From: Hoeflea sp. YIM 152468
GTDB taxonomy: Bacteria; Pseudomonadota; Alphaproteobacteria; Rhizobiales; Rhizobiaceae
DNA: 64,000 nt
Assembly: GCF_029210485.1 (NCBI RefSeq)
Contig: NZ_JARGET010000025.1
Coordinates: 1-64,000 of the forward strand
Reading direction: 5' to 3'
Shown here: one piece after another, positions 1 through 64,000 of the stretch
Layout: each line of letters starts with the position of its first letter
How positions within the stretch are numbered: the first letter of the stretch is position 1
The notes under the pieces: generated by a model
Databases searched by the model: none
Told to the model about the DNA's origin: nothing
Seen by the model: the letters and a program-made list of their open reading frames with translations, nothing else
Made by a program: the position numbers and the translations under genes

Positions 1-190
1 ATTGGAGGGAACTCGGGTCTCAGGTCACAACCAAAGTCGGAGAACCTGTCGACGGAAACTTCGGGACAATCCGAGCCACAGCGGCGGTGGGAATCGAGGA
101 CGACCGAATCAGGACAATGGGCAGGAAGCTGACCCCACTCTCCCACCCTGACGCAACCGAAAGGCCGGTCCCGGCCGGAACCATGCCAGC

Positions 191-949
191 ATGATTGTCG
201 ACCCGGCTGTTTTCTGGCTAATGCTTTCCGGCTGCGCTCTTGGCGGACTTGTAAAAGGGATATCCGGTTCGGGGCTCCCGCAGATCGCAGTACCTTTGCT
301 CGCGCTGACGACCGACGCGCCAACTGCCATTGCTCTTGTTCAGATTCCCAGCATGGCGATCAACATTATCCAATCCCGACCACGCTCACAGACACCACAT
401 GCTCTGCTCCCCCTTTGGCCTATCGTCACGATTCTGTTCCTGTCTGCAATTGTTGGGGTTGGATTGCTCCGCGTGACGCCACCGGCGGCCCTGTTCTTGA
501 TAATGGCAGGGCTGACTTTTGCTTCCGCGGTTTTTCTGGTGCACAGACCGGACTTCGCCCTTGCGCCGCCTCTGCATTTGCCCATCGGCATACCGGCAGC
601 GGCAATGGCAGGAATATGTGCGGGCATGTCGTCACTGGCCGGACCGATACTTATCCCCTACCTCATGTCGCTGCGGCTTCCAAAGGACCAGTTCGTTGCT
701 ACGATAAGCCTATGCTATTTATCAATCACCATCCCCACGACCGTGTTTATGCTCTACTGGGGTATCGTCGATGGGGCGCTGTTCATCCAGTCAGGAATAG
801 GCGTCGTTCCGGCACTGGCGGGCATGTGGTTCGGCAATTGGGTGCGTGACAGGATTGACGAACGCATGTTTCGATTGTTCGTTCTGATCATGATCAGTGC
901 CAGCGCGATCGGCCTCCTGGCAAAAGCCCTGCTTGGTGCAGGCCCGTGA
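191..949 (+). CDS. TauE/SafE-type sulfite/organic anion exporter
   Basis: A 252-residue, very hydrophobic protein with about eight predicted membrane segments and the family's usual length and glycine-rich loops (GGLVKGISGSG near residue 18, GICAGMSSLAGP near 140). The family (formerly DUF81) exports sulfite, sulfoacetate or related anions across the inner membrane; the substrate cannot be read from sequence. The ATG at 191 lacks a strong ribosome binding site. It stands alone on the plus strand, and a terminator hairpin follows 108 bases after the stop. The catabolic genes nearby suggest anion efflux linked to that pathway, which is inference. Confidence 0.85.
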   Translation: MIVDPAVFWLMLSGCALGGLVKGISGSGLPQIAVPLLALTTDAPTAIALVQIPSMAINIIQSRPRSQTPHALLPLWPIVTILFLSAIVGVGLLRVTPPAALFLIMAGLTFASAVFLVHRPDFALAPPLHLPIGIPAAAMAGICAGMSSLAGPILIPYLMSLRLPKDQFVATISLCYLSITIPTTVFMLYWGIVDGALFIQSGIGVVPALAGMWFGNWVRDRIDERMFRLFVLIMISASAIGLLAKALLGAGP

Positions 950-1056
950 CAGTGGTGAAATGACCTGCGAACTGGCATCGAGTGAGTTTAGGGAAGCAGG
1001 TGAGTAAATCAAAGCCACATACGCGCAACTGACAAAGCGTGCGGCAATTCGAAGGA

Positions 1057-1089
1057 GCCTGACGCCGATGCGCGGCGGCAGGCTTTTTT
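1057..1089 (+). terminator. Rho-independent terminator
   Basis: An 11-base stem (GCCTGACGCCG against CGGCGGCAGGC, one mismatch) with a short loop is followed directly by six T residues. It sits downstream of the TauE-type gene. Nothing else is seen in the roughly 300-base gap 950-1247. Confidence 0.8.
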
Positions 1090-1247
1090 CGAACCTCCCG
1101 GCGGGTTAGTTCGTGCAGCTTGCAGAGATCAGTGGTGGGCTTTTCAATTCCCCCGCCGCATCAGCCTTGTCGTCAGACGGTTGCATCCTTTCGCTGCGGT
1201 TTGTCCCAGATCTCGTGCACACAGCCTGTTTGTGGCTACGGCGCGCG

Positions 1248-1679
1248 TCAGCCGCCGTCAGGTGTCAGGCCGGCCGCTTCAATTCCGGCAATCGCACAGA
1301 CTTCGTCGTTTTCGCCGGTATCACCGGAAATCCCAACCGCGCCTATGATGTGCCCAGCGGAATTCTTGATCAGGACACCGCCCGGTGCGGGCACGCACCG
1401 TCCTCCTGATGCGTCCGAAGCCGCACTCATGAAACCTGGCACTTTCTGAGAACGCTTTGCAAGTTCGCGTGAACCCAATCCGAACCCCAAAGCGCCATAT
1501 GCCTTTCCTGTTGCCAATTCGACTCGCAAAATGCCGCTGCCATCCTCCCGTTTAACGGCCACCAAATGACCACCGGCGTCCAGAACCGCAACCGTCAGCG
1601 GCTCGAAGGAGTTCTCGCGTCCCTTCGCAATTACGGCATCAACAACGATAGAAGCATCCTTGAGAGAGATACTAGCCAT
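1248..1679 (-). CDS. GlcG/HbpS family haem-binding-like protein
   Basis: 143 residues covering the whole GlcG/HbpS (DUF336) fold: an N-terminal helix, the VAVLDAGGHLVAVKRED strand-turn region near residue 30, and a glycine-rich second half (GGVLIKNSAGHIIGAVGISG near 100). Members occur in glycolate, propanediol and many dicarboxylate or sugar catabolic operons; HbpS binds haem, but most have no proven activity. An AAAGGA ribosome site precedes the ATG. The gene follows the TIM-barrel isomerase by 20 bases in the same direction, so the two are probably co-transcribed. It is likely an accessory protein, and no catalytic role should be assumed. Confidence 0.85.
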   Translation of the reverse strand: MASISLKDASIVVDAVIAKGRENSFEPLTVAVLDAGGHLVAVKREDGSGILRVELATGKAYGALGFGLGSRELAKRSQKVPGFMSAASDASGGRCVPAPGGVLIKNSAGHIIGAVGISGDTGENDEVCAIAGIEAAGLTPDGG

Positions 1680-1699
1680 GTTCTTTGTCCTTTCTTCGA

Positions 1700-2545
1700 T
1701 TAACTCTTATCATCGCACACTGCAGACAACAGCAGGGCGCGGGTGATCTCGACCGCTTCGGCGCAAACGTCGTAGGGCGAACGTTCCCAAAGGGTGGGGT
1801 TGGGGGCTTCGTAGCTGAGGTAACCGTCGTATCCGATTTCGCTCAAGCGATCGAAGAGAGTGCACCAGTCGATTACACCCGTTCCCGGAACAAGCCGATC
1901 GATCGGGCGGCGAACGCCTGGCGTCGGGTGCTGGGGCGCATCGCTGTACTGAAAAGCAAACAGTTCCTCTCGGCTGACTCCATCCAGACCTACGGAAACG
2001 CCTTCGCTTCTGTGCAGGTGATAGGCGTCCAGTAGCATACCGCAATTGGCGTGGCCCGCGCCTTCGATGATCTGACGCAGGACGGCGGTCCGGTTCACTA
2101 CTGGATGTTGGGAATTGAATTCCAGAGCAAGTTTAAGTCCATATTCGGCGACGATGGCACCGGCAATTCGCGTCGCCGCTATCGCGTCCTCGACAGTCCC
2201 CGTCACCTGGCCTGGTGCGCTCATGATCATGTCGCAGCCAACGGCCTTTGCGATTTCACAGGTTTCATGCAGGACGCCAAAAAGTCTTTTCTGTTCCTCA
2301 GGTGGTGTAAAGAACCAACCATATTCGGTACCCAGAACGCCGATGAGAACGCCGCTGTTCTGCATCATGGCAATGACTTCGTCTTTGTTCATGCCCCGGT
2401 CATAACAATCGACGATGTCGCTGCGCCTTATCTCGATAGCATCAAAACCCGCCTTCGCAGTAGCATCCAGACAGATATCAAGCGGTGTGGTATGAATCGT
2501 CCAGGTGTGCAGAGCCGTCTTGAAGGACTTGCGCGGGTTGGTCAT
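1700..2545 (-). CDS. Sugar phosphate isomerase/epimerase family TIM-barrel protein
   Basis: 281 residues with the AP-endonuclease-2-like TIM-barrel fold of the xylose isomerase/IolE/hydroxypyruvate isomerase superfamily. Probable metal ligands are the Glu of LALEFNSQHP, the Asp and His of MLLDAYHLHRS and the Glu of LSYEAPNPTLW. The family isomerises or epimerises small keto sugars or dehydrates inositol derivatives; the substrate is unknown here. It heads a two-gene unit with the HbpS-like gene and diverges from the SDR at 2991, implying shared control across the intergenic region. Confidence 0.85.
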   Translation of the reverse strand: MTNPRKSFKTALHTWTIHTTPLDICLDATAKAGFDAIEIRRSDIVDCYDRGMNKDEVIAMMQNSGVLIGVLGTEYGWFFTPPEEQKRLFGVLHETCEIAKAVGCDMIMSAPGQVTGTVEDAIAATRIAGAIVAEYGLKLALEFNSQHPVVNRTAVLRQIIEGAGHANCGMLLDAYHLHRSEGVSVGLDGVSREELFAFQYSDAPQHPTPGVRRPIDRLVPGTGVIDWCTLFDRLSEIGYDGYLSYEAPNPTLWERSPYDVCAEAVEITRALLLSAVCDDKS

Positions 2546-2990
2546 GGTGCAAACTCGCTATGGGAAAGGTGCAGGCATCCGAAACGTGGCGCGCCTGCGG
2601 CGCTGACCGTCTGCCAATGCTGTGGGTTGAGCATCCCTCGAACTAAACTGCGTGTGCTCATGATCAAATTATCAACTCCCAATAACTCATCCCGGCTGTT
2701 GTCCTGACTGGTGTCGCAAGCTCTGCGGTGCCAGCCGTTTAGGTGTGCCTTTGTCCGCGAACTGCACGACGCAGCGCGGAGATCACCAAGGCTCAACGTC
2801 CGCCTAGGATAGGTCGATAACTGGCTGGAAGAAATTTCAAAGCAGAACCATTTCACCGATTGGGTCACCTACAAGAGTTCCGTTGCAGGAGCCGTACATC
2901 TATGTTGCCAGGCATAAACAGGTTGAAAAACCGGCTGGCGCAAACGTGCCATGCGGAAAAGTGCGCGGATACGCTGTAAGGGAGAAATCG
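2546..2990. promoter_or_regulatory. Divergent intergenic region
   Basis: About 445 bases between the divergent isomerase (minus) and SDR (plus) genes. Open frames inside show no recognisable family or convincing start, so it is best read as a bidirectional promoter region. No clear operator or -35/-10 pair could be assigned by eye. A ribosome site GGAG at 2981-2984 decides the SDR start at 2991. Confidence 0.4.
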
Positions 2991-3737
2991 ATGGACAAAC
3001 GTGTTGCGGTGATCACTGGGGCAGGCAGCGGAGTCGGGCGCGCGGCGGCGCTTGCGCTTCTGGATGCCGGATGGTGTGTTGGCCTCGCCGGCCGCAGAGC
3101 CGACGCGCTGGAAGAGACCGCATCGATGGCCAAGGCGGGGACACCCCTTGTGGTCCCGACAGACGTCACGAAGCCGGACGAGGTAGAGGCGCTGTTCCAA
3201 GCCGTCACGGCGAAATTCGGATGTCTGAACACCCTCTTTAACAACGCCGGCGGCGGCGCCCCAAGTACGAACTTCGGTGATGTTACCTACGAGACTTGGC
3301 GTCGCGTGGTGGAGGTGAACCTCAATGGAATGTTTCTCTGTGCCAACGCAGCCTACCGGGTGATGCGGGATCAGTCGCCTCAGGGTGGGCGGATTATCAA
3401 CAACGGCTCCCTCTCGGCGCATACCCCACGACCTGGGTCTGCGCCTTACACCACGACCAAACACGCCATAACTGGTCTGACGAAATGCATCTCGCTTGAT
3501 GGACGCGAATACAATATTGTTGGATCACAAATCGATATAGGCAACGCCGCAACTCCGATGACGGCACGGATGGCCGGTGGAGTGTTGCAGCCGAACGGTA
3601 CGATGATGCCCGAGCCGACGATGGATGCAGCAAATGTTGGAGCCACAATCCTGATGATGGCCAGCATGGATCTGTCTGCCAACATACCATCGGTAATGGT
3701 TATGTCTTCGCAGATGCCATTCCTAGGTCGCGGGTAG
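2991..3737 (+). CDS. SDR family NAD(P)-dependent oxidoreductase
   Basis: 248 residues, typical of classical short-chain dehydrogenases. The cofactor motif TGAGSGVG lies at residues 9-16, the NNAG motif near 83, a catalytic Ser in NNGSLSA and the YxxxK pair in YTTTKHA. It would oxidise or reduce a hydroxyl/keto group of a small substrate. An upstream in-frame start at 2883 exists, but ATG 2991 has a GGAG ribosome site seven bases before it and gives the normal family N-terminus. The ketopantoate-reductase-like gene follows 54 bases downstream, probably in the same operon. The substrate is unknown. Confidence 0.88.
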
Positions 3738-3791
3738 GCACTATTTGCATCTGCTGCAACAGGTAGAAATTGCTATGGTGGGGCCTCAACG

Positions 3792-4775
3792 ATGAAAATT
3801 TGTATATTTGGGGCCGGCGCTGTTGGAAGCCACGTCGCGGCTCGGTGTCACTTGGGCGGCGCCACGACGTCCGTCGTCGCGCGCGGAGCGCAGCTTGAAG
3901 CGATCCGGGATTCGGGGATCACCGTACAGGCTCCGGACGGCACGCTGACTGCATCGGTCTCGGTTTCGGAAAATCCCGTCGAACTGGGTCCTCAAGACGT
4001 GGTGATTGTGGCAGTCAAAGCCGCTTCCTTGGCCTCAGTCGCGCAGACAATTGGACCTTTGCTCAAATCGGATACGGCAGTTGTTTTTGCGATGAACGGA
4101 ATCCCGTGGTGGTATTTTTACAACCATGGCGGCGTAATGGATGGCACCCGTCTTCCCACGATCGACCCGAACGGAACCGTATGGGACGCGGTTGGACCCG
4201 AGCGTGCCATTGGCTGCGTCGTCCATGCCCCGAGCGAGGTCGTATCACCCGGTGTGGTTCGACTTGCACAGGCCAACAGCCGTCTGACCATTGGCGAGCC
4301 GGATGGCAATATGTCGGCACGCACGATTGCGATTGCCGATATTTTGTCCAGTGGCGGCCTGTCTACCACAGTAACCGAGACAATTCGCGACGTGATCTGG
4401 TCTAAGCTGCAAAGCAATGTTGCATCGGGTCTCATGGCCATCCTGACGCAGTGCACTGTCGACCGGATTGCAGCAAAACCACCCTGTTCGACAACCATGC
4501 GTGTCCTGTTGAATGAAACCATCCAAGTTGCCGAAGCGCTCGGACGGGCGCCGTCGCGTGATGTCGACAAGGTCATGGCCCATATGCACGCACTCGCCCA
4601 CAAACCGAGCATCCTGCAGGATCTGGAGCAGGGAAGAATGATGGAGATCGAGTCGGTTTACGCCATCATTCTGCGGTTGGCGGAGATGGCCGGAGTCGAG
4701 ACGCCGACACTCGAACTCATGGTGGCGCTTGCCAGCCTGCGGGCCGAAGCAGCCGGGCTCATTCCCGCCCAATAA
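3792..4775 (+). CDS. 2-dehydropantoate 2-reductase family protein
   Basis: 327 residues with the ApbA/PanE architecture. The N-terminal Rossmann motif GAGAVGSHVA covers residues 7-16, NGIPWW lies near 101, and the C-terminal helical domain carries the Lys of WSKLQSN expected at the active site. PanE reduces ketopantoate to pantoate, but many paralogues sit in catabolic clusters and act on other 2-keto acids. Beside an SDR, a D-2-hydroxyacid dehydrogenase and a carboxylate transporter, a catabolic 2-keto acid role seems likelier than pantothenate synthesis (inference). It ends 54 bases before the convergent dehydrogenase. Confidence 0.85.
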   Translation: MKICIFGAGAVGSHVAARCHLGGATTSVVARGAQLEAIRDSGITVQAPDGTLTASVSVSENPVELGPQDVVIVAVKAASLASVAQTIGPLLKSDTAVVFAMNGIPWWYFYNHGGVMDGTRLPTIDPNGTVWDAVGPERAIGCVVHAPSEVVSPGVVRLAQANSRLTIGEPDGNMSARTIAIADILSSGGLSTTVTETIRDVIWSKLQSNVASGLMAILTQCTVDRIAAKPPCSTTMRVLLNETIQVAEALGRAPSRDVDKVMAHMHALAHKPSILQDLEQGRMMEIESVYAIILRLAEMAGVETPTLELMVALASLRAEAAGLIPAQ

Positions 4776-4829
4776 CATCACCCGGATAGCCGAAACGACA
4801 TTATCTCGTCCAGCAAGGAGAGAGCCTCG

Positions 4830-5780
4830 TTAGGGCAGGATGCGCGCTGCATCCGGCAAGGGCCGGCCATTGAAGAAATCTTCAAGGTTCTGGATGAAAA
4901 ACTGCTTTCGCTTTTCCCGTACATCGTGAATCTGGGTGCCGATATGAGCCACCAAAACAGTTCGCTTAGATAAGCGGATTGCTTCGGGCACGTGTGGTTC
5001 CTCGGCGTAGACATCAAGTGCCGCAGACCGGATCGTGCCTTCCTGCAGCGCCAGGACAAGCGCATCTTCGTCCACCACCGGTCCGCGCGCTATGTTCACA
5101 AGCGTTCCATCTGCACCGAGCGCTTCAAGGACATCAGCGTTGATCAGACCTCGAGTTTCGGGCGTGTTGGGACAGCACAGGACAAGAAACTCGCTGCTAC
5201 GCGCCAGTTCGAGCAGATCCGGCTGGTAGAGATAAGGTACATTTTTCTTTTCTCTCGGGCCAAAATAGGAGATGTGCATGCCAAACGCCTTTGCCCTTTC
5301 GGCGACATAGCGTCCTATTGTGCCCATCGCTACGATGCCGCATGTCCGGCCGGCCAGACCGATCCCCATGCGAGGATAGCCTTCGGCTTCCCATTTGCCC
5401 GACCGGACATGCTGGTCACTGTCGGGAATCCAGCGAGCGGATGCCAGCATCAGGCCAAGACCCAACTCGGCGACAGCGACCTTGGAATCGTCCGGTGTGA
5501 CAGCCACGGCAATACCCCTGTTTCTTGCCGCCTCAAGATCGAGTTCACTGACACCCGCCCCCCAGACCGAAACAATCTGGACATTCGGCAACGCATTCAG
5601 CAGCGCCTTGTCGTAACCGCGAAATCCGGTGACCACGAGGCCCCGGATCCTGGACCCAATTTCGGCGAGAAACGCGACAGCGTCCTTGGCATCAGCCAAG
5701 GTGTGCACCTTGAAGTGGGCTTTGAGCGCGGCGGCATCGTCGGCAGGAATCTTTCCCGCCAGGAGAATCTCTATGGCCAT
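4830..5780 (-). CDS. D-isomer-specific 2-hydroxyacid dehydrogenase
   Basis: 316 residues. The nucleotide-binding segment lies near 140-175, with GIVAMGTIG in place of the strict GxGxxG. The catalytic Arg is in NIARGPVVDEDAL, followed by an acidic residue and His in VLVAHIGTQ. The family interconverts D-2-hydroxy acids and 2-keto acids with NAD(P)H (glyoxylate/hydroxypyruvate reductase, phosphoglycerate dehydrogenase and relatives). The start MAIEILLAGKIP is preferred over an in-frame ATG at 5804 because GAGG stands five bases before 5780. It lies about 240 bases downstream of tctA in the same direction and may be transcribed with the transporter. Confidence 0.88.
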   Translation of the reverse strand: MAIEILLAGKIPADDAAALKAHFKVHTLADAKDAVAFLAEIGSRIRGLVVTGFRGYDKALLNALPNVQIVSVWGAGVSELDLEAARNRGIAVAVTPDDSKVAVAELGLGLMLASARWIPDSDQHVRSGKWEAEGYPRMGIGLAGRTCGIVAMGTIGRYVAERAKAFGMHISYFGPREKKNVPYLYQPDLLELARSSEFLVLCCPNTPETRGLINADVLEALGADGTLVNIARGPVVDEDALVLALQEGTIRSAALDVYAEEPHVPEAIRLSKRTVLVAHIGTQIHDVREKRKQFFIQNLEDFFNGRPLPDAARILP

Positions 5781-6018
5781 GGTTGCCTCTTTCGTTGATT
5801 CCATCCCATTTGCCTACACGTGTTCCGCATGCGGATCTGACATCCCAAAGCTCTTGAGGCCAGGTCGGTTTCACGCCAGCGGTCAGCATCATTCGGGCGG
5901 CAAGTTTAGAGGTGGCTTTTGCCCCTGCCCCTCGGCGGTTGGCCCGGCGAGGTTTTTTCCAAGCGATGCCGGGGTGCCCCGTTCTTTTGGCCAGGCAGCG
6001 CTGACGTTCGTTCTCTTT

Positions 6019-7548
6019 TTATTCTTTCATTTCGTTAGTGCTGGCTACGCTGCTCCGCATGCTGCTTATGGCACTGTACACAAACGTCGCCAGCGCCAAT
6101 CCCAGAATAATGAGAGTAATAGGCCGCGTCAGCACCACACTGAAATCGCCCGAATGGATCGTCATCGCACGGGCAAGGTTCGACTCGACGATCGGCCCCA
6201 TCACGAAGGCGAGAACGACGGGAACCACGGGAATATCGATCTTTACCATCCAGTACGCCGCCAGACTGAGCACGATGACCATCATCACATGCGCCGTGTA
6301 ATTTGCGTAAGCATAGGTGCCCAGCAAGATGACGATGAAGACGCAAGGGCCCAGAATACGCCGCGACACTTTCGAGATATGGGCGAAACCACGCGTGTAT
6401 ATCAGGCCCAGAAGCAGCAGCCAGAGGTTGATAAAGATCAGGCCGATGAAGATCGAAGTGATCAGTCTTGGTTCGGCTTCGAAGAGCAGAGGTCCGGGAA
6501 CGACCCCTTTGCTGATCAGCACGCTCAACAGGATGGCTGCGGAGCCCGAACCCGGAATACCGAGCGCCAAAGACGGAACGAGCGTGCCGGCGACAACCGC
6601 GTTGTTGGCTGTCTCGGGAGCGGCAATGCCCTCGGCGATGCCCGTACCAAATTCGCTTTTGGACCGTCGTGACCACCGCTTTTCCTCTCCATAGGCGATT
6701 AGCGAGCCTATCGAAGCACCCGCGCCGGGGAGCGCACCGATGGCAGTTCCGATCAGACTTCCTCTGATCCAGGTGGGTATCAGTCTGCGAATATCGGACT
6801 TGAGGAAACGATCATCTGCTTTTTGCGTGCTGATTTGCAGAACGGTCTTTGGCTCTTCGATCGTCTTGCGGTGATTGATGAGCAGGCGGAGCGCTTCGGG
6901 ACCAGCGAGAAACGCGATGATCACCACCACCAGCGGGATGCCATCGGCCAAAAAACCCTGATTGAAGGTAAAACGCATACCGCCGAAATCTGAAGTCCCG
7001 ATCGTTGAGAGAAACAGGCCCAGACCCGCCGCCAGAAATCCTCGGGTGGGGTCCCGCCCGAAGAAGCTGCCGATGATCGAAAGTCCGAAAATGCCAAGCG
7101 CAAACATCTCGCCAGGCCCGAATTCCAGCGCGACACTGGCAATCCATCCGCCCACGAGGATGAAAATGATGGTGCTGGTGAGCCCGCCAAGCACGCCTGA
7201 GATGAGTGAAATCTTCAACGCGCGGTTGGGAAACCCTTTTTGCGCCATGGCATAACCATCCAGAACCGTCACAGCCTGCGCTGGCGTTCCGGGAGTACGT
7301 ATCAATATCGCCGGAATCGAGCCGCCGTATTCCGCTGCGGAATAGACCGCGAGGAAAAAGATGATCGCTACATCAGCAGGCATTGTGAATGTCAGGGGGA
7401 ACAGAAGAGCAAGAGACTGGGAACTGCCAAAGCCGGGAAGTGCTCCGAGCACGACCCCCAGAGTGACGCCAGCGACAATGGCGAGAACCACCGGCAGGCT
7501 GCCCATATCCAGGAGGACCGGGCCGATATTAGCAAATATGTTTTCCAT
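6019..7548 (-). CDS. tctA: Tripartite tricarboxylate transporter permease, TctA family
   Basis: 509 residues, the normal TctA length, with around twelve membrane segments. It carries the two family repeats rich in Gly and Pro: LGALPGFGSSQS near residue 37 and IGALPGAGASIGS near 260. TctA is the large membrane subunit that moves a carboxylate with a cation after delivery by the periplasmic TctC. The gene starts six bases after the tctB stop, so the two are coupled. The tctC-tctB-tctA order is the classical one. Confidence 0.93.
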   Translation of the reverse strand: MENIFANIGPVLLDMGSLPVVLAIVAGVTLGVVLGALPGFGSSQSLALLFPLTFTMPADVAIIFFLAVYSAAEYGGSIPAILIRTPGTPAQAVTVLDGYAMAQKGFPNRALKISLISGVLGGLTSTIIFILVGGWIASVALEFGPGEMFALGIFGLSIIGSFFGRDPTRGFLAAGLGLFLSTIGTSDFGGMRFTFNQGFLADGIPLVVVIIAFLAGPEALRLLINHRKTIEEPKTVLQISTQKADDRFLKSDIRRLIPTWIRGSLIGTAIGALPGAGASIGSLIAYGEEKRWSRRSKSEFGTGIAEGIAAPETANNAVVAGTLVPSLALGIPGSGSAAILLSVLISKGVVPGPLLFEAEPRLITSIFIGLIFINLWLLLLGLIYTRGFAHISKVSRRILGPCVFIVILLGTYAYANYTAHVMMVIVLSLAAYWMVKIDIPVVPVVLAFVMGPIVESNLARAMTIHSGDFSVVLTRPITLIILGLALATFVYSAISSMRSSVASTNEMKE

Positions 7549-7554
7549 CTTCGT

Positions 7555-8115
7555 TCAGTACCCACTTAAATATTGGGGGAGAAACTTCAGCGGCAGCGCC
7601 ACCTTCAGGCCAAGGACAAACGCGCTGTAAACGACCAGCGTGGTGGCGACCGCACCCAGCGCCGCGATCAAGGCCGCTTTTGGCCAGCGCATCGGCAGCC
7701 GTGGAAACAGCAGGACGAACATAAAGAGGGACGTCGCGATCTCCAGACCCAGCGGTTTAAGCAGGAGCATGTACAGCAACGACAAAGCAACAATCAGGAA
7801 AGCTTCAACCGCGTCAAGGTTGATCGGCGCATCCTTATCGTCGTCGGCCGCGTCAATGTCCGTGTGCTCCGGCGCGGGCGGTGTCACAAGCTGCTTTGAA
7901 ACAGCTTCACGGATCAGCGTGGCGATTCCGCAGACAAGAATTACGGCAAGCGCGATACGCGGGAAAAAGCCATCACCGGGATAGCCTTTCAAGATGGAGG
8001 CAGGCAATTGGGTAGCCTCCCAATAGAGGTAGGCGGCGCCAACCAGCATTGCGAAAACCGAGACCATGAAGCTGCGCCGCCGCGGAAGTACAAGTGTTCT
8101 GAGTCGTGAAAGCAT
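7555..8115 (-). CDS. tctB: Tripartite tricarboxylate transporter small permease, TctB family
   Basis: 186 residues with four hydrophobic segments, and a charged loop rich in Asp and Glu between the second and third (around residues 80-100), as in TctB subunits. ATG 8115 is preferred, with GGAA about eight bases upstream; an in-frame GTG at 8151 would add 12 residues. It is the small membrane partner of TctA. It is separated from tctC by 131 bases containing a perfect hairpin, which may lower its expression relative to the binding protein. Confidence 0.85.
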   Translation of the reverse strand: MLSRLRTLVLPRRRSFMVSVFAMLVGAAYLYWEATQLPASILKGYPGDGFFPRIALAVILVCGIATLIREAVSKQLVTPPAPEHTDIDAADDDKDAPINLDAVEAFLIVALSLLYMLLLKPLGLEIATSLFMFVLLFPRLPMRWPKAALIAALGAVATTLVVYSAFVLGLKVALPLKFLPQYLSGY

Positions 8116-8206
8116 TGGAGCAGTTCCAAATTTCAGCGTTTCGTTGTGCACGTTGGGGCCGACCGTGTCGAAAGTCGTCCAAATCCGATCATGCGGTACG
8201 CCTGAT

Positions 8207-8232
8207 CGGGGGCGAGATATGGCTCGCCCCCG
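8207..8232 (-). terminator. Intercistronic hairpin after tctC
   Basis: A perfect ten-base stem (CGGGGGCGAG against CTCGCCCCCG) with a six-base loop lies between the tctC stop and tctB. It has no T-tract, so it is more likely a partial terminator or 3' mRNA-protecting structure than a full stop. Equivalent hairpins follow the binding-protein genes at 18340-18368 and 42962-42988. Confidence 0.7.
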
Positions 8233-8246
8233 GGAAGCTGGTTTGA

Positions 8247-9272
8247 TTAGCCCTCGATCATTCCGACTTTGATCAGGAAGAGCCGGGTCTCGGCAACGGC
8301 ATCTTTGAAGTCAGCCATCAACTTGTCGCGATCTGCAGCATCGAACGCAGGCACAACATGCGGGTTTTGCACCATGTAGACATTCCGGTAATGATCGGAC
8401 TTGGTCACCTTTTCCAACGCAGCGGCGAGTTTATCCATCACCTCAGGCGGCGTGCCCGCTTTGACCATGAACCCCTGCCACTGGTGCGGCACGTTGTATA
8501 CCATACCAACGTCGCGGATTGATGGAACATCGGCCCAGAGCGGATCGTCCAGTCGCTCCTCATTCAGGGTTAGAATCGGGCAGATTGTCCCCGCCTCGAT
8601 ATGGGTATTCCACACACCGGCTGGTCCAAAGCCTACGCGCAAATGCCCACCAATCACGTCCTTGACGACATCGCCGGAGCCTTTGTACGGCACGAATCCG
8701 AGTTCTGCCCCGGCCGGATCACGGCCGATCATGGTGTGCTGAAGGTGCTGCGTCGAACCGACCTTGTTCGACCCCATGGTCAATTTGTCCGGGTTCGCCT
8801 TGTTGTACGCGACCAGATCCGCCCAGCTCTTGAGATCGGGATCATCGCAGCGCGCAGCGACGCCGTACACTGTCTGCTCGAACTTTGCCAACAGGTGGAA
8901 ATCATCCGGTGTTTTTGTGAAATGCGGCAAATTGAAATAGCTGGTAAAGCTCCGGCTCATATGCATGATCGTGTAGCCGTCAGCAGGCTGCTCAGCCAGA
9001 TAGACCGTCGGCTCAAGGTTTGACCCACCGTTCTTGTAGGTGACATTGATCGGAACCCCGAGGTACCCTTCTTTGGCCAGTTCACCAGCCAGCATTTCGC
9101 ACCAGATCGATGTTCCTGAACCTGGCGATGTCGTACAGACAAGTTCAACCGGCTTTGATGGAAAATCAGCTTCTTGCGCCGTCGCTATTGTCGCAAACGC
9201 CATGGCTGTCGTTGCTGTAACGAGCGCAGCGGCAGAAGCAATTCTTTGCGTATTTCTGGGCAGAAATTTCAT
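8247..9272 (-). CDS. tctC: Tripartite tricarboxylate transporter substrate-binding protein
   Basis: 341 residues beginning with a typical Sec signal peptide, probably cut near the AQEAD sequence at about residue 33, then the Bug/TctC periplasmic binding fold starting FPSKPVELVCTT. It captures a carboxylate in the periplasm and hands it to TctBA. The chosen ATG has a GGAGGAG ribosome site nine bases upstream; an in-frame ATG at 9290 overlaps that site and is unlikely. The ligand is unknown: the Bug family binds citrate, tartrate, aromatic acids and amides. It is the first gene of the tctCBA operon. Confidence 0.92.
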   Translation of the reverse strand: MKFLPRNTQRIASAAALVTATTAMAFATIATAQEADFPSKPVELVCTTSPGSGTSIWCEMLAGELAKEGYLGVPINVTYKNGGSNLEPTVYLAEQPADGYTIMHMSRSFTSYFNLPHFTKTPDDFHLLAKFEQTVYGVAARCDDPDLKSWADLVAYNKANPDKLTMGSNKVGSTQHLQHTMIGRDPAGAELGFVPYKGSGDVVKDVIGGHLRVGFGPAGVWNTHIEAGTICPILTLNEERLDDPLWADVPSIRDVGMVYNVPHQWQGFMVKAGTPPEVMDKLAAALEKVTKSDHYRNVYMVQNPHVVPAFDAADRDKLMADFKDAVAETRLFLIKVGMIEG

Positions 9273-9934
9273 TTTGATATTCTCCTCCAATTGATTTGAC
9301 TTGGTCCCCGATCATCACTCGGAACGATCGCTTATTCTTCGGATCGCTTAGCGGGGTGTTTCAATGCGTCGATGCCCAATCTACTGAGCGCACAACTATC
9401 AAACTCCTCCCCTTCTATCTCTTGGTAATGAGGAAAAGCATATCGGCATTCCTGCTTCGATGGATAGGCGGATTGCGTACCAATTGCGGCATTGGTTGCG
9501 AGGCAACCGAGGCAGCCGAGGCAGCCGTCAATGTTCGTCGCCATCAGCACCCACCTGTTGAGGATGTTCGAACCCTGTGCAGCGGCTGCGTCCGCAACCA
9601 GGTATTTTGCAGTCCAGATGTTCAGTCCCGATATCTCGTGCAGACCCAGTCCAGGTTTGCGCCAGCGGCGGGATTTTCCCGGCCTGTCGCGGCTGTCCAT
9701 TTCGGCCAGATTTCACACCGCTTCGCGATCGCCAACGGCTTTTCTTTCATAGGGAAAACCTGCGGCAATCGTGGCTATCAGGGGCCACAGGTTGAAGAAG
9801 CAAACCAAAGACTGATGGAGAGCATCAAACGCAATTCGGCTGGCCTCCAGGTCATGCTCAAGCGCCGGATTGTCGCGTGCTCGCTGGCATCGATGAGCAA
9901 AAGTCCCCATTTGCCCTGTTTATCGCACAGTGCT
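9273..9934. other. Gene-poor region upstream of tctC
   Basis: About 660 bases in which no open frame resembles a known protein. Long frames cross it on both strands, but their composition is biased and starts lack ribosome sites. It must contain the tctC promoter, which I could not locate. It also holds a three-copy 9-base tandem repeat. Degraded gene remnants are possible but not demonstrable here. Confidence 0.4.
9501..9527. repeat. Three-copy 9-bp tandem repeat
   Basis: Three adjacent copies of the unit AGGCAGCCG, the first with one substitution (AGGCAACCG). They lie in the gene-poor stretch between tctC and the GntR gene. The function is unknown; it may simply be replication slippage. 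Confidence 0.8.
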
Positions 9935-10639
9935 TTACGTCATTTGCAAGGCACGATAACGCCGTTGACTGTGGCCCAGATGTTCGCGCATGGCACGCCG
10001 GGCGGCCTCGGGGTCGTGATCTTGGATCGCCTGCACGATCGCCGTATGTTCAGCATCCAGGGTCGCCAGATAGGATGGATCGCGGGTCATCTGTGCACCA
10101 ATCATGGTGCGTGGTATCGAATCGGGACCGAACATGGCCAGCATTTCGCCAAAGCGTGGATTGCCAGAGGCGGCAGCAATGGCCATGTGCAGCGCGAAGT
10201 CCGCCTTTGCGGCCATACGCCCGCTTTCGATTTCGGTGCGTACCAGCCTGAGGGCAGAGAGCATGGTTTCTTCCTGCTCGGGATTGCACCGCAGTGCAGC
10301 CAGTGCTGCAGCCTCCCCCTCGATAGCAAGCCGCAGCTCCAGGAGTTCCAACACCGAGGACAGCCGCGTCTGATCTAGATCGCGCAGTGGCGGGTATTTG
10401 GAGTTCGGTGGCTCCTGCACGAACACACCAGACCCCTGTCGAGACAGCAGAAGTCCATCGGCTCTCAGTGCCGCCACGGCTTCGCGAAGCACTGTCCGGC
10501 TGACACCGAACTCCAACGAGAGCAACGCCTCGGTCGGCAGCTTGTCACCTGGTCGGTACTCGCCCCGCCGGATCTTGCCACGCAGCACTGCGGCCAATTC
10601 GGAAACGCGGCTGGGCTTTCCCAAAGCATTTTCGGTCAC
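9935..10639 (-). CDS. GntR family regulator, FCD (FadR-type) domain
   Basis: 234 residues. The N-terminal winged helix spans roughly residues 10-75 (DKLPTEALLSLEFGVSRTV, then the turn into LLLSRQGSGVFV), and an all-helical FCD ligand domain follows with His residues such as FALHMAIAAASGN and MREHLGHS. The start is taken as the GTG at 10639, with AGGAG six bases upstream, rather than the GTG at 10660 that lacks one. It diverges from the 5-dehydro-4-deoxyglucarate dehydratase gene and most likely represses that operon until a sugar-acid intermediate binds (inference from position and family). Confidence 0.88.
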   Translation of the reverse strand: MTENALGKPSRVSELAAVLRGKIRRGEYRPGDKLPTEALLSLEFGVSRTVLREAVAALRADGLLLSRQGSGVFVQEPPNSKYPPLRDLDQTRLSSVLELLELRLAIEGEAAALAALRCNPEQEETMLSALRLVRTEIESGRMAAKADFALHMAIAAASGNPRFGEMLAMFGPDSIPRTMIGAQMTRDPSYLATLDAEHTAIVQAIQDHDPEAARRAMREHLGHSQRRYRALQMT

Positions 10640-11698
<1,059 letters not shown>

Positions 11699-11727
11699 CG
11701 CCCCCGCGCCAGCAATAGAACAGGAGG

Positions 11728-11744
11728 GCTGCCCTTGTGGCAGC
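11728..11744 (+). other. Small intercistronic hairpin
   Basis: An inverted repeat GCTGCC-cttgt-GGCAGC between kdgD and the aldehyde dehydrogenase gene. There is no T-tract. It may influence relative expression of the two genes. Confidence 0.4.
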
Positions 11745-11768
11745 GCTCGATCTTGAAAGGATTAAAGC

Positions 11769-13328
11769 ATGAGCTTTTCCCCCAAAGGCAACCTTATCGC
11801 AGGCCAATGGTGCGACGGACCGCGAACCTTCACCTCGTCTCCGGCACTTGGGTCATCATATGAATTTTCCGCCGGATCGGCCGAACTTGTGGACCGGGCC
11901 GCGCAGGCTGCCGAACAAGCCTTTCAACCCTACGCCCATTGCTCTCGCCAGCAGCGCGCGACCTTTCTCGAAGCGATTGCCGAAGAAATCGACATGCGCG
12001 GCACCGAGATCACCGCAATAGGCTCGCAAGAATCCGGCCTGCCTACCGCCCGGCTCGAAGGCGAGCGGGCGCGCACGAACGGTCAGTTGCGTCTTTTCGC
12101 CAGCTACATTCGAAAGGGCGACTATCTCGATCGTCGTCACGACGAAGCCCTGCCGGAGCGCAAGCCCCTGCCCCGACCTGATCTTCGCCTGATCCAGCGT
12201 CCAATCGGACCCATAGCCGTCTTTGGTGCCTCAAATTTCCCGCTGGCCTTCTCTGTCGGAGGTGGCGATACGGCCTCTGCGCTGGCTGCTGGCTGTCCGG
12301 TTGTCGTCAAGGGCCATGACGCCCATCCAGGCACCGGCGAGTTGGTGGCCGATGCGATTGCCGCCGCCGCCAAGCGATGCGGCATCCACCCTGGCGTCTT
12401 CAGCTACATTCATGGAGGATCACGTGACATTGGCACCACTCTGGTGCGGCATCCACTGATCAAGGCCGTGGGCTTCACAGGAAGCCTTTCCGGCGGACGG
12501 GCGCTGTTCGATCTGTGCGCCGCTCGCCCTGAACCAATCCCGTTCTTCGGCGAACTGGGCGCTGTCAATCCAATGTTCCTGCTCCCCGAAGCCACGAAAA
12601 ATCGCGGCGACGAGCTGGGGCGCGGTTGGGCTGCGTCGCTGACAATGGGCGTCGGCCAGTTTTGCACCAATCCCGGTATCGCGGTGGCGCTTCAGGACCA
12701 CGCCACCTCCGTTGCCGACGCCGCACGTCAGGCACTCTCGGGCGTTGCGCAACAGATCATGCTGACTCACGGCATCGCGCAAGCCTATCACGCGCGGGTT
12801 GATCAGATCAAAACAACCAAGGGCGTGCACGAAGTTATGTCTTCCAACAGCGAAGCGCAGAACGCCGCACCGAACCTGTTTGTTGTCTCGGGCACGGATT
12901 TCCTCGCCAATCCCGCATTGAGCGAAGAGGTTTTTGGTCCGACCGGGATCCTGGTTACAGCCAGCAACCCCGACGAGATGCTGGAGATCGCCAGAAACCT
13001 TGAAGGCCAGCTGGCCATCACATTGCATTTGGACAACGCCGACACGGAGCTGGCACGCAGGTTAATGCCGATCCTGGAGCGGAAGGCAGGCCGGGTGCTG
13101 GCGAACAATTTCCCGACAGGGGTCGAGGTCAGCGACGCGATGGTCCATGGTGGGCCCTACCCAGCTTCGACCAATTTCGGCGCCACATCCGTCGGCACAA
13201 TGGCGATCCGTCGCTTTTTACGCCCGGTCTGCTTCCAAGGCGTCCCCGAAGCACTTCTGCCGGACGATCTTCGCGGATCCGTTCATCATTGTTGCATCGG
13301 GAAGCACCGGATGATGCCGGGCGGGTGA
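11769..13328 (+). CDS. 2,5-dioxovalerate (2-oxoglutarate semialdehyde) dehydrogenase
   Basis: 519 residues of the aldehyde dehydrogenase superfamily. Catalytic residues are visible: Asn156 (GASNFPLAFS), Glu262 (FFGELGA) and Cys299 (GQFCTNPG). The GASNFPLAFSVGGGD and FGELGAVNP signatures are those of the 2-oxoglutarate semialdehyde dehydrogenases of sugar-acid pathways. It oxidises the KdgD product to 2-oxoglutarate with NAD(P)+. The ATG follows a GAAAGGA site. The last 20 or so residues (after LLPDDLR) look atypical, with GSVHHCCIGKHRMMPGG in place of the usual short tail, and degraded DNA follows, so the 3' end may have been altered by a rearrangement. Confidence 0.9.
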   Translation: MSFSPKGNLIAGQWCDGPRTFTSSPALGSSYEFSAGSAELVDRAAQAAEQAFQPYAHCSRQQRATFLEAIAEEIDMRGTEITAIGSQESGLPTARLEGERARTNGQLRLFASYIRKGDYLDRRHDEALPERKPLPRPDLRLIQRPIGPIAVFGASNFPLAFSVGGGDTASALAAGCPVVVKGHDAHPGTGELVADAIAAAAKRCGIHPGVFSYIHGGSRDIGTTLVRHPLIKAVGFTGSLSGGRALFDLCAARPEPIPFFGELGAVNPMFLLPEATKNRGDELGRGWAASLTMGVGQFCTNPGIAVALQDHATSVADAARQALSGVAQQIMLTHGIAQAYHARVDQIKTTKGVHEVMSSNSEAQNAAPNLFVVSGTDFLANPALSEEVFGPTGILVTASNPDEMLEIARNLEGQLAITLHLDNADTELARRLMPILERKAGRVLANNFPTGVEVSDAMVHGGPYPASTNFGATSVGTMAIRRFLRPVCFQGVPEALLPDDLRGSVHHCCIGKHRMMPGG

Positions 13329-13859
13329 TCGGCGGGGCCTCGGTGGCGCCAGCTTCGTCATCCGCAACGACTTGCGCTGGCGGGATCCAACCCGGCTCGA
13401 AGCATCGAGAACGGGCATGGCATGGATGTTGACGCCATCCCGGCCGCAAAGCCCCTCAATGACACCGAATACGATGCGTCCGGCAGGCCCGCACGAGACG
13501 CGGCAGAGAGCCTGGCATTCCGCCCGAATCCAATCGCAAATCCGCGATTCCGTTCGGCAAGTCGCTTTTCAAACGCCGTCAAAAATCGAGAGCATGACTG
13601 GCAAACTCAACGACTGGCCGCACACCCACACCCGCTTTGACCGGTGCGCTCACGCTTTCCATCTCAATCCTCGCACTCGCAGCAACCCCCATCTTCTGGA
13701 CCTATCGATGCGTCCTGGGCCTGATCAATCGGTGGGAGATCCGGGCCACACAGCCGTTATCCGAGCCGCAAGCGTCTGACTTCTGATCCCTGCCCAAAGC
13801 CGCGGCTTGCATCCCTTGATACTTCTCTCGGTCGCTGACAATGGCGTCGGACAATCGAA
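13329..13859. other. Degraded or non-coding stretch
   Basis: About 530 bases after the dehydrogenase gene with only broken frames. One frame near 13642-13782 reads a hydrophobic stretch (TGALTLSISILALAATPIFW) followed by a charged tail and a stop, which could be the end of a lost small membrane subunit. No intact gene is supported. Confidence 0.4.
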
Positions 13860-13893
13860 AACTGTTGACAGATTACAGGTGATGCCGATAGGC
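13860..13893 (+). promoter_or_regulatory. Predicted promoter with GntR-type operator
   Basis: A perfect -35 hexamer TTGACA (13865-13870) is embedded in the palindrome CTGTTGACAG (13862-13871). A weak -10 candidate lies near 13888. The 12-mer AACTGTTGACAG is found again, in reverse complement, over the -35 of the lyase promoter at 20906-20917. Both probably bind the GntR regulator at 14607 (inference). Confidence 0.5.
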
Positions 13894-13931
13894 TGCCAGG
13901 ACGTCATCCTTGGTGGGGTAGAACATGCTGT

Positions 13932-14250
13932 TTGCTGGAATCGGTATCCGCGATGCTGGTCGTGGTCCCACTGTCTTTGGCCCAAGCGCAGGTCTTCGGC
14001 GTCGATCCGGGTCCTATCCGCGTCGCGGTCCTCGCCTTGATGACCGGGCTGATCGTGCCGCCCTTCGATGTGTCGATGAGGATCGCGTGCGGACTATCGG
14101 GCGGACGCGATCGCACCTTCAACAAGGCCTTGGCGCCATGCTTCCGGCACGATTGGCCGGCGCCTGCTTGTGGCTGGCAGGCCGGGCTTGTCGGCCGTGT
14201 TTTCCGGCCGCGTTTTCAACGCGCGCTGACCGTGCCACGCCGTGCAGTCT
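13932..14250 (+). pseudogene. Remnant of a TRAP large permease (DctM) C-terminus
   Basis: One frame reads SVSAMLVVVPLSLAQAQVFG, then a VDP, then GLIVPPFDVSM, which follows the conserved DctM C-terminal pattern (Val/Ile-rich helix, lG-IDP, then GLITPPVG). The match fades after about residue 60, no start is present, and the upstream two thirds of the gene are missing. It is a decayed fragment of a TRAP permease that probably once served the sugar-acid cluster or the following one. Confidence 0.55.
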
Positions 14251-14262
14251 TTGGAGATCAGA

Positions 14263-14580
14263 ATGGGCTACATCGTAAATTGGAATGACCTTCCCGAGGT
14301 GGAAATCCTGCCGAACAATATCCGCAAGTCCGCAGCCGGCCTGGAAGACCTGACCGGGCAAGTGGAGGACGGCACAGCCAAGGGTGATTGGCGCGATGCA
14401 CTGGCCCGACGGATACGCTTTGCGGACCGCATTCATGTCTCGACCGGAGGCAGCCCGTCTTATCCCGACCATCTGATCGAGCTGTTTCAGCGCAAGCGCA
14501 CAGAGACAATCTACGACCAGATTGTCCAACGACAGAGCGCGGCCTGGAAATATGCGCTATGGGAAGCTGCAGGCATTTAA
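14263..14580 (+). CDS. Small protein with cupin-like N-terminus
   Basis: 105 residues from the ATG at 14263. The first 25 residues (VNWNDLPEVEILPNNIRKS) resemble the lead-in of small cupins, but no metal-binding HxH...E...H motif follows. The remainder (ending YDQIVQRQSAAWKYALWEA) matches no family I recognise. It may be a short genuine gene, or a cupin gene that lost its reading frame. It lies 26 bases before the GntR gene in the same direction. Confidence 0.35.
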   Translation: MGYIVNWNDLPEVEILPNNIRKSAAGLEDLTGQVEDGTAKGDWRDALARRIRFADRIHVSTGGSPSYPDHLIELFQRKRTETIYDQIVQRQSAAWKYALWEAAGI

Positions 14581-14606
14581 CGGCTTTTCCCCAAGCAGGA
14601 GTTGGT

Positions 14607-15302
14607 ATGAGCTTTCTTGAACCAATCGCGGTCTCCTCGATCGCAAAAGAAGCATTCCACAAGCTGACCCAGGCAATCGTCTCGGGCGAGTTTGCGCCGG
14701 GAGAGCGGTTGTCCGAAGCCGAACTCGCCCGACGTTTCGGCATAAGCCGTGGCCCGATCCGCGAGGCGCTCGGACGGCTGGAAGGAAAGCTGGTTGTTCG
14801 CACGCCGCGCCTGGGTGTGAGCGTCATTGATCTGTCGACCGAAAAGCTTGTCGAACTGTTTGCCGTGCGGGAAGCGCTTGAAGGGATGGCGGCGCGGCTT
14901 GCAGCCGAACACATCACGGATCCGGAAATCAGGGAACTCCATATGCTGCTCGAGCAGCATGGCGGCAACCAGGATGTCGCATCGGACTCGGGCTACTATC
15001 AGGCCGGCCAGGACGACGACTTCCATTTCCGGATCGTGCGATCGGCCCGCAACGAGCAACTGGAACTGATGCTTCTGGAAGAGCTGTACTTCAAGCTCAA
15101 GCTCTACCGCTACCGCATGAGCAGCAAGCCGGGCCGGGCACAAAAGGCGCTTGAAGAGCACCGAGAAATCGTCAAGGCGATTGCCAGCCGCAATCCCGAT
15201 GACGCAGAAGCCGCGATGCGACGGCATATTCGCAATGCGATTACCGCTGCGGTCAGCCAAATGGAACGCAGCGAGAAGGAAACAAACAGGAGTCAAACAT
15301 GA
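14607..15302 (+). CDS. GntR family regulator, FCD domain
   Basis: 231 residues with an N-terminal winged helix near 15-75 (SEAELARRFGISRGPIREAL) and a C-terminal FCD domain carrying the usual His residues (DDDFHFRIV near 145, EEHREIV, MRRHIRNA). An AGGAG site stands six bases before ATG 14607; the frame stays open upstream but without a ribosome site. Its stop overlaps the start of the amidase gene (ATGA), so they are translationally coupled. Paired palindromes at 13860 and 20906 are its probable operators, which would make it the local regulator of the amidase, lyase and TRAP genes. Confidence 0.9.
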   Translation: MSFLEPIAVSSIAKEAFHKLTQAIVSGEFAPGERLSEAELARRFGISRGPIREALGRLEGKLVVRTPRLGVSVIDLSTEKLVELFAVREALEGMAARLAAEHITDPEIRELHMLLEQHGGNQDVASDSGYYQAGQDDDFHFRIVRSARNEQLELMLLEELYFKLKLYRYRMSSKPGRAQKALEEHREIVKAIASRNPDDAEAAMRRHIRNAITAAVSQMERSEKETNRSQT

Positions 15303-15991
15303 AGCCATGGGATGGAATCGTCTCGGAAGAAGAGCAGCGCGCCTACGCTGCAGCGGGTTTCGGCAAGCCGACCGGTCTCGGGAAGCGCCCCGCCTTGATC
15401 ATCATCGATGTCCAATACCGTACGGTTGGCACGAAGCCACTGCCGTTCTCGGAAGCGATCAAGGAGTTTCCGACCTCCTGCGGCCAGGTCGGCTGGGATG
15501 CCGTCGCAAACATTCAGAAGCTGCTGGAAACCTTTCGCGCCAATGATTGGCCGGTCCTGTACCCGCATGTTGCGCCCAAAGAGGGGTTCGACGCAGGACG
15601 GCTTGCCGACAAGGTGCCGGCACTTATGACGGTGAAGCGAAGCGGGTATGAATTCGTTGCCGAGCTAGCGCCGCAAGACAAGGATATCCTGCTGCCCAAG
15701 AAGCACCCGAGCGCGTTTTTTGGCACGCCGCTGGCAAGCTACCTGATTGATCTGGGAGTCGATACGCTGGTGATGACCGGATGCAGCACGTCGGGCTGCG
15801 TGCGCAGCAGTGTGGTTGACGGCTTTGCCTATAACTGGCGCATCAACGTGCCGCATGATGCTGTCTACGATCGCAGCAGGGTGTCTCATGCCGTCAATCT
15901 GTTCGACATGGGCGCCAAATATGCCGATGTGATGAGCACGGACGAAACCATCGCCGCGCTATCGCGGCTTGCCGCCGGCAAGGCTGACTGA
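15299..15991 (+). CDS. Isochorismatase-family amidohydrolase (N-carbamoylsarcosine amidase/maleamate amidase-like)
   Basis: 230 residues of the cysteine hydrolase (isochorismatase) fold with the catalytic triad visible: Asp37 (IIIDVQ), Lys134 or Lys135 (LLPKKHPSAF) and nucleophile Cys167 (STSGCVRS). The N-terminal extension and the TGCSTSGCVRSS motif are those of N-carbamoylsarcosine amidase and maleamate amidohydrolase relatives, which release ammonia (and CO2 from carbamoyl substrates). Co-expression with a GntR regulator, opposite a cyclic amidohydrolase operon, suggests it acts on the ring-opened product. The substrate is not proven. Confidence 0.85.
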   Translation: MKPWDGIVSEEEQRAYAAAGFGKPTGLGKRPALIIIDVQYRTVGTKPLPFSEAIKEFPTSCGQVGWDAVANIQKLLETFRANDWPVLYPHVAPKEGFDAGRLADKVPALMTVKRSGYEFVAELAPQDKDILLPKKHPSAFFGTPLASYLIDLGVDTLVMTGCSTSGCVRSSVVDGFAYNWRINVPHDAVYDRSRVSHAVNLFDMGAKYADVMSTDETIAALSRLAAGKAD

Positions 15992-15997
15992 CTGAGT

Positions 15998-16019
15998 TGC
16001 GGCGGGTTCTCCCGCCGCA
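15998..16019. terminator. Terminator-like hairpin between convergent genes
   Basis: A perfect nine-base stem (TGCGGCGGG against CCCGCCGCA) with a four-base loop TTCT. It lies between the amidase (plus) and SnoaL-like (minus) genes. It lacks a long T-tract on either strand. Confidence 0.55.
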
Positions 16020-16059
16020 CTCCCCGTTTCAGCCGCAATCCCGGCTTCAAATCTCCGGA

Positions 16060-16461
16060 TCAGCCAGTGCTGCGGGCAAGCAGCGCTTCCCCCATATCGT
16101 TCCACACCTGCTGTTCCGTGATCACCCCGTCGCGAATGCGGAACTGGTCGGTGAAGCGGATGCCGTCAAACGCCGTGCCATCCGCCCATTCGCCCCGGAG
16201 CGTGCCCGAGAAGATGACGACATCAATGCCGTCCCGGCCCTCGGTGGTCTGGTAGGTCCGGGCATAGGTCTTGCGCACGAACCGGTACCGCGCGGCCCCT
16301 GATGCGACCAGATCCTCGAGTTTGTTGAAGATGCGGGGGCCAGGGAATATGGCCGTGAAATCTGGTGCCAGCAGGCTGCGGGCCGTGTCCAGATCCCTGG
16401 CTTCCATTGTATCCAGATAGGTACGTGCGAGCCTGACCGGGTCAGGATTGTTCGAGCTCAT
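16060..16461 (-). CDS. SnoaL-like / NTF2-fold protein
   Basis: 133 residues with the NTF2/SnoaL pattern: an N-terminal helix (VRLARTYLDTMEARDLDTAR), a middle strand pair (FTAIFPGPRIFNKLEDL) and a C-terminal FRIRDGVITEQQVWND strand. Such proteins are small isomerases, cyclases, lyases or binding proteins, and the function cannot be fixed by sequence. It begins seven bases after the dctM stop and is the last gene of the TRAP operon, so it probably takes part in the same pathway. Confidence 0.75.
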   Translation of the reverse strand: MSSNNPDPVRLARTYLDTMEARDLDTARSLLAPDFTAIFPGPRIFNKLEDLVASGAARYRFVRKTYARTYQTTEGRDGIDVVIFSGTLRGEWADGTAFDGIRFTDQFRIRDGVITEQQVWNDMGEALLARSTG

Positions 16462-16468
16462 GGCTTCC

Positions 16469-17758
16469 TCATAATAGTTTTGGCAGGAGGGTGACGATGG
16501 AGGGGAAGACGGTCAGGATCACCAGTCCGATCAGCATCAGCACGAGGAAGGGGAAAGCGGCCGATGCGAGAAAGGGAAGCTGACGTCCCGAAATTCGCTG
16601 CAAGACAAAGAGGTTGAAGCCGATCGGCGGCGTGATCAGCCCGATCTCGACCAGGACCACCATGAACACGCCGAACCAGAGCAGGTCGAAACCCGCGCTT
16701 TGCGCGACAGGCAGAAGCACCGATCCGGTCAGCACGATCATCGACAGACCGTCCATAAAGCAGCCGAGAATGACAAGGATGAGCGCGATGACAAGCAGCA
16801 AGCCGTAATAGCCGAGCTCCACTTCCTGAATCCAGGACACCACGGTTCGCGGGATTCCGGTATAGGCCATCGCAACCTGAAGTGCAGCGGACGCGCCAAG
16901 GATCAGCCCGATTGCAGCGCAGAACAGAACCGTCGCCTTCAGCGAATCGATGATCAGCGCAGCGTTGAGCCTGTTGTCCAGGAGCGCCAGGACAAGGGCG
17001 CCGGCAACACCGATGACGGCAGCTTCGGTCGGTGTGGCATAGCCGCCATAGATCGCGCCGAAAACGAGAACAATCAGCACAAGGAGCGGCAACAGCGAAA
17101 GGACGGCGCGGCGTCTGGAGCCGCGGACATGGACAGCCGCACCTGCCGCTTGCCTGGTTCCACGATGTCGAAACGCGACATAGCCGCAAAACATTGTCGC
17201 GATCATCATGCCCGGGAGGATGCCTGCCAGAAACAGGTCGCCGATCGACACGTTGAAGGTGAATCCGTAAAGGATCAGCGCGACCGAAGGAGGGATCAGA
17301 ATGCCCAGTGTGCCGGCGCCTGCAATCGATCCCAGCACCAGTTTTTCAGGATAGTCCCGTGCCTTGAGTTGCGGCAGGCTGAGCTGGCCGATTGTCGCCA
17401 CTGTTGCGGTTGAAGAGCCGCTCAAGGCTGAAAACAGCGTGCTGGCGAAAATGTTGACCTGGATAAGACCACCCGGCATGCGCCCGACCAGCACTGCGAA
17501 GGCGTCAAACAGTTTCTGCGCCGTGCCCGACCGGGAGAGCATTTCACCCATCAGCACAAACAGTGGAAGGGCGGTCAGGCCCCAATTGGTCATCTGGCCG
17601 AAATAGGCTGTGGCCATGGCCGTGGCGGGGTCGGCATTGGCGACAAGCAAGATCCCGATTGCCGTCAGCAGCAGAATGGTGGCGGCGATCGGTATGCCCA
17701 GGAGCAGCAGGAGAAACAGCCCGACGACGAAGAAGATGGCGATAAGGTCACGATCCAT
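16469..17758 (-). CDS. dctM: TRAP transporter large permease
   Basis: 429 residues, normal DctM length, with about twelve membrane segments. The signature LSGSSTATVATIGQLSLPQL lies near residue 95, and the C-terminal ITPPIGFNLFV block near 370. It carries out sodium-coupled uptake with DctQ and DctP. The ATG at 17758 is separated by one base from the dctQ stop (TGA-C-ATG); a longer in-frame start inside dctQ is rejected. Confidence 0.92.
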   Translation of the reverse strand: MDRDLIAIFFVVGLFLLLLLGIPIAATILLLTAIGILLVANADPATAMATAYFGQMTNWGLTALPLFVLMGEMLSRSGTAQKLFDAFAVLVGRMPGGLIQVNIFASTLFSALSGSSTATVATIGQLSLPQLKARDYPEKLVLGSIAGAGTLGILIPPSVALILYGFTFNVSIGDLFLAGILPGMMIATMFCGYVAFRHRGTRQAAGAAVHVRGSRRRAVLSLLPLLVLIVLVFGAIYGGYATPTEAAVIGVAGALVLALLDNRLNAALIIDSLKATVLFCAAIGLILGASAALQVAMAYTGIPRTVVSWIQEVELGYYGLLLVIALILVILGCFMDGLSMIVLTGSVLLPVAQSAGFDLLWFGVFMVVLVEIGLITPPIGFNLFVLQRISGRQLPFLASAAFPFLVLMLIGLVILTVFPSIVTLLPKLL

Positions 17759-17759
17759 G

Positions 17760-18305
17760 TCAGTGCGCTCCGGATGGTAGGTCGCGCTCATCCAGCGCAA
17801 AGCCGGTCCCGAACATGCGCTCGAGAAAACGCAGCACCAGCGCCAGTTCAAGCATCGCAAGCCCGGCCATGACGATGCCCATCGGCAGCGCACGCGGTAT
17901 CGGCAATGTCCCCAGCATGGTGATGCCCGATTGGTAAGCCGCATACCAGATCCGTGAGAATCCCAGCAGCAGATAGCCAATGATTGCGATGGTCACGACG
18001 TAAGCCACAACCTTCAGCAGGGCGGTGGCCGACGGCTTCATTCTGTTGATGAAAAAATCGACCGAGATGTGCTGGTCGCCCGGTACGGCGGCGGCAAAGC
18101 CCAGTGCGAAGGTGCCGCCAAGCAGGATGCCGGCAATGTCATCGGCCGAGGGCACCGATATTCCGAAGAAGCGCAATCCGATCACTGCAATGAACAGTAG
18201 GACCAGCAACGCCAGCGAAAGACAGGCCAGCACCATCGAGATGCGCGCGACCCAGACCAGGATCCGGTGCATGAGGTGCGCAAGTTGAGGGTTCCGTACG
18301 TGCAT
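17760..18305 (-). CDS. dctQ: TRAP transporter small permease
   Basis: 181 residues with four membrane helices and the DctQ features: a hydrophobic first helix with VIGLRFFGISVPSADDIAG, and GDQHISVDFFINRM after helix two. It anchors the large permease and transmits binding from DctP. It sits 94 bases downstream of dctP, the gap being occupied by a perfect hairpin, and one base before dctM. Confidence 0.9.
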   Translation of the reverse strand: MHVRNPQLAHLMHRILVWVARISMVLACLSLALLVLLFIAVIGLRFFGISVPSADDIAGILLGGTFALGFAAAVPGDQHISVDFFINRMKPSATALLKVVAYVVTIAIIGYLLLGFSRIWYAAYQSGITMLGTLPIPRALPMGIVMAGLAMLELALVLRFLERMFGTGFALDERDLPSGAH

Positions 18306-18339
18306 CTAGAATGCTTCTCCGTTTTGCCGGATTGGAAGG

Positions 18340-18368
18340 TCCGTCCACGGGCGGACACCGTGGACGGA
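18340..18368 (-). terminator. Intercistronic hairpin after dctP
   Basis: A perfect eleven-base stem (TCCGTCCACGG against CCGTGGACGGA) with a seven-base loop, between dctP and dctQ and without a T-tract. It is likely a partial terminator or a stabiliser of the dctP message, giving an excess of binding protein over permease (inference from position). Confidence 0.7.
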
Positions 18369-18399
18369 TAGTCTAGCCATTAAGCCGTGTCGGCGATAC

Positions 18400-19392
18400 T
18401 CAGTTGGCGGCGGCCTTTTCGCGGAACTCGGTGATGGCGGCGCTGCCTGCATCGCCCGCCTTTGCCAGCCAGTCTGTTACCATCGCCTCGCCGACTTCCT
18501 TCAGTTCCTCGGCAAGCGTGGCGCTTGGCACAACAATGCTCATTCCGTTATCGGCAAGCACCTTTTCAGCCTCGGTCACCTTGGCTTCGCTCTGCGCCCA
18601 GCCCCAGGCCTCGACCTCTTTCGCCACGTCCTGCATCTTTTGCTGCATGTCAGCCGGAAGCGTCTGGTAGACATCCTCGCGCACGAACACCATCATTTTG
18701 GGCAGCCAGGCATCGGTCTTGTAATAGTAGTCGGTGTATTCCCAGGCCTTGTACACGACCCCGGACGTTGGGGCGGTGTTGAAGCTGGAGATCAGGCCCG
18801 TCGCGAAGGCCTGCTGCATCTCGGTGATCTGCACCGTTGTCGGCACGGCGCCCATCAGCTCGGCCAGACGCGTCGTCGACGGATTGTAGGCGCGCATCGA
18901 CAGCCCCTTCACATCGTCGAGCGAGGTGATCTCGCGATCGAAAAAGAAGCCCTGTGACGGCCATGGCACCGCATAAAGAAGGCGCACACCGCTCTTGGCC
19001 AGCTCTTCGGTCAATGGCTCGCGGGTCACGTCCCACAGCACTTTTGCATCAGCATAGGAGGTAACGAGGAACGGGATGCCGTCAAGTTCCCACAAGGGGT
19101 TCTCGCGCCCGAGATTGGTCATCAGTTCCGAACCGATCTCGACCAGACCGTTACGGGTTGATTCCAGAACCACGGGGTTGGCAAACAGCGATCCGCCATG
19201 ATGGGTGGTAATGTCCAGTTCGCCTGCGGTAACGTCCCGCATCTTGTCGGCGAACATCTGCATCGCCTGGCTCTGGAATTCGCTTGCCGGATAGGCGTTC
19301 GCGAGGTTCCAGTTGAATTCCGCAGCCTGGGCGCCGATCGCCGAGAAAGCAGTGATCGCACCCGCAGCAATTACTTTCTGCAGTAGGTTCAT
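18400..19392 (-). CDS. dctP: TRAP transporter solute-binding protein
   Basis: 330 residues with a Sec signal peptide (cleavage near IGAQAAEF, about residue 23) and the DctP fold. Near residue 170 is SMRAYNPSTTRLAELMGAVP, the usual region with the ligand-carboxylate Arg. GGAGG precedes the ATG. It binds an organic acid in the periplasm. It follows the amidohydrolase gene by 13 bases, so the amidohydrolase substrate, or an acid derived from it, is the probable ligand. Confidence 0.92.
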   Translation of the reverse strand: MNLLQKVIAAGAITAFSAIGAQAAEFNWNLANAYPASEFQSQAMQMFADKMRDVTAGELDITTHHGGSLFANPVVLESTRNGLVEIGSELMTNLGRENPLWELDGIPFLVTSYADAKVLWDVTREPLTEELAKSGVRLLYAVPWPSQGFFFDREITSLDDVKGLSMRAYNPSTTRLAELMGAVPTTVQITEMQQAFATGLISSFNTAPTSGVVYKAWEYTDYYYKTDAWLPKMMVFVREDVYQTLPADMQQKMQDVAKEVEAWGWAQSEAKVTEAEKVLADNGMSIVVPSATLAEELKEVGEAMVTDWLAKAGDAGSAAITEFREKAAAN

Positions 19393-19405
19393 ATCTTATC
19401 CTCCT

Positions 19406-20827
19406 TCATTGGTGAGTGTTTTTGATTGGATGCGGCGGCAGTCTGCGCCGCAGAAACCTGCCGGTGCCAACGGCTTCGTCCAGCAGGCGATGGTCACGCA
19501 AGGCAAACCGCCCGCGTGTCAGCGCGTGGACAACCCGGCCGCGCAGGGTCATCCCGTCGTAGAGTGAGTAGCCTGCGTCGGTGGCCCGCGTTTCCGGCCC
19601 CACGACATAATCCTCGTTCAGGTCCACGATCGCCAGATCGGCATCAAGACCGACCGCGATGCCGCCCTTGCGCTCGCCCAGACCCATGATCCGGGCCGGA
19701 TTGGCCGACGTAAGCGCGGCAATGCGTTCAAGCGGGATGCCGCGCTTGTGGTGGCCTTCGCTGACCAGCAGGGGCAGGAAGGTATCGAGCCCGGGGCAGC
19801 CCGGCGATGCGCTCCAGATCCCGCCCTGCTTCGATGCCATGGTCCGGTGCACATGATCGGTCCCGATCGTATCCACGTGACCGTCAGCGACAGCTTTCCA
19901 GAGCGCTTCCCGGTCGGCGCTTTCACGCAAGGGCGGGTTGATCTTTCCAGCCATCCCGATATCGGAATCGACGTCGTGAACCAGATAATGGCTGCAGGTC
20001 TCGATGAACACCGGACACCCGTCGCGCCGCATGGCCAGTGCGGCCTGCAGGGCCTCGGCTGACGAGGTGTGGACGCAGTAGACCGGTGTGCCGGTGACCT
20101 TGCCGAAATAGGTCGCTCTCCGTATCGCCTCTGCCTCGATGAAGGATGGTCGTGCGGCATTCCAGGTGCTCAGGCCGCCGTGCCCCTCCGGGTCGATCTC
20201 CCGCATTCTTGCGCTCAGCGCCCAGCCGATCTCGATGTTTTCCGGGTGCGGGCACATCATTCCGCCCAGTGGCCCCAGCGCTTCGAGCAGCCGGAACATG
20301 AAGCCGTCATCGATACCCGGCAGGCCCAGTCGCTTGCCTTCATCGCCACGGATGTTCATGAACAGCTTTGCCGTGGGCACACCGAGATCATTGACGTAGT
20401 GCGGCAGCGAGGCGAGCTGCGCTTCGCTCGCGATGATAAAATGATAGCTAAAGTCGATCCGCGCGCCGGCTTCGGTCACCGCTTTCATGTCGGTGAAAAA
20501 GCTTTCGTACGGATCACCGCTCATGACATAGGGAATGAAGCTGGTGACGCCGCCCAGCAGCGCTGCAGCGGTCTCGCTGGCCGCGTCCGACGGGACCCGC
20601 GGGCGCGATATGTCATTGCCGTGACCCAGGTGCAGATGAACGTCGACCCCGCCGGGGAAGACAGTCAGGCCAGTCAGGTCGATGCGTTCGTCAGCCTCGA
20701 CAGCGGCCCCGCGCTCGACGAGCCCGGCGATCTTTTCGCCATCGATGACAAGGTCCGCCTCGATCACGCCGGTGCCGGGCACGACGAGGGTTGCCCCGGT
20801 TAGATGCTTGCTAAACTTGCGTGTCAA
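19406..20827 (-). CDS. Cyclic amidohydrolase (dihydroorotase/hydantoinase/allantoinase family)
   Basis: 473 residues of the metal-dependent amidohydrolase superfamily. The first metal motif is VDVHLHLG (His64, His66), the bridging Lys is probably Lys154 (PTAKLFMN), His194 (CPHPE) and His253 (YCVHTSS) are further ligands, and the catalytic Asp is Asp324 (IGTDHVH). Enzymes of this group open cyclic amides such as hydantoins, dihydropyrimidines, allantoin or dihydroorotate. The start is taken as TTG 20827, preceded by AGGGGG; an ATG-like start at 20923 would invade the divergent promoter. It is the first gene of the operon with the TRAP transporter. Confidence 0.85.
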   Translation of the reverse strand: MTRKFSKHLTGATLVVPGTGVIEADLVIDGEKIAGLVERGAAVEADERIDLTGLTVFPGGVDVHLHLGHGNDISRPRVPSDAASETAAALLGGVTSFIPYVMSGDPYESFFTDMKAVTEAGARIDFSYHFIIASEAQLASLPHYVNDLGVPTAKLFMNIRGDEGKRLGLPGIDDGFMFRLLEALGPLGGMMCPHPENIEIGWALSARMREIDPEGHGGLSTWNAARPSFIEAEAIRRATYFGKVTGTPVYCVHTSSAEALQAALAMRRDGCPVFIETCSHYLVHDVDSDIGMAGKINPPLRESADREALWKAVADGHVDTIGTDHVHRTMASKQGGIWSASPGCPGLDTFLPLLVSEGHHKRGIPLERIAALTSANPARIMGLGERKGGIAVGLDADLAIVDLNEDYVVGPETRATDAGYSLYDGMTLRGRVVHALTRGRFALRDHRLLDEAVGTGRFLRRRLPPHPIKNTHQ

Positions 20828-20905
20828 TGGGCACCCCCTGATGTCGGTTCTGCTGCCTGGCCAGACCCTGGTCCATTGTCGTATCTGTGCATGTAATCTG
20901 GAAAC

Positions 20906-20942
20906 TGTCAACAGTTGACGCAAGGCGCGCCTCTGCTATTGT
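20906..20942 (+). promoter_or_regulatory. Lyase promoter with GntR-type operator
   Basis: The perfect inverted repeat GTCAAC-A-GTTGAC (20907-20919) overlaps a -35 hexamer TTGACG (20915-20920). A -10 candidate TATTGT lies 16 bases further (20937-20942). It lies between the divergent amidohydrolase and lyase genes, so one bound dimer could control both. Its core recurs at 13860. Confidence 0.65.
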
Positions 20943-20974
20943 GCGAAAAACCCAGACAGAAGGATGAGACGAAC

Positions 20975-21862
20975 ATGGAACAATCCGCAGGCAGGCGATT
21001 GCGAGAAATGGTTGAGGCACGCCGGGCGCTGCTGGTGCCTGGAGTGATGAATGCTCTGGCCGCACGCGTGGCTGAGGATGTCGGCTTCGAGGCGCTTTAT
21101 ATAACTGGCGCCGGCGTCACCAACGCGCACCTCGGCTTGCCGGATGTCGGGTTGATCAGCCCGACCCAGATGAGCGACACAATCGGCGTCATTCGCAATA
21201 TCACCGAGCTGCCGCTTATCGTCGACGGCGATACCGGCTTCGGCAACGCCATCAATGTCTGGCACACGGTCCGCAGTTTCGAACGCGCCGGCGCCAATGC
21301 AATCCAGATCGAGGATCAGGTATTTCCCAAGCGGTGCGGCCATTTCGAAGGCAAGGGAGTCATCCCCGGCGCGGAGATGGCGGAGAAGATCCGGGCGGCG
21401 GTCGAAGCGCGCAAGTCCGGCGATTTCCTGGTGATTGCACGGACCGACGCCTATGCCACCCATGGTCTCGACGAGGCGATGCGGCGGGCCGAGCTCTTTA
21501 TCGAGGCCGGTGCCGACATCACCTTTGTGGAGGCGCCGCGCCAGATTGACGAAATACGGCGGGTCGTGGAAACGCTGCCGGTGCCGCAACTCGTCAATAT
21601 GGTGATCGGCGGTCAGACCCCGAGCGTCGGCCTTTCGGACTTCCGGGAGTTGGGTGTCGGTCTCGTGCTATATGCCAACGCCTCGCTTCAGGGTGCGATC
21701 AAGGGCATGCATGATGCGCTGACGCATCTGCGCACTCAGGGTGCACTGACCGAAAATGATGGTCTGGTGGCAAGTTTCGCCGAGCGCCAGCGCATGGTCG
21801 GCATGGCCGACATCAAGGACATGGAGCAGCGATATGCCACCACCGAAGAAGCGGTAAAATGA
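20975..21862 (+). CDS. Isocitrate lyase/PEP mutase family lyase
   Basis: 295 residues. The ICL/PEPM signature is present as PKRCGHFEGKG with the catalytic Cys121, and the metal-binding DGDTGFGN at 84-91. Close relatives are 2-methylisocitrate lyase, 2,3-dimethylmalate lyase and oxaloacetate decarboxylase, which break C-C bonds of substituted dicarboxylic acids. The ATG at 20975 is taken over an in-frame start at 20915 that lies inside the promoter. Divergent from the amidohydrolase-TRAP operon and sharing its operator, it is a candidate for the final cleavage step of that pathway. Confidence 0.85.
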   Translation: MEQSAGRRLREMVEARRALLVPGVMNALAARVAEDVGFEALYITGAGVTNAHLGLPDVGLISPTQMSDTIGVIRNITELPLIVDGDTGFGNAINVWHTVRSFERAGANAIQIEDQVFPKRCGHFEGKGVIPGAEMAEKIRAAVEARKSGDFLVIARTDAYATHGLDEAMRRAELFIEAGADITFVEAPRQIDEIRRVVETLPVPQLVNMVIGGQTPSVGLSDFRELGVGLVLYANASLQGAIKGMHDALTHLRTQGALTENDGLVASFAERQRMVGMADIKDMEQRYATTEEAVK

Positions 21863-21877
21863 CCGCTGCACCGGCAC

Positions 21878-22969
21878 TCACGAAGGCGCGACCAGCAAAG
21901 CCGCGATGTGATTGTCCCAGGCAACATTGTGATGGCGGGAGCCGAAGCGGCCGGTTTCGCTGGAGCTGACAAATCCATCGCCACATGCCTGCACGCCGCA
22001 TGTACCAGGCTTCATCTCGACACTGCGGACTTTGCCAGTCAGGGTGTCGAGGAGAACCACGGCCCCTCTCTTTGGCGATGCAACCGCAAGGGTCGCGCCA
22101 TCCCTGCTGATGGCGACAGAGCCGGCATATTTGCCCAGGGCGATGGCGCCATCGCCGGGCAGATCGACCGGCACCAGGCCACGATCCGCACTCAATTTCG
22201 CCAGCACAGGGATCTCATCCATCACGTCTCCCTCATATTGCCCGCCTATCCAGACCTGACCTCTGCCGTCGACCGCCATGTGCCGCAATGACAGCCGGTG
22301 CAGGTTGGCTGGCAAGGCATGCGACGCGAGCAATGTTCCCGTGGCCATCTCGATGAACGCAATCGATGGTGCCATGGTGGGCAGGTTAAGCTTCTGACGG
22401 CCCTGATCGGGATGGGTTCGAATGCCGCCATTGGCGACGCACAGCGTCTTGCCATCCGGCATCAGGATAATTTCGTGCGGCCCTACGCCGTGGGAGGCGA
22501 ACTCGCCGAGACGGCTGAACCCGTCAGTGGCATCATAGAGCCCGATCACACCATCGCCGGTCTCGAACGCATTCTCTGCGGCACAGAGAATCCGGCCATC
22601 GGCCGAAAAGGCGCCGTGGCCGTAAAAGTGCCGATCCGGAGGTGTGTGGAACACGACCGGCTGGCCTGTCCGTTGACGGGGCAACGCAACCGCAAAATTG
22701 CCGGGACGACGGGCGAAAGCTACCAGCCAGTCAGCGTCCGGATGGGTGGCAAAGCCGTGGCCCCGGCTCGGCAATGCATGCGCCGAGACGATCTCCGCCT
22801 TGTCATCGAGGATGGCCATTCCATAGCCGTCTTGGGCATCCCGATAGGCTGCGGCAAACAGGATATCCGACCCGGCCAGCCTTTCAGCGGCGGCCGGTGC
22901 CAGACTGCCAAGCCAGGCGACACCGGCACCGGCCAGAAATGTCCGGCGTTCGATCAGAAGCGGTTTCAA
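21878..22969 (-). CDS. DUF1513 periplasmic beta-propeller-like protein
   Basis: 363 residues with a twin-arginine-type export signal (ERRTFLAGAGVAWLGSLAPA) and repeated blade-like segments, e.g. GHGAFSADGRILCAAENAFE and VAISRDGATLAVASPKRGAV. The family is always found with imelysin and di-haem DUF1111 genes in bacterial iron clusters, but its biochemical role is not established. It is the last gene of a five- or six-gene minus-strand run, overlapping the upstream imelysin by four bases. Confidence 0.85.
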   Translation of the reverse strand: MKPLLIERRTFLAGAGVAWLGSLAPAAAERLAGSDILFAAAYRDAQDGYGMAILDDKAEIVSAHALPSRGHGFATHPDADWLVAFARRPGNFAVALPRQRTGQPVVFHTPPDRHFYGHGAFSADGRILCAAENAFETGDGVIGLYDATDGFSRLGEFASHGVGPHEIILMPDGKTLCVANGGIRTHPDQGRQKLNLPTMAPSIAFIEMATGTLLASHALPANLHRLSLRHMAVDGRGQVWIGGQYEGDVMDEIPVLAKLSADRGLVPVDLPGDGAIALGKYAGSVAISRDGATLAVASPKRGAVVLLDTLTGKVRSVEMKPGTCGVQACGDGFVSSSETGRFGSRHHNVAWDNHIAALLVAPS

Positions 22970-24057
22970 TCGCCGTCTCCGAATGAAAAGCCGACCGCCA
23001 GGCCTCCCGCCTGCGCGAATTCCTGATCAAGACGTGCGATAATGATCTTGATGGCATAGGCGAGATAGGCCAGCTTTTCCCGGGTTTGCGGATCGGCCAG
23101 CAGCTCGGCGACCGGCGCATCGAGACTGTCGGCAGTGCGGATTGCCTGGCTGAACTCGAAACGGATCATTGCGGCAAGCTTCGGGGCCTGGTCCTCAGCC
23201 ACCACCTCGATGCCGCTGGCATTGAACAGCGCCTCCAGACCGGACAGGCCGGCGCGGATGGTCGGCAGGGTCATCTCCGAACGCCAGAACAATGCCGATT
23301 TCGGACGATCGTGATCCGGATTTTCAGTGTCGAGAAAGGCACCGATGCGGGTGTCGCGGATCGCTTCCAGGCCGTGGATCATCTGCCCCAGAAGCACATT
23401 CAGCGCTTCCGTGTCGGTTCTGTAGAGCGGATTATCCGCGCCGGGTTTGAGGAAAACCGGCACTGCAGTGCTGTCTGGCCCCCAGCCGGTGATGATCTCG
23501 TTGGACAGATTGACGAGATTGTCAGCCGCGGCATGGGCAAAAGCGCAGCGGTGACTTGCCTTCGAGTGCGCAAGCGCATCGCTGCCGCTGCCGAACAGAA
23601 GGAACTCGATGGCCCCTAGCCCCTGCATGGCGACGCTTTGACCCGCCAGGGAACCGGCGTCCGTGACGCTCGCGTCCTTTTGCGCGATGGCCGATTGCAC
23701 CTGTTTGCGGCCGGTGCCCTTGCGATCGGGGAAAAACAGCACACGCTCGAGCCGATTGTGCGACATCACCGGCCCAAGCCGCAACCATTCGATCCGCGCC
23801 CAACTGTCGGCGGCGGCGCGAAAGGCTGCACGTGCCGCACCCAGCCTGTCGCCGGATGGAGTCTCGCACAAAGCCCTGGTCGCGGTGCTTAACCCGGATA
23901 CGGACAGGTTGAACCCGGCATATCCGGGGCGGATATAGGTCACCAGCATTCGCTCAAGCACGGGTTCGATCGGCGGACGCGGGCTGGTCACATCCGCCCC
24001 AGCGGCGCCCGAACCGGCCATCAGCATCACAACGGAGAGCAGCAGACGCTTCATCAT
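22966..24057 (-). CDS. Imelysin family periplasmic protein lacking the GxHxxE histidine
   Basis: 363 residues with a Sec signal (LLLSVVMLMAGSGAAGA) and the imelysin fold (two four-helix bundles, peptidase M75 family). The site equivalent to the GxHxxE metal motif reads GLGAIEFLLFG, so the His is replaced by Gly. The paralogue at 26587 keeps it (GYHAIEFLLWG). Imelysins are iron-regulated periplasmic or outer-membrane proteins thought to take part in iron uptake. It overlaps both the DUF1111 gene and the DUF1513 gene by four bases, indicating tight coupling. Confidence 0.85.
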   Translation of the reverse strand: MMKRLLLSVVMLMAGSGAAGADVTSPRPPIEPVLERMLVTYIRPGYAGFNLSVSGLSTATRALCETPSGDRLGAARAAFRAAADSWARIEWLRLGPVMSHNRLERVLFFPDRKGTGRKQVQSAIAQKDASVTDAGSLAGQSVAMQGLGAIEFLLFGSGSDALAHSKASHRCAFAHAAADNLVNLSNEIITGWGPDSTAVPVFLKPGADNPLYRTDTEALNVLLGQMIHGLEAIRDTRIGAFLDTENPDHDRPKSALFWRSEMTLPTIRAGLSGLEALFNASGIEVVAEDQAPKLAAMIRFEFSQAIRTADSLDAPVAELLADPQTREKLAYLAYAIKIIIARLDQEFAQAGGLAVGFSFGDGD

Positions 24058-25712
24058 AGACTTTCCAGGAATTGCACCAGATTGTCGCGGTCGGCCTTTG
24101 CCAGCCCGGCAAAGCCATCGCGGGCGCGCTGTGCCTCGCCACCGTGCCAGAGGATGGCTTCGCTCAGATTGCGCGCCCGCCCGTCATGCAGGAAGAAGCT
24201 GTGCTCGTTGACGGTTTCGGTCAGGCCGATGCCCCAGAGCGGCGGCGTGCGCCATTCCTGACCGCTGGCACGCCCCACCTGCTGGCCGTCGGCCAGCCCG
24301 TCACCCATGTCGTGCAACAGAAAGTCCGAATAGGGCCAGATCAGTTGAAACCGGTGCGCCGGGGTCTCGGCCCGGCGCGAGGTGACGAATTTCGGCACAT
24401 GGCAGGTGGCACAGCCCAGAGAATAGAAGATCTGCTTGCCGGCCAGCACCGCGGCATCATCGACGGCGCGGCGCGCGGGAACGGCCAGATTCTGCGAATA
24501 GAAGGTCACCAGGTCCAGGACGGGGTCGGGCGCCTCGGTCTCGCCAAGGTTTGCCTGAGCACCGATGGGCAGGTTCATGCACGCGACCTGGCTGGGTGTG
24601 CAGTCGCCATGCCCCGCCGGGGCATCCGGCGTGGAAATGCCGATGTCGCCCGAAAACGCGCTTGCGGTTTGCTGGCGCACGCTCGCAGTCTGGGCTTTCC
24701 AGCCGAAACGGCCAATGGCAGGTTTCCCGGTGGCCGGGTCGATCGCCATTGCAACACGACCGGACACTCCATCGCCATCCTGATCGTCCGGGTCAGCGTG
24801 GGCAAGAATATCGGCGGGGTGAATGGCCTCGATCAGGCCCATGCCCGTCATCGGCGGCGTCATTCGCGGCGACAGCGTGGTTTCCGGGTCCAGCGGCCCG
24901 AACCCCAGATCGGCGACGCTGTAGGCCGGTTTGCGCAAGGACACAACCGAGCCATCGCCCAGCTCGACCGGCTGCTCCTGATACGCGATCACCATCCGGC
25001 CCTCAGCCTTGAGGCCGGGCACCGCCAGATCCTGCAATTGCCCGCCATAGACCGGGTCCGGCAGCGTGGCGACGAGGAAATCCTCGAGCGCCTGACGCTC
25101 TTCCTTGGTTCTGGCCGGGCGGGCAAGCCGCAGGAACATCGAGGTGGCGTCGGCGGCGCCTTCCGGCGGGTGCCCGCGGCCATCCTTGATGTGGCAGCTT
25201 TGGCAGGCACGGGCATTAAACAGCGGGCCGAGTCCGTCCGACGCCAGCGTCGAGGCGGGAGAGGAAACCCAGAGTTTGCGAAACAGCGCATTGCCGAGCT
25301 TGAAGGTTTCCTCCTCCTTGAAGGTCAGGTTGGTGTTGAAATGAGACAGGGAATCGCGGTTGATCAGCTTGGTCGACGTGCCGGCACCGCCCTGCATCCG
25401 CTCGAACTGTTCCGGCGCATCAAACCGTGAAGCGGGTTTAACAACGCGTTCGACCCGTTTGCGGTCTTTTGCGCTGAGATCGTCGCGGCTGGTTGGCAAT
25501 CCAGCGGCATCACCGGCCAGCGCCGCACCCTGTGACATCACGAGAGAGCCCGCCATCAGCATGCAGCGCAAACCGGCACCCCCGCCTCGCCCAGGGATAG
25601 GTAATGAAAAGTAATCCGTCATACGACGCCGCACCGGTTTAACACCAGCGGGCGTACAAAAATCGCGGTGCGGGATCACGCCTGACTCCGCCTTCAAGTT
25701 TGCAGCAACCAT
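24054..25712 (-). CDS. Di-haem oxidoreductase (DUF1111) family protein
   Basis: 552 residues with two CxxCH haem-c sites, CQSCH near residue 172 and CATCH near residue 438, and the DUF1111 features (GRGHPPEG after the first haem; HDGRARNLSEAILWHGGEA near the C-terminus). A hydrophobic export signal lies at about residues 46-68, so the true start may be the ATG at 25622; ATG 25712 has the better ribosome site (AAGAGA). Genes of this family pair with imelysins in bacterial iron loci and may change the redox state of iron in the periplasm, which is inference. Confidence 0.85.
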   Translation of the reverse strand: MVAANLKAESGVIPHRDFCTPAGVKPVRRRMTDYFSLPIPGRGGGAGLRCMLMAGSLVMSQGAALAGDAAGLPTSRDDLSAKDRKRVERVVKPASRFDAPEQFERMQGGAGTSTKLINRDSLSHFNTNLTFKEEETFKLGNALFRKLWVSSPASTLASDGLGPLFNARACQSCHIKDGRGHPPEGAADATSMFLRLARPARTKEERQALEDFLVATLPDPVYGGQLQDLAVPGLKAEGRMVIAYQEQPVELGDGSVVSLRKPAYSVADLGFGPLDPETTLSPRMTPPMTGMGLIEAIHPADILAHADPDDQDGDGVSGRVAMAIDPATGKPAIGRFGWKAQTASVRQQTASAFSGDIGISTPDAPAGHGDCTPSQVACMNLPIGAQANLGETEAPDPVLDLVTFYSQNLAVPARRAVDDAAVLAGKQIFYSLGCATCHVPKFVTSRRAETPAHRFQLIWPYSDFLLHDMGDGLADGQQVGRASGQEWRTPPLWGIGLTETVNEHSFFLHDGRARNLSEAILWHGGEAQRARDGFAGLAKADRDNLVQFLESL

Positions 25713-25729
25713 TACTGTCTCTTGCGTGT

Positions 25730-26212
25730 TCAGTCCGCATCGGCCGGTGATGCGTTCAACTGACCATATTTCTGTTCGCCCAGACTGCCGAGAAGCTGGA
25801 GTTGGGTTTCAAGAAAATCTATGTGCCCTTCCTCGTCAGCGATCAGCGCCTCGAACAGGTTCTTGCTGACATAATCACCCTCTTCCTCGCAAACGTCGCG
25901 GGATTTGGTGTAGGCGCTCCAGGCTTCCTGCTCACCGGCAAGATCGGCTTCCAGCACTTCCTTGATGTTCTGACCGATCCTGAGTGGCGCCACTGTCTGG
26001 AGATTGGGGAAGCCGTCGAGAAAGATGATGCGCTCGATGAGCTTGTCGGCGTGCTGCATTTCCTCAATGCTTTCCGCCCGCTCCTTGGCAGCCAGTTTGG
26101 TATAGCCCCAATCCTCCAGCAACCGGTAATGCAGCCAGTACTGGTTGACAGCGCCCAGCTCGAGGAAAAGCGCCTGGTTGAGGCAGTCGATGACTTTCTT
26201 GCTCTTTTTCAT
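25730..26212 (-). CDS. bfr: Bacterioferritin
   Basis: 160 residues, the normal length. Ferroxidase ligands are in place (Glu18, Glu51, His54, and the Glu and His of [11 protein letters not shown]), and Met52, the haem-b ligand, sits in EEMQHAD. The protein assembles into a 24-subunit shell that oxidises and stores iron. The start at 26212 has an AAGGAAAAT site; the frame stays open upstream but reads shadow of the ferredoxin gene. Directly upstream is the bacterioferritin-associated ferredoxin gene. Confidence 0.95.
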
Positions 26213-26258
26213 GATTTTCCTTGTCCCTGCGGTGATCAATGCCCTGCATATAACACCA

Positions 26259-26576
26259 TCAGGCCACCATGTTCGATTGGCGTTTGGCAGCACTCCTCTT
26301 GTTTGCGTTTTCCAGACGCAGCCGCTGGTCGGCGATGCGGTTGAGCAAATCCACGACCCTCGGCTCGGGACTTTGCATAAGCGCATGGTATCGTTGAGTT
26401 GTTTCGACGATGATATCGATCACGCCCGGAAAACAGCCGCAACATTTGCCGCGGGCGTTCATCGCCTGGTAAACCTTCCCCGGCGTGATCAACTGCCATT
26501 CGTCGGCATTGAGGAAGTCGACGATGACCTCCTCAATGTCCGTGCGCGAGATAACGTTGCAGCTGCAGACGATCAT
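26259..26576 (-). CDS. bfd: Bacterioferritin-associated ferredoxin-like [2Fe-2S] protein
   Basis: 105 residues. The BFD-type iron-sulfur site has Cys4 and Cys6 (MIVCSCN) and the pair Cys45/Cys48 within GKCCGCF. BFD domains are about 60 residues and donate electrons to bacterioferritin to release stored iron. Here a basic, helical C-terminal extension of about 45 residues ([18 protein letters not shown]) follows. An AAGGGC site precedes the ATG. It is positioned between bfr and the larger imelysin in the same direction. Confidence 0.85.
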
Positions 26577-26586
26577 GGTCTTGCCC

Positions 26587-27861
26587 TTACTGGAACACAG
26601 CGTTGGGGCTGTCGAGACTGTCCGACCCTTCCAGGTCGATCGATCCCAGATCCAGCGCAGCAATGACGCGTTCGATCGAGCGCGTCTGCTTGATCAGACC
26701 GTCAATCGCCGCCTGCACGGTGGCATTGCCCGCCTCATTGCCGGTGGCAATCATCTGATCGTAAGCCTCGACATTTTCCGCACGCTCAGCCATCGCTTCC
26801 ATGGCTGTGACCGTGGCATCAAGATCCGCGGACAGTTCGTCTGCAATGGCCGGGTCCCTGGCCGCGACGAGATCGGCCAATGACGGGCCGGTGAGTTCCG
26901 TGCCATCGGGCCTGGTATAGGCGCCGCTGAAGGCGGTGCGGATGCCCACCGCGTCGTAGAGATGCGAATTGTGCGTGTTGTCGGAAAAGCAGTCATGCTC
27001 CTCTTCCGGATCTCCAAGCAGCAGCCCCAGTTTCATGCGCTCGCCTGCAAGCTCGCCATAGGACAGCGAGCCCATGCCGGTGAGGATGGTCGACAGCCCG
27101 CCGGCAACACCGCTCTGTTCAAGCGCAAGCCGTGCTGCGCCGCCGGCCTTCCAGTTGGCATCCATCTCTTCAAGATCGGCCAGCAGCAGGTCGGATGCTG
27201 CGCCGAGATAGTCACGGCGGCGCTGGCAATTGCCGTTGGTGCAATTGTCGAGGCTGTAGTCGGTCGCCGGACGGCTGCCGGCGCCCGGGCCGTTGCCATT
27301 GAGGTCCTGGCCCCACAGCAGAAATTCGATGGCGTGATAGCCGGAGGCGACATTGGCTTCGATACCGCCGGCTTCCTGAAGCGTCCCTGAAATCAGCTCC
27401 GGGGTGATCGTGCCTGCGTCAATCACCTTGCCGTTGATCTCGATGGACGGGTTGGCGATCACATTTGCAGTGAACAGCGAATTCTCGTCACTTTCCGAGC
27501 CATAGCTCGAATCGACATAATCAATCAGACCCTCGTCCAGCGGCCAGGCGTTGACCCTGCCCTCCCAGTCATCAACTATTGCATTGCCGAAGCGGTAGAC
27601 TTCGGTCTGCTGATAGGGAACCCGGGCTGCGAGCCAGGCAGCCTTGGCCGCGGCCAAAGTTTCGTCGGTGGGATCGGCAAGAAACTGCTCGATGGCGCCA
27701 TCGAGCGACCTGGCGCTGGTCAACGCGTCACCGAACTTGGCTTCCGCGACATCGGCATAGTGGGCGATAACGGCCTCGGGAGTCACGTCGGCAACAGCGA
27801 TGCCGGTCATGCTGGTGGACGCCAGAAGGCCGAGCCCGATGAGAGATGCGAAACGATTCAT
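26587..27861 (-). CDS. Imelysin family iron-regulated protein, IrpA-like
   Basis: 424 residues with a Sec signal (LIGLGLLASTSMTGIAVA) and a full-length imelysin/IrpA domain. The metal motif is intact as GYHAIEFLLWG (about residue 175). The insert DYSLDNCTNGNCQRR and the later HDCFSDNTHNSH carry conserved Cys and His. Related proteins are needed for growth under iron limitation in cyanobacteria and are usually surface or periplasmic. It lies ten bases upstream of bfd and 32 bases downstream of the Cys-rich gene in one direction. Confidence 0.9.
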   Translation of the reverse strand: MNRFASLIGLGLLASTSMTGIAVADVTPEAVIAHYADVAEAKFGDALTSARSLDGAIEQFLADPTDETLAAAKAAWLAARVPYQQTEVYRFGNAIVDDWEGRVNAWPLDEGLIDYVDSSYGSESDENSLFTANVIANPSIEINGKVIDAGTITPELISGTLQEAGGIEANVASGYHAIEFLLWGQDLNGNGPGAGSRPATDYSLDNCTNGNCQRRRDYLGAASDLLLADLEEMDANWKAGGAARLALEQSGVAGGLSTILTGMGSLSYGELAGERMKLGLLLGDPEEEHDCFSDNTHNSHLYDAVGIRTAFSGAYTRPDGTELTGPSLADLVAARDPAIADELSADLDATVTAMEAMAERAENVEAYDQMIATGNEAGNATVQAAIDGLIKQTRSIERVIAALDLGSIDLEGSDSLDSPNAVFQ

Positions 27862-27893
27862 GGTCTGCGGTACTCCAATTTGTTTCGGTTCAA

Positions 27894-28424
27894 TTAGTGA
27901 AGAGAGCCACTCGACTGCACGGCAGCGAAGGCGGATCTCCTGTCGATGTCGACGATGACGCTAAGTGGAATGTGCGACAGCTTCTGGCTGTGGCCGAGCA
28001 GAACCGCCGCATAGGCACTGGCCAGATCAACAATTTCGATGCAGCGATCGGAACAGGTGAGCAGCTTGGCCGACTGGACCAGACTGTCTTCGTCGCCATG
28101 CTGCGCACCCGACACCATGCCCAGCACCAGACATTCATCCCGGCAAAGATGGCCTGCGCCGGGTTTGTAGAAGCGCAGCGGGCAGGTTGCGCAGGCCCCG
28201 AGCTGACGCACCAGGGATGACATCGCATCCAGCGCGATCTGCCCGTCGACGGTGCCCAGCAGTTTGGCGTGCGCCGACCAGGCCGCATCCCAGTAGCGCG
28301 AGTCGGAATGCATCAGGCCCGCAATCCAGTTGCGATAGCCATTGACGACAAGATTTTCCGGCTGCTGACGCAGATAGACCGCAGCAGGGCAGTCTCCGGA
28401 TGTGTCGTGTTCGGTTTGCGCCAT
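27894..28424 (-). CDS. Uncharacterised Cys-rich cytoplasmic protein of the iron cluster
   Basis: 176 residues, no signal peptide and no membrane helix. Seven of its eight Cys are clustered in the middle: CATCP near residue 98, CRDEC near 113 and CSDRC near 144, a pattern that could bind an iron-sulfur cluster or a metal. I do not recognise the family. It is the first gene of the imelysin-bfd-bfr-DUF1111-imelysin-DUF1513 run, and its upstream region has iron-box-like elements. A role as an iron-linked sensor or maturation factor is inference only. Confidence 0.7.
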   Translation of the reverse strand: MAQTEHDTSGDCPAAVYLRQQPENLVVNGYRNWIAGLMHSDSRYWDAAWSAHAKLLGTVDGQIALDAMSSLVRQLGACATCPLRFYKPGAGHLCRDECLVLGMVSGAQHGDEDSLVQSAKLLTCSDRCIEIVDLASAYAAVLLGHSQKLSHIPLSVIVDIDRRSAFAAVQSSGSLH

Positions 28425-28560
28425 TTCATCCCCGTGGCTTTAAATATGAGGTTTTCGGTAATATATCTTCAAACTGGAGTCAAACAGTATAGTTTAGAAT
28501 GACTCCAAACCAGTGTCGGAAACCGCACGCCTGACGTTGCAGTGGTTCTGCCTGCCGCAA
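28425..28560 (-). promoter_or_regulatory. AT-rich iron-cluster promoter with iron-box-like elements
   Basis: TTTAGAATGACTCCAAA (28493-28509) resembles the Irr box of rhizobia (TTTAGAA-N3-TTCTAAA) with two mismatches. ACTGGAGTCAA (28473-28483) recurs with one change inside the TGA-N9-TCA box at 32703-32721. The region lies upstream of the Cys-rich gene that heads the iron operon. Regulator identity is inference. Confidence 0.5.
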
Positions 28561-29358
28561 TCACGAAGTTTCACGAATTGCGGCAATCAGCGGCAGCACG
28601 AAGAAATCCATGCCCTGGGGAATATCGCTGACGGCCATCGGACAGCCATAGACCGCCTCGAGATTGGCTGAGGTCAGAACCTGTCTCGGCGGGCCGGACG
28701 CATGCACCCTCCCCTGGTGCATCAAGACCACATGGTCGGCAAATTGCGCGGTCAGATTGAGGTCGTGCAGGATGGCGACGACACCACCGCCCGCAGCGGC
28801 ATAGCGCCGGGCGATCTGCATGATCTGCAATTGGTGCCTGATGTCGAGACTGGAAATCGGCTCATCGAGAAACAGGCAGCGGGGCGCGTGCTGGAAAACC
28901 GGCTCCCACACCTGTGCCAGAACCCGCGCGAGTTGCACCCGCTGCTGTTCGCCGCCCGACAATTCCTGGTAAAACCGCCCGCCAAACCCGTTCATGTCTA
29001 CGGCGCTCAGAGCATCGTCAATCCGGCCGGAAATATCGACATGGGAGTGAACCCCCATGGTCAGGCCAAGCCGCACCACCTCGTGCACGGTAAAGGGAAA
29101 TGACAGATCCGTCGATTGCGGCAGCACCCCGCGCATGCCGGCAAGGTCAGCCGGGCGCGCATGGGCGATATCGACGCCATTGAGACGAGCACTTCCGTCG
29201 AATTTTATCTCGCCAGTCAGGGCCCGCATCAAGGTGGTCTTGCCGGACCCGTTGGGCCCTATGATCACCGTGAACTGCCCCTTTGCCGCCGACATATCAA
29301 TGCCTTGCAGAATGTCGGTTTTGCCAAGACGAACCTGAATATTGTGCGCTTCGAGCAT
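28561..29358 (-). CDS. hmuV: Haem ABC transporter ATP-binding protein
   Basis: 265 residues with a complete ABC ATPase set: Walker A GPNGSGKTT (about 33-41), signature LSGGEQQRVQLAR, Walker B CLFLDEPISSLD and the H-loop ILHDLNL. Together with the FecCD permease next door and HmuT, it imports haem from the periplasm. It follows hmuU with a one-base gap. Start and length match HmuV. Confidence 0.93.
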   Translation of the reverse strand: MLEAHNIQVRLGKTDILQGIDMSAAKGQFTVIIGPNGSGKTTLMRALTGEIKFDGSARLNGVDIAHARPADLAGMRGVLPQSTDLSFPFTVHEVVRLGLTMGVHSHVDISGRIDDALSAVDMNGFGGRFYQELSGGEQQRVQLARVLAQVWEPVFQHAPRCLFLDEPISSLDIRHQLQIMQIARRYAAAGGGVVAILHDLNLTAQFADHVVLMHQGRVHASGPPRQVLTSANLEAVYGCPMAVSDIPQGMDFFVLPLIAAIRETS

Positions 29359-29359
29359 T

Positions 29360-30454
29360 CTAGATATCCATCAGGCCGCGACGACGCAGCAAGATCCAGA
29401 GAAAGAACGGAGCCCCGATGGTTGCGGTAATGATGCCGATCGGCAGCTCGGCGGGCGCCACGATCTGCCGGGCGATGGCGTCGGCAAACAACAGCATGAT
29501 GGCACCCAGCAATGCACAGGCCGGCAGCAAATAGCGATGGTCGGGACCGATCAGCAAGCGCAACAGATGCGGCACAACGATGCCGACGAAGCCAATCCCG
29601 CCCGACACGGCAACCGACGCGCCGGTCGCTGCGGCAACCTGGACGATCGCGACCCGTTTGAAGATCTGAACATTGACGCCAAGATGCTGCGCGGTTGCCT
29701 CACCCAGGGTCATCGCATTGAGGCCGCGGGCCATGAAAGGCGAAAGCAGCAAAATCGGCACGATGATGGGCGCGACCGCGAGAACCTTCGGCCATGTCGC
29801 GCCAGCAACCGAGCCCAGGCCCCAAAAGGTCAGATCCCGCAATTGCTGATCGTCGGCCCAGAAGACCAGCAGACCGGTGAAGGCTCCGGCCATTGCGCCA
29901 AGCGCGATGCCGGCAAGCAACATGGTAGCAACCGAGGTCCTGCCGTTGCGGGTTGAAATCCGGTACAGCGCGAAGGTGAACACCAGTCCGCCGGCAAACG
30001 CGGCAAACGGGACGTGATAGAGCCCGAGCAAGACCGCAACGGGGGACAGGACACCGGCTCCAAGCACGATGAATGTCACCGCCCCCAGGCCTGCACCGGC
30101 GGAAACGCCGACAATGCCCGGATCGGCAAGCGGGTTGCGAAACAGCCCCTGCATGGTGGCGCCCGAAACAGCCAGCGAGGCGCCGATCATCATCCCCAGC
30201 AACAGGCGCGGCATGCGGATGTCGAGAATGACCACGCGCTCGACGGCGGTGATCAAACTGTCCTGCCCGGACAAGAGCGCCCAGGCAACCAGGAGCGCAG
30301 ACGTGTCAGTGGCGCCGGATGCGAGGCTGAACACCGCGGTGAACAGCAAACACACCACCAGCACCAGAAGTATCCGCCGGGCAAAAGCCGAGCGGTCCCC
30401 CGCCAGCATGCCTGCCCGAGGGGGCGCGCCGGCGTCGAGGCTAATGCTGCTCAT
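29360..30454 (-). CDS. hmuU: Haem ABC transporter permease, FecCD family
   Basis: 364 residues with about ten membrane segments and the FecCD hallmarks: RMPRLLLGMMIGASLAVSGA near 95, NPLADPGIVGVSAGAGLGA near 120 and the C-terminal FVGIVVPHLLRLLIGPDH block. It forms the haem channel with HmuV. The start at 30454 overlaps the hmuT end by 14 bases; an in-frame ATG two codons earlier (30460) is equally possible. Confidence 0.93.
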   Translation of the reverse strand: MSSISLDAGAPPRAGMLAGDRSAFARRILLVLVVCLLFTAVFSLASGATDTSALLVAWALLSGQDSLITAVERVVILDIRMPRLLLGMMIGASLAVSGATMQGLFRNPLADPGIVGVSAGAGLGAVTFIVLGAGVLSPVAVLLGLYHVPFAAFAGGLVFTFALYRISTRNGRTSVATMLLAGIALGAMAGAFTGLLVFWADDQQLRDLTFWGLGSVAGATWPKVLAVAPIIVPILLLSPFMARGLNAMTLGEATAQHLGVNVQIFKRVAIVQVAAATGASVAVSGGIGFVGIVVPHLLRLLIGPDHRYLLPACALLGAIMLLFADAIARQIVAPAELPIGIITATIGAPFFLWILLRRRGLMDI

Positions 30455-31322
30455 GGCCATAAAACGCCTGGGCAAGTTGCGACACTGCCTCGCCGGTCCG
30501 CGGTCCGAATCCGAGCAGCAGGAGACCGTCCATGCGGATGATCCTGCCGTTCTTGACCGCAGGCGTGGTGGACAGCGCCGGATGCGCCTCGAGCAGCGCG
30601 TTGGGCGCGGCATGATCGGCGGCTTCACCGCGCCCGTTCATCATCAGGATGATGTCAGGCGCGGCCTCGATGACCGCTTCATCGCTGATCTGCTTGTAAC
30701 CGGCAAAATCGGCGATCACATTTGTACCGCCCGCCAGTTCGATAATGCCATTCGCGGCCGTACCGGTGCCGGAGGTGTTGATCTTGTCATCCTCCACGGT
30801 CAGCACGAACATGACCTTCTGCCTGTCGTCGATGGCGGCCAGCCGCTTCCGGGCCCTGGCAATATCGGCGGCGACCTTTGTGCGAAGAGCATTGCCCTTT
30901 TCCGGCACCCCGAGTTCTGCAGCGATAATTGCAATGTTCTCGTCGACGCCGTCCAGGGTGAAGTCGTCGGGCACGTCGACCCATCGGATCCCGGTGCTCT
31001 TGAGAACCTCGACCGCCTCGGGCGGACCATTGTTCTCGCGCGCCAGGACCAGGTCCGGCTTGACCGACAAGACGCCTTCAGGGGACAGGGCGCGGATGTA
31101 GCCGACGTCAGGCAGATCGGCCGCCTCGAGCGGATAGGTCGAGGTCGAGTCCCGGCCCACCAGCCGGTCTTGTTCGCCCAGCGCGTAGACAATTTCGGTC
31201 ACCGCGCCGCCAATTGCCAGAACGCGCTGTGCCCGCAGCTGCTCGGAATTTGCCGTGGATGCTCCAACCGCAAGTGTCGCCGCGGCAGCCACGAGAAAAG
31301 ACGTCATGACCCGCCGGCTCAT
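30441..31322 (-). CDS. hmuT: Periplasmic haem-binding protein
   Basis: 293 residues of the BtuF/HmuT-type binding-protein family with a Sec signal ending near STANSEQL, then RVLAIGGAVTEIVYALGEQD and the DSTSTYP segment, whose Tyr aligns with the haem-ligating Tyr of HmuT. The ATG at 31322 gives a proper signal peptide. No strong ribosome site is visible, so coupling to hmuS is likely. It delivers haem to HmuUV. Confidence 0.9.
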   Translation of the reverse strand: MSRRVMTSFLVAAAATLAVGASTANSEQLRAQRVLAIGGAVTEIVYALGEQDRLVGRDSTSTYPLEAADLPDVGYIRALSPEGVLSVKPDLVLARENNGPPEAVEVLKSTGIRWVDVPDDFTLDGVDENIAIIAAELGVPEKGNALRTKVAADIARARKRLAAIDDRQKVMFVLTVEDDKINTSGTGTAANGIIELAGGTNVIADFAGYKQISDEAVIEAAPDIILMMNGRGEAADHAAPNALLEAHPALSTTPAVKNGRIIRMDGLLLLGFGPRTGEAVSQLAQAFYGHEQH

Positions 31323-31354
31323 CACAGGCCGGGCTGTTTGTTCAAGAGGAAAAG

Positions 31355-32458
31355 TCAACGCACTTCCTCCACCGTCACGCCGGCTCTGGCGGGCTCCAGG
31401 GCACCCGCGCGCGGCAGCGCCTGAACCAGCCGGTTCCACTGTGCCACCGCATCGGTGCTGTCGCCCTCGCGCCGGTAGCCATTGATCATCAGCGTCTGCT
31501 CGCCGCCGGGACCGAAGATCTCCAGCGAATAGACATCGCCGGCCTTGGTCGGCTTGCGCACGAGCCAGATTGCCGCAAACTGGTCGGCGCGAAGATGCAG
31601 GTGAAACCCCGGATCGAGCACGTTCAGCCAGGGGCCAACCTGCTTGATGGTGTGAACCGGACCGGAGTGGATCTGCAAAGTGCCGGCGTTTCGCAGAAAG
31701 ATCATGACGGGCAGTTGATCAGAGCCGAGCTGGTGCAACACCAGATCAGCCGCATCCTCGGAAAGCTTCCAGCAAAAGTCGGTGCCAATCGCCTCAATGG
31801 CAGCAAGACGGGTCATCCGTGACTTGCGCAGGATGGACTGGAACTGATGGGTGTCCTGCATGCCGGCCCAGGCCTGGCGCAACGCCACGATATCATGGCC
31901 GGCGGGCGTGGCGCGCGTGCCTGGCGCAGCCCTTTTTGCAAACGTGGCGGGCTGCCTGGCAACACGTAGCTGGTCCCGGATCGCGGTCCATCTGGTCATG
32001 TCGGTGGCCGCGCGGGCAAAGACCTTGTGGACAGCATCCCCAAAGGCATCGAAGAACTGGAAACTGTATTGGACCGATCCGTCATCGAGCGGCTTGGCGA
32101 CATGATAGGCGTGACGCCAGTGGCGCGGAAAAATCCGCAAATCGATGTCCGTGCCCAGAACAATCGAGGCATGCTGGCCGGACCTGTAGCCGCCGTACAC
32201 ACCGGTCTTTTCATGCACAGCGGCATCATTGCGCGAGAGCGCCATGACTTCGCCAGCCTGACCCAGCATTGGCAAGAAGACATCCAGATCAGGATCGATC
32301 GGCTCGACGTAGTCGCCGATGCAGGCTTCGAGGACGGCCGCTTCGCAGACGCCGATCTGGCTGGCGAGATCGCGTTCACGCATTTTCGGGTTGTCTTTGC
32401 GCGCGGTCCGAATGGCCGCAGCGCTGATGGAAATTTGTTGGTTCATCTCGCCGCTCAC
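31355..32458 (-). CDS. hmuS: Haemin-degrading/haem-trafficking factor
   Basis: 367 residues with the two HemS/ChuX domains in tandem (about 25-180 and 200-350), e.g. SRNDAAVHEKTGVYGGY in the first and HSGPVHTIKQVGPWLNVLDP in the second. The family binds haem in the cytoplasm after import and either degrades it or passes it on. It overlaps hemP by four bases and precedes hmuT. Confidence 0.92.
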   Translation of the reverse strand: MSGEMNQQISISAAAIRTARKDNPKMRERDLASQIGVCEAAVLEACIGDYVEPIDPDLDVFLPMLGQAGEVMALSRNDAAVHEKTGVYGGYRSGQHASIVLGTDIDLRIFPRHWRHAYHVAKPLDDGSVQYSFQFFDAFGDAVHKVFARAATDMTRWTAIRDQLRVARQPATFAKRAAPGTRATPAGHDIVALRQAWAGMQDTHQFQSILRKSRMTRLAAIEAIGTDFCWKLSEDAADLVLHQLGSDQLPVMIFLRNAGTLQIHSGPVHTIKQVGPWLNVLDPGFHLHLRADQFAAIWLVRKPTKAGDVYSLEIFGPGGEQTLMINGYRREGDSTDAVAQWNRLVQALPRAGALEPARAGVTVEEVR

Positions 32459-32682
32459 TTGTTGAGGATCAGTTTGCCTTGCTTGGTGATTTTCAACCGG
32501 TAGACGGCGCCATCATGCTCGATGGCCACTTCCTTGCGCTCGCCGAACAAGGCATGCGAGGCGATCACCCGGTCGTTCAAGGATGGATGCTTCAGGTCGG
32601 GCGGCCGACGCGGCGCGTGTTGGGAATCTTCCATGGTCAACATCCGTTTGTTGGCCTGGCTTGCTGCGCGCTGGCTGGGCAT
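32455..32682 (-). CDS. hmuP: HemP/HmuP family haem uptake protein
   Basis: 75 residues at most. The C-terminal 45 carry the HemP pattern (SHALFGERKEVAIEHDGAVY, then RLKITKQGKLILNK). In rhizobia and Burkholderia HmuP proteins activate transcription of the haem receptor gene. The start is uncertain: ATGs at 32682, 32643 and 32634 are in frame and none has a clear ribosome site; the two inner ones fit the family's usual length. It is the first gene of the hmuPSTUV operon, divergent from the receptor gene. Confidence 0.88.
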   Translation of the reverse strand: MPSQRAASQANKRMLTMEDSQHAPRRPPDLKHPSLNDRVIASHALFGERKEVAIEHDGAVYRLKITKQGKLILNK

Positions 32683-32702
32683 TAACGTCGCTACGATTTT
32701 AA

Positions 32703-32721
32703 CTTGACTACTGGACTCAAG
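32703..32721. promoter_or_regulatory. IRO-type iron box (RirA-like)
   Basis: CTTGA-N9-TCAAG, containing the TGA-N9-TCA core of the rhizobial iron-responsive operator. It lies in the 179-base gap between the divergent hmuP and TonB receptor genes, where it could repress both under iron sufficiency. The binding protein is inferred from the motif; no rirA gene is in the window. Confidence 0.65.
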
Positions 32722-32764
32722 TTTTAGTAAACGACGTCTCGCATAAGGTGAGTTAAACTGTCAA

Positions 32765-32784
32765 GTTTGAAAATCGCATCAAAC
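32765..32784. promoter_or_regulatory. Second inverted repeat in the hmuP-receptor gap
   Basis: Perfect arms GTTTGA and TCAAAC with an eight-base spacer, about 80 bases before the receptor start. The spacing differs by one base from the IRO consensus. It may be a second regulator site, for example an activator site for HmuP or Irr. Confidence 0.4.
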
Positions 32785-32861
32785 TGACGAAGCCACCAAA
32801 GCGGCAAGCAAGCGTATCGCCAGCCAGCCATTCAATCAAAATGGATCAGGGTAAGGGCGTT

Positions 32862-34994
32862 ATGACTGTTTTCAAGATGAGAATGACCCGCACTGCAGTG
32901 ACGTTGGCACTGTGTGCGACAACGGCACTGACGGCGATTCCGGCCGCGCAGGCGCAGGAAGCCACCGAGACGGGGGAAACCCGCAACGGATTCACACTGC
33001 TGCAAAGGCTGATCCTTGGCGCAGGCCGCGCCAAGGTTGCCGTCGACACTCCGCAAGCGGTCACTGCCCTAGAGCAGGAGGATATCGACGACAAGCAGGC
33101 CTCTACCGTCACCGATATCCTCAAGGCTGTTCCCAATGTCAGTGTGGTCGGCGGAGCCAATCGTGCCCTTGGCCAGACCTTCAACATACGCGGTATTGGC
33201 GCCGGTGAATCGGCCAGCGAGGAAGGCCGCATTGTTGTCAACGTCGACGGCGTGCCGCAATTCTTCGAGCAATACCGCATGGGCGGCTTTTTCAATGACC
33301 CGGAATTGTTCAAGCGGGTCGAGGTCTTGCGCGGACCGGCCTCGTCAACTCTGTATGGTTCCGGCGCCCTGGGTGGCGTCATCAACTTCACCACCAAGGA
33401 GGCCTCGGACTATCTCGCTGACGGTCAGAATGGCGCGCTCAAGCTGAAGGGCAGCTATGATTCCAACGCCAACGGGTATCTGGCCAGCGGCATTCTCGCC
33501 ATGCGTCTGAGCAACTATGCCGAGTTCCTGGTGTCGGGCAATTACCGCACCGCCGACGAGTTCAGCGATGGCGACGGCATGGCGATCGAGGGCTCGGACT
33601 TCACCACCCCGAACGGTCTCGCCAAGGGCACATTCTATCTCGACGAGAACAAGGAGCGCAAAGTTCAGCTCAGCTACAGCCAGTTTACCAGCGACCAGGA
33701 CAATCAGGCCTATTCGCAACTTCAGCCGACCGGATTTTTTGGCACCGTCGACCGTGTCGTCAACAACAGGCAGGCGCAGATTTCCTATGAGGATGCTGCA
33801 ACAGACAATCCCTGGCTCGATCTCAAGCTGACGCTGTCCTACAACAACATCACCAATGAACAGTCGAACGCCTCGCTCGGCACGTCCAGCAATATCGGTC
33901 AGGATTCGACCTATGGCTATGAGAGCTATCAGTTCGTCGGCCAGAACACCTTCGAATGGAGCGGCGACAGGTTCGACAACTACCTCACCGTCGGTGGCCA
34001 GCTGATCCAGCAGGAACGCACCACGGCCACGGCCGACCCACTCGGCCACCATCCTGAAGGGACGGATTTCCAGGCCGGCGTCTTTGTCCAGAACGAATTC
34101 ATCTGGAATGAAAGACTGACCCTGATTCCGGGTGTGCGGATCGATTATCAGAAGCTCAGCAGCAACAATTCGGTTGCTGCGCTGGCCGGCGGCCTGATGC
34201 CCGCTGACAAGACGGATGTCGCCTTTTCGCCAAAACTTGCCGCCCTTTACAAGATTTCAGACAGTTTCTCGATCTTCGGCTCCTACGCCCATACCGAGCG
34301 TTTTCCCTCCCTAGACGAGATCTATTCCAATGATTATGGCGCGGGCGTAGCGCCCAACCACAGCCCGGATCTGAAGAAAGAGAAATCAAACAACTATGAA
34401 ATGGGATTTGTCGTCTCGACCACCGGCCTGATGCAGGACGGAGACAGTCTCGATTTCAAGACCACGGGATTTTACAACAAGATTGACGACCTGATCATCC
34501 GCCAGCGAAACCTGTATCCGCAATATGTCAATGTTGGCCGTGCCGAGATCTACGGCGTCGAATTCGAGGCCGGATACACCAGGGACAATTTTTTCGCAGA
34601 CGCGAGCCTCGGAGTGACAGTGGGCACAGACCTGAGCTCCGGCACCGGCCTGACCACGGTGGCGCCGCCCGAGTTCAATCTCGGTCTCGGCTACCGGATG
34701 CCCGACCGGGGGATGACCGTCGGCTGGGAAGGCCGCTTTGTCTTTGCCGAGAGCCGGGTCCCGGTATCCGCCACAGCCACTGATCTGGTTGCCGAAGCCC
34801 TGCGCCGGGAAGCCTTCAACACCCACAATCTCTACCTCAACTGGCGACCTGATCAGCAAAGCCGGTTTGCCGGCTGGGAAGCCTCGTTCCGGGTTGAGAA
34901 CCTGTTTGACACCAAGTACCGCGACTTCCTCTCCAACGACAATGGCAAGGGCCGAACCTTCAAGCTCACCCTTGCCAAGCAGTTCGGCTGGTAA
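32862..34994 (+). CDS. hmuR: TonB-dependent haem/haemoglobin receptor
   Basis: 710 residues with a signal peptide (cleaved near IPAAQAQEA), a plug domain (about 55-180, with GQTFNIRGIGAGESASEEG and RVEVLRGPASSTLYGSGALG) and a 22-strand barrel ending in an aromatic residue (FGW). An outer-membrane receptor fed by TonB energy; its place beside hmuPSTUV identifies haem as the ligand. The start at 32862 has AAGG five bases upstream; the ATG at 32841 is less likely. Confidence 0.92.
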   Translation: MTVFKMRMTRTAVTLALCATTALTAIPAAQAQEATETGETRNGFTLLQRLILGAGRAKVAVDTPQAVTALEQEDIDDKQASTVTDILKAVPNVSVVGGANRALGQTFNIRGIGAGESASEEGRIVVNVDGVPQFFEQYRMGGFFNDPELFKRVEVLRGPASSTLYGSGALGGVINFTTKEASDYLADGQNGALKLKGSYDSNANGYLASGILAMRLSNYAEFLVSGNYRTADEFSDGDGMAIEGSDFTTPNGLAKGTFYLDENKERKVQLSYSQFTSDQDNQAYSQLQPTGFFGTVDRVVNNRQAQISYEDAATDNPWLDLKLTLSYNNITNEQSNASLGTSSNIGQDSTYGYESYQFVGQNTFEWSGDRFDNYLTVGGQLIQQERTTATADPLGHHPEGTDFQAGVFVQNEFIWNERLTLIPGVRIDYQKLSSNNSVAALAGGLMPADKTDVAFSPKLAALYKISDSFSIFGSYAHTERFPSLDEIYSNDYGAGVAPNHSPDLKKEKSNNYEMGFVVSTTGLMQDGDSLDFKTTGFYNKIDDLIIRQRNLYPQYVNVGRAEIYGVEFEAGYTRDNFFADASLGVTVGTDLSSGTGLTTVAPPEFNLGLGYRMPDRGMTVGWEGRFVFAESRVPVSATATDLVAEALRREAFNTHNLYLNWRPDQQSRFAGWEASFRVENLFDTKYRDFLSNDNGKGRTFKLTLAKQFGW

Positions 34995-35005
34995 ATCCCG
35001 AGGCG

Positions 35006-35452
35006 ATGAACATGAAATGTGCCAGTTCCGGGTCCGCAATCCGGGCCGTCATCCTGGGTCTTGCGATTGCCGCTTCGCCTGCACACTCCGAAACCGGCGT
35101 GCAGGCCAGGCTTTCGCTCGACCTCAACGCGGTCGAGCAGATCGAGCAGGCCTGCCGGCTGGTGTTTGTTGTGACCAATACGACCGGGAAGTCGATTGAG
35201 GAAATGACCCTTGAAACCGTCCTGTTCGATCAGGGCGGCAAGGTCAGCCGCTTCACCCTGTTCGATTTCAAGGCATTGCCGCAAGGCAAGCCACGGGTTC
35301 GGCAATTTGATCTGCCGGACACCCACTGCGCCGCGGTTGCCCGGATTCTGATCAATGGCGCTGCCTCGTGCAAGGGCGAAGGTCTCACAGGCACGGAGTG
35401 CATCGATCATCTGGATGTCAAAAGCTCAACCAGGACGGAGATCGCAGGATGA
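35006..35452 (+). CDS. Uncharacterised periplasmic protein linked to the TonB system
   Basis: 148 residues with a signal peptide (AVILGLAIAASPAHSET), four Cys in the mature part (ACRLVFVV, DTHCAAV, ASCKGEG, TECIDH) that could form two disulfides, and a predicted beta-sandwich. It begins 11 bases after the receptor stop and its stop overlaps the exbB start (ATGA), so it is part of the receptor-exbB-exbD-tonB operon. The family is not recognised with confidence. A role in assembling or tuning the TonB complex is inference. Confidence 0.75.
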   Translation: MNMKCASSGSAIRAVILGLAIAASPAHSETGVQARLSLDLNAVEQIEQACRLVFVVTNTTGKSIEEMTLETVLFDQGGKVSRFTLFDFKALPQGKPRVRQFDLPDTHCAAVARILINGAASCKGEGLTGTECIDHLDVKSSTRTEIAG

Positions 35453-36165
35453 CCATTTTTGAAAACCCGCTTGAGCGGTTCCAGCACTTCATCAGCGTTG
35501 GCGGACCCGTTGTCGTGCTGTTGCTGGCGCTCTCGCTCATCGCCGTGGCGACAATCTTGTTCAAGCTCTGGCAATTCAGCGCCCTCGATGTTGGCGCCCG
35601 GCCACGGGTTGATCCGCCGATACGCCTGAAGGGCAACAGCGGGCGTGGCGACCGCGTGCAGCTTGACCGGATGCCGGCCGGTTTGCGCGACATTGTCGAG
35701 CTGGCAAGCCGGTTGAAGCATCTGCACGATGAAAACCGCATTTCACGCGGCGCGCTGGAGGAGCAACTGATGCTCTCGGCCTCCACCCAGATCAATGGCA
35801 TTCAGTCGGGTTTCCGGATCCTCGAGTCCATCGCCCAGACCGCACCACTGATCGGCCTGTTCGGCACGGTTCTGGGAATGATCACCGCGTTTCAGGCGCT
35901 GCAGCACTCGGGCAACAATGTCGATCCTTCGATCCTGGCCGGCGGCATCTGGGTCGCGCTGCTGACCACGGCGGTCGGGCTCGGCGTGGCGATGCCGACA
36001 AGCATGGCGCTGACCTATTTTGAAAGCCGGGTTGAAAGGCACAAGCTGGCGCTTGAAACGGCAGTGGCGCACGTTCTCAACCCATCGATCTATGAGGCGT
36101 TGAACGAGCCGCAGAGAACACCTCAAACGGCTGGCTCGCCCTTGGTATCCGCCCATGCGGTTTGA
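35449..36165 (+). CDS. exbB: MotA/TolQ/ExbB proton channel family protein
   Basis: 238 residues with three membrane helices and the ExbB core LESIAQTAPLIGLFGTVLGM followed by GGIWVALLTTAVGLGVAMPT. It forms the proton-driven motor that energises TonB. The start ATG at 35449 overlaps the previous stop; the frame open upstream is out-of-gene. Followed by two ExbD genes and tonB. Confidence 0.93.
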   Translation: MTIFENPLERFQHFISVGGPVVVLLLALSLIAVATILFKLWQFSALDVGARPRVDPPIRLKGNSGRGDRVQLDRMPAGLRDIVELASRLKHLHDENRISRGALEEQLMLSASTQINGIQSGFRILESIAQTAPLIGLFGTVLGMITAFQALQHSGNNVDPSILAGGIWVALLTTAVGLGVAMPTSMALTYFESRVERHKLALETAVAHVLNPSIYEALNEPQRTPQTAGSPLVSAHAV

Positions 36166-36541
36166 AGCATCAAGCAGACACAGGCGGCGGATCTCGATGA
36201 CCTCGCTCATCGATGTGATCTTCCTGCTTTTGCTGTTTTTCATGCTGTCATCGACATTCTCGCGGTTTGCCGATGTCGAATTGGGAACACGTGGCGGCAC
36301 AGGTGCGGCTGCCGCTGATCTGGTTCCGGCCTTCATCAAGCTGTCGGAGGGTCGAACTTCCCTCAATGGCGCTCCGCTGCCTGTCGACGATCTCGCCCGC
36401 GAGCTTGCGCACCAGCAATCTGTGAACCGGATCAATGTGTTGATTGTGTCCGTGGATGCCACGGCGAATTCCCAACAGCTGGTCGACATTTTGCTGATTG
36501 CCCGCAAACTGCCGGGCCTTGGCCTGCAAATCGTTCAATAG
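36155..36541 (+). CDS. exbD: ExbD/TolR biopolymer transport protein (first copy)
   Basis: 128 residues: a short basic N-terminus, one helix with the functional Asp (SMTSLIDVIFLLLLFFMLSS, Asp20) and a periplasmic domain. Works with ExbB. It overlaps exbB by 11 bases and is followed after ten bases by a second ExbD-like gene. Confidence 0.92.
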   Translation: MRFEASSRHRRRISMTSLIDVIFLLLLFFMLSSTFSRFADVELGTRGGTGAAAADLVPAFIKLSEGRTSLNGAPLPVDDLARELAHQQSVNRINVLIVSVDATANSQQLVDILLIARKLPGLGLQIVQ

Positions 36542-36550
36542 GCCGATCCG

Positions 36551-36958
36551 ATGCACCTGTCCTCCAGCCAAACCCGCCGGAGCAAAGCCGAACCGACGAT
36601 CGCGCTGATCAACATCGTTTTCCTGATGCTGATCTTCTTTCTTGTGGCTGCCCAGATCGCGCCGCCGCTTGAGCAGGGCGTCAAGCTGGTCTCGACAACG
36701 GACCTGGACAACCGCGAACCGCCGGACGCGCTGGTGGTGATGGCGGACGGGCTGATGACGTATCGCGGCGCCTCGGTCACACCGGCGCATTATGTAACCA
36801 TCAAGCAGGAAGCCGGCCCCGATGATCTCGACATCATCCGGCTGGTGCCGGACCGGGATCTCAGTGCGGTCAAACTCATTCAGATCAGCGCTGAACTGAA
36901 GGCCCTCGGGGCCGGCAAGATCATGCTGGTGACCGAGCAGGGGCTGGAGATGAAATGA
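36551..36958 (+). CDS. ExbD/TolR biopolymer transport protein (second copy)
   Basis: 135 residues with a single N-terminal helix. The usual Asp of the helix is replaced: the helix reads TIALINIVFLMLIFFLVAAQ, with Asn where the first copy has Asp20. ExbD pairs in which one partner lacks the Asp occur in haem-TonB operons of alphaproteobacteria, where the two may assemble into a mixed dimer. It overlaps tonB by four bases. Confidence 0.88.
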   Translation: MHLSSSQTRRSKAEPTIALINIVFLMLIFFLVAAQIAPPLEQGVKLVSTTDLDNREPPDALVVMADGLMTYRGASVTPAHYVTIKQEAGPDDLDIIRLVPDRDLSAVKLIQISAELKALGAGKIMLVTEQGLEMK

Positions 36959-37950
36959 CCGGTATGTCGAAACTGCGTCTGGCGGCACTCCTGGCCCTGT
37001 CGGGATCGGCCATTCTCCACGTTGCCGCGATGGCGATCGCGCCTTCGCGCCAGGCCCCTGTGCAGATCGAAGGCAGCCAGGCCACCGAGATGGCAGCGCT
37101 GGGCAGCAGCTTTGCCGATCTGGTCAGGGCGGGAGACAGGTTTGAACCTGCTGTCCCTGTCGAGCACTCGCGTCTTGTCGAGGCACAGCAACCGCCGCTT
37201 GAAACCGCAACCGGGTCCGTGCCGCCGCTCCAACCCAGCGTGACCGTTGCCGCGTCCAGTCCGGTGACCGCTCTGGCTGCGGCGCCAGCCTCTCCGGCGC
37301 CTGGTTTACCGGTACCGTTGACGAAGAATCCCGAAGCGGCACTGCCCGCGCTGATCCGGCCGGTCACGCCCAAATCCGTCCCGCCCGCGTCGACGCCGGT
37401 CAAACCGGTGCAAGCCGCCGACGAGCCGGACAAGCTATCGCCGGCCAAAGCGGCAAGAACGATCGAGCCGATCCAAGCGCCAGCGCCGGAGCCGGGTCTG
37501 CAACGGATACCCAAACCAAAACCAAAACCCGTTCGCAAACCGGCAAGGAATAAGCCGGACACGGGCCAGAAGGTCGCCAACGCGAAGATCGACAGCAAAG
37601 CCGGATCGCACGAAGGCCGGGCATCGGCAAAGGCCGCACCCGGCGGCAAGGCCAGGTCAACATCGAAAACCGGCGCCACCGGAAATGCTGCTGCCGCGAA
37701 TTACCCGGGCAAGGTGTATGCAAGGATTGCCCGAACCCGCCAGACAAATTCCGGAGGCCGCGGTGTTGCCTATGTCCGCTTCAAGGTGGCATCAAGCGGC
37801 AAGGCATCGTCGGTTTCGGTGTCACGAAGTTCCGGCAACTCACGCGTCGACCGCGCCGCCATCGCCCACATCAAGCGGGCCTCACCCTTCCCCAAGCCTC
37901 CCGCGGGTGCTCAAACCAGCTTTGTCATTCCCGTCGAGTTCCGGAGATAG
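36955..37950 (+). CDS. tonB: Energy transducer TonB
   Basis: 331 residues: an N-terminal anchor helix (LAALLALSGSAILHVAAMAI), a long Pro/Ala/Lys-rich spacer (about 40-240, with PKPKPKPVRKPARNK near 182) and a C-terminal TonB domain beginning YPGKVYARIARTRQ and ending FVIPVEFRR. It spans the periplasm to pull open the haem receptor plug. ATGA overlap with the second ExbD. It closes the exb-tonB part of the operon. Confidence 0.93.
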   Translation: MTGMSKLRLAALLALSGSAILHVAAMAIAPSRQAPVQIEGSQATEMAALGSSFADLVRAGDRFEPAVPVEHSRLVEAQQPPLETATGSVPPLQPSVTVAASSPVTALAAAPASPAPGLPVPLTKNPEAALPALIRPVTPKSVPPASTPVKPVQAADEPDKLSPAKAARTIEPIQAPAPEPGLQRIPKPKPKPVRKPARNKPDTGQKVANAKIDSKAGSHEGRASAKAAPGGKARSTSKTGATGNAAAANYPGKVYARIARTRQTNSGGRGVAYVRFKVASSGKASSVSVSRSSGNSRVDRAAIAHIKRASPFPKPPAGAQTSFVIPVEFRR

Positions 37951-38061
37951 TCAGGTGATCGCGATCCAGACACCCGCTCCGGGCGGCGGGCACCCCAAAA
38001 CTGCAGGGCGATCAAACCCGCAGAAGTTAAACCTCAAACCGTAAACCCAGGAGACACCACC

Positions 38062-38376
38062 ATGTACATCGCCATGAACCGCTTCATCGTCAACGAAGGC
38101 CACGAGACGGCGTTTGAGAACCTCTGGCGCAATCGGAATTCCAGCCTCAAGCAAATGCCAGGCTTCGAGACCTTCCATCTGCTGAAAGGGCCGCGCAACG
38201 AAGAAACCCGGCAGACGCTTTATGCGTCACACACGGTCTGGCAGTCGCACCAGCATTTCCTTGACTGGACCAGGTCTGAAAGCTTCCGCAATTCCCACAG
38301 GAATGCGGGCTCCAACAAGGGCATGTATGCCGGGCACCCGACATTCGAAGGTTTCACCGCAATCCTGGACGCATAA
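38062..38376 (+). CDS. Haem-degrading monooxygenase, HmuQ/HmuD (IsdG-like) family
   Basis: 104 residues of the antibiotic biosynthesis monooxygenase fold. The IsdG-type catalytic triad can be placed as Asn6 (AMNRF), Trp69 (FLDWTRS) and His79 (RNSHRN). The enzyme opens the haem ring in the cytoplasm to free iron. A GGAGA site precedes the ATG. It is 111 bases downstream of tonB and the end of the haem island, complementing HmuS. Confidence 0.88.
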   Translation: MYIAMNRFIVNEGHETAFENLWRNRNSSLKQMPGFETFHLLKGPRNEETRQTLYASHTVWQSHQHFLDWTRSESFRNSHRNAGSNKGMYAGHPTFEGFTAILDA

Positions 38377-38406
38377 GGACAAGGTCTCCTGATCCGAGAC
38401 GGCATA

Positions 38407-38439
38407 ACCCCGCCGCAAGATGGCCGCATGCGGCGGGGT
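38407..38439. terminator. Bidirectional terminator-like hairpin
   Basis: An eleven-base perfect stem (ACCCCGCCGCA against TGCGGCGGGGT) with an eleven-base loop between the convergent haem monooxygenase and FGGY kinase genes. There is no T-tract. Confidence 0.6.
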
Positions 38440-38477
38440 GGGAAGCAAACCGGCTCAGCAACGATCGGCAAGCCTCG

Positions 38478-40112
38478 TCAGGCGGTGTCCGCAGCCGTTC
38501 TTGCAACCGCCTGCAACTGTTCGAATATGTCGAACCGGGCGTGGTGAAAGTCGCGAACAGCCCCTGTCTGCGGTTGATAGCGCGATGAAAAGGATGACAT
38601 CCGGGCCATCGCCTTGTGAATATCGTCATGAATTCCAGCGGCAACACTTCCCAGAATTGCCGCCCCGAGAAGAACGGGTTCTTCGGTTGCAGGCGCAGCA
38701 ATCTCGACCCCTGTTGCATCGGCCAGCAACTGCCGGACCAGATCACTGCGGCCCGCGCCGCCGCTGATGACGATGCGGTCCACCTTGGCTCCCGCCCTGG
38801 CTTGCGCATCGATGATCTGGCGCAAGCCATAGGCAATGCCGCACAGGCCGGCGATGTAAAGCGCTACGAGGCTGTCGATGTCTCGTTCCATCCCCAGGCC
38901 GGCAATGACCGCGCGGGTTTTCGGATCTGCATGCGGCGCCCGGTTGCCCAGGAATTCCGGCACCACATGGACGGAGCCAGCCAGTGCGCCCGCATTGGAA
39001 CTGCCATTCAACATGGCGTCGGCGCGCTGCGCCAGCCAGGCCGGCAGGGACAGCTCCTCGCGCGCAGCTTCCGCCTGGGCTTCCGCAGCATGGGGATGAA
39101 AATCAAGCAGTTGGTCGATGGCTGCCCCGGCCGCGGACTGGCCGCCCTCATTGAGCCAAAGGCCCGGGACCATCGCGGAAAAATACGGCCCCCATACGCC
39201 CGGCACGAAGACCGGTTCGCGGGTGGTGGTCATGGTGCATGAGGACGTTCCGAACACATAGGCGAGATTGGCCTCGGCGCCGCCGCCTCCCTCTGCCCCG
39301 ACAGATCCGATACCACCTGCATGGGCGTCGATCAGGCCAGCCGCCACGGGCGTTCCGGGCAGAAGCCCCAGATCGTTTGCAGCCTGATTGGTCAGGCCCG
39401 ACCCCAGCGATGAGCCGGCGGCAACCACATTCGTGCCTATGCGCTCAAAGCCCTCGTCAACCAGCTCCTGCAGTCCGATGGCGTTGAAATAGTCAGGATC
39501 CCATCTGTTTTCATGCGCCAGATAGGTCCATTTGCAGGTCAATGTGCAGATCGACCGGGAGAGATCGCCCGAGGCTCTCCAGGTCAGATAATCGGTCAGA
39601 TCCATGAATTGCCAGGCCTTGGCGAAAATGTCCGGACGGTTCTCCTTGAGCCACAGCAGTTTCGGCGTTTCCATCTCGGGCGAAATCTGGCCGCCCACAT
39701 AGGCGAGGACCTTGTGGCCACTCGCATTTATGCGTTCGGCCTGCTTTACCGCCCGATGGTCCATCCACAGCATGATATTGCGATCAGGCTGTTTCGGGTT
39801 TCCCACAGGCAGGGGTGTGCCGTTCTCGCCGAGCACCACCAGTGAACATGTGGCATCAAAACCTACGCCGCGAATTTGTTCTGGCGCCACACCTGCTGCG
39901 GCCACCGCACCGCGCACCGACGTTAGAACTGCCTGCCAGATGTCTTCGCTCGATTGCTCGACCACATCGGCGCCTTCACGGTAAATCGGCACTGGAGATT
40001 TTTCGGTACCAACCAAGCGTCCGTCTGTCGTGAAGACACCTGCGCGGGCGCTCCCTGTCCCCACATCTATTCCAAGTACATAACCGCCTGAGCCATTGTC
40101 CAATTTGGTCAT
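38478..40112 (-). CDS. FGGY-family carbohydrate kinase, probable D-ribulokinase
   Basis: 544 residues. The N-terminal phosphate loop is GIDVGTGSARAGVFTTDG (about 11-28) and the C-terminal ATP site is VISGGAGRSDLVRQLLAD (about 435). Length and motifs fit the ribulokinase branch of the FGGY family. It would phosphorylate the ketose made by the neighbouring polyol dehydrogenase. GGAGG stands just before ATG 40112. It is the last gene of the operon. Confidence 0.88.
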   Translation of the reverse strand: MTKLDNGSGGYVLGIDVGTGSARAGVFTTDGRLVGTEKSPVPIYREGADVVEQSSEDIWQAVLTSVRGAVAAAGVAPEQIRGVGFDATCSLVVLGENGTPLPVGNPKQPDRNIMLWMDHRAVKQAERINASGHKVLAYVGGQISPEMETPKLLWLKENRPDIFAKAWQFMDLTDYLTWRASGDLSRSICTLTCKWTYLAHENRWDPDYFNAIGLQELVDEGFERIGTNVVAAGSSLGSGLTNQAANDLGLLPGTPVAAGLIDAHAGGIGSVGAEGGGGAEANLAYVFGTSSCTMTTTREPVFVPGVWGPYFSAMVPGLWLNEGGQSAAGAAIDQLLDFHPHAAEAQAEAAREELSLPAWLAQRADAMLNGSSNAGALAGSVHVVPEFLGNRAPHADPKTRAVIAGLGMERDIDSLVALYIAGLCGIAYGLRQIIDAQARAGAKVDRIVISGGAGRSDLVRQLLADATGVEIAAPATEEPVLLGAAILGSVAAGIHDDIHKAMARMSSFSSRYQPQTGAVRDFHHARFDIFEQLQAVARTAADTA

Positions 40113-40137
40113 GGGTTCCCTCCAATGCTTGAACCGG

Positions 40138-40866
40138 TCACAGATCAACACTGTTTGGCAGAATCACCATGTCGCGGATCACGACACCGCGAGGACGCGT
40201 CAGCATGAACAAGACGGCTTCGGCAACTTCGCGCGGCTGCATCAGCGACCCATTGGCAAGCGCTTCTTCCATTTTTTCCTTGGGCCAGTCGTCAAGCAGA
40301 GCCGTGACGACTGGCCCGGGGAGGACGGCACCCATGCGGATGCCGTGTTGCGAAACCTGGCGGCGCGTGGCGTGAAGAAACGCCTGCACCGCAAATTTCG
40401 ACGCCGTGTAGATCGGTTCCCAGACCACCGGAACAACGCCCGCGACAGAGCTGGTAAATATGACATCACCGCTTTTGCGCGCAATCATGCCCGGCAAAAC
40501 GGCCTGCACACTTCGGAACGCCGCGTTGATGTTGAGATTGAGAACCCGGTCCCATTCGTCCGGATTTCCCTCCGCGGCAGCCCCGCCGACATAGGCGCCC
40601 GCATTGGCATGAAAGATATCGAGCGGGCCGACCAATGCTTCGATCTGCGGCGCCATCGCTGACACTGCGGGACCGTCGAGAAGATCGATCACGAGCGGTT
40701 TTGCAGTCTCGCCCAAATCTTCGCAGAGTTCGTTCAGCCGGTCTTTCGCCCGGTCGATCAGCACCACATGCGCACCTTCTTCTACCAGGATCCGGGCACA
40801 TTCGAGTCCGATCCCCGAGGCCGCACCGGTGATGGCTGCGGTTTTGTTTTCCATCTTTTTGTTCAT
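40138..40866 (-). CDS. Polyol dehydrogenase of the SDR family, ribitol 2-dehydrogenase-like
   Basis: 242 residues: cofactor motif TGAASGIG (about 14-21), NAGAYVGG near 89, catalytic Ser in TSSVAGVVP and YTASKFA for YxxxK. Sequence style and context fit ribitol 2-dehydrogenases, converting ribitol to D-ribulose with NAD+. The start at 40866 has AGGAGA upstream. It lies between the ABC permease and the FGGY kinase; together they form the standard route ribitol to D-ribulose to D-ribulose 5-phosphate. Xylitol or another pentitol cannot be excluded. Confidence 0.85.
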
Positions 40867-40885
40867 TGCATTTTCTCCTGGGACC

Positions 40886-42133
40886 CTAGGCGCGACCGTG
40901 GCTTGCGCGCGACCGGCGTGCGAGCGAGTCAACGATGACCGCAATGGCAAGGACGGCACCTGTGATCATGTAGCGAAGTGACGAGCTCAGATTGAGCAGT
41001 GTCAGACCGTTGGAAATTGCCATGATGACGAGAACACCCAACAAGGCAGACCAGGCCGACCCGCGCCCACCGAACAGTGACGTGCCGCCGATCACCGCCG
41101 CAGCGATCGCATTGAGGTTGACGTCACCGGTCCCGGCCTGCTGGCTGGCAGACGCAAGGCGGGCGGCGGCGAACACGCCTCCCAGGGCCGCCAAGGTCGA
41201 ACACACCACGAAGGCCGACAGCCGGATGCGCTGGACGTTGATCCCCGAGCGGCGGGCGGCTTCGGCATTCCCGCCCACGGCAAACATCGACCGGCCCCAT
41301 TGGGTCCGGGTCAGGGCGTAATCAAGCATCATGACGAAAAGCACGAAAACGCCGAACATCCAGGGCACGCCGCGCCCCTGCTCCAAATAGAACACTGCCA
41401 GGACCAGCGCGGCTGTCAGAGATGCGGCCTTGACGACCGTCACACTCATCCCGGAAGAGGAGAGGTTGGCCGCAGTTCGTCGTTGATTGGTGCGGATGCC
41501 GCCAATCACCATCAGCGCGCCGGGAATGACGGCAACCAGATAGGAGAGCCATGCCGGCATGATCATGATCTGTCCGAACCGCACGAGCGCCGAGGTGAAG
41601 GGCATATTGATCGATCCGGTCGGCCCCAGAATATAGAGTTGCATTCCCAGGAGCGCCAGCAGCCCTGCCAGGGTTGCCACGAAACTTGGCATCTCGAAGC
41701 GGTTGCGCAAAAAGCCGTACACGAGCCCGACCACCGCGCCAGAGAGCAGCACGGCAAGGATCGTGGCAGGCAAGGGAATGCCCATATTGATCCAGAGCAC
41801 ACCGGTAATGGCGGAGGCAAGACCGCTCATCGAGCCGATCGACAGGTCGATCTCTCCAAGCAAGAGAACGCAGACGACGCCGAGCGAAATGAAGCCCACG
41901 GCTGCTGCATCAAACAGCAGGTTCACAAGGTTGTTGGGTGCAAGAAAGATCGGGTTGAGGGTGCTGAAAACCACCGAAATCAGCAGCAGACCGACGACGA
42001 CCGGCAGCATTCCAAGATCACCCGAGCGAACCCGGTCGGTAAAGCCGCGCAGTGCACCTGACAGGCCCGCGTCATGGCGCAGGCGCGTGTCGGCGCGATC
42101 AAGTTGCGGAGTGGATTGGGTTTCCTGTGTCAT
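40886..42133 (-). CDS. Sugar ABC transporter permease, RbsC/XylH type
   Basis: 415 residues with about ten membrane segments. It is longer than RbsC and closer to XylH in size. Conserved blocks are [20 protein letters not shown] near 92 and [20 protein letters not shown] near 350. It forms the membrane channel with the ATPase encoded directly upstream, whose stop overlaps its start by four bases. Confidence 0.9.
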
Positions 42134-42936
42134 TGGTTTTCACTCACGGGCTCTAGTTGGCGGGCTGCACGGCGCGAGACCGAGTTTTCGCTGGCGCCGG
42201 TAATGGCCGCCACGAGATCCTGATGCGATGTCTCGGCGGTGAAGACGCCATTGTTTTTCCCCAGCCGCAACACGACGACGCGGTCTGCGACAGCGCGGAC
42301 ATCTTCCATATTGTGCGAAATCAGAATGACGCCATGACCGCGATCACGGACCCGCTCGATCAGATTGAGGACCTCTGCGGTCTGCGCCACACCCAGTGCT
42401 GCAGTCGGTTCGTCCAGCATGATGATTTTGGGATCCAGCAGCAACGAGCGCGCGATCGCCACCGTCTGCCGCTGGCCACCCGAAAGAGAGGCGATCGGCT
42501 CGCGCACTGACGGGATGCGGGCTGCCAGTTCCTTCAGCAGCGTCCAGGCGCGGACTTCCATTTGCACCTCGTCCATGCGCCACGGCGAAATTTCATGGCC
42601 GAGAAAGAGGTTGGCAACAACATCGAGGTTCTCACACAGCGCCAGATCCTGGAAAACCGTGGCAATGCCCATCTCCAGCGCTTTGCCGGGCGTATCCAGC
42701 GTCACCGGCTTTCCGAGATACTCGATGGTGCCGGAGGTCGGTTGGTGCACACCGGCCAGTACCTTGACCAGCGTCGACTTGCCCGCGCCGTTGTCTCCCA
42801 CCAGAGCGACAACCTCACCTGAATGGACATCGAGTTCGATGTCTTCCAACGCAGTCACGGCACCGAATTGCTTGCCAATACCCCGCAGGCGAAGAATCGG
42901 CTCTCCACGGTCCGGGCCGGTCTGTTGCTGTGTCAT
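42130..42936 (-). CDS. Sugar ABC transporter ATP-binding protein
   Basis: 268 residues, a single ABC domain: Walker A GDNGAGKST (about 47-55), signature LSGGQRQTVAIARSL, Walker B IIMLDEPTAALG and ISHNMEDV as the H-loop. Ribose-type systems usually have a fused double ATPase of about 500 residues; this is the single-domain type found in some alphaproteobacterial polyol or fructose systems (FrcA-like). It drives uptake with the permease and binding protein. Confidence 0.9.
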   Translation of the reverse strand: MTQQQTGPDRGEPILRLRGIGKQFGAVTALEDIELDVHSGEVVALVGDNGAGKSTLVKVLAGVHQPTSGTIEYLGKPVTLDTPGKALEMGIATVFQDLALCENLDVVANLFLGHEISPWRMDEVQMEVRAWTLLKELAARIPSVREPIASLSGGQRQTVAIARSLLLDPKIIMLDEPTAALGVAQTAEVLNLIERVRDRGHGVILISHNMEDVRAVADRVVVLRLGKNNGVFTAETSHQDLVAAITGASENSVSRRAARQLEPVSENQ

Positions 42937-42961
42937 GACGTTCCTCTCCCAAAGAATGGTT

Positions 42962-42988
42962 GCGTGGCGCCATCTTCAGGCGCCACGC
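42962..42988 (-). terminator. Intercistronic hairpin after the binding-protein gene
   Basis: A perfect ten-base stem (GCGTGGCGCC against GGCGCCACGC) with a seven-base loop between the binding-protein and ATPase genes, without a T-tract. The same arrangement is seen at 8207 and 18340. Confidence 0.7.
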
Positions 42989-43000
42989 ATGAGCTCCAAT

Positions 43001-44038
43001 TTATTTGATGTCGAGAGCGGCGCAAGCGTCGGCATATTCGGCCGTGCAGACTTCGGCAACGGTCTGGATGCCCGCGTCGAAGATCTCCGCCTTGATGTTC
43101 TCCTTGGTCACCACGGCCGGCACAAACAGCTTGGACGGCGTGTTGTACAGGGTCGTGCTGGCTTCGGGGGTTTCACCCTTGAGCAGCATCACGGCAATCT
43201 CGGCAGCCGCAGCGGCGACGATTTCAGACGGCTTGGAAATCGTGTTGTACTGGTCGCCGGCAATGATCAGCTGCAGTGCGGCAATGGTCGCGTCGTTGCC
43301 GGTGACGGGCGGAAGCGGATCCACACCCGCAGCCTTCAGAGCTGCAATTGCGCCACCGCCGGTTCCGTCGTTGGCTGCAACGATACCCTTGATGTCGGTG
43401 CCAAAACGGGTGATCTGACCAGCAGTCCACTCCTGTGCCCTGGGCGGGGCCCAATCGGGTGTGTCGAACTCGGACAAGGTCTTGTAGGGCGACGCATCTA
43501 GCGCGCGATCAATCCCGTCACGGATCAGGCCGGCTGCCGCATCGGTGGGCGAACCGTTGATTTGAAGAACCCCTGCGCCTTCCGGCACACCCTCGGCCTG
43601 CAGATGCTCGACCAGTGACTGTGCAATGGCGTAGCCGATGCCTTCATTGTCGAACGACACATAGAAGTCCGCCGGCGAGTCCGGGATCGGACGGTCGTAA
43701 GCGATAACCTTGACATCCTGGGAGTGGGCGATCTGCACCAGCGCAGCGGCGGCAGCCGAATCCACCGGGTCAAGAACGACCACGCTCGCACCCTGGGTGA
43801 TGACTGAGTTGAACTGCTGCTGCTGAAGCGCAACATCGGCGTTGCCGTTCTGGTAGATCAATGTGCAGTCCGGGCATGCCTTGGCCATGGCCGCCTGAAA
43901 GCCGGGCCAATCGTGCTCTTCGTAACGTGTCGAAGCCTGATCGGGCATAAGGAAAGCAACCGTCTGCGCATATACCGGCGTGGCGAACATGGCCGCGACG
44001 AGCGTCGATGCGGCCGCAAGCAAAGTGGTCCTGGTCAT
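43001..44038 (-). CDS. Sugar ABC transporter substrate-binding protein
   Basis: 345 residues with a Sec signal (cleaved near TPVYAQTV, about residue 25) and the type I periplasmic fold of ribose/xylose-binding proteins (VITQGASVVVLDPVDSAAA near 83; AANDGTGGGAIAALKAAG near 225). Two Cys pairs (CPDC near 53; CTAEYADAC near the end) are unusual and may form disulfides. GGAGG precedes ATG 44038. It is the first gene of the operon, divergent from the LacI regulator; the ligand is probably ribitol or a related pentitol. Confidence 0.9.
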   Translation of the reverse strand: MTRTTLLAAASTLVAAMFATPVYAQTVAFLMPDQASTRYEEHDWPGFQAAMAKACPDCTLIYQNGNADVALQQQQFNSVITQGASVVVLDPVDSAAAAALVQIAHSQDVKVIAYDRPIPDSPADFYVSFDNEGIGYAIAQSLVEHLQAEGVPEGAGVLQINGSPTDAAAGLIRDGIDRALDASPYKTLSEFDTPDWAPPRAQEWTAGQITRFGTDIKGIVAANDGTGGGAIAALKAAGVDPLPPVTGNDATIAALQLIIAGDQYNTISKPSEIVAAAAAEIAVMLLKGETPEASTTLYNTPSKLFVPAVVTKENIKAEIFDAGIQTVAEVCTAEYADACAALDIK

Positions 44039-44180
44039 GTGAATTTTCCTCCAAAAACATGTGAGCGAATCTTGTGCGGAGGACGGATGACAAAGGCGAT
44101 GCCGCAGCTCTGACCGCCCGTCGGAACGGGTTGCTGCGGCTCGCATTGATGTCCTCCCCCGCACATATTCAGGTGCGCAA

Positions 44181-44222
44181 TCGAATGAACAGCGTGCTCA
44201 TTCGATTGAGCAAACATTGCTC
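44181..44222. promoter_or_regulatory. Two palindromes in the divergent LacI/transporter control region
   Basis: TCGAATGA-N9-TCATTCGA (44181-44205, perfect eight-base arms) and GAGCAA-ACA-TTGCTC (44208-44222, perfect six-base arms) lie almost touching, midway between the transporter operon and the regulator gene. They are the probable LacI-family operators. Confidence 0.6.
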
Positions 44223-44291
44223 CATCGATTTATCTGAGTCAAGATGCATTTCCAAACCGCCGGTAAACAGCGTCAGGCCGAGAAGGACGAG

Positions 44292-45290
44292 ATGGATAAA
44301 TATACAAAAAGAACAACAATTTACGATCTTGCGACGCTGGCCGGCGCCTCTCCGAGCGCGGTCAGTTCCATCCTCAACGGGACCTGGAAGAAGCGAAGAA
44401 TCGGCCAGAAGCTGGCTGATCGCGTCATCCGGCTTGCGGAAGAACAGGGATACGCTGTCAATGTTCAGGCCAGTCTGCTGAGAAGGGAGCGGTCCAACAT
44501 TGTCGGGATGATCGTTCCAAAATACGACAACCGCTATTTTGGCAAGATTGCAGAGCAATTCGAACAGGTCGCGCGCGAGCACGAGCTTTTTCCGGTCATC
44601 ACCTGCACACAGCGCGATCCGGAACTGGAATTCGAAGCCGCCAAGGAACTCGTTTCATACCGGGCTGAATGCGTTATCTCGACCGGCGCAACCGACCCGG
44701 ATCGCATATCCGCGTTTTGTCGGGCATCGGGCGTGCAATCGATCAATCTGGATTTGCCGGGCAGCGACGCGCCTTCGGTGATCTCGGACAACTACACCGC
44801 GGCCCGAGATCTGACCGATCTCATTCTTGATCGTTGTGAGAAGGACCTGGGCTGGAGCGGCCCCTTGAAATTCCTCGGTGGCCGATTGACCGACCACAAT
44901 ACGGCTGCGCGCCTCGAAGGCTTTCTGGCGGCCCAGAGCGCCCGCGGCATTTCGGTTCCCGATGCGTATATCATGGCATCCGGCTACTCAGCCGAGAAAG
45001 CAGCGCAAGCCCTCGCAGGCTTCGTGCCCGATGGCCCTTCCGGCCTGTTCGTCAACTCGACCATTTCGCTTGAGGGCGTTGTCCGCTGGCACAGCGAACT
45101 GGCGACTGGCGCCGGCTGGATAAGATATGGCTGTTTTGACTGGGACCCGTTCGGCTCGTTCCTCCCGGGCAATGTCGGAATGGTCGAACAGGATGTCACC
45201 GCCATGCTGGACACTGCCTTCGCGCTGATCGGCACGCAAACCGAATCGAAGGAACGAATATTGATCCCCTGCATCCTTCGGGCTTTCTAG
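44292..45290 (+). CDS. LacI family transcriptional regulator
   Basis: 332 residues. The N-terminal helix-turn-helix is TIYDLATLAGASPSAVSSIL (about residues 9-28) with the hinge helix near 50-60, followed by a periplasmic-binding-like ligand domain (NIVGMIVPKYDNRYFGKIAE onward). AAGGA precedes the ATG at 44292. It diverges from the pentitol transporter operon and should repress it in the absence of the sugar alcohol; the two palindromes between them fit. It is the last chromosomal-type gene before the metal island. Confidence 0.9.
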   Translation: MDKYTKRTTIYDLATLAGASPSAVSSILNGTWKKRRIGQKLADRVIRLAEEQGYAVNVQASLLRRERSNIVGMIVPKYDNRYFGKIAEQFEQVAREHELFPVITCTQRDPELEFEAAKELVSYRAECVISTGATDPDRISAFCRASGVQSINLDLPGSDAPSVISDNYTAARDLTDLILDRCEKDLGWSGPLKFLGGRLTDHNTAARLEGFLAAQSARGISVPDAYIMASGYSAEKAAQALAGFVPDGPSGLFVNSTISLEGVVRWHSELATGAGWIRYGCFDWDPFGSFLPGNVGMVEQDVTAMLDTAFALIGTQTESKERILIPCILRAF

Positions 45291-45372
45291 ATTTCCGATC
45301 CCCGAGTCTGAGCCGCTGATTGCCACCGAAATCAAGAATTATTTCATAAAATCAGATTTTTAAGAAAACAAA

Positions 45373-45390
45373 TGGCGGAGGGGATGGGTC
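45373..45390 (-). other. Candidate attachment site: 3' end of a tRNA-Ser-like sequence
   Basis: On the minus strand GACCCATCCCCTCCGCCA ends in CCA, with a seven-base acceptor-like strand CCCCTCC and discriminator G, then TTTGTTTTC as in a tRNA terminator. The T-arm does not fold further, so only the last 15-18 bases look tRNA-derived. This is what an island inserted in a tRNA 3' end leaves behind. It marks the change from sugar genes to metal genes. Covariance search was not possible. Confidence 0.35.
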
Positions 45391-45548
45391 TGACGTCCAA
45401 CCTTCTCCAGTATAAGTCATTGATTTTATTTGATGCGCACAGCTGCTACGCTGGAAGAGCGGGAGTCCGTCCGCAAAGGTTGGCTCTATCGTGATGTCGG
45501 CAACGATGAGCGGCAGTCGGCTGCCTTGATCTTGGAGAGCACCCCCGA

Positions 45549-45890
45549 TCATCCACCAGCCGCCCTCGGCGCCAACAGGATGACGGCCGCACCGGCGAGG
45601 CAGATTGCGGCACCTGTCAGGTCCCAAGTGTCCGGGCGCTGCTTCTCGATGAGCCACAGCCAGAGGAGCGAGGCTGCGATATAGACCCCGCCATAAGCTG
45701 CGTAGGCCCGCCCCGCAAAATCGGAGGGGGCAAGGGTCAGGAGCCAAGCGAAGACGGCCAGGCTCAGGAGGCCGGGGACCAGCCAGAGCGCGCTCGCGCC
45801 TTGCCGCATCCATGCCCAGACCGCAAAGCAGCCCGCAATCTCGGCCAGAGCGGCACCGATGTAGATGGCGAGGGTGCCGGGTGCGTTCAC
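45549..45890 (-). CDS. YnfA/UPF0060 family small membrane protein
   Basis: 113 residues with four membrane helices and the family pattern [19 protein letters not shown] (about 8-26) and [20 protein letters not shown]. The family resembles small multidrug-resistance exporters. The start is the GTG at 45890, overlapping the MerR stop (GTGA). Cotranscription with a metal-type MerR regulator is common for such exporters in resistance islands. Confidence 0.88.
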
Positions 45891-46327
45891 GATGCCGCCT
45901 CGCTCTCCGGATGCTGGTGATCGGTTGCGCATAGCGAATGGTCGCCCAGAACTTCAATGACCCGGCAATCGGCAATCCGACCGCCTGCACATTGCACGAC
46001 CATGCGCTCAAGTTCGCCTTTCAGCGCAGTCAGGCGCGCAAGGCGGCTTTCAACCTCGGCCAGCTGCGCCCTGGCGATGACATCGGCGGCTGCGCAGGAT
46101 TGATCGGGTCTGTCAGAGAGACTCAGAAGGTCTCGGATAGCGTCCAGCGGAAAACCGAGCTCCCGCGCATGGCGGATGAAGGCTAGCCGATCCAGTGCCG
46201 ACTGCCCATAGAGCCGCTGGTTCCCGGCACTGCGATCTGGCTCCGGCAGGAGCCCGATCTGCTCGTAGTAGCGGATCGTCGGAACCTTCACGCCGGCCGC
46301 TTCGCCCAATTTTCCGATGGTGAGCAT
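45887..46327 (-). CDS. MerR family heavy-metal regulator (ZntR/CadR/PbrR-like)
   Basis: 146 residues. The N-terminal winged helix is [20 protein letters not shown] (about 5-24), a long dimer helix follows, and metal-binding Cys lie in the places of ZntR/PbrR: Cys in DQSCAA (near 78), [10 protein letters not shown] (near 113 and 121) and a C-terminal CATDHQH. It should sense Zn, Cd or Pb. It diverges from the P-type ATPase gene with a 19-base-spaced promoter between them. Confidence 0.9.
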
Positions 46328-46337
46328 CAGATTTCCT

Positions 46338-46368
46338 CTTGAAGCTATAGCTACTAGAGACCTTAGGT
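46338..46368 (+). promoter_or_regulatory. MerR-type promoter of the Zn/Cd/Pb ATPase
   Basis: -35 TTGAAG (46338-46343) and -10 TAGGTT (46363-46368) are separated by 19 bases, the over-long spacing typical of MerR-activated promoters. The spacer contains the near-dyad CTATAG-CTA-CTAGAG. The bound MerR protein would twist this promoter into an active shape when metal binds. Confidence 0.75.
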
Positions 46369-46419
46369 TCCCGACTCAGCAAATACAATGTTGCCCGCTG
46401 GGCGGGTTGGAAGGGCGTG

Positions 46420-48651
46420 ATGACGGCGAACGACAGTGCAACCTACGAATGGACGGTTTCCGGGATGGACTGTGCGTCGTGCGCCGGCAAGGTCCGGGGT
46501 GCGGTCGAACGCCTGCCTGGCGTGAGCGACGTCGATGTGGCGCTAATGACCGAGCGGCTTCGGCTGACTCTGGATGAAGGGCAGACCCCTCGCAACCAGA
46601 TCGAAGCAATCGTCAAGCGGCTCGGCTACGGGATCGCGGCGAAAGGATCGAGCCCCGATCGGAAAGGCTTCGTGCTGCCGGACGATGAGCAAGCGTCCCG
46701 TGCGGACGGCTCGCGAGATGCCGCAGGACTCGAGCCCAACGCTGGATCGACAGGGCCCGAGAGCGGTCCCGGACCCGGTTCGCGTTGGTATCAGACCGCG
46801 AAGGGCAGACTGGTGATCGGCACCGGTCTCCTCCTCGCGGCGGCATGGGCCGTGAAACTGCTCGCCTCCCAGGATGTGGCAACGTGGGCATTCATCCTCG
46901 CGACGCTCATTGGTGTCGCCCCTATCGCACGCCGCGCCGTCGCGTCCGCCAGAGCGGGGATGCCGTTCACGATCGAGATGCTGATGACAATCGCCGCCAG
47001 CGGCGCGCTCGTCATCGACGCCGCCGAGGAAGCGGCGCTCGTCGTCTTCCTCTTCGCCGTCGGGGAGGTTCTCGAAGGTGTTGCGGCGAACAAGGCCCGC
47101 GACGGGATCCGGGCGCTCGCTCGTCTGGTACCGAAGACCGCGATCCTGGAGATCGGCGGCCGGACTCGGGTGATACCAGCCGACCAGCTGCAGGTGGACC
47201 AGATCGTTCTGGTGCGCCCGGGAGACCGGGTCCCGGCAGATGGCGAAGTTATCGAGGGCACCTCGGGCGTCGATGAGAGCGCCGTCACGGGCGAGAGTGT
47301 GCCGAAGCTGAAGGAACCCGGTGCCTCCGTCTTTGCCGGCTCCATCAATTCCGAGGCGGCGCTGCGTGTTCGGGTCACCAAGTCGGCCGAGGACAACACC
47401 ATTGCCCGTATCATCCGGCTGGTCGAGGAAGCGGAAAGCGCCCGGGCCCCGACCGAGCGCTTCATCGACCGTTTCAGCCGCATCTACATGCCGGCCGTCG
47501 TCGGAGTTGCGGTGCTGGTGGCCATCGTCCCGCCCCTCGCGTTCGGGCAAGGCTGGGATACGTGGATCTACCGGGCGCTCGCGCTTCTCCTGATCGGATG
47601 CCCCTGCGCGCTGGTGATCTCGGTACCGGCTTCCATCGCCTCTGCGCTTTCTTCAGGCGCGCGTCGCGGGCTGCTGATGAAAGGAGGCGCCGTGATCGAG
47701 GCCGCGGCGGCCACCACGCATGTCGCATTCGACAAGACCGGAACCCTGACCCACGGACGGCCGCGCGTCACGGACGTGGTGCCGATCTCGGGATCGGAGA
47801 CAGAGGTGCTGGCGCTGGCTGCCGCCGTCGAAGCGGGGTCGAGCCATCCTCTGGCGGAGGCGATCCTGTCCCGCGCGGAAGCTGCGGGAGCGCCGTTCCT
47901 GGCCGCGACCGCCGCCAAAGCGCTTCCGGGCAAAGGGGCCGAAGCAGTCGTTGAGGGTGAAACCGCCTGGGTGGGCTCTCCACGGTTCGCCGGGGAGCGC
48001 GGTGTGTTGGACGACCACGCGCTCCGGGCGGTGGTCGGCATGGAAGATGAAGGCAAGACAGTCGTCGCGGTCTTCCGCCGGAGCCAGTTGGTCGGACTCG
48101 TAGCGCTCCGGGACGAACCCCGAGAGGATGCCGCCCGCGCGGTGCAGCAACTCAAGGCGCTTGGCATCGCGTCTGTGATGCTGACCGGCGACAACCGGCG
48201 CACGGCAGCAGCCATTTCCGCTGGGCTGGGCATTGACCATCGCGCCGAATTGATGCCCGAAGGCAAGGTCGCCGCGATCCGTGAGATGACCGCCAGAGAC
48301 CGCGTGATGATGGTGGGCGACGGCATCAACGATGCCCCTGCGCTCGCCACCGCCCACATCGGAGTTGCCATGGGCTCCGGAACGGACGTCGCGCTTGAAA
48401 CCGCCGACGCCGCGATCCTGCGCAATCGCGTGACCGATGTGGCCGGCAAGATTCGCCTTGCTCGCGCAGCCATGGCGAACATCAGGCAAAATGTGGCGAT
48501 CGCGCTCGGCCTTAAGGCGGTGTTTCTGGTGACGACGATCCTCGGCATTACCGGGCTGTGGATCGCGATCCTTGCAGATACCGGCGCGACGGTGCTCGTC
48601 ACACTGAACGCGCTGCGGCTTCTTGCGTTTGATCCGGAACGTGAGGCCTGA
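46420..48651 (+). CDS. zntA: Heavy-metal translocating P-type ATPase (Zn/Cd/Pb)
   Basis: 743 residues. The N-terminal HMA domain has MDCASCAGKV (near 17) as its metal site, membrane helices follow, and the transmembrane metal motif CPCALVISVPA marks the Zn/Cd/Pb class (CPC followed by Ser rather than the copper CPCALGLA). The phosphorylation site is DKTGTLTHGRP, the His-Pro motif HPLAEAIL, and the hinge [16 protein letters not shown] precedes ATG 46420 (a GTG at 46417 is the alternative). It pumps divalent soft metals out of the cytoplasm, under control of the divergent MerR protein. Confidence 0.93.
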   Translation: MTANDSATYEWTVSGMDCASCAGKVRGAVERLPGVSDVDVALMTERLRLTLDEGQTPRNQIEAIVKRLGYGIAAKGSSPDRKGFVLPDDEQASRADGSRDAAGLEPNAGSTGPESGPGPGSRWYQTAKGRLVIGTGLLLAAAWAVKLLASQDVATWAFILATLIGVAPIARRAVASARAGMPFTIEMLMTIAASGALVIDAAEEAALVVFLFAVGEVLEGVAANKARDGIRALARLVPKTAILEIGGRTRVIPADQLQVDQIVLVRPGDRVPADGEVIEGTSGVDESAVTGESVPKLKEPGASVFAGSINSEAALRVRVTKSAEDNTIARIIRLVEEAESARAPTERFIDRFSRIYMPAVVGVAVLVAIVPPLAFGQGWDTWIYRALALLLIGCPCALVISVPASIASALSSGARRGLLMKGGAVIEAAAATTHVAFDKTGTLTHGRPRVTDVVPISGSETEVLALAAAVEAGSSHPLAEAILSRAEAAGAPFLAATAAKALPGKGAEAVVEGETAWVGSPRFAGERGVLDDHALRAVVGMEDEGKTVVAVFRRSQLVGLVALRDEPREDAARAVQQLKALGIASVMLTGDNRRTAAAISAGLGIDHRAELMPEGKVAAIREMTARDRVMMVGDGINDAPALATAHIGVAMGSGTDVALETADAAILRNRVTDVAGKIRLARAAMANIRQNVAIALGLKAVFLVTTILGITGLWIAILADTGATVLVTLNALRLLAFDPEREA

Positions 48652-48750
48652 GATCAGATCATCGGCAGGGCGATGGTTCCGCTGCCATGCCGCAGGGCCG
48701 AGCGCTGAGAACATAAACCTCGGGGTACTGTTCCGCCGCGAGTGCTCAAC

Positions 48751-49177
48751 ATGCTGCAACTGGAATCGGGCTTCTGCTCGGTTTCGCGCTGGTGGCCGCC
48801 ATCTGGTCGCGCACCACTACGGGGCTATTGGCCGTCCGGGGCGTGAAGCCGAACTCGAAAGAGAGACCGCAGGCGGCGATCATGGTGGCGTTCGTCGGGC
48901 TGCTCGCGCTCCACACGATTGAAATCCTGGCTTTCGCCGCAGTCTACAGGGCGCTGCAGGGCTGGGGCGTGGGAGGCTTCGACGGCAGCTACGACCCATG
49001 CTGGAGCGGCCTGATCTACTTCTCCGGCGTCAACTTCGCCACGCTCGGGTACACGCAGATCGAGGCAACCGGGCCGATACGGATGGTCAACATGATGCAG
49101 TCGCTCGGCGGCTTCATGGTGCTGACCTGGTCGGCGACGTTCCTCTAACTCGGTCTGCGAACTGGCCTGGCGCGAGT
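48751..49177 (+). pseudogene. Ion channel (potassium-channel-like) gene with two frameshifts
   Basis: A frame reading GIGLLLGFALVAAIWSRTT, a membrane helix, then the pore region IYFSGVNFATLGYTQIEATG (an Ion_trans_2-like filter TLGY) and MVLTWSATFL ends at a TAA at 49146. Two single-base shifts would join it up. Upstream, ATG CTG CAA CTG at 48751 enters the frame after one shift. At the end, removing one A gives FLYSVCELAWRE before TAG at 49175-49177. Either the gene has decayed or the assembly has errors. The longest intact piece is 48792-49148. Confidence 0.55.
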
Positions 49178-49201
49178 AGCAGCCGACGACCATGGGGAAT
49201 G

Positions 49202-49663
49202 TCAGTTTGCCTCCGACACCCTCTCTTGGTATCGGCGCTCGCGCTCTGGCCATGTGCTCTTGATGTAGTCGAGAACGGCGCGGATGTCCGCGTCGCTCAG
49301 CACGTCTGCGAAGCCGGGCATGTCGCTCTCGTATCCGCCGCCGACCACGGCGGCGGTGCCTTCCCTAACGATGCGGAACAGGACATCGTCAGGATGGTGC
49401 CAGGTGTGGCCGCTGGCGTCGTGGGGTGGCGCCGGCAACCGGCCGGACGGAAGCGGCGAGCGCCAGCCCGGCTGGCCCTCCAGTTCCGCGCCGTGGCAGG
49501 CGGCGCACTGATCCGCATAGATCTGGCGTCCTTGCGCGATGATGTCCGCCGACGCCACGGCGGTGGATGCGGTACCGGCATAACGCCAGCCAGCAAAGAC
49601 CGCGAGGATCACACCTCCGACGACCAGACCGATCACGACAGTATTTCGGAGAGCTTTTTTCAA
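49202..49663 (-). CDS. Membrane-anchored class I cytochrome c
   Basis: 153 residues. An N-terminal helix (VVIGLVVGGVILAVFAGWRY) acts as signal or anchor, the haem site is CAACH (about residue 53), and the axial Met is in SDMPGFADVLSDADI. A soluble electron carrier of the periplasm. The start is a TTG at 49663, which places the anchor helix just behind it; no strong ribosome site is seen. In copper resistance islands such cytochromes accompany multicopper oxidases and may take their electrons, which is inference. Confidence 0.85.
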   Translation of the reverse strand: MKKALRNTVVIGLVVGGVILAVFAGWRYAGTASTAVASADIIAQGRQIYADQCAACHGAELEGQPGWRSPLPSGRLPAPPHDASGHTWHHPDDVLFRIVREGTAAVVGGGYESDMPGFADVLSDADIRAVLDYIKSTWPERERRYQERVSEAN

Positions 49664-49744
49664 GACGTCTATCGCCGATCACTGCGGAATAACATTCGCG
49701 TTTGGTCGAGACCACGTTGTGCCAGCGGCGAGGCGCCTGCGACA

Positions 49745-50143
49745 ATGGACATTCTCGTGAGCAATGCCTATCTTTGCAGCATGCTCGAACGTGTCGTCAC
49801 CATGCTTGCCATACTCGCGATCACCGTGGTGACGACGGTGACCTCCGCGCATGCGACACGCATGAGCATGAATTCCGGTGTGGATCACGCGATGCATGTC
49901 GCCGACATGATGCACTCTCCGGTCATTTCGGGCTTCGACTGTGACGCTGGAGAGCACTGTGGATCGGCCGATGCCGAGATGTGCGAGTTCGTATGCGCAG
50001 GCCTCTCTGCCTTCCTGACGTCGGCAGGCGAGGAAGCCGGGCACGCCTACGGCGCCGCCAGTCATGACGTCCCGTCCGCGGCAATCCACGTCAGCCGTGC
50101 GCCGGGACTGAACGAACGACCTCCCAAGCTCCGTCTCCTCTGA
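49745..50143 (+). CDS. Small exported Met/His/Cys-containing protein of the copper cluster
   Basis: 132 residues. A hydrophobic signal (VVTMLAILAITVVTTVTSAHA) is followed by a short mature part with Met/His clusters (DHAMHVADMMHSP) and four Cys (DCDAGEHC, MCEFVC), all potential copper ligands. No known domain recognised. The start could also be the ATG at 49781. It immediately precedes the multicopper oxidase gene, so a periplasmic copper-binding role is plausible but unproven. Confidence 0.6.
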   Translation: MDILVSNAYLCSMLERVVTMLAILAITVVTTVTSAHATRMSMNSGVDHAMHVADMMHSPVISGFDCDAGEHCGSADAEMCEFVCAGLSAFLTSAGEEAGHAYGAASHDVPSAAIHVSRAPGLNERPPKLRLL

Positions 50144-50215
50144 GCGCGCCCGGGCAGACGCCCGAGGCGCCCCATCGGTATTGATGAACGGGACGGAAGT
50201 CCCGAGGAGACGACC

Positions 50216-51769
50216 ATGAACATGCTTTCTCGACGCGGCTTTCTTGCCGCAAGTGCGGCCGCCATTGGCGCTGCACACTTGCCCCGCATCGCCTTCGCGC
50301 AAGGGGTGGCGCCGATCAGCCTCTCCGCTGCGACGCGCACGCTCGACATCGACGGTCGCGCTGCCACGGTCTTCGGGCTTGCCGGCCCCGGCGGTCAGGG
50401 ACTGATCCTCGACCCCGGCCAGAGGTTCCGGGTCGATCTGACCAACGACCTGGACGTCGGTACCATCATCCACTGGCACGGACAGATCCCGCCCAACGCG
50501 CAGGACGGTGTGCCGGACATGCCGATGCCCCTCCTCGCACCGGGTGAAACCCGATCCTACGACTTCGAGGCACGGCCCGGCACGCACTGGATGCACAGCC
50601 ATGTGCCCACCCAGGAGATGCAGCTGCTCGCCGCGCCGCTGATCGTGCGCTCGGCCGAGGACGTTGCTGCCGACCGGCAAGACGTCGTGATGTTCCTTCA
50701 TGACTTCTCCTTCAAGGCCCCCGAGGAGGTTCTGGCCGAGATCGGCGCAGGTCATGGCGGCGGGCACGGCGCGGGCCATGGTGCCGGTGCATTGCCCGAT
50801 CAGGGCGCTCCCATGGGAGGCATGGGGGCGATGCAGGGCATGGATCACGGGGCCATGGGCCATGGCGCCACGGGCGGCATGCCGATGGGCAACATGCCCC
50901 GAATGGGCGGGATGATGGGTATGGGCGGCCAGATGGGCGGCATGGCCATGGACCTGAACGACTATGACTGGGACGCCTATCTCGCCAATGACCGGACCCT
51001 GTCGGACCCGGAGGTGGTCCAGGTCGAGCGCGGTGGCCGTATCCGGCTTCGGGTCATCAACGCCGCTGCGGCGACGGTATTCTGGATCGAGACCGGCGGT
51101 GCCGAGGCGCGGCTGGTCGCGGTAGATGGGCACGCGGTCGAACCTCTCGCCGGCACGCGGTTCGGTCTGGCAATGGGCCAGCGTCTGGACATCGAGATCG
51201 ACCTGCCGCACGAAGGCGGCGCCTGGCCGATCCTCGCCCTGCGCGAAGGCGCGCGCGAGCGCACCGGCCTGATCCTCGCCACGCAGGGTGCCGAAGTGCG
51301 GCGTCTCGATGCAATGGCGGATGCCGAAGCGCCCGCGTTCGACACCGATCTGGCGCAGGAGGCGCGCCTCATCGCGCTGGACGCTCTGCCGGATCGACCC
51401 GTGGACCGCAGCCAGATGCTGATGCTGGGCGGTTCGATGCAGCCGTACGTCTGGACGATAAACGGGGCAGTCTGGGGCCAGCACCAGCCGATCACCGCAC
51501 GCAGCGGTGAGCGGGTCGTGCTGTCGTTCCACAACATGTCGATGATGGCGCACCCGATGCATCTGCACGGCCATGTGTTCCAGGTCGTCGGGCTGAACGG
51601 GCGTCGGGTCGCCGGTGCACTACGCGACACGGTTCACGTGCCACCGATGTCGATGGTCGATGTCGCCCTCGATGTCGGTGAGGCCGCCCGATGGATGCTG
51701 CATTGCCACCACATGCCGCACCTTACGACGGGGATGATGACCGAATTCGCGGTCACGGCGTCCGTCTGA
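50216..51769 (+). CDS. Multicopper oxidase, CopA/CueO-like
   Basis: 517 residues with a twin-arginine signal (SRRGFLAASAAAIG). The copper motifs are complete: HWHGQ (about 86), HWMHSHVPTQ (about 125), HPMHLHGHVFQ (about 446) and HCHHMPHLTTGMM (about 497), with the type-1 copper Met at the end. A Met/His/Gly-rich loop at about 180-245 probably binds Cu(I). The enzyme oxidises Cu(I) to less toxic Cu(II) in the periplasm. GAGGAG precedes the ATG. Confidence 0.92.
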   Translation: MNMLSRRGFLAASAAAIGAAHLPRIAFAQGVAPISLSAATRTLDIDGRAATVFGLAGPGGQGLILDPGQRFRVDLTNDLDVGTIIHWHGQIPPNAQDGVPDMPMPLLAPGETRSYDFEARPGTHWMHSHVPTQEMQLLAAPLIVRSAEDVAADRQDVVMFLHDFSFKAPEEVLAEIGAGHGGGHGAGHGAGALPDQGAPMGGMGAMQGMDHGAMGHGATGGMPMGNMPRMGGMMGMGGQMGGMAMDLNDYDWDAYLANDRTLSDPEVVQVERGGRIRLRVINAAAATVFWIETGGAEARLVAVDGHAVEPLAGTRFGLAMGQRLDIEIDLPHEGGAWPILALREGARERTGLILATQGAEVRRLDAMADAEAPAFDTDLAQEARLIALDALPDRPVDRSQMLMLGGSMQPYVWTINGAVWGQHQPITARSGERVVLSFHNMSMMAHPMHLHGHVFQVVGLNGRRVAGALRDTVHVPPMSMVDVALDVGEAARWMLHCHHMPHLTTGMMTEFAVTASV

Positions 51770-51889
51770 TCCCAGCGGGTCGTCCGGACATGGCGCCCCG
51801 CCCGGCACCGATCCTGGTCTGTCCTGCCCCATGTTGTCGTGAGGGCCGGCCAAAAGACGCACCCTGCGGGTAAAAATCAGGAGGATGAG

Positions 51890-52018
51890 ATGATGAACTG
51901 GAACGACATGGGCCCCGGAATGGGTTTCGGAATGGGGTTTGGCTGGCTCTTCGGCCTGCTGATCCTCGTGCTGCTGGTTTTGGCCATAGCAGCGCTGATC
52001 AAGTATCTTCGGAAATAG
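51890..52018 (+). CDS. Small membrane protein (42 aa)
   Basis: MMNWNDMGPGMGFGMGFGWL is followed by a hydrophobic helix (FGLLILVLLVLAIAALI) and a KYLRK tail. AGGAGG stands five bases before the ATG. Met/Gly-rich N-terminus plus one helix is a recurring type beside copper genes. Between the multicopper oxidase and DUF302 genes. Its function is unknown. Confidence 0.7.
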   Translation: MMNWNDMGPGMGFGMGFGWLFGLLILVLLVLAIAALIKYLRK

Positions 52019-52034
52019 AAAAAAGGAGTTGGCA

Positions 52035-52421
52035 ATGACCTACACGATCAATCGAATGTTCCCCGACGCCGGTATCGACGACGTCGACGCTCGCGCGCGG
52101 AAGGCCCTCACCGACCACGGCTTCGGCATCCTGACCGAGATCGACGTCAAGGCGACGATGAAGAAGAAGCTAGATGTCGAGATGCCCGCCTACCGCATCC
52201 TCGGCGCCTGCAACCCCAAGATGGCGCATCAGGCCATCGGGATCGAACCGCGCGTCGGTGCGATGCTGCCATGCAACGTCATCCTGCGCGAGGTCGACGG
52301 TGGCGTGGAAGTCAGCGCCATCGATCCTGTGGCGTCGATGCAGGCGATTGAGAACGCCGAACTGACGGCCGTGGCGGGCGAGGTGCGCGACCTCCTGGCG
52401 AAGGCCGTCGCGGCGGTCTGA
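52035..52421 (+). CDS. DUF302 domain protein
   Basis: 128 residues spanning a DUF302 domain: the ALTDHGFGILTEIDVKATMK region near 25, YRILGACNPKMAHQAIG near 56 and the MLPCNVILREVDGGVEVSAI strand pair near 76. The family is found in many bacteria, often in metal or sulfide islands; the role is unknown. The start ATG at 52035 follows AAGGAG at 52022-52027. The next gene begins one base after its stop. Confidence 0.88.
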   Translation: MTYTINRMFPDAGIDDVDARARKALTDHGFGILTEIDVKATMKKKLDVEMPAYRILGACNPKMAHQAIGIEPRVGAMLPCNVILREVDGGVEVSAIDPVASMQAIENAELTAVAGEVRDLLAKAVAAV

Positions 52422-52422
52422 G

Positions 52423-53097
52423 ATGAGCCTGCGCGTCACCATTCTCGCGGGCCTTGCGATCCTCGGCATCGGACTGCTCGCTGTCTGGCAGTTCGCGCCT
52501 TCGGTGTTCGCCGAGGCGCGCAGCCTCCTGGAGCCCGAGCGTCTGGAAACGCTGGTGGCGCGTGCGGGTCTCTGGGGGCCGGTCCTGATCGTCACGCTTA
52601 TGACCATCGCGGTCGTGGCCAGCCCAATCCCGAGTGCACCCATCGCACTGGCGGCCGGAGCGGCCTACGGACATCTCTGGGGGACCGTGCAGGTCGTCAT
52701 CGGCGCCGAGCTCGGGGCGCTGATCGCCTTCGGTCTCGCACGGGTTCTGGGGCATGACGTCCTGCGGCGGGTGTTCGGGGACCGCGTCGATGCCGGGCTG
52801 CTCGGCTCGCAGAACGCGTTGACGGCGACGGTTCTTGCCAGCCGCCTGATGCCCTTCGTGTCCTTCGACATGATCAGCTACGCGGCCGGACTGAGCCGAT
52901 TGCACGCCTGGCGTTTCGCCTTGGCAACACTGGCGGGGATCATTCCGGCAAGCTTCCTGCTGGCCCATTTCGGCGGCGAGGCGGTGAGCGGAGATCTGGG
53001 CCGGGCGACATGGGCAGTACTTGGCCTCGGCCTCTTGACGGGCCTGCCACTGCTTTGGGTAGCCATGCGGCAAAAGCCTGAAAAGGGAAATCCATGA
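52423..53097 (+). CDS. TVP38/TMEM64 (DedA-like) family membrane protein
   Basis: 224 residues with six hydrophobic segments and the family core SPIPSAPIALAAGAAYGHLW followed by GAELGALIAFGLARVLGHDVL. The C-terminal half has the F-x-x-x-[D]-x-x-SYAAGLSR pattern. Members are inner-membrane lipid scramblase or transport-like proteins whose substrates are poorly defined. Coupled by a four-base overlap to the following APC permease. Confidence 0.88.
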   Translation: MSLRVTILAGLAILGIGLLAVWQFAPSVFAEARSLLEPERLETLVARAGLWGPVLIVTLMTIAVVASPIPSAPIALAAGAAYGHLWGTVQVVIGAELGALIAFGLARVLGHDVLRRVFGDRVDAGLLGSQNALTATVLASRLMPFVSFDMISYAAGLSRLHAWRFALATLAGIIPASFLLAHFGGEAVSGDLGRATWAVLGLGLLTGLPLLWVAMRQKPEKGNP

Positions 53098-54404
53098 CCG
53101 GAAGCGAGTACCAGAAGAACAGCATCACCCTTTCCGGTGCGGTAGCCATGGGCACCGGCGTGATGATCGGCGCGGGCATCTTCGCGCTGACCGGCCAGAT
53201 CGCCGAACTCGCCGGGCCTCTCTTCCCGCTCTCGTTCGTGGTCGGCGCCATCGTGACCGCCTTCAGCGCCTACACCTATATCAAGATGTCGAACGCATAC
53301 CCGTCTGCGGGCGGCATCGGGATGATCCTGAAGAAAGCCTACGGACCGACGACGGTCGCGGCGGGCGCAGCTCTCCTGATGGCGCTGTCGATGGTCATCA
53401 ACGAAAGCCTCGTCGCTCGCACCTTCGGAACCTACACCCTGCGAGCCTTCGGCGGCGATCCGGACAGCATTCTCGTGCCGGTCCTCGGCGTGGGGCTGAT
53501 CGTCTTCGCCTATCTCGTGAACGTCTCTGGCAACCGGTCGGTCGGGCTGCTGTCCATTATCATGGCCATTCTCAAGGTGGGCGGCATTGCGCTGTTCGGG
53601 GCGGCCGGTCTGTGGGCCAGCGGCATTTCGTTCGAAGCGTCGGGCGGAGATTTTCGTGCGGGTGGGTTCGTGGCGTCGGTCGCGCTGTCCATTCTCGCCT
53701 TCAAGGGGTTCACGACCATCACCAACAGCGGCGCCGAGGTGACCAATCCGCATCGGAACGTGGGCCGGGCCATAGTCCTGTCCATCGCCATCTGCGTCGT
53801 CGTCTACCTGCTGGTCGCATTCGCGGTCGGCTCCAGCCTGCCGCTCGATCGCATCGTGGCGGCGAAGGACTACGCGCTGGCTGAAGCGGCCCAACCAGCC
53901 CTCGGGCAAACCGGCTTCTACCTGACGGTGGCGCTTGCGCTGGTGGCAACTGCCTCGGGCCTGATCGCCAGCGTGTTTGCCGTCTCGCGGATGCTGGCGA
54001 TGCTGACGGACATGAAGATGATCCCGCACAGCCATTTCGGGATGCCAGGCACGATCAAGGACCACACACTCGTCTACACCGTCGTGATCGCAGGCTTCCT
54101 GACGGTCTTCTTCGACCTCAGCCGCATCGCCTCGCTCGGGGCCTTCTTCTATCTGGTGATGGACATGATCATCCATTTCGGCGTGTTCCGGCATCTGCGC
54201 GAAGAAATCGGCGCTCGGGGCTGGGTGTTGCTGACGGCAATCGCACTTGATGCCGTGGTGCTGGCCGCCTTCGCCGCGATGAAATGGCAGTCCGACCCCT
54301 TGATCGTCGTCCTGGGTGCGATCGGCATGGCGCTGGTGTTCCTGTTCGTCGGAATCTTCCTCGCACGGAATCCCGCCCTGGAAGGCGCTCACGACCACCA
54401 TTGA
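53094..54404 (+). CDS. APC superfamily amino acid permease
   Basis: 436 residues with twelve membrane helices. The first has the APC unwound-helix motif (AMGTGVMIGAGIFALTGQ, near 17-34), and FKGFTTITNSGAEVTNPHRN near 202 fits the family's helix-six region. It probably moves an amino acid or amine across the inner membrane. Its position between copper-resistance genes is unexplained. Confidence 0.88.
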   Translation: MTGSEYQKNSITLSGAVAMGTGVMIGAGIFALTGQIAELAGPLFPLSFVVGAIVTAFSAYTYIKMSNAYPSAGGIGMILKKAYGPTTVAAGAALLMALSMVINESLVARTFGTYTLRAFGGDPDSILVPVLGVGLIVFAYLVNVSGNRSVGLLSIIMAILKVGGIALFGAAGLWASGISFEASGGDFRAGGFVASVALSILAFKGFTTITNSGAEVTNPHRNVGRAIVLSIAICVVVYLLVAFAVGSSLPLDRIVAAKDYALAEAAQPALGQTGFYLTVALALVATASGLIASVFAVSRMLAMLTDMKMIPHSHFGMPGTIKDHTLVYTVVIAGFLTVFFDLSRIASLGAFFYLVMDMIIHFGVFRHLREEIGARGWVLLTAIALDAVVLAAFAAMKWQSDPLIVVLGAIGMALVFLFVGIFLARNPALEGAHDHH

Positions 54405-54411
54405 AAAGAGC

Positions 54412-54442
54412 TTGAGCTTCCAACGGCTGGAAGCGGCAAGCT
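54412..54442 (+). promoter_or_regulatory. CueR-type promoter of the copper ATPase
   Basis: -35-like TTGAGC (54412-54417) overlaps GCTTCCA-ACGGC-TGGAAGC (54416-54434), a perfect seven-base dyad of the CueR operator kind (CTTCC...GGAAG). A -10-like CAAGCT follows with 19-base spacing. It would give copper-induced transcription of the ATPase. No CueR gene is in the window. Confidence 0.6.
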
Positions 54443-54471
54443 GAAACAAGAGATCGAAAGGCTGGCAGACT

Positions 54472-56805
<2,334 letters not shown>

Positions 56806-56844
56806 TCTGCCAGCCCACACATCCAACCTCGAAAGGAACATCAG

Positions 56845-57324
56845 ATGACCCAAGACATGTTTTCCCGCCGCAAGCTCCTGATCGGTACAGCTGCGCTGGC
56901 GGCTGCGTCGCCCTTGAGGGCTCTGGCGCAAGGCGCCGGTCCGGCGATCCACGTGATGAAGGACCCCAACTGCGGCTGCTGCTCGGCCTGGATCGAGATC
57001 CTCGAGAACGACGGCTTCGCCGTCACGACCGAGGCGAGCGCCGGGACGCTTCTGATGCGCTACAAGCTGGACAACGGCATCCCGCAGGAGATGGTCTCCT
57101 GCCATACGGGTCGTGTGGATGGTTACATTATCGAGGGTCACGTCCCTGTTGCCGACATTCGCCGTCTCCTGCTGGAACGCCCCGACGCGGTCGGCCTCGC
57201 AGTGCCAGGCATGCCCTACGGCTCGCCCGGGATGGGACCGGAAAGCCAGCGCGAGGCCTACGACGTGTTTCTGATCCGGCGCGACGGATCGAACGAGGTC
57301 TTTACCAGCTACGCTGCTGCCTGA
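56845..57324 (+). CDS. DUF411 copper-associated periplasmic protein
   Basis: 159 residues with a twin-arginine-type signal (SRRKLLIGTAALAAASP) and the DUF411 domain beginning with DPNCGCCSAW (near 42), followed by SCHTGRVDGYIIEGHVP near 97 and GMPYGSPGMG. The Cys and His residues probably bind copper. GAAAGGA precedes the ATG. It is the last metal-type gene and stops only 26 bases before the prophage lysis genes. Confidence 0.9.
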   Translation: MTQDMFSRRKLLIGTAALAAASPLRALAQGAGPAIHVMKDPNCGCCSAWIEILENDGFAVTTEASAGTLLMRYKLDNGIPQEMVSCHTGRVDGYIIEGHVPVADIRRLLLERPDAVGLAVPGMPYGSPGMGPESQREAYDVFLIRRDGSNEVFTSYAAA

Positions 57325-57350
57325 CCTTGAGGCTCCAATTCGGCTCTTGA

Positions 57351-57608
57351 TCAGGGGCGAGAACACATACGGACCTGATCCCGGATCACGGCGTAGTCGC
57401 TCAGCATCTCGGCGATGGCCGACCCGTGCGGCAGCCGCGCGAGCTCCTCGGCTGCGCGCGCCTGGAACTCGCGGCTGTACTCTACCACGGGCGGGCAGAC
57501 GGTCGCGATGCCGGGCTCAGAACCGACCGTTGCGCAGCCGCTCAGCAAGCTCGTCGCGAGACCTAGGACGACGAGCCGTCGCCTCGAGCATCTGGCGTTG
57601 GACATCAT
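57351..57608 (-). CDS. Rz1-like outer-membrane spanin lipoprotein
   Basis: 85 residues with a lipoprotein signal ending in the lipobox LLSGC (Cys24) and a short Pro-bearing C-terminal region (CPPVVEYSREFQARAAEELA). The gene starts inside the Rz-like gene in another reading frame, the classical Rz/Rz1 overlap. Such spanin pairs fuse inner and outer membranes in the final step of phage lysis. Assigned by architecture; sequence alone is weakly conserved in this class. Confidence 0.65.
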   Translation of the reverse strand: MMSNARCSRRRLVVLGLATSLLSGCATVGSEPGIATVCPPVVEYSREFQARAAEELARLPHGSAIAEMLSDYAVIRDQVRMCSRP

Positions 57609-57774
57609 TGGCTTTCTCCGTGGTCTGAAGGCGTTCAGCGAGGCGTCCCGCTCGCTCGCCGGACCGCCGAAGCGAAAGCAGGAACAGGAGCAGGGCGAGG
57701 ATGATGGCGCCGTAGCGCAAAGCGGCCCGCATCCATGGGCTGGCGGCGAACCCGATCAGGAGCGGGGCCATCAC
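57517..57774 (-). CDS. Rz-like inner-membrane spanin
   Basis: 85 residues with one N-terminal helix (YGAIILALLLFLLSL) and a charged helical tail likely to be coiled-coil (SGERAGRLAERLQTTEKAND). Its start overlaps the endolysin stop by four bases and its 3' part overlaps the Rz1-like gene. This is the i-spanin position in a phage lysis cassette. Confidence 0.65.
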   Translation of the reverse strand: MMAPLLIGFAASPWMRAALRYGAIILALLLFLLSLRRSGERAGRLAERLQTTEKANDVQRQMLEATARRPRSRDELAERLRNGRF

Positions 57775-58445
57775 CGCTGCCCTCGGCGCCAGTCATCGAG
57801 ACGCGCGTAGATCGTGACCGCGATGCCGCCAAGCGCCACGGCGATGAATACCCAACGCAACGTGTCGAGATACGGCACAAGCGGCAAGATCGCGGTCTGG
57901 GTCTCGGCCAGCACCTGCTGCGCCACCTCGACGCCCGCCGCGCCCAGCGTCGCCACACCGGCTGCCCCGCCGCCCTTCATGGTGCGGCTGTCAGCCAGCA
58001 CCTCGCGCGCGGGCGGCGTCTCGGCTGCAAATGCCGTCGCCCGGACCGGGAACCGCTCGCCCCACTGCCGCGCGGGCCCGAGATCGACATGGATGAACCC
58101 CGATCGCGGGTAGAAGCCGAAGCCGAGGAATCCGACCTCGCGCGCCGCAGCCTCGAAGGCCACCGGATCGTGGTTCGCCATGGCGATGTCGAAGGCGGCG
58201 CCGTCGAGATGCTTCGACCGGCCCGCGCCCCCCACGGCACGGTTGTGCTCTGGGCTGCGGTAGGCGGAGCGGACGATCAGCGGCTTGCCCAGCCGGTCGC
58301 GCAGCGCCTGCAGCTTGTCGAGCGCGGTTTCGTTCACGAGCAGCTTGCCGGTGCCCCGGCATGCAATCTCGGCGGGCGAGAAATTCGGCCAGCGCCAGGC
58401 GCTCTCCGGCACATCACGCCAATGGCGGTGGAAGGTCGTGGTCAT
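57771..58445 (-). CDS. Phage endolysin, D-Ala-D-Ala carboxypeptidase (M15) with C-terminal membrane helix
   Basis: 224 residues. The N-terminal M15-type zinc peptidase has the metal motif SKHLDGAAFD (about 75-84) and GFIHVDLG (near 115), in a fold that cuts peptidoglycan peptides. A linker of about 55 residues then leads to a C-terminal membrane helix (WVFIAVALGGIAVTIYA) and a basic tail. The helix is unusual for a soluble endolysin and may tie the enzyme to the membrane. GAGGACC precedes the ATG. First gene of the lysis cassette. Confidence 0.85.
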   Translation of the reverse strand: MTTTFHRHWRDVPESAWRWPNFSPAEIACRGTGKLLVNETALDKLQALRDRLGKPLIVRSAYRSPEHNRAVGGAGRSKHLDGAAFDIAMANHDPVAFEAAAREVGFLGFGFYPRSGFIHVDLGPARQWGERFPVRATAFAAETPPAREVLADSRTMKGGGAAGVATLGAAGVEVAQQVLAETQTAILPLVPYLDTLRWVFIAVALGGIAVTIYARLDDWRRGQR

Positions 58446-58462
58446 GAGGGTCCTCCGAAACG

Positions 58463-58486
58463 AAAAAAAACCGCCTCGAGGGCGGG
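58463..58486 (-). terminator. Rho-independent terminator before the lysis genes
   Basis: On the minus strand the stem CCGCC-ctcga-GGCGG is followed by eight T residues (A-run 58463-58470 on the plus strand). It lies between the DUF6127 and endolysin genes, separating tail genes from the lysis cassette, which would then need its own promoter or antitermination. Confidence 0.7.
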
Positions 58487-58520
58487 TGCGGTTGGGCTGG
58501 TGAACGGGGGTGTTGAGCGG

Positions 58521-58808
58521 CTACGGGCCGCCGCCGAAGATCTTCAGCTTGATCGCTATACCCGCGAGCAGCGCCAGCATGACGCCGGTGGTGATCATGC
58601 GGACGGCGGTCTGCATCGCGGTGCGGCGGACCAGCCGGATGCAGTCGACCAGGGAGCGCAGATCGCGGATGTCGAGCGCGGCCTCGTCGCCGTCGAGGCC
58701 GACATCGGCCAGCGCACGCTTGGCGCCTTCCTCCGCCGCCCGGGTCAAGATCGCCTCGAACTCGGCGTCGGGCATGCGCACGAAGCCCTCGGATCGGGGT
58801 GGGTTCAT
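58521..58808 (-). CDS. DUF6127 family phage protein, possible holin
   Basis: 95 residues. An amphipathic N-terminal half (RMPDAEFEAILTRAAEEGAK) and one C-terminal membrane helix (ITTGVMLALLAGIAIKL). This protein type is seen before the lysis genes in alphaproteobacterial prophages. Its single helix and place suggest a holin-like or membrane-anchoring role, which is inference. Between the DUF2793 gene and the terminator. Confidence 0.75.
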   Translation of the reverse strand: MNPPRSEGFVRMPDAEFEAILTRAAEEGAKRALADVGLDGDEAALDIRDLRSLVDCIRLVRRTAMQTAVRMITTGVMLALLAGIAIKLKIFGGGP

Positions 58809-58827
58809 CGGATCCTCCTTCCGCCGC

Positions 58828-59904
58828 TCAGCCGACCTTGCAGCCCCAGAAGGACGTGTGGTCGGCGGCGAAGTAGCCGTCCGCGACCCGGAAATACCCC
58901 TGCAGCTCGACGGTATCGCCTGCCGTCAGCGGCACCATGGTCTGAAGCCAGATCGCGGTAGCGAGCGAGACATGAGTGGCGGAGATTTCGCCGAGGGAGC
59001 CGCGGATTTCGGTCGTGCCGTTCAGCACGAGCCGCCCGCGCATCCGGGCCGAGGTGCTGGAATTGACCTTGTAGAGCAGCGTCGCGCCGAAGAGGTAGGT
59101 GCCGTCCACGGGCGCTGTGAACAGGTTGGTCCCGGCATCAAAGGCACCCTGATCGTTATAGTCGGTGTTGTTGAGGCCGATCTTCGTCCAGCTCCCGACG
59201 CCGACATAGTTGTCGTAGTTGGTGTACGCCTTGAAGCGCGGCAATTGCGGCTGATCGACGATGCCGTTCGCGTTGTCGACGCTCAGCCCGTCGAAGAAGG
59301 TGCTGCCGTCGGCGGAGACCGCGAGCCGGAAGCGGTCCGACCCGAACAGCCCCACCAGCGCCTTGGTCACGAAGCCGGTCTGGAGGGTCAAACCGAGATC
59401 GTCGCCGGCCGCCTCCTTGTTCATGGTGTAGAACAGGTCGCCGGTGCCGCCCTCGGCCACGGTCCTCGCCGTCCAGAGCGCGGCGTTGAGCTTGGCCGAG
59501 AACGGGTTCGATGCATCCGCCGTGGTGCCAACCCCGAGGAGCGCCATGTTCTGCAGCGCCGCCGGTGTGGTCCCGAGCCAGCCCGCGCCATCGTAGACCA
59601 GCAGCAGGCCCTCGTCCTCGACCCATGCGCGCCAGCCGATCCGCGGGGGAAGTCGCAGCCAGGCGCCATCGGTCCAGAGCGCGACGTTCAGGTCCCATCC
59701 GGACCATTCGCCCGTCGCGCCCGAGGCGACGATGTAGCGATCGCCATCGGCGGGACTGCCGGGCGGCGCTGTCAGATCGCGGTCGAGCACGGAGAGCTGC
59801 ACGAGCCCGTCGAGCAGCCGCAGCGCCTCGTTGTGGGTGACGTGCTTCTGGGCCTGCGCCGCCAGGATGTAGGGCAGCAGGAGATGGGTCGTGGCGTCGG
59901 ACAT
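58828..59904 (-). CDS. DUF2793 domain phage tail/fibre protein
   Basis: 358 residues. The N-terminal DUF2793 (LLLPYILAAQAQKHVTHNEA near 10) is the usual mark of fibre or spike proteins behind the tail tip of alphaproteobacterial phages and gene transfer agents. The C-terminal half (GTYLFGATLLYKVNSSTSAR near 275) resembles a C1q/TNF-like trimer head that may bind the host. Directly follows the tail tip gene by ten bases. Confidence 0.85.
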   Translation of the reverse strand: MSDATTHLLLPYILAAQAQKHVTHNEALRLLDGLVQLSVLDRDLTAPPGSPADGDRYIVASGATGEWSGWDLNVALWTDGAWLRLPPRIGWRAWVEDEGLLLVYDGAGWLGTTPAALQNMALLGVGTTADASNPFSAKLNAALWTARTVAEGGTGDLFYTMNKEAAGDDLGLTLQTGFVTKALVGLFGSDRFRLAVSADGSTFFDGLSVDNANGIVDQPQLPRFKAYTNYDNYVGVGSWTKIGLNNTDYNDQGAFDAGTNLFTAPVDGTYLFGATLLYKVNSSTSARMRGRLVLNGTTEIRGSLGEISATHVSLATAIWLQTMVPLTAGDTVELQGYFRVADGYFAADHTSFWGCKVG

Positions 59905-59914
59905 GGGATGGCCT

Positions 59915-62900
59915 TCAGAGTATCAGCGTGAGGGTCTTGGGCGCGCCCCGCCCGACGAGGGCGGAGAGCTGGTAGATGCGGCTGTCGAGCGTGTCACCGG
60001 GGCCGAGCGGCGCGCCCCAATCGGCGGTCTGGTCTGCGGCGGTGTAGACCGCGCTGGTGGTGGCGGTGCTCAGCACCCGCTTAACGGTCGCGCCATCAAG
60101 GATCTCGACCTCGTAGGCTTCGAGCTCTTCTCCGAGCGGCACTTCTAGCCCGCCCCAGCTGTCGGCCGCGAGAGCTCGGGACCGGCGCGTCCAGCGGATC
60201 GTCAGATCGCCGGGCGTGCGCGGCCTGCGCCACGGCTGCTCGACATGGGCGCCGGAGAACGGCCGCAGCCCGACGCCCGCGGGCGTGAAGGATTGCGCCA
60301 CATAGGTCTCGTCGCTGACGGGGCGGCTCGCCGGACCGATGCGCCAGTTCCACGGCAATCCGAGATCGGCCTCGGCAATCGGCAGGGACGCCAGCGACGC
60401 GTCCAGCACCACGACAAGAGCGCCAGCGGGCGCCGGATTGCCCATCGCGCCCTCGGTGCCGCGCTGGCCGCGCAGGAGCCGGGTCAGCCGGTATCGACCC
60501 GGCGCCAGCAGCTCGGCCGCGCCCGCCTGCACGATCTCCCAGGTGCCGGGCGCGCTCTCGATAGCCAGCGCATTGGCGCCGCCCAACAGCGTCAGGTCGG
60601 TGACGCTCTCCAGCGTGCCGGTGAGCAGATCGACCACAAGCGCATTGCCGTGGTCGAAGCGTGAGGTGGGGCCCGGATAGAAGTCCGAGACCAGCGCTCC
60701 GATCCGGGCGCGGCTGCCGAACGTGGTCAGCAACTCGAACCCGTCCGTCGAGGGGCTGCGGAACACCGCCATCTCGCCCGGCCAGGGAAGAGCGTGCGCC
60801 GCGACAAACGGTCGATGCGCGGGCTGGTCCTCGGTCAGCTGCGGCAGGTCCATCAGCACCGCGTCCGGCGCGCCGAACACCACGGCCCGCGTCAGCGACG
60901 CCGCGCGGGGATCGCCGGGCGGCAGATCGTAAGTCGCACGGTCCTGCCGCACCGCCTCGATGCCGCGCGCTGCCGCGTCGGCGATGGAGACGAGCCGCAG
61001 ATCGACCAGACGCCCGTCATGCGCGAGCCGGATCGCATCGGCCGGATCGAACGCGAGGCGCGAGGGTGGCAAACGGAACGCCGCCGTCTCGCGGCCCACC
61101 CACGCCTCCATCAGCGCGCGGCGGCAGCGCCTCTCGGCCTCCTCGGGCGGCACCGCCATTGGAAAGGACTCGGACGCGATCCGGGTCGTGTCCACGGTGA
61201 TGCGCCGGGCCTCGACGAGGGCCGCGTCGTAATCCTCGTCGGCGCGGGCGACCTGCCATTTCAGGGCCTGCGGCAGTTCGGTCTCCTGGCCGCGCGTCAG
61301 TTCCAGCACATCGCCCTCGCGGGTGGCCACCAGATCGTCGGGCGCGAGGGTGGCGACGGAGGCCCGGCCGCGCATGACAAAGCGGATCCCCCCCTCTGTC
61401 TCGACGGCGTCGAAGCCGAAATGCCGCGACAGCGTTGTGATCGAGGCGCGTGGGCTTTCCAGCGCCGTGATGGCGTAGCCTTCGACCGCGCCCCAGAGGC
61501 CGGTGACGTCGATCCGGGACTCGGGCAGCCCGGCGCGCAGGCAGAGGTGCCGCACGAGCGCCGCCAGCGACACCGCGCCAAGCCGTCCGGTCAGCCAGTG
61601 CCCCAGCCGCCAGTTCGCCCCGTCCGTCCAGACATCGGTCAGCGCCGGAAAGAACGGGTACGGCCGCGCGTCCCAGGTCCAGGCGGCGCATTCCGGCACA
61701 TGCACCATCCGGCCGCCGTAGACCGATGACACCGGGTTGTTCGCCGGGACGCCCCACCAGAGGTACGTCGCCTCGAGATAGGCGCGCTGGATCGCGTCGT
61801 CGCGCCAGCCCCGCGAGAAATGCGGCGTGAAGCTCTCGGACGACTTCGGGTCGAAGAAGACGTTCGGCTGGTTCGTGCCCCGGTCGATGGCGGGACAGCC
61901 GAGCTCGGTGAACCAGATCGGCTTCGACTCCGGCGCCCACGCCGTCAGCGTGCCGCTCTCCACCCCGCCCGGGCGGTCGTAATGCGCGTTCGACCACCAG
62001 GCGCGAAGATCCTTGTAGCGGAAAACCCATGGCTTGCCCGCCGCGCCATCGCTGATCGGGGTGCGCACCTGTGCCACCCGATCAGCCGCACTGGCATAGA
62101 ACCAGTCGAAGCCTTCCCCGCCCGCAATGTTCCCCTGCAGATAGGCCCGGTCGTAGATCGCAGGCCAGCCCTCAGCGGCATCCGCATGCTCGAACCCGTC
62201 GCGCCAGTCCGAGAGTGGCATGTAGTTGTCGATGCCGACGAAATCGATGTTGGCATCCGACCAGAGCGGGTCGAGGTGGAAAAAGGCGTCGCCGCTGCCG
62301 TCGCCCGGGTGATGCCCGAAGTATTCCGACCAGTCGGCTGCATAGCCGATGTCCGTACCCGCCCCGAGAATGGCGCGCACATCTGCGGCGAGCGCTTTGA
62401 ACGCAGTAACGGCCGGATAGCTGCTGGCACTCGAGCGGATGGTGGTCAGGCCGCGCATCTCCGAGCCGATCAGGAAGGCATCGACCCCACCCGCCACGGC
62501 GCAGACATGGGCGTAGTGCAGCATCATGCGGCGCAGGCTCCAGTCACCCGAAGGGCCGGTCCAGTAGACGGTCTCGCCCGAGATCGCGAAGTCGGAGGGG
62601 CTAGCGCTGCCGAAGAACGCCGCGACCTGGCTCGCCGCCGTGGCGGTCTTGTCCACGGTCCCGGCGTAGCTTGCGGCAGGCGAACAGGTGATCCGGCCGC
62701 GCCAGGGGAATACAGGCTGGCCGGTCTCGGCGGCGTTGTCGGAATACGGGTTCGGCAGCGTGTTGTCGGGCGGCACGTCCATCAGGATGAACGGATAGAA
62801 CGTCACCCGCAGCCCGCGCGCCTTCATCTCCCGGATCGCCTGCACCACCGCGAAGTCGGACGGCGTGCCGCCATAGACCGGACGATCCTCTGCATCCCGG

Positions 62901-63880
62901 CTGACGAGGAAGGCGCTGGCCCTGTTGACGCCGTTCACCGACCAGCTGGCGGGCGTGGTCGACTTCGCGGACACCTCGACGCCCGGCCGGACCTTGCACG
63001 ATCCCGCGCGCAGGTCGTCGCCGAACCAGGCCACCACGAGGCTGACGCTTTCGACCGCCGGGGCCATCGCCTTGAGCCTGTCCAGCGCCTCCACCATGTC
63101 GGTGGAGTCGGCCAGAGCGTTCAGGTTCTCGGGCACCGTCGCGCCGCCATCGGTCTTGCGGATCGCCTGCGTGGCGTAGGTGAACTCGCCCGAGGCGGGG
63201 ATCATGGTGACGGCGCGGGTCAACCCCTCGGCGGTGTCGGGATCGGCGAGCGGCCGGAAGACCTCGAAGGAGAGTTGCGGCAGGCGGTTGCCATAGGTCG
63301 AGAGCGCCAGCTCCTCGAAGACCACATAGGCGGTGCCGCGATAGGCGGGCGTGCTGGCCGCGCCCATCTTCGCCGCGATGAACGGATCGGCAGACTGTGC
63401 TTCGCCGCCAGGATACCAGCGCCAGGTGACGCCGGAGAGGTCCATCGGCTTGCCGTCGGCCCAGATGCGCCCGATGCCGGTGATCGGGCCCTCGCAGAGC
63501 GCGACCGCAAAGCTGGCGTAGTACAGATACTCGGTGGTCTTGACCTTGCCGCCCCCGCCGCCCTTGCCGCCGCCCTGCGTCGTGGTCTTCGTCTCCTCGC
63601 GGAAATCGGTCGCCCAGATGATGTTGCCGCCCATCCGCATCCGGCCATAGAGCCGCGGGATCACCGCGCCCTCGGTGGCCGAGGTGATGCGCAGCGTGTC
63701 GAGCCGCGCGCCCTCGATGCGCTGGGTCGGCGCCAGCGACGAGATGATCCAGCTGTCGACGACCGAGCCGATGCTCGAGCCGATGAAGCCGCCGATGGTC
63801 GCGGCGCTCACGCCGAGGATCGCCCCGCCGATCGAACCGCCGATGGCGGCGCCGGCTGCACCGAGAACAAGCGTTGCCAT
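59915..63880 (-). CDS. Phage tail tip protein with GTA TIM-barrel-like domain
   Basis: 1321 residues. The N-terminus has a glycine-rich hydrophobic stretch (GAAIGGSIGGAILGVSAATI). Then follow the glycoside-hydrolase/GTA TIM-barrel domain (about 400-760, with GSEMRGLTTIRS and DWSEYFGHHPGDGSGD), a phage-tail-like domain, and C-terminal domains ending YQLSALVGRGAPKTLTLIL. This is the protein at the distal tail end that contacts the host, the equivalent of RcGTA orfg15 and lambda J. It starts nine bases after the NlpC/P60 gene stop. Confidence 0.92.
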   Translation of the reverse strand: MATLVLGAAGAAIGGSIGGAILGVSAATIGGFIGSSIGSVVDSWIISSLAPTQRIEGARLDTLRITSATEGAVIPRLYGRMRMGGNIIWATDFREETKTTTQGGGKGGGGGKVKTTEYLYYASFAVALCEGPITGIGRIWADGKPMDLSGVTWRWYPGGEAQSADPFIAAKMGAASTPAYRGTAYVVFEELALSTYGNRLPQLSFEVFRPLADPDTAEGLTRAVTMIPASGEFTYATQAIRKTDGGATVPENLNALADSTDMVEALDRLKAMAPAVESVSLVVAWFGDDLRAGSCKVRPGVEVSAKSTTPASWSVNGVNRASAFLVSRDAEDRPVYGGTPSDFAVVQAIREMKARGLRVTFYPFILMDVPPDNTLPNPYSDNAAETGQPVFPWRGRITCSPAASYAGTVDKTATAASQVAAFFGSASPSDFAISGETVYWTGPSGDWSLRRMMLHYAHVCAVAGGVDAFLIGSEMRGLTTIRSSASSYPAVTAFKALAADVRAILGAGTDIGYAADWSEYFGHHPGDGSGDAFFHLDPLWSDANIDFVGIDNYMPLSDWRDGFEHADAAEGWPAIYDRAYLQGNIAGGEGFDWFYASAADRVAQVRTPISDGAAGKPWVFRYKDLRAWWSNAHYDRPGGVESGTLTAWAPESKPIWFTELGCPAIDRGTNQPNVFFDPKSSESFTPHFSRGWRDDAIQRAYLEATYLWWGVPANNPVSSVYGGRMVHVPECAAWTWDARPYPFFPALTDVWTDGANWRLGHWLTGRLGAVSLAALVRHLCLRAGLPESRIDVTGLWGAVEGYAITALESPRASITTLSRHFGFDAVETEGGIRFVMRGRASVATLAPDDLVATREGDVLELTRGQETELPQALKWQVARADEDYDAALVEARRITVDTTRIASESFPMAVPPEEAERRCRRALMEAWVGRETAAFRLPPSRLAFDPADAIRLAHDGRLVDLRLVSIADAAARGIEAVRQDRATYDLPPGDPRAASLTRAVVFGAPDAVLMDLPQLTEDQPAHRPFVAAHALPWPGEMAVFRSPSTDGFELLTTFGSRARIGALVSDFYPGPTSRFDHGNALVVDLLTGTLESVTDLTLLGGANALAIESAPGTWEIVQAGAAELLAPGRYRLTRLLRGQRGTEGAMGNPAPAGALVVVLDASLASLPIAEADLGLPWNWRIGPASRPVSDETYVAQSFTPAGVGLRPFSGAHVEQPWRRPRTPGDLTIRWTRRSRALAADSWGGLEVPLGEELEAYEVEILDGATVKRVLSTATTSAVYTAADQTADWGAPLGPGDTLDSRIYQLSALVGRGAPKTLTLIL

Positions 63881-63889
63881 GTCGGGGTC

Positions 63890-64000
63890 TCAGCGTTGCG
63901 GGAAGAGGAAGGCGAAGGCGATGCGCCGCCGCCAGGCATTGGTGAGCGGTTCCTCGATCACGCCGAGCCGCTCATAGGCGTGGAGGAAGGTGGCAGGACC
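63890..64000 (-). CDS. C-terminal end of NlpC/P60-type tail peptidase (partial)
   Basis: The last 36 residues of a protein that continues past the window edge, ending TNAWRRRIAFAFLFPQR. Position (directly before the tail-tip gene) and the LHAYERLGVIEEPL segment fit the NlpC/P60 peptidase that precedes the tip gene in GTA-like tail modules. Function is inferred mainly from gene order. Confidence 0.6.
   Translation of the reverse strand, partial: GPATFLHAYERLGVIEEPLTNAWRRRIAFAFLFPQR

Follow-up and report, generated by a model that had tools for sequence, protein, structure and literature searches.

The window analysed here, a stretch of 64,000 nucleotides (64 kb) from Hoeflea sp. YIM 152468, carries at positions 14607–21862 a set of eight intact genes that encode a regulator, an amidase, a SnoaL protein, a three-part TRAP importer, a hydrolase and a lyase. 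The forward strand encodes a GntR/FCD-family transcriptional regulator (14607–15302; Pfam scores of 98 bits for FCD and 57.8 bits for GntR) and an isochorismatase-fold amidase, the proposed half-amidase (ISOCH, 15299–15991; Pfam Isochorismatase domain, 103 bits). On the reverse strand lie the genes for a SnoaL/NTF2-fold protein (SnoaL_2; 16060–16461), the TRAP large permease DctM (16469–17758; TIGR00786, 355.7 bits against a cut-off of 268.45), the small permease DctQ (17760–18305), the solute-binding protein DctP (18400–19392) and a hydantoinase/dihydroorotase-type amidohydrolase, the proposed ring-opening imidase (IMID, 19406–20827), for which a TTG start is proposed. A PEP_mutase/ICL-family lyase of the PrpB/petal-death-protein type (ICL, 20975–21862) is encoded on the forward strand, divergently from IMID. 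Every gene family named in the original prediction is present, with clear family matches; the region had been drawn as 14263–21862, but the pathway genes fill only 14607–21862 and the sequence starting at 14263 is a deletion remnant that holds no pathway gene.

This remnant (14263–14580, forward strand, 105 codons), recognized by alignment beside the related locus L036, joins residues 1–27 of a cupin in frame to approximately 65 C-terminal residues of an MBL-fold hydrolase, followed by 13 unmatched residues; it is 62% identical to MBL residues 208–283, and a Pfam scan of it gave no match. Both the cupin and the MBL genes are intact upstream of the GntR gene in L036 and L037, the two nearest relatives, and the ene-reductase gene that these loci carry is missing next to ICL in the window, where we found neither a linked hydratase nor a linked flavoprotein. 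The window copy is a reduced version of the locus compared with its nearest relatives. An intact MBL gene was not found in the organism's own genome, which yielded only the remnant and a weak match of 30% identity across 88 residues, and no close FAD dehydrogenase was found there beyond short pieces. The best match to a displaced ene-reductase, 45% identical and located inside a 776-aa frame, was rejected. Contig C14 of the same genome carries four MmgE/PrpD genes that were considered as the missing hydratase; they are 23–31% identical to the PrpD genes linked to this unit in relatives and set in a different context. The fusion of cupin and MBL, the loss of the ene-reductase and the unlinked hydratase might mean that the copy is decaying and its pathway no longer works. 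We consider this quite unlikely: all eight remaining frames are open over their full length, the catalytic residues that were checked are in place, as is the operator, and IMID, DctP, ISOCH, ICL and GntR are still 76–83% identical to their counterparts in L036 and L037 (DctM, 75–83%; DctQ, 59–65%; SnoaL, 45–55%).

A single GntR operator had been predicted for the cluster. The regulator is 80% identical to that of L036 and 78% identical to that of L037, and the putative operator palindrome GTCAACAGTTGAC (20907–20919), located where the IMID and ICL genes diverge, recurs in both loci in the same place as GTCAACTGTTGAC. This is the sole perfect match in the 64 kb; the only further site with no more than two mismatches is GAAAACTGTTGAC (13857–13869, forward strand, two mismatches), a weak second copy ahead of the unit formed by the remnant, the GntR gene and the amidase gene. 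A related site, GCTGTTGACAG, precedes the cupin gene of L036, and none was seen in the stretch of L037 that was read. Because 2.0 sites with up to two mismatches are expected by chance, against the two observed, and no second site was seen in the L037 stretch, only the palindrome at 20907–20919 is solid as a putative operator, through its conservation. The copy at 13857–13869 is by itself no rarer than chance, and sites with two mismatches were dropped as evidence.

IMID retains the residues H65, H67, K155, H195, H254 and D325 (numbering of P0007), which are invariant in 14 aligned sequences and correspond to the four His, one Lys and one Asp of the binuclear metal site described for D-hydantoinase and dihydropyrimidinase (PMC9863593). 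Its nearest named models among the matches listed are D-hydantoinase (256 bits), dihydropyrimidinase (241 bits) and allantoinase (237 bits). The first of these scores, obtained with TIGR02033 (D-hydantoinase/dihydropyrimidinase), is below the curated cut-off of 393, and among the matches listed (for IMID, 25 of 56) IMID, ISOCH and ICL are each below the cut-off of every NCBIfam model. The hydantoin-5-propionate pathway was tried as a candidate and rejected, the ErtD model NF058538 giving 199 bits against a cut-off of 600. No model named for an imidase appeared among the matches listed in the Pfam and NCBIfam scans (the same 25 of 56 NCBIfam rows for IMID); imidase is given as an accepted activity within this amidohydrolase family in PMC9863593.

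ISOCH has the putative triad D37, K134 and C167, with Lys and Cys placed by alignment to structural relatives and D37 by motif. This is the catalytic Asp-Lys-Cys triad described for metal-free isochorismatase-fold amidases, among them the maleamate amidohydrolase NicF (PMC5806882). The best solved relatives of ISOCH are NicF (3ot4/3uao, 99.9 bits) and N-carbamoylsarcosine amidohydrolase (26st, 99.1 bits), scores that by themselves favour neither deamidation nor decarbamoylation, the two options of the original prediction; the back-end enzymes discussed below favour deamidation of an imide half-amide over decarbamoylation.

DctP, DctQ and DctM each score over their Pfam cut-offs (115.7, 59 and 307 bits, respectively; the cut-off for DctQ is 28.3). 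The nearest solved relatives of DctP are 2pfy (249 bits, E = 6e-73), 2pfz (243 bits, E = 6e-71) and 6wgm (215 bits), with the next one at 68 bits. The closest of these, DctP6 and DctP7 of Bordetella pertussis, were crystallised with pyroglutamate (PMC5812351, PMC3454389), and a carboxylate-binding role is described for the Arg of the RAY motif in this group (PMC3454389). The window protein has R167 in the conserved, aligned RAY motif and thus shares with the pyroglutamate-binding subfamily both closest kinship and the carboxylate-binding Arg. Pyroglutamate is a cyclic amide with a carboxylate, and a ligand of this kind is putative for the window protein. Of 20 regions around relatives of DctP, 7 contain a HyuA-type protein, directly next to the TRAP genes in six; HyuA-type neighbours suggest lactams as much as imides. 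The closest kin noted for the SnoaL protein is 9mua (48% identity, Z = 20.6), in which a SnoaL half is fused to a 4-oxalocrotonate tautomerase (4OT); the match is to the SnoaL half, and no relevant publication on 9mua was found in the open-access literature. The protein is a probable isomerase or accessory factor. Its kinship to a 4OT fusion had been overlooked in the earlier reading, as had the reduction of the window copy.

ICL has the sequence KRCGH at residues 119–123, with C121 as the catalytic residue, and K119, C121, G122 and H123 are invariant in 10 sequences. It conforms to K-[KR]-C-G-H, the motif around the catalytic Cys that marks C–C lyases of the ICL/PEP-mutase superfamily. The protein (P0008) scores 273 bits with the PrpB model TIGR02317, below the cut-off of 354.4. 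In one related locus, L027, an isopropylmalate-dehydrogenase-like gene beside the lyase was set aside: its score of 445.6 bits, over a curated cut-off of 353.2, identifies it as leuB, and its position is probably a coincidence.

Linkage was tallied in 73 IMID loci, with a partner labelled when it reached 38% identity across 60% of a reference. Such a tally misses distant partners and genes past the fetched flanks, for example the SnoaL gene of L036 (56% coverage). L024, which covers the region of L036, and L078, which shares a contig with L032, were dropped as duplicates, and 27 of 80 loci (L087–L089 and L092–L115), mostly archaeal and 28–35% identical, were left untallied. ISOCH was labelled in 58 of the 73 loci, ICL in 39, an FAD dehydrogenase in 32, PrpD in 25 and AcnA in 12; without the loci that supplied references, the counts were 48, 30, 29, 22 and 10 of 62. 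Each of these five partners was found in 0 of 20 control regions, which surrounded hydantoinase matches of our choice (roughly half of them true D-hydantoinases and the others family members with lower scores, with four regions shortened by contig ends); one control (L170) contained a protein with 40% identity to one of the IMID references and another (L169) an aldehyde dehydrogenase label. Distances between the proteins were correlated for IMID and ICL (0.885) and for ISOCH and ICL (0.845), in 39 loci each, and for IMID and ISOCH (0.715, 58 loci), against a highest value of 0.16 in 500 permutations. Because of these counts relative to the controls and the correlated divergence, we conclude that the hydrolase, amidase and lyase genes form one conserved unit and are not mere neighbours. 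An accidental grouping, in which importer, hydrolase, amidase and lyase would serve unrelated compounds, could draw on the variety of transporters in the relatives (TRAP, LIV-type ABC or tricarboxylate transporter); it is exceedingly unlikely given the linkage, the correlated distances and the nearly identical layout in the window, L036 and L037.

The IMID-ISOCH-ICL core is found in bacteria as far apart as Alphaproteobacteria, Betaproteobacteria and Actinobacteria, whereas importers and hydratases are exchanged between loci; Methylobacterium nodulans ORS 2060 is one strain that carries the full unit. PrpD and AcnA never occur together in one IMID locus, an exclusion that amounts to two changes on a quick IMID tree without bootstrap and not to 12 independent cases. 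Neither hydratase lies within the fetched flanks in 27 of the 58 loci with ISOCH and in 14 of the 39 with both ISOCH and ICL (9 of 30 without reference loci). With the TcuA model (cut-off 369), the linked flavoprotein of L015 reaches 146 bits; in L026 a TcuA (685 bits, same cut-off) stands beside the unit, next to a 355-aa protein that looks TcuB-like by eye and gave no Pfam match. These partner families (TcuA/flavocytochrome-c flavoprotein, AcnA, MmgE/PrpD and PrpB) are known to act on tricarboxylates or substituted malates. A separate type of cluster, built around HyuA/HyuB, contains ICL, an FAD dehydrogenase, a LeuC-like hydratase and SnoaL; one such locus, L236, also has an isochorismatase-family amidase, and its tautomerase-SnoaL frame, with the 4OT half seen by pattern and eye, was assigned no family in an NCBIfam scan.

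From gene content, conserved residues, linkage, correlated divergence and partners, we infer each reaction, the order of reactions and the class of substrate. We give an even chance to the reading of the locus as a GntR-controlled catabolic unit for a carboxylated cyclic imide or a closely related cyclic amide. The TRAP importer would take up a carboxylate-bearing cyclic imide, IMID would open the ring to a half-amide and ISOCH would split off ammonia, yielding a substituted maleate or succinate. A hydratase encoded elsewhere, linked in many relatives and absent from the window, would add water to form a substituted malate, which ICL would cleave into a 2-oxoacid (pyruvate if the carbinol bears a methyl group) and a carboxylic acid; the SnoaL protein probably shifts a double bond or speeds tautomerisation. 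The originally predicted sequence of import, ring opening, deamidation and C–C cleavage remains the best reading in view of the linkage, although it overlooked the FAD dehydrogenase and the hydratase step (PrpD, AcnA or LeuC-like). This reading is supported by NicF as the top relative of ISOCH, by the pyroglutamate binders nearest to DctP, by the HyuA-type proteins around its relatives, by the similar back end of the HyuA/HyuB clusters and by the imidase activity in IMID's family; against it stand the unlinked hydratase and flavoprotein, the related loci that show neither hydratase, the nearly equal score of N-carbamoylsarcosine amidohydrolase, the NCBIfam scores below cut-off and the HyuA-type neighbours in so far as they suggest lactams.

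For the later steps, hydantoin chemistry is a poorer fit than imide chemistry. In a ureide route, IMID would open a carboxylated hydantoin or dihydropyrimidine, ISOCH would strip off the carbamoyl group as CO2 and ammonia, giving an amino acid, and the lyase would act on a derived acid. The nearest named models of IMID and the second best relative of ISOCH agree with such a route, which we nevertheless regard as rather unlikely. An amino acid intermediate would not explain the PrpD, AcnA, TcuA-like and PrpB-like partners, and no conserved deamination step was seen: a class III aminotransferase, the sole class sought, was labelled in L030, L073 and L085 and in the reference locus L023. Moreover, the Tyr of the aligned D-hydantoinases is replaced by Ile, Asn or Phe in 12 of the 14 aligned IMID sequences, though kept in those of the aconitase-type loci L022 and L023. 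A six-membered ring is a further candidate. The imide would then be 2,6-dioxopiperidine-4-carboxylate, derived from isonicotinate or citrazinate; its opening and deamidation would yield tricarballylate, and a TcuA-like enzyme would convert this to cis-aconitate, as reportedly in Mycobacterium INA1. Such a course would account for TcuA and its TcuB-like neighbour in L026 and for AcnA and tricarboxylate-transporter proteins in other loci. We consider it improbable, as isocitrate would need no PrpB-type lyase and no molybdenum hydroxylase was recognised among the annotated neighbours, a set that excludes most unlabelled ORFs.

We found no description of the cluster in the open-access literature, a scope that leaves out most subscription journals, and within it the pathway is, as predicted, undescribed. 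The cyclic-imide pathway of Blastobacter sp. A17p-4 reportedly comprises an imidase and a half-amidase and ends in simple dicarboxylates; it shares with the reading proposed here the hydantoinase-family opening to a half-amide and the deamidation to a dicarboxylate but is not known to include a lyase, hydratase or TRAP importer. Nicotinate fermentation by Eubacterium barkeri employs enamidase, B12 mutase steps, a LeuCD-type dimethylmaleate hydratase and an ICL-type 2,3-dimethylmalate lyase. Amidohydrolase-type ring opening, LeuCD-type hydratase and ICL-type lyase are thus shared, whereas that pathway is not known to use an isochorismatase-fold amidase and the window lacks a linked hydratase; the eight proteins of the cluster include neither of its markers, 2-methyleneglutarate mutase or dimethylmaleate hydratase. 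The 2-methylcitrate cycle likewise combines a hydratase (PrpD or AcnD) with an ICL-family lyase (PrpB) and releases pyruvate from a methyl-bearing tricarboxylate but has no nitrogen steps. Tricarballylate use depends on TcuA/TcuB, and flavoproteins of the TcuA/flavocytochrome-c group are linked in relatives and absent from the window. In the NicF branch of aerobic nicotinate degradation, maleate is isomerised without cleavage by a lyase. Isochorismatase-fold hydrolysis of a maleic half-amide is common to that branch and our proposal; there the half-amide is described as arising from 2,5-dihydroxypyridine via NicX and NicD (PMC5806882), and not from an imide as proposed here.

Hematinic acid, derived from heme and chlorophyll, would fit as a candidate substrate. 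The module might then be the missing bacterial route for imides of this type, a proposal to which we assign a low probability. Maleimides or succinimides bearing methyl and carboxyethyl groups, left from chlorophyll or heme breakdown, would be converted by imidase and half-amidase to a one-carbon homologue of 2-methylaconitate, or to a saturated form re-oxidised by a TcuA-like flavoprotein. PrpD, AcnA or LeuCD would hydrate this homologue, and the PrpB-like lyase, ICL, would release pyruvate and glutarate.

The breadth of the core and the existence of a second ring-opening system with a similar back end suggest that the substrate is a cyclic amide or imide common in the environment, and its breakdown seems to be undescribed. 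Should it prove to be a maleimide derived from tetrapyrroles, these enzymes would provide a route for the nitrogen and carbon in the final stage of chlorophyll and heme decay. In both cases, the unit offers candidate enzymes for assay: the imidase, the half-amidase and the lyase for substituted malates.

Open reading frame lists, translations and Pfam/NCBIfam scans identified eight intact genes in the unit, and the original prediction that these genes share one region is borne out. The gene for the hydantoinase-fold amidohydrolase (IMID, 19406–20827), the proposed ring-opening imidase, is oriented leftward, as are those for the TRAP importer (DctP, DctQ and DctM) and the SnoaL/NTF2-fold protein (SnoaL), which lie to its left down to 16060. 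The gene for the PrpB/petal-death-protein-type C-C lyase (ICL, 20975–21862) reads rightward, divergent from IMID, and those for the GntR regulator (14607–15302) and the isochorismatase-fold amidase (ISOCH, 15299–15991), the proposed half-amidase, also read rightward, tail to tail with SnoaL. The intergenic stretch separating IMID from ICL contains a perfect palindrome, GTCAACNGTTGAC, in the window and in its two nearest relatives, L036 (Mesorhizobium sp. J18) and L037 (a metagenome-assembled genome named Rhodobacteraceae bacterium UBA6213). The palindrome is present in 8 of 249 loci: these two, L049, L056, and L001, L002, L024 and L120, the last four being additional copies of either the window region or the L036 region. 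On one flank, the unit is bordered by a GntR/DHDPS-family/aldehyde-dehydrogenase group (9935–13328), whose protein families make a sugar-acid (glucarate-type) pathway likely. The other flank (21878–26663) is an iron-handling group of DUF1513, imelysin, di-haem oxidoreductase, ferritin-like and BFD-like genes. With thresholds of 30% identity and 50% coverage, no PrpD, AcnA, FAD dehydrogenase, ene-reductase or intact metallo-beta-lactamase (MBL) or cupin homologue was found in the rest of the 64 kb.

Position 14263, originally given as the start of the region, belongs to a scar. The frame at 14263–14580 joins the beginning of a cupin, in frame, to the end of an MBL-fold hydrolase, the scar of a deletion that took out most of two conserved unit genes. 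In L036 and L037, GntR and ISOCH are preceded by an intact cupin gene (117 aa) and an intact MBL gene (284 and 285 aa). Five actinobacterial loci (L055, L057, L058, L061 and L063) also have cupin and/or MBL homologues (42–54% identity) close to the core, so both were probably once members of the unit. In L036 and L037, ICL is directly followed by a NamA/XenA-group ene-reductase, relatives of which occur in L054 and L055; the window has no ene-reductase at this position. An open frame at 13932–14285 contains a DctM-like stretch by eye, with no Pfam match, and is possibly a remnant of another TRAP gene.

Relatives of the hydrolase were found in 13 of 199 genomes of the window's family (E up to 1e-80, own genome included), in 10 plasmid records, of which nine regions were read (L019 without annotation), and in genome contigs, where 80 loci were kept out of 576 confirmed. 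The unit plainly travels together. Among 73 loci, ISOCH was found in 58, ICL in 39, both in 39, FAD dehydrogenase in 32, MmgE/PrpD in 25, AcnA in 12, GntR in 30 and SnoaL/NTF2 in 11; with the reference-supplying loci removed (62 left), the respective counts were 48, 30, 30, 29, 22, 10, 23 and 8. As controls, 20 regions surrounding other hydantoinase-family genes from the window's bacterial family were examined, and none contained ISOCH, ICL, FAD dehydrogenase, PrpD, AcnA or GntR. Pairwise distances, whose correlations are inflated by kinship among rows, correlated at 0.715 for IMID-ISOCH (58 loci), 0.885 for IMID-ICL and 0.845 for ISOCH-ICL (39 loci), the maximum of 500 label permutations being 0.16. 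Unlike the window, L018 (Variovorax sp. PBL-E5 plasmid 3) has its IMID relative (41%) in an F420-linked context, with F420 biosynthesis genes, an LLM oxidoreductase and a carbon-nitrogen hydrolase as neighbours.

In the alignment, IMID keeps all metal ligands of cyclic amidohydrolases (ligand rule and substrate-loop positions from PMC9863593). It falls below the cut-off of every NCBIfam model among the 25 listed of 56, and both of its substrate loops are unlike those of the aligned D-hydantoinases. Loop I carries the motif DISRPR, with two arginines, in IMID and in 9 of 13 other aligned relatives. Compared with the aligned D-hydantoinases, loop II is longer by seven residues and has Ile in place of their Tyr, a residue with a role in those enzymes; the relatives have Ile, Asn or Phe, except for the aconitase-type L022 and L023, which keep the Tyr. 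ISOCH carries the Asp-Lys-Cys triad and is as close to NicF (structure 3uao, according to PMC5806882) as to N-carbamoylsarcosine amidohydrolase. ICL contains a KRCGH motif, its nearest relatives being petal death protein and methylisocitrate lyase.

The linked flavoprotein scanned from the related locus L015 is of the flavocytochrome-c type and scores below the TcuA cut-off; the linked AcnA exceeds its own. The back-end families (TcuA-like flavoprotein, AcnA, MmgE/PrpD, LeuCD and PrpB-like lyase) are known for action on tricarboxylates or substituted malates, which suggests that the compound entering the back end would best be a substituted succinate or maleate bearing a third carboxylate. An imide that bears an acidic side chain could give rise to such a compound; a hydantoin would not readily do so. 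PrpD and AcnA never occur together in the 73 loci (hypergeometric 0.004; 0.008 on 62), which is consistent with alternative hydratases, although this exclusion needs only 2 changes on the IMID tree, a quick tree supported by SH-aLRT only. There, L036, L037 and the window make up a clade nested in a 25-member group, and 13 of the remaining 22 members have PrpD. These three have neither PrpD nor the flavoprotein nearby, so hydration must take place elsewhere unless their substrate is already hydroxylated; for the window itself, the model is weakest at this missing nearby hydration step. On contig C14 of the window's own genome, 20 kb (L122 and L123) hold four MmgE/PrpD genes, an isopropylmalate-dehydrogenase-like gene, SDRs, AbrB-like proteins and tricarboxylate-transporter proteins, by gene content a putative further acid-catabolism region.

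For SnoaL, the only close solved structures are 9mua/9mup, which represent the SnoaL half of a fusion with 4-oxalocrotonate tautomerase (4OT); the predicted model (pLDDT 89.8) superposes on 9mua with Z 20.6 and rmsd 1.4 over 128 residues (48% identity). SnoaL relatives occur in 33 of 297 genomes searched. Of 17 regions examined, 12 have a SnoaL frame with an N-terminal 4OT-like extension (11 recognised by pattern and L235 by eye), and 13 have a protein labelled as a LeuC-like hydratase (24–30% identity over 43% of AcnA). HyuA is found in 4 and ICL in 8 besides the IMID-type L249, several regions ending inside ICL. An NCBIfam scan confirmed LeuC in L236 and LeuD in L242, and matched no family to the one tautomerase-like SnoaL frame scanned (L236). 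L235, L236, L242 and L245 combine HyuA, ICL, FAD dehydrogenase (a mere fragment at the edge of the region in L245) and a LeuC-like protein. All four also have HyuB and a SnoaL frame, which bears the tautomerase-like extension in L235, L236 and L242. The HyuA-type cluster apparently runs parallel to the window pathway as a further ring-opening counterpart, and from the co-occurrence of these four components, two different ring-opening systems seem to share one common back end.

The nearest relatives of the window DctP are 2pfy/2pfz, whose crystals contained pyroglutamate, as stated in PMC5812351 and PMC3454389. Such DctP proteins were found at 61 places in 240 genomes of the class, from which 20 regions were taken; seven have a HyuA-type protein, six directly adjoining the TRAP genes, one in the genome under study. 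Three of the seven, the three scanned, matched caprolactamase alpha below cut-off. In L076, a DctP 47% identical to that of the window is near IMID and ISOCH. The window's own genome also encodes, at L201 on contig C22, another DctP from this subfamily (35%), adjoining a 1221-aa HyuA-containing protein.

Hematinic acid fits the chemistry as a candidate substrate. Its hydrolysis product would be one carbon longer than 2-methylaconitate and, if hydrated and then cleaved, would yield pyruvate and glutarate. PMC7318184 reports that hematinic acid arises in leaves from the degradation of chlorophyll and puts yearly chlorophyll turnover on the 10^12 kg scale.
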